Below are positions 1 to 33,443 of a stretch of DNA of 33,443 bases, in pieces. This stretch comes from Pseudobutyrivibrio ruminis (GTDB lineage: Bacteria; Bacillota; Clostridia; Lachnospirales; Lachnospiraceae), in the NCBI GenBank assembly GCA_015057305.1, contig SVES01000035.1, positions 1 to 33,443 of the forward strand. The letters run 5' to 3'. Below the pieces are notes generated by a model. That model was not told the DNA's origin. It saw only the letters and a list, made by a program, of their open reading frames with translations, and made no database searches. Numbering within the stretch: position 1 is the first letter of the stretch; every line of letters begins with the position of its first letter. The position numbers and the translations under genes are program-made.

Positions 1-26
1 CCACTACATGTTGTGGCCAAACCTTC

Positions 27-180
27 TTATTCGCCCTCTGAACCACAATACGTCATCAGAATTGCTGCCTCAACGTGGCTTGAGAGGACTGAACGAATGT
101 CTTTCGAACCGTCAGTAAGTGGAAACATATCCACGACATCTTTAGCACTATCGGTAGGTGGGAACATATCGACATATATA
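27..180 (-). pseudogene. rumA/rlmD-like 3' end with duplicated recombinase attachment scar (site A)
   Basis: Seen: an open minus-strand frame reads VDMFPPTDSAKDV, then VDMFPLTDGSKDI, then a tail containing SSHVEAAILMTYCGSEGE and a TAA stop at 27-29. The two 13-codon units are imperfect tandem copies. Family knowledge: the C-terminus of the 23S rRNA uracil-5-methyltransferase RlmD/RumA normally carries a VD(M/L)FP-x-T-x-HVE-x-V-x-LM motif, and the 3' end of this gene is a known target of serine-recombinase integrative elements. Inference: this is the junction between an inserted element and the rumA 3' end, with the VDMFP motif repeated by one or more integration or excision events. The body of rumA is not in the window. 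Related scars lie at 20735-20842 and 26047-26216. The first 16 bases of the window form an imperfect palindrome just beyond the stop. Confidence 0.6.
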
Positions 181-224
181 ATTATAACGCCAACTACTAG
201 ATTTGTAATTGGCGTTATAATTAT
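178..224 (-). terminator. Long hairpin at the end of the ars operon
   Basis: A perfect 16-bp inverted repeat (178-193 with 209-224, core ATAACGCCAA / TTGGCGTTAT) with a 15-base loop reaches the arsC stop codon at 224-226. It sits between the operon and scar A, so it probably ends ars transcription. There is no long U tract after the stem, only an AT-rich stretch, so termination is likely but not certain. It could instead belong to the element end. Confidence 0.5.
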
Positions 225-625
225 TATGACTTTAGTTTTGCTTTTAACTCTTTTATTTTTGTTTCTATTGTTGATATTACTTTTTTAAATTCCTCATCAC
301 TCTTACCTGTAGGATCATCCAACCCCCAATCTTCCCTGTGTTTACATGGAAGGTAAGGGCATTCCACATTACACCCCATTGTAATAACAATATCTACTGG
401 AGGTATTTCATCAAGCAACTTTGAATGTTGAGTTTTCTCCATATCTATATCATAAAGCTCTTTCATTAGGCGCACAGCATCCTGGTTAATTTGAGGTTTT
501 GTTTCTGTACTAGCAGAGTAGCTTTCAAATATATCTCCTGCAAAGTGCTTACCAAGTGCCTCGGCTATTTGGCTTCGACATGAATTATGAACACATATAA
601 ATGCGACCTTTAGTTTATTACTCAT
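224..625 (-). CDS. arsC: Arsenate reductase, thioredoxin-coupled ArsC type
   Basis: The 133-residue cytoplasmic enzyme reduces arsenate to arsenite so that the Acr3 pump can export it. It has the low-molecular-weight phosphatase fold: the N-terminal P-loop CVHNSCRSQIAEA (about residues 11-23) gives the nucleophile Cys and the CX5R anion-binding loop. A cysteine-rich region MGCNVECPYLPC near residues 83-94 and a DDPTGKSDEEF segment match the thioredoxin-linked (Gram-positive) class, which passes electrons through a cysteine relay, rather than the glutaredoxin-linked class. Length is normal for the family. It is the last gene of the ars operon, 17 bases after acr3, and is followed by a strong hairpin. 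Residue Asp in the WGLDDP segment is the expected acid. Confident call. Confidence 0.93.
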   Translation of the reverse strand: MSNKLKVAFICVHNSCRSQIAEALGKHFAGDIFESYSASTETKPQINQDAVRLMKELYDIDMEKTQHSKLLDEIPPVDIVITMGCNVECPYLPCKHREDWGLDDPTGKSDEEFKKVISTIETKIKELKAKLKS

Positions 626-642
626 TAAGCATTACCTCCTTT

Positions 643-1695
643 CTAGCTTTTTTCTGGAAACCAGTGCCTTGTATTATTCGCTATCTTTACTAATATCAAC
701 ATAACAGGCACTTCTGTTAGAACCCCTACAATGGTAGCAAGTGCAGCTGGGCTTTGTGTTCCAAACAATGCAATCGCAACGGCAACTGCCAGTTCAAAAA
801 AGTTAGAGGCACCAATCATACCAGCAGGCGCTGCTATCTCATGAGGTAGTTTTATAACCTTGCTTGCTAGATATGCAATGAAAAAGATTAGGAAAGTCTG
901 AATAATTAATGGTATAGCAATTAAAACAATATGAAGTGGATTATTCAGAATTACATCGCCCTGGAATGAAAAGATTATTATTAATGTTAGCAATAGACCT
1001 ATGGTAGTGATATTCCCAAACTTCGGTATAAAACTCTTTTCAAAGTAATCGAGTCCTCGCTTTTTTGTGATGTAATTACGGGTAATTATACCACCAGTCA
1101 GCGGGATAACAACAAACAATACTACAGATAAAACAAGAGTGTCCCAGGGTATGGTTACACCGCCCACACCTAGAAGAAACGCAACTATGGGCGTGAAAGC
1201 TATGAGAATTATAAGATCATTTGTTGCCACTTGCACGACGGTATAAGCCGCGTTGCCTTTGGTCAAATAACTCCATACAAATACCATCGCTGTACACGGT
1301 GCAGCTCCAAGAAGTATTGCTCCCGCAAGATAGTCTTGTGCCAATTCTGCCGGAATTAGAGATTTAAAAATTACAAAGAAAAACAGCCATGCAATGCCGA
1401 ACATAGTAAATGGCTTTATCAACCAGTTGGTTATCCATGTAACAAAAAGTCCCTTGGGATTTTTGCCTACATTTCTTATGCTTTGAAAATCTACTTTTAA
1501 CATCATTGGATATATCATAAGCCAGATTAAAATAGCCATAGGTATTGAAACATTTGCATATTCAAAACGCCCTAAAAACGCTGGGATTCCGGGTAAAAAC
1601 TTTCCAATCAATACCCCTGCAAACATACATAAAATAACCCATACGGTTAAGTACTTTTCAAAAAATCCAATTCCACTATTTTGTTCCTTACTCAT
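643..1695 (-). CDS. acr3: Arsenite efflux transporter, ACR3 family
   Basis: The 350-residue integral membrane protein is predicted to export arsenite, probably as a proton antiporter. About ten hydrophobic segments are visible from residue 14 to 340. The conserved GAAPCTAMVFVWS stretch (around residues 130-142) contains the Cys that is essential in characterised Acr3 proteins. The N-terminal KYLTVWVILCMFAGVLIGK is typical of the family. It lies between the DUF2703 gene and arsC in one minus-strand operon with tight spacing (6 bases after the upstream gene). ArsA upstream could supply ATP-dependent energy to the pump, although ArsA is best known with ArsB; Acr3 with ArsA/ArsD is a common clostridial arrangement. 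Length is normal and no damage is seen. Confidence 0.93.
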   Translation of the reverse strand: MSKEQNSGIGFFEKYLTVWVILCMFAGVLIGKFLPGIPAFLGRFEYANVSIPMAILIWLMIYPMMLKVDFQSIRNVGKNPKGLFVTWITNWLIKPFTMFGIAWLFFFVIFKSLIPAELAQDYLAGAILLGAAPCTAMVFVWSYLTKGNAAYTVVQVATNDLIILIAFTPIVAFLLGVGGVTIPWDTLVLSVVLFVVIPLTGGIITRNYITKKRGLDYFEKSFIPKFGNITTIGLLLTLIIIFSFQGDVILNNPLHIVLIAIPLIIQTFLIFFIAYLASKVIKLPHEIAAPAGMIGASNFFELAVAVAIALFGTQSPAALATIVGVLTEVPVMLILVKIANNTRHWFPEKS

Positions 1696-1701
1696 GTTAA
1701 A

Positions 1702-2235
1702 TCAATCCTCCTTTCTTTCCAAGCTATCAAAAAATGTAATTAAGTTTTGTGGGATTTCATATTTCTCATTTGATAAAGGGATTGAACCATGGCCACTATA
1801 AACTTCTTTCAAAATTGCGTTGATAATCATGGATTTTGGAGGTTCCGTATACTCTATACCATCCTGCACCCAAACCCTGCAATCCACAGAGTCACCACAC
1901 AGATCCCCACATTCCTTACAGGAAGATTCCTTAACCTCAAGAGCAATATCCCTGGCATTTACACGAATTGTTGGAGAACTTAAAAAATGGTTTTTAATGG
2001 CTAACTCCCTCGAATTTATATTAATCTTATTAACTACTATCTCAAATCCTGCCTCACTTAATACTGTAGATACTTCATTGACTGCATCATAGAGGTTAGT
2101 TTCAGTTCCTTGACACCTCTTACATACACTTAGGTCGAGATAAAGAAAATCAATTATAATCTGCCTTTTTTCCTGTTCTTGTCCGCAGCAACCACTGCCA
2201 CAAGAGCAACAGCCAGTATCACTTTTATTCATCAC
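1702..2235 (-). CDS. Cysteine-rich arsenic-operon protein, DUF2703 family
   Basis: The 177-residue protein resembles the DUF2703 family, which is common in arsenic operons of anaerobes; its biochemical role is not established. The N-terminus has a cysteine cluster, CCSCGSGCCGQ (about residues 9-19), followed by a thioredoxin-like beginning with a CKRCQGTE motif near residue 38 and a central CKECGDLCGDSVDC cluster. The paired cysteines suggest binding or redox handling of arsenite or another soft metal (inference). The gene overlaps the end of arsA by 11 bases and precedes acr3 by 6 bases, so it is translated as part of the operon. It may act as a metallochaperone-like partner alongside ArsD. 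Confidence 0.75.
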   Translation of the reverse strand: MMNKSDTGCCSCGSGCCGQEQEKRQIIIDFLYLDLSVCKRCQGTETNLYDAVNEVSTVLSEAGFEIVVNKININSRELAIKNHFLSSPTIRVNARDIALEVKESSCKECGDLCGDSVDCRVWVQDGIEYTEPPKSMIINAILKEVYSGHGSIPLSNEKYEIPQNLITFFDSLERKED

Positions 2236-3997
2236 TTTTACTACCTCCAGAGCAGTTCACTATACTTTCAATTGATGCATCCTGGAACCAAGGGATTCCA
2301 ACAAAGTTATCAGAACTTATTTCCTTAACTTTTTCTAGCCATTGCTTTTCAGCATCAACGCGAGCTATTAACATACTATTTTTAGTATTCGTTAAAGAAA
2401 GGCACTGATTAACCACCCACCATTTATTATTAATTCCCGCTCTGTTTAGGTCATCACTCAGTCTCTGAGCTTCAAATACTGGTGTTGCTTCAGGCAATGT
2501 TACAATTATAACCTCTGTCTGTTTCTCATCCCGAAGTCTTGGAAGTAATCTTTGAACAGATACCGGTGTTTCACCTTTGGTTCTCTGCACTTCTCTATGG
2601 TAGCTCTGTGTAGAGTCAAGCAAAAGAAGCGTATGACCCGTTGGTGCAGTATCAATAATTACAACTTCATTTTCAGCCTTGTCAACAATCTCAGCAAAAG
2701 CTCTAAATACTGCAATTTCCTGTGTGCATGGAGAGCGTAAATCCTCTTCAACATAAGCAATATCATCTTCGCTCATTGTTTCACGAGCCTTACTTAATAC
2801 CTCATTTTGATATCGCAATAATTCCTTCTTTTCATCAATTTTGCTTAGTTTTATATTTTCAGTATCTTCAACCACATATTTGAGATGATCAGCTGGATCT
2901 GTAGATGTTAAATGTACCTTAACACCCTTTCTAGCAAGAGCCACAGCAATGGTTGCAGCAATAGTTGTTTTTCCAACACCGCCCTTACCCATTGTAAATA
3001 TCACTTTTTTACCTGCCCTATAAATATCTTCAATCAGAACATCTAGATGTCTTAAATTTAAGGATTTGCTATAAATATTATTTTTTGCGTAATCGTCACT
3101 GTATAAAAATGTTCTTATATTATCAATACCTACAACGTTATAGGAACGAAGTGGTATAGTGAAAATTTTAAACTTTTTTAAACCCTGTGGCATATTTTCC
3201 AAAGCCTTTTGCTGCTTATCTAACATTTTAATCGAAACATCGTCAGTTGCTTCACTCAGTATACCATTGATAACTAAAACCTGATTGTTTATCCCTAGCT
3301 CACTAAGCTCATTGCTTGAACGTTCAGCTTCAATCAAAGGAGTTTCCTCCGGCCTTGATACCAATATCAAAGTTGTTTTATCTTTATCTGCAAGGTTTTC
3401 AACCGCATTCTTATACATATCCTTTTTATCTTGAAGTCCAGCGAGCTGACCTAAACATGACGCCCCATGTGTACTTTCACTGATAAAATTACTCCAGGCT
3501 GATGGTAATTGCAGCATACGAAGTGTGTGCCCTGTCGGAGCAGTATCAAAAATAATATAATCGTATTTATTCTCTGTGGATTTATCAGTGATGAAGTTCG
3601 AAAACTGGTCAAAAGCGGCAATTTCAACTGTACATGAACCTGAGAGTTGTTCCTCCATATTTACAATTACACTATCCGGCAACTTCCCCCTATATGGAGC
3701 AATAACCGATTCCCTATACTCTCTGGCAGCTTCCTCTGGGTTAAGATTCGCCACAACTAAACCCGGCACTCCATCAATCGGCACACCTTTGCCATCAAGC
3801 TCAGTATTAAAAACATCCTGCAAATTGGATGCAGGATCAGTGCTTATAAGGAGAACACTTTTTCCATTATCAGCTAAATTTACTGCCACAGCACAAGCGG
3901 TTGAGGTTTTACCTACACCACCCTTTCCTGTGAAAAACATATACTTAGTCAGATTTATCCCATCTAAACTAAATGGCTCATAATTATTCTTTAACAT
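2225..3997 (-). CDS. arsA: Arsenite-stimulated efflux ATPase ArsA
   Basis: The 590-residue protein has the duplicated ArsA architecture of two homologous ATPase halves, each with a deviant Walker A: GKGGVGKTS near residue 24 and GKGGVGKTT near residue 338. Each half also carries the DTAPTGHTLR/L signature. Cysteines expected for As(III) binding are seen in SGSCTVE, GASCLGQ and RSPCTQE contexts, one of them in the second half, as in the characterised enzyme. It is cytoplasmic and couples ATP hydrolysis to arsenite delivery to the membrane pump, receiving arsenite from ArsD. It begins one base after the arsD stop and overlaps the DUF2703 gene. Length equals the usual two-domain form, so no truncation is apparent. 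Confidence 0.95.
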   Translation of the reverse strand: MLKNNYEPFSLDGINLTKYMFFTGKGGVGKTSTACAVAVNLADNGKSVLLISTDPASNLQDVFNTELDGKGVPIDGVPGLVVANLNPEEAAREYRESVIAPYRGKLPDSVIVNMEEQLSGSCTVEIAAFDQFSNFITDKSTENKYDYIIFDTAPTGHTLRMLQLPSAWSNFISESTHGASCLGQLAGLQDKKDMYKNAVENLADKDKTTLILVSRPEETPLIEAERSSNELSELGINNQVLVINGILSEATDDVSIKMLDKQQKALENMPQGLKKFKIFTIPLRSYNVVGIDNIRTFLYSDDYAKNNIYSKSLNLRHLDVLIEDIYRAGKKVIFTMGKGGVGKTTIAATIAVALARKGVKVHLTSTDPADHLKYVVEDTENIKLSKIDEKKELLRYQNEVLSKARETMSEDDIAYVEEDLRSPCTQEIAVFRAFAEIVDKAENEVVIIDTAPTGHTLLLLDSTQSYHREVQRTKGETPVSVQRLLPRLRDEKQTEVIIVTLPEATPVFEAQRLSDDLNRAGINNKWWVVNQCLSLTNTKNSMLIARVDAEKQWLEKVKEISSDNFVGIPWFQDASIESIVNCSGGSKSDE

Positions 3998-3998
3998 C

Positions 3999-4358
3999 TT
4001 AACAGCACCCCTTTGGTCCGCAGCAGCCGCTCTTCTTTTGAGGTTTTGTGCTTATTTCCACCCCTAACCATTCTGAAAACTCTTCGTTTGTTGGGTAGCT
4101 TTTGGTTTTTACAATTTCACCATCTGCCAGTGTTACAGGAAGAATATCTGCTCCTTCCTTTTGTAGAATTTCACTTATAACTTTATTGGAGATAAAATCC
4201 TGAGGTTCACTTGACAAACCATACCTTTTTATAATAATCCCTTTTTCTTTAAGCGAATTAATAACAGTTGCTACTCTTAACAGCTCTGGGTCAATAGATG
4301 GTCCACAAACTCCTGTCGAGCAACACATTGCTGGGTCAAAAATCTCAATATTTTTCAT
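3999..4358 (-). CDS. arsD: Arsenite metallochaperone ArsD
   Basis: The 119-residue protein has the ArsD fold: N-terminal IEIFDPAMCCSTGVCG with the three conserved cysteines (Cys12, Cys13, Cys18 region) that bind As(III) and hand it to ArsA, and a C-terminal tail SGCCGPKGCC with two vicinal cysteine pairs. ArsD also acts as a weak inducer-responsive repressor in characterised systems. It is the second gene of the operon, 13 bases after arsR and directly before arsA, which fits its chaperone role. Length is normal. Confidence 0.93.
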   Translation of the reverse strand: MKNIEIFDPAMCCSTGVCGPSIDPELLRVATVINSLKEKGIIIKRYGLSSEPQDFISNKVISEILQKEGADILPVTLADGEIVKTKSYPTNEEFSEWLGVEISTKPQKKSGCCGPKGCC

Positions 4359-4371
4359 TACTAAATCCTCC

Positions 4372-4707
4372 TTAACAACATTGATTATCAGATTTTTTAT
4401 TTTTGCTCTTTTTACAAATACAATCTTCTTTATCGTTTGTTATGCATGTAAAGAAAGCTATAACCTCATCCGTTTTTTCCTTGTTTAATGTATATCTCAT
4501 CCAAGCCCCATCACGTACTGCATTTACAAGACCGCTTTCAGATAATATCTTCATATGATAACTAAGAGTGGATTGAGAAATACTGAATTCTTCTAATATA
4601 TCGCATGCGCACATTTCTCCACACGATAGCATATCTATAATCTTTAACCGTGTTTCATCTGACATAGCCTTAATTGCAGGAACATAATCTGCATATGAAT
4701 GTTTCAT
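4372..4707 (-). CDS. arsR: Arsenic-responsive repressor ArsR
   Basis: The 111-residue winged-helix repressor of the ArsR/SmtB family has the As(III) sensor motif CGEMCACDIL (residues about 29-38) in the first part and the recognition-helix sequence SISQSTLSYHMKIL after it. The C-terminal tail is unusually cysteine-rich (CITNDKEDCICKK and a final CC), which could add metal-binding capacity. It is the first gene of the operon. The start at 4707 follows a strong GGAGGT site at 4712-4721 and a well-formed promoter. It most likely represses the whole operon and is released by arsenite or antimonite. Confidence 0.93.
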   Translation of the reverse strand: MKHSYADYVPAIKAMSDETRLKIIDMLSCGEMCACDILEEFSISQSTLSYHMKILSESGLVNAVRDGAWMRYTLNKEKTDEVIAFFTCITNDKEDCICKKSKNKKSDNQCC

Positions 4708-4743
4708 AAAATTACCTCCTATATATTCATATGTATCAATGAC

Positions 4744-4799
4744 ATCGAATATTCTCGATATCTTATAACAAGAATATCAGGCATATCGATAGTTGTCAA
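4744..4799 (-). promoter_or_regulatory. ars operon promoter with probable ArsR operator
   Basis: On the minus strand a perfect -35 box TTGACA (4794-4799) is followed after 17 bases by TATTCT (4771-4776). Between the -10 box and arsR, a TCGA-ATATTC-TCGA partial dyad (about 4744-4762) is a candidate ArsR operator, and related ATCGATAT/GATATCGA words flank the -10. ArsR repressors usually bind dyads at or just after the promoter. The left end of the IS element lies only about 24 bases upstream of the -35 box. Confidence 0.75.
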
Positions 4800-4877
4800 T
4801 ATGGTTTTATAATAAGTTAACCGGATTAACCCCTTTATTTTGGACAATATCTAATTAATTCTTATTTTTTCTTATAA

Positions 4878-5831
4878 TTACACCCTCACCTCAATATTAG
4901 TTAGCTGTTCTCCAGAATAAAGGTGGTAAAATTCATTGGGAGTCATATATCTTAAACTTGAGTGTAATCTTCTGTTATTATAAAAATTTATAAAATCGTT
5001 TACTGTTTTATATGCCTCCGTATAGCTTTGAAATTCATTACTTTTAAAACATTCATCTTCAAGTATTCTGTGGAAAGATTCCACATGTGCATTTTTATTT
5101 GGAGTTTTTACTGGTATTCTTTCATGATGTAATTTAAATTCTTCACAGCATTCTTTAAATTTATAGCTTACAAATTGTGGACCATTATCGGTTCTTATAA
5201 CAGGTCTTGTAGCACCTTCTGCAAATAGCTCCCTTTTAATTAGGCTTTTACTTAATAATGCGGTAGCATCCTTGGCTTCACAATGAAAACCTATATGATA
5301 ATCTACAATGTTTCTATCGAAGATATCTATAATATTCAGCATATAGAAAAATTTATCTTCTCCTTCAATGTACCCATATTTGATATCCATTTCCCACAAT
5401 TGGTTTGAACCTGTTATAATTCTGTTAGCAGCAATGTTCCGCTTAACTTTAGGTTTTATAACCCTTTGATTCTTTAGGATATCCAGTTCTTTGCATAGCC
5501 TATATACTTTTTTATGATTTATAATAAGTCCATATTCGCGTTTTAGATAATGCATTATTTTCCTATAACCATAATTTATAGCATCACCTTCTATAGCTTG
5601 TAAAATATATTCCTTAATTTCATCATCACAGATTTTCTTACCTTTTTCAGTTAATGAATATCCCTTTGGTTTGCCGCCTAACGGCCTATATTTTTCTTTC
5701 CCATCTACACTTAAATTATAGTAATATGTAGATCTTGATAAACCAACTATTTTTAAAACAAAAACTGCATTATAACCTTGCTCTATATATTTTTTAGCTA
5801 CTGCTACTTTATCTTTAATTGAGGGTTCGCT
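4878..5831 (-). CDS. IS3-family transposase OrfB (made by -1 frameshift from OrfA)
   Basis: DDE transposase (rve integrase core) with an HTH_21-type front part. An ATG within the frame lies at 5555, but the frame stays open upstream to the slippery A7 run at about 5831-5837, giving SEPSIKDKVAVAKKYIEQ as the beginning, so the real product is probably an OrfAB fusion. Catalytic residues are visible as WEMDIKYG (first Asp), RTDNGPQF (second Asp) and HVESFHRILEDE (Glu). The C-terminus has the YNNRRLHSSLRYMTPNEF motif of the family. All catalytic residues are present, so it appears intact and possibly active. Confidence 0.85.
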   Translation of the reverse strand, partial: SEPSIKDKVAVAKKYIEQGYNAVFVLKIVGLSRSTYYYNLSVDGKEKYRPLGGKPKGYSLTEKGKKICDDEIKEYILQAIEGDAINYGYRKIMHYLKREYGLIINHKKVYRLCKELDILKNQRVIKPKVKRNIAANRIITGSNQLWEMDIKYGYIEGEDKFFYMLNIIDIFDRNIVDYHIGFHCEAKDATALLSKSLIKRELFAEGATRPVIRTDNGPQFVSYKFKECCEEFKLHHERIPVKTPNKNAHVESFHRILEDECFKSNEFQSYTEAYKTVNDFINFYNNRRLHSSLRYMTPNEFYHLYSGEQLTNIEVRV

Positions 5832-6133
5832 TTTTTTATTAAGTCTTTAAGAATTGCTATTTCTAAATCTTTTTCTCCTAATATCTTTTTTAAAGTATCA
5901 TTTTCTTTTGTTATTTCTGTTATTTCTTTTTCAAAGTTATTTTTTCCCTCAATTAAAGCCTTTCTACCTGGCTTCACCTTAATTTCATCTTTTTGTTTAG
6001 AATTTTTGATCCATGTAAATATAGTGGATTTTGAAATTCCATGTTTTCTTGAAACTAATGAAACATTTCCAACTTCCTTTACCTCGTTTATTATTGATTC
6101 TTTTAATTCTTTTGCATAACTTCTGCCTCTCAT
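5804..6133 (-). CDS. IS3-family transposase OrfA (helix-turn-helix)
   Basis: The 109-residue DNA-binding OrfA has an N-terminal HTH (RGRSYAKELKESII ... GISKSTIFTWIK) and a C-terminal leucine-rich coiled coil (EKEITEITKENDTLKKIL...). It begins after a GGAGGT site. Near its 3' end, TTA-ATA-AAA-AAA-GCG forms the A-AAA-AAA slippery heptamer used for -1 frameshifting into orfB. It is the upstream half of the transposase gene of copy 1. Confidence 0.85.
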   Translation of the reverse strand: MRGRSYAKELKESIINEVKEVGNVSLVSRKHGISKSTIFTWIKNSKQKDEIKVKPGRKALIEGKNNFEKEITEITKENDTLKKILGEKDLEIAILKDLIKKANPQLKIK

Positions 6134-6242
6134 AAGTTACCTCCAATCACTTTTTATATTATATATAATTTATAAGCAATTGTCCAAGTATGCTTAGGGG
6201 CTTAAGAGATTTAATACCATTTATAGTATTGCCAAAAATATT

Positions 6243-7042
6243 CTAGTATCCTGTAATAGTATAAACTGGATATTCATCTATCTTTTCAAAGCCCAATTTA
6301 TGTGCAACCCTTTGAGATGGCAAATTATCAGTTGTAGTCTCCCACAAAGGCAATAAACCTTTTTTAGTTCACTACATATTAATTTATAAGAAACGAATGT
6401 TCCGTATCCATTGTTTCTTTCCCCTTTATCAAAAGTATCAAGATCAATAAAATAATAATTATTATAAATAAATCCATTGTTTAAACATTGAGATATTATA
6501 TTCCCTTTTTTCTTTAATGTCATACCACAGACTTTCATTTTAGTTTTGTCATATTCAACATAACTTTCATACTTTTCAGGAATAATAGGAAAAGTATTTT
6601 CACAGATTTCTATATCTTTTGGAACCTTTAAATGTGAAGTAAATGCTATAAATTTCTCTTTATTCAAAACAAATGTATTTTCATAATACTTACCAAGTTG
6701 ATAATCATTTAAGGCCTCATTTAACATACTATCCCATTCAGTATTATTATCTGCATAAACCTCAAAGCGTTTCTCTCCGATTGTCTTCATCAAAGGAAGA
6801 ATTCTATTGTTAAAGACATCCTTGATAAAATCCTTATGTTTTAGTGATTGTTCCTTGCATGAAATATACGACCATCTGGAAATAGCCCAAACTAGAACAA
6901 TTTCAGGTTTATCATTATTGTCTACAAATACCTTTCCAGGAAAATTTCTATTTAAAACTGCAAGAGCTGGTATTTGATATTTATTTTCATTAAAAAAATT
7001 TTCTATGCCTTTAAATTCATTATGTCCTATTTCAACAAACAT
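6243..7042 (-). pseudogene. GNAT acetyltransferase, ZmaR-like, frameshifted near the 3' end
   Basis: The protein resembles the GNAT_acetyltran family that includes zwittermicin A resistance proteins. The frame is open from ATG at 7042 (GAGGG site upstream; an upstream TTG at 7051 is also open) to about 6368, where KCx-type sequence YGTFVSYKLICSELKK ends in a run of six A. The downstream GNAT part continues in the next frame as GLLPLWETTTDNLPSQRVAH and KLGFEKIDEYPVYTITGY, stopping at 6243. One A missing from an A7 run (now 6) explains it. The original frame instead stops at 6278 after an unrelated tail. A true mutation, slippage variation or an assembly error cannot be separated here. It stands between IS copy 1 and the peptide-resistance operon and has no partner gene. 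Confidence 0.8.
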
Positions 7043-7051
7043 ACCTTTCAA

Positions 7052-7375
7052 CCCTCATTTCCTTTTAGACTCACATTAAAATTACACCATGCAAACTATA
7101 AAATCACCCCAATATTTTTTGTTGCAAAACTATATGTTTTAGTAATGGCAGTCTTTAGCCATAATTCTACAAGTTCTTATATCAAATTAGAGCAATTCTC
7201 TATGTTCTCCTAATTCTTCTTCTATTATTCCTGTATTTCAAATAGCCTATTAAACCTTAGGTCTAAATTCTTTGATAGACATCAAAAAATGGTATATTGT
7301 AAAATTAACATTGTATTCTAAGGACTATAATACAGCAATCCTTGGGGTTAAAATTGTAGATATATCATTGCTACT
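7052..7375. other. Intergenic region without recognised gene
   Basis: About 320 AT-rich bases between the kinase stop and the acetyltransferase start. No convincing coding frame, RNA gene or hairpin was seen. It should hold the acetyltransferase promoter, but no box pair stands out. Confidence 0.4.
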
Positions 7376-8287
7376 TTAGCTGAAATGTTTTATCCTCCAT
7401 TTGATTGCTATGTTAATCTTGCCATCAGTTATACTAGCAGAAATGTCATGCCCCATTTGTTCAACTAATTCTCTAGTTATAGCTAAGCCTAGCCCAGTAC
7501 TCTTGTCGCTTCTTGTAGTATCTGCTGTAAAAAAACGGTCAAATATATGATTAATATTTTCTTCTTTCAAATTTGGAGCATCATTTGTAAAAGTAGTTAT
7601 AATATAATCTTTATATTCTTCTAGAGATATGGACACAAACTTATTTCCGTATTTTAAAGCATTTTCTATTAAATTTGAAAAAATCCTTCTTACTGCATTT
7701 TCATCAGCAATAATTAATAATGTATTCTCTTCAATATCAATGACAGGTTCCATATTTCTAGCTATAAAATCCATATAATATAATGCTATTGAATCATAGA
7801 TTATATTGCTTAACTTTATAGATTTTAAATCAAATTTGTACTCACCTGCTTCAAGTCTAGATAAATCATAAAAACTCGATATTAAAGTCTGTAAAGATTC
7901 CGCTCTTCTTCTAACTATATCCAAGTATCCCCTTCTCTCGTTATAGGTTAAATTGTCGTCGTCCATAAGTTGAATATATCCAAGTATAGATGTAAGGGGT
8001 GTGCGCAAATCATGGGACATGTTTGCAATAGCACGCCTAAGCTCTAACTCCATATTATTATGTTGAATTTCTGATTTTTGTTTTTCTTCTAAAGTTTTAT
8101 TTATCTCTATGGCTAGGTTTCTTAAATTTCTATTAGAAAACATCATCAATATTTTTGAATTGGTTTTAGTTTTGTTAATTTCATTTAGTTGACTAGCTAT
8201 ATTTTTAATCTCTTTACAGTGTAAAATATAAAGGGTGATAAATACGCCCAAAATTATAATAGTAAAAATCATAATTAATAATTGCAT
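7376..8287 (-). CDS. Sensor histidine kinase of the peptide-resistance operon
   Basis: The roughly 303-residue kinase has one N-terminal hydrophobic segment (QLLIMIFTIIILGVFITLYI) and essentially no extracellular domain. The dimerisation/phosphoacceptor box is ANMSHDLRTPLTSILGY, the N box NLIENALKYG, and the G boxes include TGLGLAITRELV. ATG at 8287 is preferred to an upstream GTG at 8296 because AGGGTGG lies just before it. It is last in the order regulator - ATPase - permease - kinase. Kinases lacking a sensor domain beside an ABC exporter usually detect peptides through the transporter. Likely role: phosphorylates the regulator encoded at 10064-10759. Comparable gene sets include the CprABC-CprRK type of Clostridioides and lantibiotic immunity loci; the exact substrate is unknown. 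Confidence 0.85.
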   Translation of the reverse strand: MQLLIMIFTIIILGVFITLYILHCKEIKNIASQLNEINKTKTNSKILMMFSNRNLRNLAIEINKTLEEKQKSEIQHNNMELELRRAIANMSHDLRTPLTSILGYIQLMDDDNLTYNERRGYLDIVRRRAESLQTLISSFYDLSRLEAGEYKFDLKSIKLSNIIYDSIALYYMDFIARNMEPVIDIEENTLLIIADENAVRRIFSNLIENALKYGNKFVSISLEEYKDYIITTFTNDAPNLKEENINHIFDRFFTADTTRSDKSTGLGLAITRELVEQMGHDISASITDGKINIAIKWRIKHFS

Positions 8288-8306
8288 AATTACCACCCTT
8301 TTTCCT

Positions 8307-9062
8307 TTATTTTACTTCCATCTTGCTAAAATATAAAATACTTAAAATTGTAAACAATATTGTATATACTATACCCACAATAGCTGCAAAAATCAAAGTA
8401 TCTTTTCCTACCACATCATAACGCAAATTCATTAAATTTGTTGTAATTAAAATCTTATGGATGTACATAAACTTTTCTGATATAAGATTAGAAAGCATTT
8501 GTAACACCAATCCTGATACAGTAAATAAGCCAGCGTATATAAGTGCAAATATGGTGTTGTTTTTTATAGCAAGGCTAAGCAAAGTTCCTATTGATATACC
8601 AGCTATCCATAAAGGTACTGCAGCTAGTAATCTTAGGGAAAAATCTTTAAGAATACTTATTGAAAAATCTTCACCTAATCCAAATAATATTGTGCTACTA
8701 CCTAAGAATACTGTTAGTATTATTAAAGCTGCAATGGCAGATAGAATGGTTGTAGCAATTATTTTGGATAGAATAATCTTATTTCTGGCAACCCCAAAGG
8801 ATACAATATTTTTCAGTGTTAAGTTTTTATTTTCTTCACTTGTTATCATGTCTACCATCATTATAACAAGAAATATGGGTACATTTATAACTTGAATGCC
8901 CATAGTCATTACTCCAACTAAACTCATGTGATCAGAAACTGCTGTTATCTTAATTATAATATTTAATAATAATCCTGCAATAGATATGAGTATGACAAAA
9001 TTCCAATAATACAGTCTGTTGAAGTTTCGATAAAGTTCAGCCTTAATATAATTAATCATCAT
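8307..9062 (-). CDS. ABC-2 type permease, lantibiotic/cationic peptide resistance type
   Basis: About 251 residues with six hydrophobic segments (for example WNFVILISIAGLLLNIIIKI, VINVPIFLVIMMVDMI, TILSAIAALIILTVFLG and a final AAIVGIVYTILFTILSIL). It resembles BcrB/SpaG-like permeases that move bacitracin or lantibiotics away from the membrane. The start is set at ATG 9062 because GGAGGGG precedes it; a TTG at 9074 gives a longer frame but without a site. Its start overlaps the stop of the ATPase gene (ATGATGATTAA), a sign of translational coupling. The function depends on the neighbouring ATPase, which is frameshifted as given here. Confidence 0.82.
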   Translation of the reverse strand: MMINYIKAELYRNFNRLYYWNFVILISIAGLLLNIIIKITAVSDHMSLVGVMTMGIQVINVPIFLVIMMVDMITSEENKNLTLKNIVSFGVARNKIILSKIIATTILSAIAALIILTVFLGSSTILFGLGEDFSISILKDFSLRLLAAVPLWIAGISIGTLLSLAIKNNTIFALIYAGLFTVSGLVLQMLSNLISEKFMYIHKILITTNLMNLRYDVVGKDTLIFAAIVGIVYTILFTILSILYFSKMEVK

Positions 9063-9976
9063 GATCCCCTCCAATTAAATCAATAAAATAATTTTCTAAA
9101 TTTATTCCTGTTTGATTGATGGAGGAGACCATTACACCGTTATTTATAAGGGTTTTAGTTACCATTTCTGGAGCATCAACATATTCATATAGTCTAATTT
9201 CATTATCGTTTAATACCTCATATTTATTTGTATTTAACCTTTTTTCAATTATAACAGTAGACTTTGCAGTATCACTTACCTTAAGCGATAGGAAACGTCT
9301 GCATTTTTCATTTAATTCTTTTGATGAAATTTGTTCTAATATCTTACCATTATGGATAAACCCATAAGTTATTGCTATTTGAGAAAGCTCCCCCAATATA
9401 TGGCTTGATATAATAATGGTAATATTTCTCTCCCTATTAAGCTTTAGTATCAGTTCTCTAAACTCTACAATGCCCGTAGGATCTAATCCATTAATTGGTT
9501 CATCTAGTATAAGAAAATCTGGGCTACCCATTATGGCAAAGGCTAAACCTAAACGCTGTTTCATGCCAAGGGAAAAATCTTTAAATTTTTTCCTCCCAGT
9601 ATCCTGAAGACCAACAATTTTGAGAACATCTTTAACAACCTTTTTATCTACAATTCCTTTTTGTATTCTGTAATACTCTAAATTTTCAGATGCAGACAAA
9701 TAGGGAAAAAAAACTTGGAGTTTCAATTATACAGCCTGTTCTCATTCTTGATTTATTTAGTCCATAAGTGGAGGTTTCCCCAAATAGTTCTATTTCTCCA
9801 CTTGTTGGTATTGTAAGTCCACTAATCATTCTAAGCAAAGTCGTTTTTCCTGCGCCATTTTTACCAATAAGTCCATATATATCTCCTTGTTTTACTTCGA
9901 TATTTGCATTATTAACTGCTAAATGGCTTTTATACTTTTTAGTTAAATTATTTGTTTTGAGTACTATATCTGCCAC
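9052..9976 (-). pseudogene. ABC transporter ATP-binding protein (BcrA-like), frameshifted in a homopolymer
   Basis: The N-terminal part (GTG start 9976, after GGAGGT) contains Walker A GLIGKNGAGKTTLLRM and reaches IETPSFF; then eight T (minus strand) shift the frame and it ends after about 96 codons. The rest continues in another frame from FPYLSASENLEYYRIQKGI with the signature SLGMKQRLGLAFAIMG, Walker B FLILDEPINGLD and the switch His in IIISSH. Removing one T (T8 to T7) gives IETPSFFPYLSASENLEYY, a seamless BcrA-type ATPase of about 307 residues. Either the gene is off, is slippage-variable, or the base is an assembly error. It overlaps the permease gene downstream and follows the response regulator by 87 bases. 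Confidence 0.85.
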
Positions 9977-10063
9977 TTAAGTTTACCTCCTTCATCTTGT
10001 TGATTCTATTCTAAAATAAAATCTACAAGATAATATAAAGAAAAACTTAAGAAAGTCTTAAGT
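9977..10063 (-). promoter_or_regulatory. Probable regulator-binding repeat upstream of the ABC operon
   Basis: Between the response regulator stop and the ATPase start the minus strand reads CTTAAGACTTTCTTAAG (about 10043-10059), two CTTAAG words with an 11-base period. OmpR-type regulators bind direct repeats with about this spacing. A TATATTATCTTG AT-rich region follows and could hold the -10. Inference: the regulator encoded just upstream controls the ABC genes from here. Confidence 0.5.
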
Positions 10064-10759
10064 TTATTCACTGATTTTAAATCCTATTCCCCATACTGTA
10101 CGTATATACTCCGTATCTGGATCTACTTTAGCTAATTTGGAGCGGAGATTACTTATATGCACATTAACTGTATTATCATCCCCTAAGAATTCATCGTTCC
10201 AAATTTTTTCGTATAAATTTGCCTTTGTAAAAACTTTGTTTGGATATAACATCAAAAGCTCTAATATTGCAAATTCCCTCGCTGTAAGAAAAATAGCTTG
10301 ATCTTTAATCTTAACTTCTATGGTATCTCTATTTAAAGTCAAATCTTTATATTTTAATATATTTTGTCTATCCTTTTTATTAGAAAATATCATATAGCGT
10401 CTTAACTGGGCTTCTACTCTTGCTAAAACTTCATTTACATCAAAGGGTTTGACGATAAAATCATCCGCCCCAAGTTTTAATACTTCTATTTTTGTATCCT
10501 GTTCTATTTTTGCAGAAATAACTATAATAGGCATGTTTTTAATTTTCCTTATTTGTGAAATAATTTCCTGGCCTACAATTCCTGGTAGCATTAAGTCTAA
10601 TAATACAAGTTGAAAATCATAGTGTTCAAGACATAGCATGGCTTCAGTTCCTGAATAAGCAGGTTTTACATTATATCCTTGTTTCTTAAGCATTGTACAT
10701 AATAGATTATTTATATCTATATCATCTTCAACAACTAATATATTTATAATCTCTCCCAT
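10064..10759 (-). CDS. OmpR-family response regulator of the peptide-resistance operon
   Basis: The 231-residue regulator has an N-terminal receiver with the acidic pair VVEDDID, the phosphoacceptor in LVLLDLMLPG (Asp near residue 57), and the conserved Lys in FIVKPFDVNE. The C-terminal winged helix includes LTAREFAILELLML and DDNTVNVHISNLRSKL, ending VWGIGFKI. ATG at 10759 follows an AGGAG site. It leads the gene set regulator - ATPase - permease - kinase on the minus strand and probably activates the ABC genes from the CTTAAG repeats just after its stop. Appears intact. Confidence 0.9.
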   Translation of the reverse strand: MGEIINILVVEDDIDINNLLCTMLKKQGYNVKPAYSGTEAMLCLEHYDFQLVLLDLMLPGIVGQEIISQIRKIKNMPIIVISAKIEQDTKIEVLKLGADDFIVKPFDVNEVLARVEAQLRRYMIFSNKKDRQNILKYKDLTLNRDTIEVKIKDQAIFLTAREFAILELLMLYPNKVFTKANLYEKIWNDEFLGDDNTVNVHISNLRSKLAKVDPDTEYIRTVWGIGFKISE

Positions 10760-11018
10760 ATCATCGACTCCTTTAGGATTTTAACGGTTTATAATCTTAA
10801 ATAAAAATTGATACTCTAAATCCTTATGCAAAATTGTACCAATGAAGTATCCAAAGTGCAACAATAATCATTCATTATAAGTATTCTCATTGAGAAATAC
10901 AATAGCTTTTTAGATATCTGATATCCTTTAAACTTTTAAATCCATTGAGTATAAACCTATTGGACTCGTTACATAATTTGAGATAGTGGAATGTTGTTCA
11001 CTTCAAATCTTACTCTCT
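10760..11018. other. Intergenic region between bceB-fusion stop and response regulator
   Basis: About 260 AT-rich bases. It should hold the promoter of the response regulator, and perhaps a terminator for the bceAB-hydrolase operon, but I see no strong hairpin with a U tract and no clear box pair. Confidence 0.35.
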
Positions 11019-14000
11019 TTACTTTATAAATTCAACCTCTGGATATAGTGTTGATGGTGAATCCAATAATGGTTGAGGGATATCTTTTAAATGAAGATCA
11101 AAGAATGATGCTATATAGTTTCTCTGCGCCTCAAACACTTGATCAGGGTCAGCAGTACCGATACTTTGTTGAATTACCCTTGGCGAAATACTTAACTTTC
11201 TATTAAGTTGCGGAAAAAGAATCTGATAATCAGTAAAGGTATAATGTGCTCCATTGGGTATGGCAAGGTCCAATTTCCATCCAGTTGAATTCTTCCAGAA
11301 AGAATTTCTATCCTTTGCAGTGAGATGGGAATCTACTTCTCCATCATCATTATAACCTGAGTTCATAAGCATAAATGGACGGTTTAAACCATACTCAGCT
11401 ACAGGAAGCAGATAATCAGGCATATATCCCAAGCTACCATCCATATCTATACCTGCATCTACCCTATCATCTTCATACATAACTTGTGCAGAAGTTGCGC
11501 CACCAGCGGAATGTCCAAATATACCTACCTTCGTAAGATTTAATACTTTATCAAGACCCGTAGGCAATCTCCTCTGTTCATAATCAGGGTTTTTACCATC
11601 CTGTATTGCAGCAAGCTGATCTAGTACATATTTCATATCATCAACTCTTACATCCATCATCTTAAGCACGGTCTCTGCGTTCATGTCTTTTAATTTCCCA
11701 GTTTCAACACGTCCATCTGGAAATTCAACTGCAGAAGTTTCATATGTGTGGTCTACTGTAACCACTACGTAGCCTCTGCTTGCTAAATCTTCCACTACTG
11801 CAGTACCAAAATTTCTTGGAACTGTACCTCCTGGAGAATATAAGATTACCGGCCACCCTTCATCGCTGTTTGCAACTAGTGCATTAACCCATGCATTTGT
11901 AACTATGCCGGATAAGTCAATTTGTCCAGGATCTAATCCAATAGTTGTAACAGTGTTTTCATCATAATGTTTAGCTGCTCCAGGTTTCATATACAATGCT
12001 TTTTCTTCGCTCTCTCTCTGTGCAGGATACCAGATACTTATCATAAGTTCCCTTACTTTATCCTTCACCCAAGGATCAACTCGTGTATCATCTACCAAGT
12101 GTATTTCAGTAGTACCTATCTCATACTGACCTGTTGGTTTTGGAAGTTCCAAAATAATCTTCTGGTCGGTATAAGGTTCTTCTTTCTCTACTGGTGGAGT
12201 AGTCCAAAGCAATGTTCCAACCAGTGCGATCATAAAGATCAAGACTAAAGCAACTAGTGCCCTAACTACTGGGAGAGATTTACCATTAACTATCTTAGTA
12301 GATGAGTTAACTGTAATTCCAAAATAAATTGCATATATAAAGCTAAATATAATTACACATAAAACTATAGACTGAATCAAATTTACTCCTGCCAAATTAC
12401 TAAAAAATCGTTTCAGAAAATTTATAATTGCTATATAATGTGCCACACCTATAACTAATGGTAAACCAAATATAAATACATTTTGTTTAAGTATGGACAT
12501 GCTAATATCTCTATTGCTTACCCCTATTTTACTAAGAATCTCGTATCGTGATTTATCTGAAGTCACTTCAGATAGTTGTTTAAAGTAAATTATGCTGCCC
12601 GTTGCCATAATAAATACTAATCCAAGAAACCCTAATATAAACACATTAAAAGCTGCTCCTTCTATACCTAGCCTATATTCTGTATAAAATGTAGATAACT
12701 TGGATTCTGGCGTCTTGATTTCTGCCAGTGCATTTGTAGTTTTCTTCGTAGTCTTTTGATCCTCTACAACATATCCAACATAGTCTACCGTTGTACTTTG
12801 TGCTTTGAATTTACCATAATCCTCATCATTTACTACAATCATCACATCAGGATAGCTCCAATTGATTACTCTCTCAACTGTCATATCTTCAAACTCAAGA
12901 GTTATATCTTCCTTAGGAAGATTAAGAGTAATAGTCTCACCCTTATAATCAGATGATTCATAGTCCGTATACATTGGTCTTATTGCAATTGCTTTTCCAT
13001 TTTCAATACTAGGTAGAGCAGTTAATCCTAAAATATTTGCAACCTTATTATATTGACCTACAGAGATTATCTTCACAGGGTTCTCATCAGCATTTGCTTC
13101 TCTTTCTGATAGTATCTTTGAACTTGAAGCTTCTCCTTTGCTTTTAATTACGGAGATTGTCGTTTGAGCAATAACAGGATGCTCTTCATCTCCTTGGATT
13201 ATATTATCTACACTCCCATTAAAGGTTTCACCCTGAGAAATATACATATAACTAAAGGGTGTTGCCAATCGAGAGTTTTGTTCAAAACCATAGTACATTC
13301 CAACACCAACGCTGACGGCAGATAATGCAACTGCAGATAATAATGATATTACACTTAAGATTCTGGAATTATCTTTAATTCGATAAACTAGATTAGATGT
13401 AATTATTAAGTTCATTCCATTATAGTAGCTTTTCCTGTTGCGCTTTTTCATTTTAAGCAGCAGAACCACCGCTGAAGAGAACAGTAATATAGTTCCTAAT
13501 ATTATTCCTACAAGGCTTATGCTAATATTTTTAAGGACTTCTTGATTATCCGAAAACCTTTGAAATGCGAACCAATAGCCTAAGATTAAAGAGAGCACAG
13601 CCAGTATGCCAGATATAACAGATGCCTTAGGTTCCTGTTCTCCAACCTGTTCTGCTCTAAACAGTTCAATCAGTTTAAATTTATAAATCAATCTATATCC
13701 TTGAATAGACGTAAGCAAAATAATAGCTATAAATACAATGGTTGTATTTATAACAGCCTTAAGAGAAAATACCATGCCTACATCTATTACTATTCCAAGG
13801 AGTCTAACTAAAATCATGCTGAATAATCTAGACAAAAATGTCCCTACTGCAATTCCTATTATTAATACTATAATACCCATAATAAAGTTTTCATAAAATA
13901 GCATTCTACCTATAGTTTTTTTCTGTAAACCAAGAAGGGAATACAATCCTACTTCTTTTTTTCGTTTTCTTGCAAAAGTTCTATTTGAATACAGTATAAA

Positions 14001-14219
14001 TACACTTACAAATAGTATAAGTATAACAGACGCCACCATAAAAATTGACTCCATTGCCTCTGAGGATTCTATACCCCTTGCTATTTCTGTACTATACTGC
14101 AGAGAAACGAAGGTATAATAAATAACTACACTAAAAAGCATAGAGATAAAATAAATAAGGTAGCTTTTAAAATTTCCTTTCATATTTTTCTTCACTACAT
14201 CAAATAATGTCACTTGCAC
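11019..14219 (-). CDS. BceB-type ABC permease fused to a PAF-acetylhydrolase-like alpha/beta hydrolase
   Basis: A single uninterrupted 1066-residue frame. Residues 1-648 are a full BceB-like FtsX permease: about ten membrane segments (near 18-40, 58-78, 108-130, 155-175, 202-220, 232-256, 285-310, 521-545, 580-602, 616-640) with the large external domain at about 311-520. BceB proteins normally end here. An additional membrane segment follows (about 650-671, VALVLIFMIALVGTLLW), then a hydrolase of about 385 residues resembling platelet-activating-factor acetylhydrolase/dienelactone-hydrolase proteins: ELMISIWYPAQ, oxyanion loop LYSPGG (793-798), nucleophile GHSAGG (Ser904), Asp927 in GIDMDG, and His992 in GAHYTFTDY. 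The Ser-to-Asp distance of 23 matches the human plasma enzyme. Positive residues before the extra segment predict the hydrolase outside the membrane. GTG start overlaps bceA by 20 bases. Substrate unknown; antibiotic or lipid ester hydrolysis is inference. Confidence 0.9.
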   Translation of the reverse strand: MQVTLFDVVKKNMKGNFKSYLIYFISMLFSVVIYYTFVSLQYSTEIARGIESSEAMESIFMVASVILILFVSVFILYSNRTFARKRKKEVGLYSLLGLQKKTIGRMLFYENFIMGIIVLIIGIAVGTFLSRLFSMILVRLLGIVIDVGMVFSLKAVINTTIVFIAIILLTSIQGYRLIYKFKLIELFRAEQVGEQEPKASVISGILAVLSLILGYWFAFQRFSDNQEVLKNISISLVGIILGTILLFSSAVVLLLKMKKRNRKSYYNGMNLIITSNLVYRIKDNSRILSVISLLSAVALSAVSVGVGMYYGFEQNSRLATPFSYMYISQGETFNGSVDNIIQGDEEHPVIAQTTISVIKSKGEASSSKILSEREANADENPVKIISVGQYNKVANILGLTALPSIENGKAIAIRPMYTDYESSDYKGETITLNLPKEDITLEFEDMTVERVINWSYPDVMIVVNDEDYGKFKAQSTTVDYVGYVVEDQKTTKKTTNALAEIKTPESKLSTFYTEYRLGIEGAAFNVFILGFLGLVFIMATGSIIYFKQLSEVTSDKSRYEILSKIGVSNRDISMSILKQNVFIFGLPLVIGVAHYIAIINFLKRFFSNLAGVNLIQSIVLCVIIFSFIYAIYFGITVNSSTKIVNGKSLPVVRALVALVLIFMIALVGTLLWTTPPVEKEEPYTDQKIILELPKPTGQYEIGTTEIHLVDDTRVDPWVKDKVRELMISIWYPAQRESEEKALYMKPGAAKHYDENTVTTIGLDPGQIDLSGIVTNAWVNALVANSDEGWPVILYSPGGTVPRNFGTAVVEDLASRGYVVVTVDHTYETSAVEFPDGRVETGKLKDMNAETVLKMMDVRVDDMKYVLDQLAAIQDGKNPDYEQRRLPTGLDKVLNLTKVGIFGHSAGGATSAQVMYEDDRVDAGIDMDGSLGYMPDYLLPVAEYGLNRPFMLMNSGYNDDGEVDSHLTAKDRNSFWKNSTGWKLDLAIPNGAHYTFTDYQILFPQLNRKLSISPRVIQQSIGTADPDQVFEAQRNYIASFFDLHLKDIPQPLLDSPSTLYPEVEFIK

Positions 14220-14967
14220 TTCCCCCTAACATATTTAAAACATCCAATATTTTTTTAAAAAAGTCTTTTCGGGATGTATTTCCCTTAACAAGCTCTGTAA
14301 ATATATTTCCATCTTTTATAAAAAGCACCCTCTTACAATAGCTTGCTGCAAAGGCATCATGAGTTACCATAAAAATTGTTGCCTTATCTTGTTCATTAAG
14401 TGATTTTAAACTTTCCAAAAGATCCGCAGCGGACTTTGAATCTAATGCTCCCGTTGGCTCATCAGCTAATATTAATCTTGGATTTGATATTATAGCACGT
14501 GATGCCGCCGTACGCTGTTTTTGTCCCCCTGAAATTTGATAAGGATACTTTTCAAGTATAGGGCGAATACCAAACTTATCTGCAATTTCATCAACTCTGC
14601 GTTCCAGCTCTGATACATGCATTTTAGCTATTGCCAAAGGAAGCAGAATATTCTCCTTCACAGTCAATGTATCTAATAAATTATAATCCTGAAAGATGAA
14701 GCCCAATTTATTCCGTCTAAAAGCAGACAATTGTTCCTCATTCATATTCAATATATTCTCTCCATCTATCACGATATGGCCAGAGGTTGGCTGATCTATT
14801 GTAGCTAAAATATTTAAAAGAGTTGTTTTCCCTGATCCGGAAGGACCCATGATTCCAACAAATTCTCCTTCCTGAACGTTCAAGTCAATTCCATGCAAAA
14901 CAGGAAAAACAGTTTCCTTTAGACCATACACTTTTTTGATCTTTCTTGCTTCTACAACTGTTTTCAT
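14200..14967 (-). CDS. bceA: ABC transporter ATP-binding protein, BceA type
   Basis: The 255-residue ATPase of the MacB/LolD/BceA group has Walker A MGPSGSGKTTLLNIL (near residue 40), Q loop FIFQDYNLLD, signature ISGGQKQRTAASRA, Walker B LILADEPTGALD, and the switch His in FMVTHD. Start ATG follows GGAGG. It overlaps the permease-hydrolase gene by 20 bases and should power it. Together with the divergent regulator/kinase pair it forms a Bce-type module, which removes antimicrobial peptides such as bacitracin from their lipid targets and reports transport activity to the kinase. Confidence 0.92.
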   Translation of the reverse strand: MKTVVEARKIKKVYGLKETVFPVLHGIDLNVQEGEFVGIMGPSGSGKTTLLNILATIDQPTSGHIVIDGENILNMNEEQLSAFRRNKLGFIFQDYNLLDTLTVKENILLPLAIAKMHVSELERRVDEIADKFGIRPILEKYPYQISGGQKQRTAASRAIISNPRLILADEPTGALDSKSAADLLESLKSLNEQDKATIFMVTHDAFAASYCKRVLFIKDGNIFTELVKGNTSRKDFFKKILDVLNMLGGSASDII

Positions 14968-15017
14968 ATATTAAATTCCTCCATTTAAGTAATTTCTAAT
15001 CCTGTTTTAATATTAGC

Positions 15018-15046
15018 ATTATAAAATCAAATAATCCCTTTATTAA
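15018..15046 (-). promoter_or_regulatory. Promoter of bceA-bceB/hydrolase operon
   Basis: On the minus strand TTAATA (15041-15046) and a perfect TATAAT (15018-15023) are separated by exactly 17 bases, about 50 bases before the bceA start. The weak -35 suits an activated promoter. A CCTTAC word (15047-15052) directly abuts the -35 box. Confidence 0.7.
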
Positions 15047-15102
15047 CCTTACGATTTAAAAGCTCAACCTTACAATTTTGTAAGCTATTTCTAAAGCCTT
15101 AC
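15047..15102. promoter_or_regulatory. Candidate BceR operators between divergent promoters
   Basis: Three CCTTAC words start at 15047, 15068 and 15097. The second forms an inverted repeat, CTTACAA-TT-TTGTAAG (15069-15084). They lie between the bceA promoter and the bceR promoter, with the first abutting one -35 box and the third overlapping the other. BceR-type regulators bind inverted repeats upstream of bceAB promoters, so these are good candidates; the binding itself is inference. Confidence 0.55.
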
Positions 15103-15126
15103 ATTTTTCAGAAAAAAAGGTATAAT
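15098..15126 (+). promoter_or_regulatory. Promoter of bceR-bceS
   Basis: CTTACA (15098-15103), 17-base spacer, TATAAT (15121-15126), about 50 bases before the bceR ATG. A GGAGG site (about 15163-15167) precedes the start. The -35 box overlaps a CCTTAC word, so autoregulation is plausible. Confidence 0.65.
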
Positions 15127-15175
15127 AGATTCAAACAGTATTTTAAAGCAACTCTCAACCATTGGAGGAATAGAG

Positions 15176-15847
15176 ATGAAGATAATGATTGTAGAGGACG
15201 AACCTATTATTAGAGACATGATTGGAGAAAGCATAAGAAAATGGGGATATGAAACTATAATTTTAGATGACTTTAGCCAGGTGCTTGAAATATTTCTAAA
15301 GGAAAATCCCCATCTTGTATTAATGGATATAAATCTACCTGTTTACGATGGATTCTACTGGTGCAATAAAATCAGAGACATTTCAAAAGTACCTATTATA
15401 TTTATTTCATCTCGTAATACACCTATGGACATGGTCATGTCCATGAATATGGGTGGAGATGATTTTATTCAGAAACCCTTCTATGAGGAAGTTCTGATAG
15501 CTAAAATAAAGGCTCTACTTCGCAGGACATACTCATATACTGAAACAGTTGCTACAATAATTGAACATGATGGAATTATACTAAACCTTAATAATGGAGA
15601 TGTTTTTTATGGAGATAAAAAGGCGGAACTTACAAAAAACGAATTTAAAATTCTAAATATACTTATGCAAAACAAGGGAACGGTAGTAAGCCGTGAAAAA
15701 ATCATGCGCAGCCTTTGGGAGGATGAAAGTTTTGTAGATGATAATACTCTGACAGTTAATATTGCTCGTATACGCAAGAAGCTAGCTGAACTAGGCAAAG
15801 AGAACTATATTACTACTATGAAGGGAGAAGGCTATATAATAAGATGA
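15176..15847 (+). CDS. bceR: Response regulator, BceR type
   Basis: The 223-residue OmpR-family regulator has receiver residues IVEDEPIIRD, phosphoacceptor Asp in LVLMDINLPVYDG, and the Lys in FIQKPFYEEV. The MDINLPVYDGFYWC stretch is characteristic of BceR-like regulators. The C-terminal winged helix contains LTKNEFKILNIL and VDDNTLTVNIARIRKKL. It is divergent from bceA and overlaps bceS by four bases (ATGA). It probably activates the bceA promoter, and its own, when antimicrobial peptide transport is demanded. Confidence 0.92.
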   Translation: MKIMIVEDEPIIRDMIGESIRKWGYETIILDDFSQVLEIFLKENPHLVLMDINLPVYDGFYWCNKIRDISKVPIIFISSRNTPMDMVMSMNMGGDDFIQKPFYEEVLIAKIKALLRRTYSYTETVATIIEHDGIILNLNNGDVFYGDKKAELTKNEFKILNILMQNKGTVVSREKIMRSLWEDESFVDDNTLTVNIARIRKKLAELGKENYITTMKGEGYIIR

Positions 15848-16869
15848 AATTTTTAAAATATGTAGAAGATAAACGTTACTTTTTGATATTATTCATAATA
15901 ATGATGTCCTTTGTAACACTTATGATGATGGTCAGTTCTAATAAAGAGCAACTTGTAGGCAATATTATATATACAAACTTAGGTTGCATATTTCTAGCAT
16001 CGATCTATATTATTACAGGTTATTTTTATCATAACTCTTTTTATAAACAGCTTAATGAATTGATTAATAGTGATGAAAAAGAAATATTGGAAGCAGCTCC
16101 TCAGCCACAGAACTATGAGCAGGAGCTATATATGGAACTGTTAAAAAAAGTCCATAGTAGTTATATGGATAATATTGAAAAGCTTTATAATGAGAAAAAA
16201 GAACATCAAGACTTTATTATGTCATGGATTCATGAGGTAAAACTTCCTATTACGGCAAGCTTTATGCTTATGAGAAATAGTGCTGATAAAACAGTAGATT
16301 ACCTCGTAGATAAGTTTGAAGATGAATTACACAAAATAGAAAATTATGTGGAACAGGCATTGTATTATTCTCGTATCGACTCCTTTTCAAAGGACTATTT
16401 TATTACAGAAATATCATTGAATAAGGTCATTCGAGAAAGTATAAAAAAGCATTCCAAGTTGTTTATAAATAAACGGATTACCTTCACAATATGGGATGAA
16501 GAGCAATTTGTACAAAGTGATAGCAAATGGCTTAGCTTTATAATTGATCAGATTATATCAAATTCTTTAAAGTATACAAATGATGGCGGCTCTATCTCTT
16601 TTATATTTGAAGAGGATAGTAAAGAAAAACTACTTCGAATTAAGGACACTGGAATTGGTATCAAACCTGAGGACATCAACCGTGTATTTGAGAAAGGGTT
16701 TACAGGCTCAACTGGAAGAAATTACTCCAAGTCTACCGGAATGGGGCTTTATCTTGCCAAACAAATGGTTTTAAAGCTAGGACATAATATATCAATTCAA
16801 TCTGAAGAAGGAAAATACACAATGGTTAATATTCACTTTCCTAAATCTGACAACTATTATCTATTATAA
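15844..16869 (+). CDS. bceS: Intramembrane-sensing histidine kinase, BceS type
   Basis: The 341-residue kinase has two closely spaced N-terminal membrane segments (about 12-30 and 41-60) with only a very short external loop, as in BceS kinases that do not bind peptide but follow the BceAB transporter. The phosphoacceptor box is MSWIHEVKLPITASF, the N box IISNSLKYT, and the G boxes DTGIGI and STGMGLYLAKQMV. Start overlaps the bceR stop. It completes a full Bce module with the unusual permease-hydrolase fusion. Intact. Confidence 0.92.
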   Translation: MKFLKYVEDKRYFLILFIIMMSFVTLMMMVSSNKEQLVGNIIYTNLGCIFLASIYIITGYFYHNSFYKQLNELINSDEKEILEAAPQPQNYEQELYMELLKKVHSSYMDNIEKLYNEKKEHQDFIMSWIHEVKLPITASFMLMRNSADKTVDYLVDKFEDELHKIENYVEQALYYSRIDSFSKDYFITEISLNKVIRESIKKHSKLFINKRITFTIWDEEQFVQSDSKWLSFIIDQIISNSLKYTNDGGSISFIFEEDSKEKLLRIKDTGIGIKPEDINRVFEKGFTGSTGRNYSKSTGMGLYLAKQMVLKLGHNISIQSEEGKYTMVNIHFPKSDNYYLL

Positions 16870-16905
16870 TTTTGTCTATAACTATCAAAAGCAGCTGATA
16901 AAGAA

Positions 16906-16960
16906 GCTCTAAAAACGGCTTGTTAAACCATCTTTAGAGCCTCATTCTCTTATCTTCTTT
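16906..16960 (+). terminator. Possible terminator after bceS
   Basis: GCTCTAAA (16906-16913) pairs with TTTAGAGC (16933-16940) across a 19-base loop, followed by a T-rich CTCATTCTCTTATCTTCTTT stretch. The stem is short but it is well placed, about 40 bases after the bceS stop. Confidence 0.45.
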
Positions 16961-17400
16961 CCATCAGTACTACCATTACTTTATTCCTATATAATTTTGC
17001 AATACACTCTAAGGAACTCCTATAAGCCATATAGTAGACCCCTCTATTATCAGTGAACTTCTTGCATCCCCTACTCCACGTAAAATACCAACTAGTATAA
17101 CCATTCCTAAAAAATGAACAATAAATACGAAAGAAATTATATAGAGCATTATTAAAGTACTGCTCCTTACTTCATTAGAAACATTAAACGAATCTAATAT
17201 AAGGGAGATGTTAATGCCAAACTCAATCCTAAAATTATACTAACAAATATAGAAACTACTATAAACATATTACTTACAGGATTGCATATTTGAACAGCAG
17301 CTGTAAATCCTGTACCCATGGGGCCATAAACAATTGAATAAACAATGCTGGCCATTGCCCAAAATAAATCATTTAATAAAATCGGCAGAATAATCCTATA
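16960..17400 (-). pseudogene. Degraded MATE-family multidrug efflux transporter fragment
   Basis: Translation of the minus strand gives separated but recognisable MATE-like stretches: LLNDLFWAMASIVYSIVYGP, then AAVQICNPVSNMFIVVSIF, and further on GILRGVGDARSSLIIEGST followed by WLIGVP. These match the second-half region of MATE transporters (…VYSxxYGxMGTxxxAAVQICNT… and …GILRxGGD…). Stop codons and frame changes break it, and neither end of the gene is present. It is a decayed remnant, not a functional pump. The 17401-17634 stretch beyond it has a short minus-strand open run (YVCKTCNTKYGKENEAYEII) that I do not recognise. Confidence 0.65.
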
Positions 17401-17634
17401 GGATTATTTGAAAAAGCTCGTATTTATATCTTTTAATCCAGTCTGGATATCTTATAATATTTTGTTCTGCCTATCCTTAACCCTATAGCCCACTCCACTC
17501 CTATATCTATTAAATCTGCAACTATCAACATAAATTATTTCATAAGCTTCATTTTCCTTCCCATATTTAGTATTACAAGTTTTACACACATATTGACTAT
17601 TGAGAGTCAGATATACTTGAGAAGCATCTTCCAG

Positions 17635-17917
17635 TTATATTAATTCAAGTATAAAAGTAAACGTTGTATATTTATTTTCCACACTTGTAGCATATATCTC
17701 ACCGCCCAATCTATCCATAATTGTCTTCGCAATTGATAGTCCTAAACCATAACCACTGGTTTCTTGCGTTCTGGAAGGATCTACCCGATAAAATCTGTCA
17801 AATATTTTTGGCAAATCTTGTTTGGCTATCCCTTTCCCGCTATTTTTTATGGTAAATGTGACATGGCGTTTTGATCTTATCAGAGATATATCGATCTGCC
17901 CCTTTTCATCTGTATAC
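17635..17917 (-). pseudogene. Histidine kinase, 3' half, cut off by IS3-family insertion
   Basis: The minus strand encodes YTDEKGQIDISLI..., then NSGKGIAKQDLPKIFDRFYR, TSGYGLGLSIAKTIMDRLGG and an end TTFTFILELI with TAA at 17635-17637: the G1, F and G2 boxes of a sensor kinase ATPase domain. It continues the kinase whose 5' part lies at 19451-20487; the join across the insertion element restores LFDNAVKYTDEKGQIDI in frame. There is no own start, so it should not be expressed as a kinase. Confidence 0.88.
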
Positions 17918-17987
17918 GGATTGACCCCTTAATTTTAGACAAAAACTCACGAATACTTTTTTATTCTTAGAATTTCATATGGGGCTA

Positions 17988-18112
17988 CTTTCACCCTTGA
18001 TTTATTCTACAGTAATATTAATACTTATCAAGGGTAAAGGCTAACGCCCTTGCCTTACAAGCCCTTGATAAATATTAATATGACTGTAATTGGTAGTTAA
18101 GGGTGAAAGGCA
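17988..18112. repeat. Long imperfect inverted repeat inside IS copy 2
   Basis: CTTTCACCCTTGA (17988-18000) is mirrored by TTAAGGGTGAAAG (18098-18110), and the inner AATATTAATACTTATCAAGG (from about 18012) is mirrored by CCTTGATAAATATTAATA (about 18063-18080). The whole forms a large cruciform-capable structure beyond the orfB stop. No coding frame is seen in it. It has no counterpart in copy 1 and could be a smaller palindromic element inserted in the IS, or a structural part of this IS type. Confidence 0.6.
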
Positions 18113-18120
18113 AAGTATAT

Positions 18121-19103
18121 CTACAACTTTATTAACTGTTTAACCGCAGTACCATTTAGGACATTTTTATAATATTCTTCTGGGGCAACATAGCCAATAG
18201 AGCTGTGAATTCTAACTTTATTATAGGCACTCATAAATTCTGATACCTTTTTATAGGCATGGGCAAAACTTTGAAATTCATATCTTGATAGACATTCATC
18301 TTCTAGAATTCTATGGAAGGATTCTATATGTGCATTTTTATTAGGTGTAGCATAGGGAATTCTTTCATGTTCCACCCCTAGTCCTATACAGGTATCTTCA
18401 AAATGAAAACTTGTAAACTAGGGTCCATTATCTGACCTTATTATTGGCTTATTTTCTTTGTCATAAAGGTTTCTCTTCAGCATTGCCCTTTTTAGGGTAA
18501 TGGCTACATCTTCAGCTTTGCAGCTAAGACCCAGATAGTAGTCTACTATGTTTCTATCATAAACATCGATATAGGATAATATATAGAAGAACCTATCTTC
18601 TTCTTGTATATATCCATATTTTATATCAACTTCCCAAAGAGAATTTGAGGAGATAACCTCTCTATTTCTTGCTATTTTTCTTGGGTGTTTTTGCTTTATT
18701 TTTCTTTGAGGTCGTAGGATATCTAACTCCCTACAGAGCCTATATACTTTCTTTTTATTGATAATTAAATGATACTCATTCTTTAAGGTAATGGTAATTT
18801 TTAAGTAGCCATAAAACTCACAGCCTTTGGTTTCTAGTATTTCAAGGATATATTCCTTTATTTGATCATCACATATTCGGTTTCCTTTTATATCAAAGGA
18901 ATATCCTGGTGCTGGTCGTCCCCCTTTATTCAGAGAATTATTTTCACCTTTAATGGAGTTATCTCTAGAATTAATATTGTAGTAATAGGTTGATTTATTT
19001 AGGTTAAGAATTTTTAAAACTTTAATAGCACTATATCTAGCTTTTACCCATTTATAGGCTATTTCCACTTTATCTTTTATTGAGGGTTTGTTTTTTTTAA
19101 AAG
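18121..19103 (-). pseudogene. IS3-family transposase OrfB with an internal amber stop
   Basis: The frame runs from the slippery A8 run (about 19100) through KPSIKDKVEIAYKWVKARYS, the HTH_21 part, the first catalytic Asp in WEVDIKYG, to RSDNGP, then TAG at 18418-18420. In relatives (and in copy 1, RTDNGPQF) the next codon is Gln, so a CAG-to-TAG change is the simplest cause. After the stop the same frame continues FTSFHFEDTCIGLGVEHERI to the catalytic Glu region AHIESFHRILEDE and the end at 18121. Without readthrough the product lacks the last catalytic residue, so this copy is probably immobile alone. Confidence 0.88.
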
Positions 19104-19376
19104 GTCACGTAAAATTGCTATTTCAAGGTCTTTTTCGCCTAATAATTTCTTAAGTTGATCATTTTCTTTACTTAGACTATTGGAGTCTTTATTATTACTA
19201 TATTTAGAAGAAACAATAGGGTTATTAGATTGTTTGGACTCTCTTACCCATCTAGTTACTGTGCCAGCTACTAAATCGTGTTTTCTGGCAACTAAGGTAG
19301 CATTGCCTGTTTCCATAACTTCTTTTACAATTTGTTGTTTATATTCAGCTGAATATCTGTTTTGTCTGCTTCTCAT
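19077..19376 (-). CDS. IS3-family transposase OrfA, copy 2
   Basis: About 99 residues: N-terminal HTH (RSRQNRYSAEYKQQIV ... HDLVAGTVTRWVRE) and C-terminal heptad segment (KENDQLKKLLGEKDLEIAIL). ATG at 19376 is favoured because GGAGG lies nine bases upstream; an in-frame TTG at 19385 also exists. The gene ends with an A8 run suited to -1 frameshifting into orfB. The C-terminal GEKDLEIAILRDLLKK segment is nearly the same as in copy 1. Confidence 0.82.
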   Translation of the reverse strand: MRSRQNRYSAEYKQQIVKEVMETGNATLVARKHDLVAGTVTRWVRESKQSNNPIVSSKYSNNKDSNSLSKENDQLKKLLGEKDLEIAILRDLLKKTNPQ

Positions 19377-19450
19377 TTTGAACAACCTCCTGATATTTTT
19401 ATTTTATTGGATTTGTGTGTGATTGTCCAAAATGATTAGGGGGCTTAAGA

Positions 19451-20487
19451 GTATACTTTACGGCATTATCAAATAAAATCGTGACGACCAGCTTTATTTT
19501 TTCCTGATCGCTCTTAACGATTATGTCAGGCTCAATCAAATGGGTGAGTTTAATATCTTTTTCAGCCACTACAGGTTCCATCGATAATATTACATCATTA
19601 ATTGCATCGCTCATATTAAATGTCACTTTTTGTATTGGAAATCTCACATCCTCCATTTTTGCCAGAGACAAAAGATCGTTAATAAGTTTTGTCATTCTGT
19701 CGGTTCCGATTTTTATATAATCGAGCCATTTTAATTGGCTCTGAATGGTTTCTTCTTGATTTGTCAAAAGCACATCGTAATTGGCATTTATAATTGAAAG
19801 CGGTGTTTTTAATTCATGAGAGGCATCAGCGACAAATTGTTTCTGCCTTTCCCATGCTTCGGCTATTGGCTTAATTGCCCGGTTGGCAAAATAAAGACTT
19901 ATGATAAAAATAGCAAAAAGCATTATTAATCCTACAGAAAGCAATGTAATAAGCAATTGAAACAGTGTTTTCTTATACATTGTAACATCTAAAAACATTA
20001 TCTGGTATTTGTTTTCCGCAACGGTATATGACTGCCCATTCCTTTGAATAACCTGCTTTTTCATTTGAGCTATGGCATATTCCCATTGTTTACCTTCCAA
20101 AGTTATTGTAGAACTGTTTTTTTTATTGTTCCAAGCAATATCGGCAGCTTTGTTGTATGTTTCCTCAGGCATATTAAAGGGGGAGTCTATTTCTAAAATC
20201 TCGCCATTTCCGTCTACATAGATACTGAATGAATAGGTATCATCTGGTGAAAACCTCCGATTAAGGGTTTTGGGTTTACTATTTTCTGTATCATCAGGCA
20301 ATTCTGTTCCTTCTATTACAGTTTGCATTCCAGCTTGCAGATTTAATTTTTTTGTAATTTCTGAATTTACATTATTATAGCTAATGATATAAATGACAGC
20401 AAAGGCAGTAATCATAACTGTGGAAGTCATAGACATATTAAGAATGAGAAATTTATTGCGTAATTTTGTAAACATTTTATTGCCCAT
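19451..20487 (-). pseudogene. Histidine kinase, 5' part, truncated by IS copy 2
   Basis: Sensor kinase with ATG at 20487, a first membrane segment (about residues 13-36), an extracytoplasmic sensor region of about 140 residues, a second membrane segment (LLITLLSVGLIMLFAIFIIS), HAMP-like linker, phosphoacceptor box FVADASHELKTPLSI, and N box LFDNAVKYT. At that point the insertion sequence begins; the frame reads on for 14 foreign residues (…PPNHFGQSHTNPIK) to a stop at 19399. The ATP-binding G boxes are on the far side at 17635-17917. The start overlaps the 3' end of a response-regulator fragment, so the two formed an operon. Confidence 0.88.
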
Positions 20488-20740
20488 CCCTTATTGTTTT
20501 TAAAATATATCCTGCACCCCGTATAGTATGAATGTAGACGTCGGAATCCAACTGAGCCAGCTTTTTTCGTAAAAGGGATACATGTATTTCTACACGGTTA
20601 TCTTCTGCATCAGTATCATAACCCCATAGCTTTACAATAATATTTTCTTTTGAAACAATCATGCCCTTTCTTTTTATTAGCAACTCCAATAATTGGGACT
20701 CTTTTAAAGTCAGTACTATCTCTTTACTTCCGCATTCGAA
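20477..20740 (-). pseudogene. OmpR-family response regulator, C-terminal DNA-binding domain only
   Basis: The minus strand encodes a complete winged helix: LTLKESQLLELLIKRKGMIV, LWGYDTDAEDNRVEIHVSLL, and the end HTIRGAGYILK. The receiver domain is missing. Instead the frame is open into scar B (20735-20842), giving a chimeric reading DFDLFPPTDSAKSAFDLFPT... joined at about NPPRSLQFECGSKEI. A TTG at 20833 could start a 118-residue chimera; no good ribosome site is seen for it. The gene overlaps the broken kinase. Inference: an element inserted into, or deleted up to, this regulator gene at a rumA-like site. Confidence 0.8.
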
Positions 20741-20842
20741 CTGCAACGAGCGGGGTGGATTGATGTCTTTTACATTGTCGGTAGTCGGAAACAAGTCAAA
20801 GGCACTTTTTGCACTATCGGTAGGCGGGAACAAATCAAAATC
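20735..20842 (-). other. Recombinase attachment scar (site B) with two VDLFP-type units
   Basis: The minus-strand frame reads FDLFPPTDSAKSA then FDLFPTTDNVKDI then NPPRSLQ. Its first unit is nearly identical in protein to VDMFPPTDSAKDV of site A, and the following bases ACATCAATCCA...TCGTTGCA are shared with site C (26047-26216). The shared part ends where the response regulator begins. It follows the D,D-carboxypeptidase stop by only 15 bases, the same position relative to cargo as sites A and C. Confidence 0.65.
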
Positions 20843-20856
20843 TTATGAAAAACTTA

Positions 20857-21831
20857 TTATTTCCCAATACTATTGTATACAGCTAATGCATCAGTAATAT
20901 TATACTGTTCAGAATGGATATCTCCTTTTGCACCAGCTGTAATCAATATATATTCTTGGTGACCCACTTTTGCAAGACTCGCAAGACACAGACCAGCTTC
21001 ATCGGTATATCCAGTTTTCCCTCCTAAAATTTCTCCATCAATAATGTTTTGATTGTTGAGTTTTTCAAACATGGTATTGTTAAAGGTTATCCCTCCAGGG
21101 TGCTTATTCGTGGGTTGTGTGGAATGACGAGACGAAGTAAAAATTTCCCTGAAAGTATCATTTTGCAAAGCATAGCTTAGAAGAACAGCCAGATCTTTCA
21201 CTGTTGTGTAGTGGTTTTCATTGTGAAGTCCGGTGGTATTTTCAAAATGAGTGTTGTCCATCCCTAGATCTGCCGCCTTTTGATTCATCATAGCTACAAA
21301 GTCCTGCTCCGAACCAGCAATCTGATCCGCAAGCCCAATACAAGCTTCTGCACCACTTGGAAGCATCACCCCGTATAAAAGGTCAATAGCCCTTACCTTC
21401 TCACCTGGCTGGAAACCGGCCATAGAAGCATTAGCACTGTAAAGACCATTAAAGGTATAGTGGGTAAGTTGTATTTCTTTCTGCAAATTTGTCAAATTTT
21501 CTATAGCAACAATAGCTGTCATCATTTTAGTCAATGAAGCAGGATAGATCTTTTCCTCGCTATTTTTTTGCATCAGAGTGGTTTGATCTTTTAAACGGAT
21601 CAGAATCGCATTAGTACTGTTCAGTTTATCGGGAGATATAGAAATAGAGGAATCGGGTTCTATCTCTGACGAGGGAATAGGCGTTGTTTTATCGACATAT
21701 TCTTTCCCAAACTCATGTTGGTTTCCCGGAGTAATGATGAATTTGAAAACAAAAGCAAAAACAACAACTATCAATAAAAATATTACAAATTCGCGTATTC
21801 CTGACTTTTTCTTTTTTATTTTTCGTACCAT
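20857..21831 (-). CDS. Serine-type D-alanyl-D-alanine carboxypeptidase (penicillin-binding, VanY-D/DacF-like)
   Basis: The 324-residue protein has one N-terminal membrane anchor (FVIFLLIVVVFAFVFKFII) and an extracytoplasmic D,D-peptidase domain with all three active-site motifs: SLTK (in PASLTKMMTAIVAIE), SAN (in LYSANASMAG), and KTG (in GGKTGYTDEAG). It trims the terminal D-Ala of peptidoglycan stem pentapeptides. It follows VanS/VanR-like regulator genes in the same direction, which suggests induction by cell-wall stress; in vanD-type clusters a penicillin-binding carboxypeptidase lowers the vancomycin target. No ligase (vanH/A/X type) genes are here, so high-level glycopeptide resistance is not predicted. 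The region ends at scar B. Confidence 0.9.
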   Translation of the reverse strand: MVRKIKKKKSGIREFVIFLLIVVVFAFVFKFIITPGNQHEFGKEYVDKTTPIPSSEIEPDSSISISPDKLNSTNAILIRLKDQTTLMQKNSEEKIYPASLTKMMTAIVAIENLTNLQKEIQLTHYTFNGLYSANASMAGFQPGEKVRAIDLLYGVMLPSGAEACIGLADQIAGSEQDFVAMMNQKAADLGMDNTHFENTTGLHNENHYTTVKDLAVLLSYALQNDTFREIFTSSRHSTQPTNKHPGGITFNNTMFEKLNNQNIIDGEILGGKTGYTDEAGLCLASLAKVGHQEYILITAGAKGDIHSEQYNITDALAVYNSIGK

Positions 21832-21922
21832 AATAAATACCTCCTTATTCTGCTTGAAATTATTTAACCACAGAACAAGAAGCTATGTTGGAATTCAATC
21901 TTATGAACTTCTTAAGATTTTC

Positions 21923-23056
21923 TTAAGACGGAAGCTTTACTGTAAATGTAGTATTTTCCGGGTTGCTTTCTACAGAAATCGTTCCATTGTGAGCTGTGAC
22001 AATTTCTTGTGCAATTGCCAAACCTAGCCCTGCTCCACCGGTGTTTGTGGAACGTGCAGAATCTAATCGGTAAAATTTTTCAAAAATAGTATCAAGCTTT
22101 GCCTGTGGGATTGGATTTCCCTGATTCATAAAAGTTATAACAATATTTTTATCCTGCTGCCCTGCAGAAATGTCAATGACACTATTTTCATCGCTATAGG
22201 CTATGGCATTTTTCAGAATATTATTGAACACACGGGCTAATTTGTCTGCATCTCCCCACAGAGTGAGTCCGTCAGGTACATTGACAGATATCTGCTTTCC
22301 CTGTGGAGTCAGCATTGGATAGAATTCATCTGCCATCTGCTGGAGCATGAACAGTAAATTTATTTTTTCTTTATTCAAAACAATAGTTTGAAGATTGAAT
22401 CTTGTGATCTCAAAAAACTCATTGATAAGCTGTTCTAATCGATAAGCTTTTTCCAAAGTAATACCGACATATTTTGCCTTCTGTTCAGGTGGCATATCAG
22501 GAGCCTCATCCAGTAGATTTAAGTATCCTATAACGGAGGTCAGAGGTGTCTTTATATCATGAGCCAAGTAAACGACCAAATCATTTTTGCGCTGTTCGGC
22601 ATCAAGTGCAGCTTTTTTTTGTTTTTCCAAGTTGTTTTTTATCTGATTAAGCTTAATTTCCATAAAATCCAATTCCGGTGATAATGTAATTTCATTATCG
22701 GATTCCTCAACAAGTTTATCCATTCCGTTACTTACTTCATCGAAATATTTAGTAAACCAAGAAATTGAAAATCTAAGCAAAATAACTAAGAATATGATAA
22801 TCACAATAAGTGTAATAATATCTTTATTATAAAGAAATGTATACCGATAAATTATTACAGCATCGCTTTCACTCAAATAAAACTTATTCTTTAAAAATTC
22901 TACAATACTCTCTCCAATATTGAAATTGTCTTGAATTACATCACGCAAAAAAATAACAGTTGCGATCGTGGCAAAAACAATAAGGAGCACTCTAATAAAT
23001 ACTTTTCTTTTTAATTTTGTATAATCATTGTTTCTCTTATCTCTGTCACTTTTCAA
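21923..23056 (-). CDS. Sensor histidine kinase, VanS-like
   Basis: The kinase has two membrane segments (VFIRVLLIVFATIATVIF and ITLIVIIIFLVILLRFSI) around a short external region, a phosphoacceptor box VVYLAHDIKTPLTSVIGYLN, N box NILKNAIAYS, and G boxes including GGAGLGLAIAQEIV. The sequence pattern of the H-box region and the C-terminus is that of VanS proteins of vanB/vanG/vanD-type loci. The frame is open to 23113, but that overlaps the regulator by 68 bases; I prefer TTG at 23056, which overlaps the regulator stop by a few bases and gives MKSDRDKRNNDYTKLKR. Likely senses glycopeptide or cell-wall stress and controls the carboxypeptidase gene. Confidence 0.87.
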   Translation of the reverse strand: MKSDRDKRNNDYTKLKRKVFIRVLLIVFATIATVIFLRDVIQDNFNIGESIVEFLKNKFYLSESDAVIIYRYTFLYNKDIITLIVIIIFLVILLRFSISWFTKYFDEVSNGMDKLVEESDNEITLSPELDFMEIKLNQIKNNLEKQKKAALDAEQRKNDLVVYLAHDIKTPLTSVIGYLNLLDEAPDMPPEQKAKYVGITLEKAYRLEQLINEFFEITRFNLQTIVLNKEKINLLFMLQQMADEFYPMLTPQGKQISVNVPDGLTLWGDADKLARVFNNILKNAIAYSDENSVIDISAGQQDKNIVITFMNQGNPIPQAKLDTIFEKFYRLDSARSTNTGGAGLGLAIAQEIVTAHNGTISVESNPENTTFTVKLPS

Positions 23057-23744
23057 TTTTATAACCAACCCCCCATACCGTTTTGATATATTTAGGATTT
23101 TCCGCACTATCACCCATTTTTTCTCTTAAATGTCGAATATGAACCATTACCGTATTATTGCTGTTACTAAAATACTTGTCTCCCCATACCTCGCGGAACA
23201 ATTCTTCAGAACTTACCACTCGTCCTCGATTGGAACAAAGAACCCAAAGAATAGAAAACTCCGTAGGTGTAAGCGATAACTTTTTCTCATTCAGCGTACA
23301 TTCACGAGCATCCATGTCTAACACCAAGCCGGAAAAGGCAATCAAGCGTTCTTCCTGTTTTTGCTCTGGCGAATTATATTTGGTAAATCTTCGGAGCTGC
23401 GCCTTTACACGAGCAACTAATTCCAAAGGACGGAATGGTTTAGTGATATAGTCATCGGCACCTAATGTCAGCCCGGTAATCTTATCGATTTCTTCTTCTT
23501 TAGCTGTCAGTAAAATAATCGGAAAATTATGTTTTTCCCTAATCTTCCGACAGATAGTAAAGCCATCAATATCTGGCAGCATAACATCAAGTATCGCAAG
23601 GTCCAACTGCTTCGACTCAACACATCGGAACGCATCTTGACCGTTATAAAATTTGTATACTGTAAAACCTTCATTTTTTAGATAAACTTCAATTAGATCT
23701 GCTATAGCTTGTTCATCGTCAACAACTAAAATATTGATACTCAT
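23046..23744 (-). CDS. Response regulator, VanR-like
   Basis: The 232-residue OmpR-family regulator starts NILVVDDEQAIADLIEVYLK, a typical VanR beginning, with phosphoacceptor Asp in LAILDVMLPDIDG, Lys in YITKPFRPLE, and winged helix LTPTEFSILWVLC ... NTVMVHIRHLREKM ending VWGVGYKIEK. Its gene overlaps the kinase gene and the carboxypeptidase follows. Likely activates the carboxypeptidase operon. Upstream is a truncated DUF1413 remnant rather than a normal promoter region, so its promoter may lie in that remnant or be new. Confidence 0.9.
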   Translation of the reverse strand: MSINILVVDDEQAIADLIEVYLKNEGFTVYKFYNGQDAFRCVESKQLDLAILDVMLPDIDGFTICRKIREKHNFPIILLTAKEEEIDKITGLTLGADDYITKPFRPLELVARVKAQLRRFTKYNSPEQKQEERLIAFSGLVLDMDARECTLNEKKLSLTPTEFSILWVLCSNRGRVVSSEELFREVWGDKYFSNSNNTVMVHIRHLREKMGDSAENPKYIKTVWGVGYKIEK

Positions 23745-23762
23745 AAATTTTATCCCTTCTTC

Positions 23763-23900
23763 CTACTTGCCAATTGTCTTTTTATACCTCTGCTGGTTAG
23801 ATGAGGTCTTTTCAATTGCCTTTATATTACCTTCTATTTTATTTACGTAGTTTAAAAATAAAGTCCCAAGCAGAAGTCGATCCTTTCTGGGTATTCTATT
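23763..23900 (-). pseudogene. 5'-truncated DUF1413 gene remnant
   Basis: Minus-strand reading gives NRIPRKDRLLLGTLFLNYVN, then KIEGNIKAIEKTSSNQQRYK and stop TAG at 23763-23765. This matches the C-terminal half of the intact DUF1413 protein at 28951-29190 (…NRIPRKDRLLLGTLFLNYVN…IEKTSSNQQRY…) almost exactly. Its 5' half is missing, replaced by the 3' end of the DUF2268 protease gene, which reads through it out of frame. It marks a recombination junction between two related elements. Confidence 0.8.
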
Positions 23901-24730
23901 CCTACATTATTGACTTTCATAAAGGATTGTACCGCTTGGTAACCCACTGCATAACCAGCAAATGATGATAAGCCAACAGGTTGATAACCCTGTTCTTTTG
24001 CAATAATGTCACCAAACATATAACTACTAACCTCAGCAAATCCTTTAACATCTAGTGAATCCTTTATTATCTCTTTTGAATATTCCAAATCCTCTTTGTC
24101 AAAAGAAGTAACCCAAGGTCCTAAAAAATCTTCACCATATAGTTCTTTTGCAAAAGACTCTGCCAACCCCTCTATAATTAAGTAATCACCAACAGTTACG
24201 TTCCCGTGATCCCAGTCAAAATATGAAAAACGTATATTATGATGAAATTCATGTGCAATTGCAGCAGGGATTTTCGGGATATTATAGGAATTCGGGTAAA
24301 TAGACACCTGAATAAATCCTGGGATTCCACCGAATCCACAATAACCTTTTTGTAATTCGAGTTTTTTGGGATCAGCTATATACATTCCAAATTTTAACTC
24401 ATCGGCATTTATTTTCAGATTGTTATTTTGAATAAAATCAACACAATTCTTCAAAGTTTCATAGGCGGTTTGAAGAGCTTGAATTTCTTTTAAATTTTCT
24501 AACGCAATCTTTCCGGTTTCCTTATTTAATATATCAAGGTAACCAAGCATTTTTGTAGCCATTATTACATCATATCCATTAGGTTGATTTGCTTTTAATG
24601 GGACATTAATAGTATTCCACATTTTTTTAAAGGGCTTCATCATTGAATATCGATAGAAGTCTTCTCTCTCTTCTCCCATACTAAATAGTTTTTCATATTG
24701 TTTGATTGTATCTTCAATTATTATTTTCAT
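23852..24730 (-). CDS. DUF2268 zinc metalloprotease, C-terminus replaced
   Basis: About 292 residues with the gluzincin motif AHEFHHNIRF (HExxH) and a downstream IIEGLAESFAKELYGE supplying the third ligand Glu. DUF2268 proteins are predicted Zn-dependent proteases; their substrate is unknown. ATG 24730 is preferred because AAGGTGG lies just upstream (24739 is also open). The body is normal to about ...AVGYQAVQSFMKVNNVG; the last 16 residues IEYPERIDFCLGLYF come from the DUF1413 remnant read in the wrong frame, so the natural C-terminus is lost. The active site is upstream of the junction, so activity might remain. It overlaps the MerR/TipA gene by about 17 bases and is likely co-transcribed from its 19-bp-spacer promoter. 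Confidence 0.85.
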   Translation of the reverse strand: MKIIIEDTIKQYEKLFSMGEEREDFYRYSMMKPFKKMWNTINVPLKANQPNGYDVIMATKMLGYLDILNKETGKIALENLKEIQALQTAYETLKNCVDFIQNNNLKINADELKFGMYIADPKKLELQKGYCGFGGIPGFIQVSIYPNSYNIPKIPAAIAHEFHHNIRFSYFDWDHGNVTVGDYLIIEGLAESFAKELYGEDFLGPWVTSFDKEDLEYSKEIIKDSLDVKGFAEVSSYMFGDIIAKEQGYQPVGLSSFAGYAVGYQAVQSFMKVNNVGIEYPERIDFCLGLYF

Positions 24731-25490
24731 CTCTACCACCTTTCTTCTTTTGATTTACTGAAAAAATTTCCATTGCCCTACTCATAAACTTGGCCAACCC
24801 TTCACTATATTGATCAATGTTTTGTGTAAAGCGTTCATCTTTGATATAAAGTTGACCTAATCCATAAAAGGCATCAAGAGAATAATTACCGAAATTCTCA
24901 TTTAAAAAGTCATACCATTCTTTAATTGCTTTTTGTACTTCTTGCGATTTAGGAGAATAAGCGCGTAGTTGTACAAGTTTATTGAAAATCATATCCCAAT
25001 TTTGATACAGATCTTCTTGTTCATCTTTAGCCATGCCTTTTAACTTCGCATTTACCTTATCAACAGATCGATTTCCCCAACGCATGCGAGCCTCTTGTTC
25101 ATACTGGTTGAATCTAAAGTTAATACCCTCAAACCTCTCTTCGTGCGTAATATGAATCTCTCCTATTATGTGTTTAATCGTTTTATCAATGGTTTCAATC
25201 ATTTTATCCACTCTATTTCGTTTCTCGATTAACATTTTCCGTTGTAAGATTAACGCCTCCTGTTGATTAAATGAAGGGCTATTTATAATCGTTTTAATCT
25301 CCTTCAAGGAGAAATCAAGCTCTCTAAAAAATAAAATTTGCTGTAACTTTTCAAGATCTTCTTCAGAATAAAGCCGATAACCGGAATCAGTGGTTTCTTT
25401 TGGTTTTAATAATCCAATCTGATCATAATGATGTAGTGTACGAACACTAACTCCAACCAAATCAGCTACCTCTTTTACTTTCATACTCAT
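24714..25490 (-). CDS. MerR-family regulator with TipAS antibiotic-recognition domain
   Basis: The 258-residue regulator has a MerR winged helix at the N-terminus (MKVKEVADLVGVSVRTLHHY, YDQIGLLKPKETTDSGYRLY), a coiled-coil dimerisation helix (about 75-110), and a C-terminal domain (about 115-245, with RWGNRSVDKVNAKL, WYDFLNENFGNYS, LYIKDERFTQNID, FMSRAMEIF) typical of TipA_S, which in TipAL binds thiopeptide antibiotics. It is expected to twist a 19-bp-spacer promoter when bound to ligand. Its own promoter has exactly that spacer. It is followed by the protease gene with overlap. Confidence 0.9.
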   Translation of the reverse strand: MSMKVKEVADLVGVSVRTLHHYDQIGLLKPKETTDSGYRLYSEEDLEKLQQILFFRELDFSLKEIKTIINSPSFNQQEALILQRKMLIEKRNRVDKMIETIDKTIKHIIGEIHITHEERFEGINFRFNQYEQEARMRWGNRSVDKVNAKLKGMAKDEQEDLYQNWDMIFNKLVQLRAYSPKSQEVQKAIKEWYDFLNENFGNYSLDAFYGLGQLYIKDERFTQNIDQYSEGLAKFMSRAMEIFSVNQKKKGGRDENNN

Positions 25491-25517
25491 CTTTTTTATA
25501 TACCTCCTTCAGTTGCT

Positions 25518-25548
25518 ATTATAAAGTATTACGTAACGTGAGAGTCAA
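25518..25548 (-). promoter_or_regulatory. MerR-type promoter with 19-bp spacer and operator dyad
   Basis: On the minus strand: TTGACT (25543-25548), a 19-base spacer CTCACGTTACGTAATACTT, and TATAAT (25518-25523). The spacer holds a TTACGTAA palindrome. MerR-family regulators bind a dyad in over-long (19-20 bp) spacers and correct it by DNA distortion. This promoter precedes the MerR/TipA gene and its protease partner, so autoregulation is very likely. GGAGGT lies at about 25500-25507. Confidence 0.8.
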
Positions 25549-25679
25549 CAAGTTAAATACGATAATTCAAGCTCACTGATTGTTAGTGGTAAAATAAAAT
25601 TACCCACTTAAGGGAAAGAAAATTTCTCACCTATATAGAAAAATATAAGTCCTTTGTAGTTTAATATAATTAAAATACT

Positions 25680-25900
25680 ACTAATAGGGGATTTAACAGC
25701 TAAAAGAATATTTCAAGATTTGCAAAGAGATTATAACTTTGGTGGAGCTATGATACAGTAAAACGATATGTACATAAAATTAAAGCAACTCCGCCGAAGG
25801 CTTATATGCTTTGTGCGTAAGAAAAAAAATATTGCACTTATAGGCATTCTGGCAATGATAAAACACATTTTAAAACAAAAACAGGGCTGCAAATATTGGA
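25680..25900 (+). pseudogene. IS21-family (IstA/IstB-like) transposase relic
   Basis: Plus-strand frames give RIFQDLQRDYNFGG, then (one frame over) WSYDTVKRYVHKIKATPPKA, which resembles the IstA DNA-binding region (…SYxTVKRYVR…). A few dozen bases on, KKKNIALIGI and HSGNDKTHFKTKTG in the neighbouring frame resemble the IstB Walker region (…NxxLIGxxGxGKTH…). Frames are broken and most of the element is gone. The identification is tentative. Confidence 0.4.
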
Positions 25901-25902
25901 AA

Positions 25903-25956
25903 AAGAAAATGAATTATATCCACTTCATCCTAATAACGGATATAATTCATTTTCTT
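25903..25956. repeat. 19-bp perfect inverted repeat (hairpin)
   Basis: Arms 25903-25921 and 25938-25956 (containing GAAAATGAATTATATCC and its complement), loop 16 bases. It is a strong stem in the space between the helicase operon end and the IS21-like relic. It may be a bidirectional terminator or an end of a decayed mobile element. Confidence 0.7.
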
Positions 25957-25969
25957 CTCTAAAATAATC

Positions 25970-26008
25970 TTCCGCTATCCTAAAATTTATAGAGTAAGAA
26001 TAGCGGAA
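25970..26008 (-). terminator. Hairpin downstream of scar C, possible terminator
   Basis: TTCCGCTAT (25970-25978) pairs with ATAGCGGAA (26000-26008), loop 21 bases. Read on the minus strand, GATTATTTTAG follows. It lies downstream of the helicase and scar C, so it could end transcription of the recombinase-helicase block, together with the hairpin at 25903-25956. Confidence 0.4.
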
Positions 26009-26046
26009 AAACCATTATTTATTATATATGCTAACCCAACAAAGTA

Positions 26047-26216
26047 TTACTTTTGCTTAATTAATCTAACTACTGTCTCCACATGCAACGACCCGTCTGG
26101 ATTGATGTTTTATACTGTTTCGACTAGATTTTCACTTTTTTCTGTTTTCTCGGTAATCGGGAATATGTCAATGGCTCTTTTAGAGGTATCAGTAAGTGGG
26201 AATAAGTCTACTAGAG
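26047..26216 (-). pseudogene. Recombinase attachment scar (site C) with rumA-like tail
   Basis: Minus strand reads VDLFPLTDTSKRA then IDIFPITEKTEKSENLVETV and a TAA, then after the stop NINPDGSLHVETVVRLIKQK and TAA at 26047-26049. The two units are the VDLFP-x-TD repeat also seen at sites A and B, and HVETVV is the rumA-like tail also seen as HVEAAI at site A. It starts directly at the helicase stop codon. Inference: a left-behind end of an element that used a rumA-like target. Confidence 0.6.
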
Positions 26217-28937
26217 CTATTTTCTTTTTTGCTTATCCAATCCATTCTTTACAGAAATTAGGGAAACATCCTTATCAGTTGATTTTTTTCTAAAATTAGA
26301 TAATACTACTTTTTCTGTTTCTGGCGTCCAATATATTCTCAACCTTTCTCTGGCCCTAGTAATGGCCGTATAAAATATATTGTGAGTAATCTGTTCGTCA
26401 ACCTCATCAGTGATTACAACTTTTACAGAATTATATTCCAAACCTTGTGCCTTATGTATAGATATTGCATATGCCACCTGAAACGGTACTATGTGATCTG
26501 CATTTAAATCATCATCTTCGTCTGTACTTTTAAATTTGTTTACAGTAAAGCGGATAATAGAATCTCCATCTTCAGTCTCATTTATTAACTCGAAATCATA
26601 CCCTGAAGCTTGCATTTCATTAATAGGTCTATCTAGTAAGATATCGAACTGAATCTCTCTTTCATGTGCTTCTATATTAACTATCTTTCCTTTTGAATTA
26701 TTATAAATTAGAGGATGGAATCTGTTAGATTCATTAAATAAAATAGGATCTCCAATTCTATAGGTTTGAACTCCCCAAACAACTTCTGGATTTGGGTTGT
26801 TACCTTGTAGAAATCTATTAATATTGTTTATTCCATAAAGCCCATCATAGTTCAAGCAAAGAACAATTTCATCATCTACTGAACGTTCAAAAATTGACTC
26901 ATCTAAGTCAGATGTGTAATCATTCCTAGCTAAATGTTCCAATATATCTTCATCAAGTTCTCTTACCTTTTTCCATACCGTTAAGAGGCTCTGGTTTTTA
27001 CTACGATATGGTTCTTCTAATTCGAAAACAGAAGTCTTCGGTACAAATGATCGTACAATATTAAACCAATTCCCAAAAGTTATAGATTCTATTTGGAATA
27101 TATCTCCAACTAGTACAAGCAATTTAAATGTTGATTTGTTTATGACCTCATACATATGGGCATTGCTTACCGTACTACATTCATCAATAAACAACACATC
27201 GCAATCTGTATCAATATGTGAAGAAGTCAAAAATTTAGCAATTGTATAGTAGGTACAATTAGATGCATGCACTTTTTGCTTCATATTGTCTACTGCTGGA
27301 TTAGTATTTGCTAGGTAGATTTTCTTTTCATCATTAAAAAAATTTGATATGTGGTTTATTAATGTAGTTTTACCTGTACCTGCAGCACCATATATTAGAG
27401 ATACACTAGATTTATCAAATGCATTTCTTAAAGCTGTCTTCTTTTCTTCACAATCTATTATGTGGGATGTATTCTCAAGCCAATAATCAACGGATGACTT
27501 ATAACCTTTAATTCCTTCTTTGGTTAATTTATTCAGTGATTTAATTATTTTTACAGCATTTTCTTCATACCCCTTAATATAAAGCTGCCCTTTAAACTCT
27601 TTTATTTTTCTGCTTTCATGTTTGTAATATAATCGCCTATTATATTCATTAATTAGATCATCGATATTTTCAAAATTCATTATATCTTTTTTACTGGTAA
27701 ATAGCTGTCCTTCTATTTCCGTATTGTTTTTTATCATTCTAGCAAATAGTTCATGTTCTCTATTATTCACATCTAAACAAAAAAGTAAATCAATCAATCG
27801 AGGATTATGGTTTTTTAAAGATGTGTTGAAAGGCATTTTATCAAATGGAATACACCCATATTCTAGATATAGGTTTGATAATAAATTGCAAGTATTATGA
27901 CCAATCTGACTTTTTATTATTTTATTATTCATTCTATAAAGTAAATATTTAAGTACATTAGTCCCAGGTGAGTTGCTGATAATTATTTCTCTACATTTAT
28001 CTAGCAAATCAAAAATCAATGAGCTTTTAGACCTGAGGTTTGCTTTTTCCCTTATTCTTTCATAATAATCTCGTGGCATACTAACAAGTTCATCAAGAGT
28101 GATTCCGGTTGTTAAAATAAATAGCATTAACTTTCTGTATTCATTATAATTAGTTGAAATTTTATAATTTAAACCAAAAATACGTGCAAAATTATTCAAT
28201 TCACAAGGGCGAATAGATGCCTCATAATTTTCAATAATTCTAATTGGCATTTTCTTTCCTAGAACTTCAATCATGTCATTCCTGATCCAAAATTTAACTG
28301 CATAGTTAGATATTATATCAATATGAGTAAAAGCTATTATCCTATCAAACTTACTTACATTATCATTGGCAGTTGTAAATGTTACTTCATAGTATATCTT
28401 TTCATTTATAAAAAATGGTTTGATTTTTCGTATATAATACCTATCATTATATTCACTTCGATATCCACTCTTTGATGGACTTTTTATTTTCTCGGCTATT
28501 TTTTTGTAATATTCATTCAAGTGCGGGTCAACTTCTAATGGAAATTTATGTATATTAGACAGAATTTCTATGTTGTACCTATCTTTTAATAAGTCTTTTA
28601 TCTTTATCATATATTCGTAATATTTGAGCATCAATCTTTCTGCATGTCCTTCATCAAGGGTATAGTGAGAAGTAGAGACTTGAAGGAATTTATGGAACTT
28701 ATGTAAAAAATTTAGATAGCTAACTTTTTTGACATAATCATTTGCTTTTTGAATATTAGCATATGTTATTTCAATATCATGACCATTACTAAAAGCTTTT
28801 AGTGAGACATGTTCTACTAAATCACGTAAATCTGATAGAATATTTTGAGACAGAAAACCACGATCAGTAGATTTAAAGTAATCAATATTTTTACAAATTT
28901 TTTTATCAATAACCGCTATTGCATGATCAATTTTCAT
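26217..28937 (-). CDS. Superfamily 1 DNA helicase (RecD/UvrD-like) with a large uncharacterised N-terminal region
   Basis: The 906-residue protein has an N-terminal region of about 500 residues that I do not recognise, followed by a helicase core: motif I YGAAGTGKTTL (Walker A, 516-526), motif II VLFIDECST (about 581-589), motif III GDIFQIES (611-618), motif V AISIHKAQGLEYN, and motif VI FYTAITRARERLRIYW. The YAISIHKAQGLEY and TRARER pair is typical of RecD2-like and related SF1 enzymes. It is preceded by the DUF1413 gene (13-base gap) and serine recombinases, and ends exactly at scar C. Role unknown: element maintenance or phage defence are both possible. Appears intact. Confidence 0.8.
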   Translation of the reverse strand: MKIDHAIAVIDKKICKNIDYFKSTDRGFLSQNILSDLRDLVEHVSLKAFSNGHDIEITYANIQKANDYVKKVSYLNFLHKFHKFLQVSTSHYTLDEGHAERLMLKYYEYMIKIKDLLKDRYNIEILSNIHKFPLEVDPHLNEYYKKIAEKIKSPSKSGYRSEYNDRYYIRKIKPFFINEKIYYEVTFTTANDNVSKFDRIIAFTHIDIISNYAVKFWIRNDMIEVLGKKMPIRIIENYEASIRPCELNNFARIFGLNYKISTNYNEYRKLMLFILTTGITLDELVSMPRDYYERIREKANLRSKSSLIFDLLDKCREIIISNSPGTNVLKYLLYRMNNKIIKSQIGHNTCNLLSNLYLEYGCIPFDKMPFNTSLKNHNPRLIDLLFCLDVNNREHELFARMIKNNTEIEGQLFTSKKDIMNFENIDDLINEYNRRLYYKHESRKIKEFKGQLYIKGYEENAVKIIKSLNKLTKEGIKGYKSSVDYWLENTSHIIDCEEKKTALRNAFDKSSVSLIYGAAGTGKTTLINHISNFFNDEKKIYLANTNPAVDNMKQKVHASNCTYYTIAKFLTSSHIDTDCDVLFIDECSTVSNAHMYEVINKSTFKLLVLVGDIFQIESITFGNWFNIVRSFVPKTSVFELEEPYRSKNQSLLTVWKKVRELDEDILEHLARNDYTSDLDESIFERSVDDEIVLCLNYDGLYGINNINRFLQGNNPNPEVVWGVQTYRIGDPILFNESNRFHPLIYNNSKGKIVNIEAHEREIQFDILLDRPINEMQASGYDFELINETEDGDSIIRFTVNKFKSTDEDDDLNADHIVPFQVAYAISIHKAQGLEYNSVKVVITDEVDEQITHNIFYTAITRARERLRIYWTPETEKVVLSNFRKKSTDKDVSLISVKNGLDKQKRK

Positions 28938-28950
28938 TTTTATTTTCCCC

Positions 28951-29190
28951 CTACTTTATTTTCATGTATCTTTGCTGGTTTGATGAAGTTTTTTCAATAG
29001 CCTTTATCCCTTCTCCATTTAATTTGTTTACATAGTTTAAAAATAAAGTCCCAAGCAAAAGTCGGTCTTTTCTCGGTATTCGATTCCAAACATACCCTTT
29101 AAATAGTTCTTTAACTAAAAACACTTCACCATCATTTAAATTTTCTGCTTCCTTAATTGCTTCGTCTAATAACATATTTACATCACCCAA
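28951..29190 (-). CDS. DUF1413-family small protein
   Basis: The 79-residue protein contains LVKELFKGYVWNRI, PRKDRLLLGTLFLNYVNKLN and IEKTSSNQQRY, the DUF1413 pattern. The function of the family is unknown; it is common on clostridial mobile elements. TTG at 29190 is a good start because GAGGAGAG lies about six bases upstream; an internal ATG (29175) is the alternative. It lies between the recombinases and the helicase, and the C-terminal half is duplicated as a remnant at 23763-23900. Confidence 0.75.
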   Translation of the reverse strand: MGDVNMLLDEAIKEAENLNDGEVFLVKELFKGYVWNRIPRKDRLLLGTLFLNYVNKLNGEGIKAIEKTSSNQQRYMKIK

Positions 29191-29270
29191 GTTATTCTCT
29201 CCTCGTCAATATCTTTGTTAACAATATTGTTGATAATATTATATAAGTAAAATTCATCTTTTACAATATG

Positions 29271-29310
29271 AAAAGTCGCCAATCTAGAGAATTCCACTCA
29301 TAGATTGACG
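29271..29310 (-). terminator. Terminator after the recombinase genes
   Basis: CGTCAATCTA / TAGATTGGCG (29301-29310 with 29277-29286) make a 10-bp stem with one G-U pair, followed on the minus strand by ACTTTT. It lies 18 bases after the stop of the last recombinase (29328). Confidence 0.65.
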
Positions 29311-29327
29311 CCATTTAAATATGTTTT

Positions 29328-30896
29328 TTATTCTATATCTATTTCTGCTCCTGACTTAAACTCTACTGTAAGCTTATCATCAAAAACTGTTACTTTATCA
29401 ATCAGCATTCTTACCAGCCTTTCATCATATTCTTCTAGTAGGCCATCTTGCTCATTTAAGAACTTCTCCATTTCCTCCAGTTTTTGCTTAGATCCTTTTC
29501 TTTCAGCTTGATCTATCAGAACCCTATGCCTATCTTCTCTCAGCTTATAAATCTCATCAGCTATGTCATTATAATTTTCTTTTGAGTTGGCTCGCTTTAG
29601 TAGCTCATTCTGTAGCTCTTCCATCCTTTTATCTATTTCTACTACTTCTTCATTACTATTTTTAGTTATAACTGTTTCTATATTTTTCTTTAGTAGAGGT
29701 AAAAATTCATCTTTTTGAGCAAGTAATTTATTAACTGCTTCAACTATTGTAGAGCATAGCATCTCCTCTGGCACAGTCCTAGCTTTACAGGTTAGTCCTG
29801 TACTTTCAAGCCTACTAACACATCGCCATACAATTGATTTTTTCCCTCGATTATTCCAGTGGACTCTCCTAAATATTTCTCCGCACTGGCCACAAAACAC
29901 AATCTGAGCAAAAGCGTGGTTGGAACTAAAGTTTCTTCTTTTTCCGCTTGCACCTATATGTCCTCTACTTCGGCGGGCTAGCTCCTCTTGGACTTGCATG
30001 AAAATCTCACGTGGTATTATAGCCTCGTGATTATTCTCCACATAATACTGAGGAACAATCCCGTTATTCTTAACCCTCTTCTTTGTAAGAAAATCTACTG
30101 TGTAGGTTTTTTGCAAAAGTGCATCTCCCATATATTTTTCATTACTTAATATTTTTCTAATGGAGCTGGTATGCCACCTCTTTCCACCCGCTCCTGTAAG
30201 AACTCCATCAGCTTCTAAACCTTTTTTAATCTTGTCCATAGAAGAGCCTTCAAGATATTCCCTATAAATTCTTTTAATGATTTCTGCCTCTTCAGGAACT
30301 ATGACTAGCTTCTTGTTTTCGTCTTTGGTATATCCTAAAAATCTAGAGCAGTTAACCATAACTTGACCTTGCTGGTATCTGTACTGATATCCAAGCTTAA
30401 CATTCTGACTTAAGGATTGACTTTCCTGTTGTGCCAAGGAAGCCATAATGGTTATCATGATTTCTCCCTTGGCATCCAGTGTATTGATATTCTCCTTTTC
30501 AAAATAAACAGCTACATTTTTCTCCTTAAGCTTTCTAATATAGTGGAGACAATCTAATGTGTTTCTTGCGAATCTACTTATTGACTTTGTAATTATCATG
30601 TCGATCTTGCCTGCCATACACTCATCAATCATTTTATTAAATTCATCTCGTTTTTTAGTGTTAGTTCCACTTATACCATCATCAGCAAAAATACCTGCAA
30701 ATGTCCATTCATTATTCTTTTTAATAAAATCTGTATAGTGTTCTATCTGTACATCATAGCTACTGGCTTGCTCTTCACTCTCTGTTGAAACTCTGCAATA
30801 TGCAGCTACTCGTAATTTTGGTATTTCATCTTTATTTTCACTATTTCCAGCACGCCTTACGGCAGGAATGATAACAACATTTTTATTAACTGCCAT
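29328..30896 (-). CDS. Large serine recombinase, third of a triplet
   Basis: The 522-residue large serine recombinase has the catalytic domain at the N-terminus ([20 protein letters not shown]; nucleophile Ser in [15 protein letters not shown] with the conserved Arg), a Recombinase domain ([20 protein letters not shown] ... [11 protein letters not shown]), a zinc beta-ribbon ([11 protein letters not shown] ... WRCVSR ... LTCKAR), and a C-terminal coiled coil ([20 protein letters not shown]). It starts after AGGAGGT and overlaps the end of the 145-residue middle gene by 11 bases. It should act with the first recombinase in integration and excision of the element. Confidence 0.93.
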
Positions 30897-31323
30897 CTTG
30901 CACCTCCTTCTCTCTAATTAAACTGTATACATATTCAGCTTGAGTAAATGGATCAGGATACTCCTTTTTTATTTCACCTATAGTAAATTCAGTTATAGCT
31001 GAAACTTTTTTCTCTTCTTTAGGTTCAAAAATTCTACCTAGTTTTTTCGCTCTTTTATTTCTTTCTATTTCTGCCTTGTCGAAAACTGATTTATCTATAA
31101 TAGAAGGATAATAATCGTCTCCTAAATAGCGTTTGTTTCTAAGCATTCTTCCAACAGTTCCATGGTAAGAATTTATTCCAGCTTCCTTCGCTGCCTTTGT
31201 TAAGGAAAGTCCTGATAAGTAATTTTCAAATAACCTTCTAACCTTTTCGGCTTCTCCCTCAAATATATGGGCAGAGCCATCAATTATTTTATAGCCATAT
31301 GGTACATGCCCCACTTCACTCAC
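30886..31323 (-). CDS. Recombinase-domain protein without catalytic domain, middle of the triplet
   Basis: The 145-residue protein has only the Recombinase (DNA-binding) part: [60 protein letters not shown], then a charged tail. The resolvase domain with the nucleophile Ser is absent. It begins at GTG 31323, whose four bases GTGA overlap the stop of the first recombinase, and overlaps the third gene by 11 bases. In serine-recombinase triplets of integrative elements such a short middle protein recurs; it is probably an accessory or specificity subunit rather than a broken gene. Confidence 0.85.
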
Positions 31324-32879
31324 ATCCTTTCCCTAAGGGTAATTCCACTCTTTAAAACAAAGCCAATCTCCTGCCTTGAAAAAACTATTATTTCTTCTAC
31401 ATGATTATCAAAGGCTTCATCATCAAATTCTTTTAATGACCCTGCCTTGTTTACATACTTAATTAAATTATTTACTTCCTGCCCTTTTGATAATTCGCTG
31501 TTCAAGTCATCAATTAATGCATCTCTTTGCTCTGTAAGCTTTTCTTTTTTCATCAGAAGTTCATTCTTTTCTCTATTATAAAGTGCTGGCTCTAAGTATC
31601 CTTTTGCCATAAGCTTTACCAGCAATTCTTTCTGACTTGTATTGTCATCTATCTCTTTTTCTAAAGCTTCAATTTTAGAAATATTATCTGACTTACTCAT
31701 GAGTCGAAGACCTTCTAAGAGAGGTTTTAATATAAAATCCTTTCCAAAGATAAGTTTGTTTATCATGGTTACAAAAACCATCTTTATATCTTCATCTCGG
31801 ATAAACTTCATTGAACATTCTGATATATCTTCTAAATGCTTTGTGCAACACCAAGCTACATATTTCCTTTTTCCAGAAGAATGAATTCTCCTCTTAAATG
31901 TGCTGCCACACTCCGAACAGATAATTTTGCTAGTAAAGGGATATCTATTTTGATATTTACTGTTTCTTTGTTCTATGCCTTTTTCTTTGGCTCTTTGTTC
32001 TATAACCCTTGATACAGTTTCAAATTCCTTGTGGCTAATTATTGGCTCATGGTGATCTTGAATAAAGTATTTATTCTTTTCTCCATTGTTTATATGCCTA
32101 TTAAATTTGCTATCTGTATACGTTTTTTGTAAGATAACATCACCAGTATATTTTTCATTTTTAAGAATTCCTCTAATTGTAGTGGCTGTCCAACCAGCTC
32201 TTCTTTTAGAAGGAATTCTTTTATTATTTAAATCATCTGCTATTTTTTGAGATCCTTTTCCAGCTAAAGCTTCACTAAAAATATATTTAACTATCTTAGC
32301 TTGTTCATGATTTATAACCATTTTCCCATCTATGTTCTCGTACCCATATGGTGGATATGAAATCTTAAAAGTGCCATTTTGAAACCTTTTTTGAATAGCC
32401 CACTTGTTATTTTCTGAAATTGAGATTGACTCACTTTCTGCTAGACTACTTAAAACTGATAACATTAATTCACTTTCCATGGATTTAGTATTTATATTTT
32501 CTTTTTCAAAGTAGATAAACACTCCAAGCTCTATCAACCTTCTTACCATTTCTAAGCAGTCAGTAGTATTTCTAGCAAATCTACTAATTGATTTTGTAAC
32601 GATTAAGTCTATCTTTTTATTTTCACAATCAGACATCATCCTTTGAAGACCTTGTCTGTTCTCTTTCTTTGTGCCACTAATGCCTTCATCATAGTAAATA
32701 CCTACATACTCCCATTCTGAGTTTGCTTTTATATAATTTTCATAGTGACTCTTTTGAGCCTGCAGGCTTTCAAGTTGTTCATCACTATCTGTAGAAACTC
32801 TGCAATAAGCTGCTACTCGCATTTTTGGCACACTAAAAGGATCAGGTCTGTTTGCTTCTATTTTTGTTATCTTTCTCAT
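31320..32879 (-). CDS. Large serine recombinase, first of a triplet
   Basis: About 519 residues. N-terminal catalytic domain: [20 protein letters not shown] (nucleophile in RVST), YYDEGISGT, SRFARNTTDCLEMV. Then a Recombinase domain (PPYGYENIDGKMVINHEQAK, IRGILKNEKYTGDVILQKTY), a zinc beta-ribbon (CSECGSTFKRR ... AWCCTKHL), and a long coiled coil (IEALEKEIDDNTSQKELLVK). ATG 32879 follows GGGGGTGAG and is preferred over an upstream ATG at 32906. Overlaps the middle gene by four bases. Two full-size recombinases plus one short one suggest a multi-subunit integrase. Confidence 0.93.
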   Translation of the reverse strand: MRKITKIEANRPDPFSVPKMRVAAYCRVSTDSDEQLESLQAQKSHYENYIKANSEWEYVGIYYDEGISGTKKENRQGLQRMMSDCENKKIDLIVTKSISRFARNTTDCLEMVRRLIELGVFIYFEKENINTKSMESELMLSVLSSLAESESISISENNKWAIQKRFQNGTFKISYPPYGYENIDGKMVINHEQAKIVKYIFSEALAGKGSQKIADDLNNKRIPSKRRAGWTATTIRGILKNEKYTGDVILQKTYTDSKFNRHINNGEKNKYFIQDHHEPIISHKEFETVSRVIEQRAKEKGIEQRNSKYQNRYPFTSKIICSECGSTFKRRIHSSGKRKYVAWCCTKHLEDISECSMKFIRDEDIKMVFVTMINKLIFGKDFILKPLLEGLRLMSKSDNISKIEALEKEIDDNTSQKELLVKLMAKGYLEPALYNREKNELLMKKEKLTEQRDALIDDLNSELSKGQEVNNLIKYVNKAGSLKEFDDEAFDNHVEEIIVFSRQEIGFVLKSGITLRERM

Positions 32880-32940
32880 TGTCTCACCCCCTTTTTTGTA
32901 GGTCACATATTACCGTTAAAACACTTATATATCAACTTAT

Positions 32941-33177
32941 TTAGGGCATTATCTTCGCTAAAAATGGTGAGAAAGTTTTACGATTTAGCTCTGTGATTCT
33001 GTCAAACTCGACCTCATTAATTAGTCCCTTTTCAAGCATCTTTTTTAAGATGTTTTCAGCCTGGATATAATTAAATTCACGCTGTATTTGTTCTTCAGAC
33101 ATTCTTCTTTTTAGATCGTTACTCTCAAAAGTTTCCTCTGTTATCTGTTGTACATTTTTGTTCTCCGTTTGTTTCAT
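32941..33177 (-). CDS. SHOCT-like small protein upstream of the recombinases
   Basis: The 78-residue protein has a variable hydrophilic start and a conserved C-terminal part: RMSEEQIQREFNYIQAENIL, LKKMLEKGLINEVEFDRITE, and the end FSPFLAKIMP. The (IL)xKMLEKGLI-x-x-x-EF pattern is the SHOCT type, and similar small genes regularly precede serine recombinases in clostridial elements. A GGAGGT site lies just upstream of ATG 33177. Function unknown; perhaps a recombination directionality or regulatory factor (inference). Confidence 0.75.
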   Translation of the reverse strand: MKQTENKNVQQITEETFESNDLKRRMSEEQIQREFNYIQAENILKKMLEKGLINEVEFDRITELNRKTFSPFLAKIMP

Positions 33178-33253
33178 ATAGCATTACCTCCTATTTAATA
33201 GCCACAGGAAGAGCTATAAGTTGAGGTTTTATAAAATATATTTAAAAATGTGC

Positions 33254-33289
33254 ATAAAAAAAGTGCCTGCAGGAATAATTCCCACAGGC
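33254..33289 (-). terminator. Terminator of the amidase gene
   Basis: On the minus strand GCCTGTGGGAA / TTCCTGCAGGC (33279-33289 with 33265-33275) form an 11-bp stem with a TTA loop, followed by ACTTTTTTTAT. A classic intrinsic terminator, 14 bases after the stop codon. Confidence 0.9.
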
Positions 33290-33302
33290 TATATCTAACT
33301 TC

Positions 33303-33443
33303 TCAATCATATTTTATAAAGGCATCAGTAAAGCCAGCTTTTTTAGCTTTTGCCAGTTGCTTGTCTGCATTAGCTTTAACAGCATATGCTCCTACTTGAA
33401 CTCTATATAGTTTAGTAGGGGAGGATGATGGGGGAGATGCAGG
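33303..33443 (-). CDS. SPOR-domain protein, C-terminal end (probable N-acetylmuramoyl-L-alanine amidase)
   Basis: Partial gene entering from the right edge. The visible 46 residues read through a Pro/Ser-rich linker (PASPPSSSPTK) into LYRVQVGAYAVKANADKQLA and KAKKAGFTDAFIKYD, then TGA at 33303-33305: the core and end of a SPOR (peptidoglycan-binding) domain. In Clostridia and Bacillus this linker plus SPOR arrangement usually closes a cell-wall amidase of prophages, integrative elements or sporulation. The enzymatic domain is outside the window. Strong terminator follows. Confidence 0.8.
   Translation of the reverse strand, partial: PASPPSSSPTKLYRVQVGAYAVKANADKQLAKAKKAGFTDAFIKYD

Follow-up and report, generated by a model that had tools for sequence, protein, structure and literature searches.

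A Bce-type permease joined to a PAF-acetylhydrolase-like esterase domain in a putative peptide resistance module of Pseudobutyrivibrio ruminis

A stretch of 33,443 nucleotides from a Pseudobutyrivibrio ruminis contig (SVES01000035.1; hereafter the window) encodes a BceB-type permease that continues, in the same reading frame, into an eleventh membrane helix and a serine esterase domain of the PAF-acetylhydrolase family. We propose, with a probability of roughly 55%, that the locus is a resistance module of the Bce type whose esterase is tethered on the outside, the likely target being an ester-containing lipodepsipeptide. In the usual view, a Bce transporter frees a lipid target from its peptide, which is then able to rebind. 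If the proposal is true, having an esterase on that chain would turn this release into an irreversible step, and would provide a concrete active site for an event like the surprising one in the study of the Drc system, in which a Bce-like module inactivates daptomycin. The question of whether such Bce modules destroy drugs, and how, could then be reduced to a loss-of-function test of one residue. The locus also points to an environmental reservoir of what may be a lipopeptide-resistance architecture, and this reservoir deserves attention.

Architecture of the fused protein

The preliminary description of this gene, which gave no strand, had read it as a single frame composed of BceB, an eleventh segment and a hydrolase; this reading was confirmed, and the gene lies on the minus strand (Table 1). 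Residues are numbered from GTG 14219 (1066 aa), but GTG 14213 (1064 aa) is probably the true start, because most homologues start with MTLF or VTLF and a 14-nt overlap with bceA results. FtsX (E = 2.7e-18) and PAF-AH_p_II (E = 9.3e-16; 57.8 bits, with a cut-off of 20) were the sole Pfam domains on the chain, and an NCBIfam search returned no family for the protein. The genome contains a single copy of the gene, without internal stops. Between the window and the copy of Schnuerera, dN/dS was about 0.16 in the permease half and the hydrolase half alike; the two halves are under equal constraint.

Table 1 Features of the fusion gene and its module in the window (positions counted from its first nucleotide; residues counted from GTG 14219).
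Feature	Positions	Strand	Basis or remark
bceB-hydrolase fusion gene	11019..14219	-	one open frame, 1066 codons from GTG 14219
BceB-type permease part, residues 1-645, ten membrane segments	12285..14219	-	Pfam FtsX; Foldseek to BceB
Large external domain, TM7-TM8, residues ~320-510	12690..13262	-	model secondary structure
Linker and eleventh membrane helix, residues 646-689	12153..12284	-	hydropathy, charge bias in 29 rows
PAF-acetylhydrolase-family serine esterase domain, residues 690-1066	11022..12152	-	PF03403
Ser904 codon, nucleophile, GHSAGG	11508..11510	-	
Asp927 codon	11439..11441	-	
His992 codon	11244..11246	-	
bceA, ATPase	14200..14967	-	3' end overlaps likely fusion start by 14 nt
BceR-like response regulator, divergent	15176..15847	+	position conserved in relatives
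BceS-like kinase, two N-terminal membrane helices and short loop	15844..16869	+	HATPase_c
Whole cassette common to Schnuerera sp. xch1, 94% DNA identity	11017..16860		similarity stops at both positions

Structure prediction, proposed in the preliminary description as a check, agreed with both family assignments. In Foldseek searches, the permease model matched BceB of BceAB and BceABS entries with TM-scores by target of 0.77-0.81 (8s5g, 7tcg, 8g3a and 8g4c) and 0.67 (7tch). Pfam, the model helices and Foldseek all indicated a single ten-helix FtsX-type permease as in BceAB, followed by one helix more. The external domain, of about 190 aa, is a little below the range of about 200-250 aa given for BceAB-type transporters, for which tabulated values include 195, 216 and 220 (PMC5786555), and we regard it as an external domain of this type. 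Its mean pairwise identity was 53.5%, and that of residues 641-689 was just 28.5%. Across 29 aligned rows, the best 19-residue hydropathy of the eleventh helix ranged from 1.69 to 3.22 (mean 2.64), and the mean net charge was +2.1 before and -1.4 after the helix. This charge bias therefore indicates an N-in/C-out orientation. Together with the helix count and with N-termini that resemble signal peptides in separate relatives, it suggests that the hydrolase lies outside the membrane, in line with the topology predicted earlier. The whole-protein model (pTM 0.60) does not fix the position of the hydrolase relative to the external domain.

Modelled alone, the hydrolase reached a pLDDT of 96.7 and a pTM of 0.95, and the model aligned over nearly its whole length with an esterase and with human PAF-AH. 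Its nearest relative of solved structure carries the title of a ferulic acid esterase, and the structure matches include PET-hydrolase-like folds. With a profile score above the gathering cut-off, the fold and the triad, the domain shows these sequence and structural features of PAF-acetylhydrolase isoform II. Ser904, Asp927 and His992 had been named as the catalytic residues, and their codons were located accordingly. The Ser-Asp-His triad occurs in every row of alignment A1 (the window and 28 others), which holds 29 of the 33 fused sequences and leaves out P0001, P0004, P0019 and P0030. Three of these four also have a complete triad, while P0019 is frameshifted and is without the His. The triad is thus kept in 32 of the 33 fused sequences, window included, and is invariant in hydrolase alignment A4 (76/76 rows).

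Module context and known systems

The window contains a complete Bce module, consisting of BceA, the fused BceB, and a divergent regulator with a kinase judged from its sequence to be of the intramembrane-sensing type. Context was available for 21 other fused loci (13 named, 7 further and that of Novibacillus thermophilus). BceA lies directly upstream of the fusion in 20 of them, and a divergent BceRS-like pair of response regulator and histidine kinase is found at 17. Three fused Paenibacillus loci (L029, L031 and L032) are more than 99.5% identical across about 3 kb; therefore, the 21 loci are not all independent. PADLOC gave no match to an anti-phage system.

The module shares with BceAB/BceRS of Bacillus subtilis a ten-helix FtsX-type permease with an external domain between TM7 and TM8, BceA, and a response regulator with an intramembrane-type kinase, besides the structural matches to 8s5g and 7tcg. 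However, the eleventh helix and the esterase are extra in the window, and the permeases are just 22-24% identical. The canonical BceAB reportedly leaves bacitracin intact (PMC7038271).

Among characterised systems, the nearest relative seems to be DrcRS-DrcAB, a transferable, Bce-like daptomycin resistance system described in 2025, expression of which inactivates daptomycin, partly by ester hydrolysis (PMC12033364). According to the same report, drc has divergent drcRS genes, a 14-nt overlap of drcA and drcB, and mobility; the window resembles it in all three respects, with the overlap counted from start 14213. The report also gives 97.20-99.64% DNA identity between drcB of representative species and that of M. 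sciuri TS92, and 83.26% DNA identity to drc for a drc-like cluster of N. thermophilus SG-1. The closest module that we read is a complete unfused Bce module of N. thermophilus (L160), with divergent regulators and an A/B overlap of 14 nt, whose BceA, response regulator, kinase and BceB are 80%, 70%, 62% and 46% identical to those of the window. When named close relatives of this unfused, drc-like BceB were sought, none of the 120 entries listed out of 872 bore a Mammaliicoccus or Enterococcus name. The N. thermophilus loci suggest that DrcB is in all likelihood unfused, in which case ester cleavage by that system would require no domain of this kind.

An enzyme also accompanies a Bce-type transporter in Streptococcus agalactiae, where the membrane-anchored nisin protease NSR is encoded with NsrFP and NsrRK (PMC5786555). 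Both arrangements combine the transporter with a membrane-anchored enzyme, which in NSR-NsrFP is external and destroys the peptide and in the window is predicted to face outward. However, NSR is a serine protease from a separate gene, whereas the window carries its enzyme as an esterase-type part of the permease polypeptide and in this respect departs from the NSR-NsrFP operon. PAF-acetylhydrolase isoform II and the Streptomyces cinnamoneus esterase (5yal) have the same fold and Ser-Asp-His triad as the domain in the window but, unlike it, those solved enzymes are not joined to a transporter. The surfactin hydrolase SfhA, described as secreted, and daptomycin esterases of Streptomyces, among which Ser-triad enzymes are reported, open cyclic lipopeptides by cutting the ester (PMC13188892, PMC4976088, PMC3324550). 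Paenibacillus lautus is reported to have an inducible activity that cleaves the ester of daptomycin; this activity was sensitive to EDTA, and Ser-esterase inhibitors had no significant effect on it (PMC3324550), a profile at odds with a Ser esterase.

The preliminary description had stated that no Bce system with a catalytic domain was known. Given NSR/NsrFP and DrcAB, the pairing of a Bce transporter with catalysis is not entirely without precedent, and the statement has to be narrowed to the fusion itself: no description of an enzyme on a Bce permease chain was found in the titles and abstract openings of the papers listed in searches of an open-access collection.

Proposed function and alternatives

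By analogy with BceAB/BceRS, the module would sense a membrane-bound, ester-containing peptide antibiotic, and the transporter would lift the peptide off its lipid target. As in DrcAB and the Streptomyces esterases, the esterase would then hydrolyse the ring-closing ester of a lipodepsipeptide. The tether may keep the enzyme at the point of peptide release, so that release would lead to destruction and not to rebinding. We thus infer a joint role of extraction followed by hydrolysis. In favour of this reading are the recurrence of the fusion, its conserved triad, the equal constraint on both halves, the usual Bce context, the structural matches, the resemblance to Drc, the P. mendelii operon and the surroundings of the stand-alone hydrolase L049 described below. 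Against it stand the ferulic acid title of the nearest solved relative, the reported behaviour of canonical BceAB towards bacitracin, the probably unfused DrcB, the profile of the P. lautus activity, the rarity of the hydrolase beside bceB loci of P. mendelii type, the unfused P0034 within the fused clade, the broken fused gene of N. thermophilus and the uncertain placement of the hydrolase in the whole-protein model. Bacitracin, which the preliminary description included in its susceptibility tests, is not known to contain an ester bond and so makes an improbable substrate; lipodepsipeptides are more plausible. A broader scenario, which we put forward tentatively and at slightly less than even odds, is that a Bce clade of single origin turned target protection into destruction. 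The lipodepsipeptide would be taken from its lipid target and its lactone opened by the tethered triad, placing a covalent antibiotic-destroying enzyme on an ABC transporter; the clade would have spread laterally through Bacilli and Clostridia and would be kin to the Drc daptomycin modules.

The esterase might instead act on lipids, altering the target by a PAF-AH- or phospholipase-like trimming of membrane or cell-wall acyl esters near the transporter. We consider this unlikely, as the nearest solved relative is titled for ferulic acid and not as a phospholipase. The same match, with the PET-hydrolase-like folds, is what would be expected of an enzyme degrading a secreted signal or nutrient (a lactone, feruloyl or polyester-type ester), with the transporter as a localisation carrier only. 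The usual partnership with BceA and BceRS, a type of module linked in the literature to antimicrobial peptides (PMC5786555), makes this quite improbable. The idea that the domain is a binding platform, which would hold the peptide or present it to the external domain of BceB with no useful catalysis, has no positive point beyond a whole-protein model uncertain enough to leave such a contact possible; the conserved triad and purifying selection favour catalysis, and we give it very little credence.

It is also conceivable that the window locus is drc, with the DrcB of Mammaliicoccus sciuri itself a fused protein whose esterase domain goes unmentioned in the available text of that report. The common layout, the 14-nt overlap, ester cleavage and mobility would agree with this, as would the 166 members of the 90% cluster of the fused protein. 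On the other hand, the 83.26% DNA match is reported for N. thermophilus SG-1 (PMC12033364), and among the clear BceB loci of the N. thermophilus genome examined, L160, which is unfused, is alone in having A, B and divergent RS genes; the fused gene there is broken, has lost its A and RS partners and is about 65% identical to that of the window. From these loci we judge the identity with drc to be a poor prospect and keep it as a rival. An assembly or annotation artefact, for which no supporting point was found, is ruled out for practical purposes by the recurrence of the fusion in many independent assemblies, its tree-like divergence and a joint without a stop.

Recurrence and spread of the fusion

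A search for the joined architecture, as had been suggested, recovered both domains in at least 32 protein clusters, counted among the 120 homologues listed (56-99% identical), and the joined gene is present in further bacteria of the Bacillus and Clostridium types. The protein and genome searches covered candidate sets of limited size. The fusion is thus neither confined to one assembly nor replaced by a separate downstream hydrolase gene in all relatives, either of which had been named as grounds against it. The fused proteins gather in one clade in the permease tree and, separately, in the hydrolase tree, with one full-length unfused permease (P0034) falling inside the fused clade.

The fused gene shows signs of lateral spread, and the cassette in common with Schnuerera appears to be mobile. 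No fused match was present in the 28 other same-genus genomes searched, several of them incomplete; acquisition is therefore likelier, and an ancestral fusion in the host genus is unsupported. The two IS3-like stretches are just 65% identical, and a composite transposon was rejected. Plasmid records gave 18 matches to the fused protein at E 1e-50, none spanning 80% of it (best about 61%), and two distant matches to an unfused permease (P0101); viral contigs gave no confirmed relative of P0101 or of the hydrolase alignment.

In Paenibacillus mendelii, an unfused bceAB is preceded, at a distance of 39 nt, by a separate hydrolase gene whose product has a start resembling a signal peptide. This operon represents a second association of the hydrolase with bceAB. 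Its permease and hydrolase both fall in other clades than the fused ones, and direct descent of the fusion from this operon is unsupported. Among 11 loci with an unfused bceB like that of P. mendelii, the hydrolase lies within about 1.5 kb in a single case. One stand-alone relative of the hydrolase (L049) has NRPS, AMP-ligase and phosphopantetheinyl-transferase genes within 5 kb.

The fused protein and its recurrence

The fused gene encodes 1066 residues in one open reading frame, in which Pfam recognised FtsX and, far over its cut-off, PAF-AH_p_II. The preliminary description of a BceB-type permease joined to a PAF-acetylhydrolase-type hydrolase is confirmed. NCBIfam held no family for the fusion protein. 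The protein is probably 1064 amino acids long, because most aligned homologues begin with MTLF or VTLF and a start at GTG 14213 makes the gene overlap the ATPase gene before it, bceA, by 14 nt; residue numbers here follow the earlier, 1066-residue version. The host genome carries a single copy of the fused gene, which has no internal stop.

The joined FtsX and PAF-AH architecture was recovered in the protein database. Both domains were present in 32 of the best 120 of 808 homologues (the window's own cluster counted), and the fused proteins among those listed included ones from Schnuerera, Bacillus, Paenibacillus, Novibacillus and a Thermoactinomyces MAG. A genome scan added Aminicella, Shimazuella and Clostridium thermopalmarium. 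The fusion is rare among the genomes searched, where up to four candidates were scored per genome at family and class level. In the Paenibacillaceae, the family of Paenibacillus mendelii, the fusion was present in 15 of 394 genomes, in one case with a frameshift in the permease, and two of 394 had a separate hydrolase only (E <= 1e-100). The hydrolase occurred in 2/391 genomes from the class to which the window belongs, a count that includes the window genome, and in 3/398 of the class of P. mendelii (E <= 1e-90); the latter comprised one separate copy, one genome with fused and separate copies, and one broken fused copy. The 28 other genomes searched in the window's genus gave no fused match. 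The genome that contains the P. rhizosphaerae locus also has a hydrolase relative split across two frames (L135).

Fused permeases formed one clade, which also contained P0034 (unfused, full-length) and P0035 (a frameshifted entry). Fused hydrolases likewise formed one clade with a support of 100, together with P0033 (N-terminally truncated), P0121 (a fragment) and, on a long branch of unsure placement, the stand-alone pair P0126 and P0130. A single fusion event is the simplest reading. Mean pairwise identity among fused proteins was 63.5% in the hydrolase versus 63-64% in the membrane parts, and lower in the external domain (53.5%) and in the linker with the eleventh membrane segment (28.5%, the lowest). 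Between the window and the Schnuerera copy, dN/dS was about 0.16 in both halves alike.

In P. mendelii, a separate hydrolase gene lies 39 nt before bceA in the order hydrolase-bceA-bceB, an arrangement found in one genome. Its permease and hydrolase both fall outside the fused clades, which makes this a second association between these families, apparently of independent origin. Among 11 unfused loci of this permease type (about 1.5 kb flanks), P. mendelii alone had a hydrolase nearby.

Gene context and relation to known Bce systems

The window locus has BceA together with a regulator-kinase pair in divergent orientation. Of 21 other fused loci, not all independent since L029, L031 and L032 are >99.5% identical over about 3 kb, 20 had BceA and 17 the divergent pair; these parts of the module are conserved. 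Among the 13 named loci (L022-L034), BceA was immediately upstream in all and the pair was present in ten; L022 is cut by a contig end with other sequence in place of the pair, and L025 and L031 lack it. Seven further distinct loci had both (L122, whose permease is frameshifted, L123, L124, L126, L127, L130 and L133), five others of that set being left out as repeats of named ones. The remaining locus, from Novibacillus thermophilus (L159), had neither BceA nor regulators in the 14 kb read, and its gene is frameshifted in the hydrolase ahead of the region of the predicted catalytic His992; a complete unfused Bce module lies elsewhere in that genome. Outside the 21, L146 had BceA and a regulator within the 1.5 kb flanks read. 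A VanZ-like gene was seen in L029, and ORFs of comparable size and place in L025, L031 and L032.

Bce systems are marked by a BceB with ten helices and an external domain, and by a kinase with a short loop (PMC5786555); a BceABS structure is reported in PMC10314905. BceAB is believed to strip peptides from lipid targets, according to PMC7038271 without inactivating bacitracin. The preliminary description knew of no Bce system with a catalytic domain. The fusion itself was described in no paper listed by the open-access literature searches, but two drug-destroying Bce modules are on record. In one, the anchored serine protease NSR is encoded together with NsrFP (PMC5786555), whereas here the enzyme is on the permease chain. 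The other, DrcRS-DrcAB (2025), is reported to combine a 14-nt drcA/drcB overlap with mobile flanks and a two-component pair in divergent orientation. When expressed, it is reported to inactivate daptomycin: dehydroalanine is transferred to kynurenine, and hydrolysis of the Kyn-Thr ester then opens the ring. The authors called such inactivation unexpected for a Bce-type system (PMC12033364), and a review restates that the drug is chemically inactivated (PMC12641126). The Drc paper also names N. thermophilus SG-1 as the carrier of a drc-like cluster, whose cloning is reported to give no high-level resistance (PMC12033364).

The N. thermophilus genome analysed here, which we infer to be SG-1, has four clear BceB loci and a fifth, weak match. 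Only L160 among the four combines BceA, a divergent pair and the 14-nt overlap; it is unfused and 80% (BceA), 70% (regulator), 62% (kinase) and 46% (BceB) identical to the window, compared with 57.5% (BceA) and 25% (BceB) for L161, another Bce locus there. By sequence and layout, the window module therefore appears near Drc, sharing its overlap and divergent pair; DrcB, however, is most likely unfused.

In the mechanism proposed, an antibiotic on its membrane target would engage the transporter, whose work would activate the kinase and raise operon expression; ATP-driven extraction would move the peptide outward, to the side on which the hydrolase is predicted to lie, and the tethered esterase may open its ester ring. 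The substrate class is the weakest step, argued from the ester-hydrolysing chemistry of the fold, from the relatedness of the module to Drc and from its Bce setting. The interpretation given in the preliminary description is partly supported. A Bce module with a drug-destroying enzyme is already known; here the permease and the putative drug-destroying enzyme are on one chain.

Among ester-opening enzymes, the daptomycin esterases of Streptomyces reportedly rely on a Ser triad; an inducible Paenibacillus lautus activity on the same ester is described as sensitive to EDTA, with no significant effect of Ser inhibitors, a poor fit with a Ser esterase (PMC3324550). The secreted hydrolase SfhA cleaves surfactin at its ester (PMC13188892, PMC4976088). 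In L049, a stand-alone hydrolase relative lies within 5 kb of NRPS, AMP-binding ligase and phosphopantetheinyl transferase genes, hinting that such enzymes meet nonribosomal peptides.

Signs of mobility and the window neighbourhood

Similarity of the cassette to Schnuerera and Aminicella is high and ends at the edges listed in the table, as would fit a lateral transfer in the recent past. The Aminicella copy adjoins a gene of UPF0236, a transposase-related family, and in the window two IS3-like stretches flank the cassette. The helicase-recombinase region shows signs of an integrative element; a further 528-aa ORF lies beside it. In the second regulator-kinase-ABC set, the regulator is VanR-like, the kinase VanS-like, and the ATPase closest to those of lantibiotic protection (gallidermin type); a permease-like ORF in the set matched no family.

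Coordinates of features in the window and in other loci
Feature	Position	Strand	Remarks
IS3-like stretches flanking the cassette	window 4878-5908 and 18121-19385		Pfam HTH_21 and rve; mutual identity 65%
Second regulator-kinase-ABC set, immediately downstream of the fused gene	window 7376-10759	minus	NCBIfam: regulator, kinase and ATPase below cut-offs
Fused gene	window 11019..14219	minus	FtsX and PAF-AH_p_II
Stretch shared with an Aminicella contig	window 11017-15090		99.1% identical
Cassette shared with Schnuerera	window 11017-16860		94% identical
RecD2-like helicase and large serine recombinase (CcrB/XisF-like)	window 26217-32906	minus	both below cut-off
VanZ-like gene	L029 12282-13235		about 1 kb downstream of fused gene
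Locus with stand-alone hydrolase relative	L049 1-11149		Clostridiales MAG
Split hydrolase relative	L135 8548-9659
N. thermophilus fused gene	L159 3604-6788
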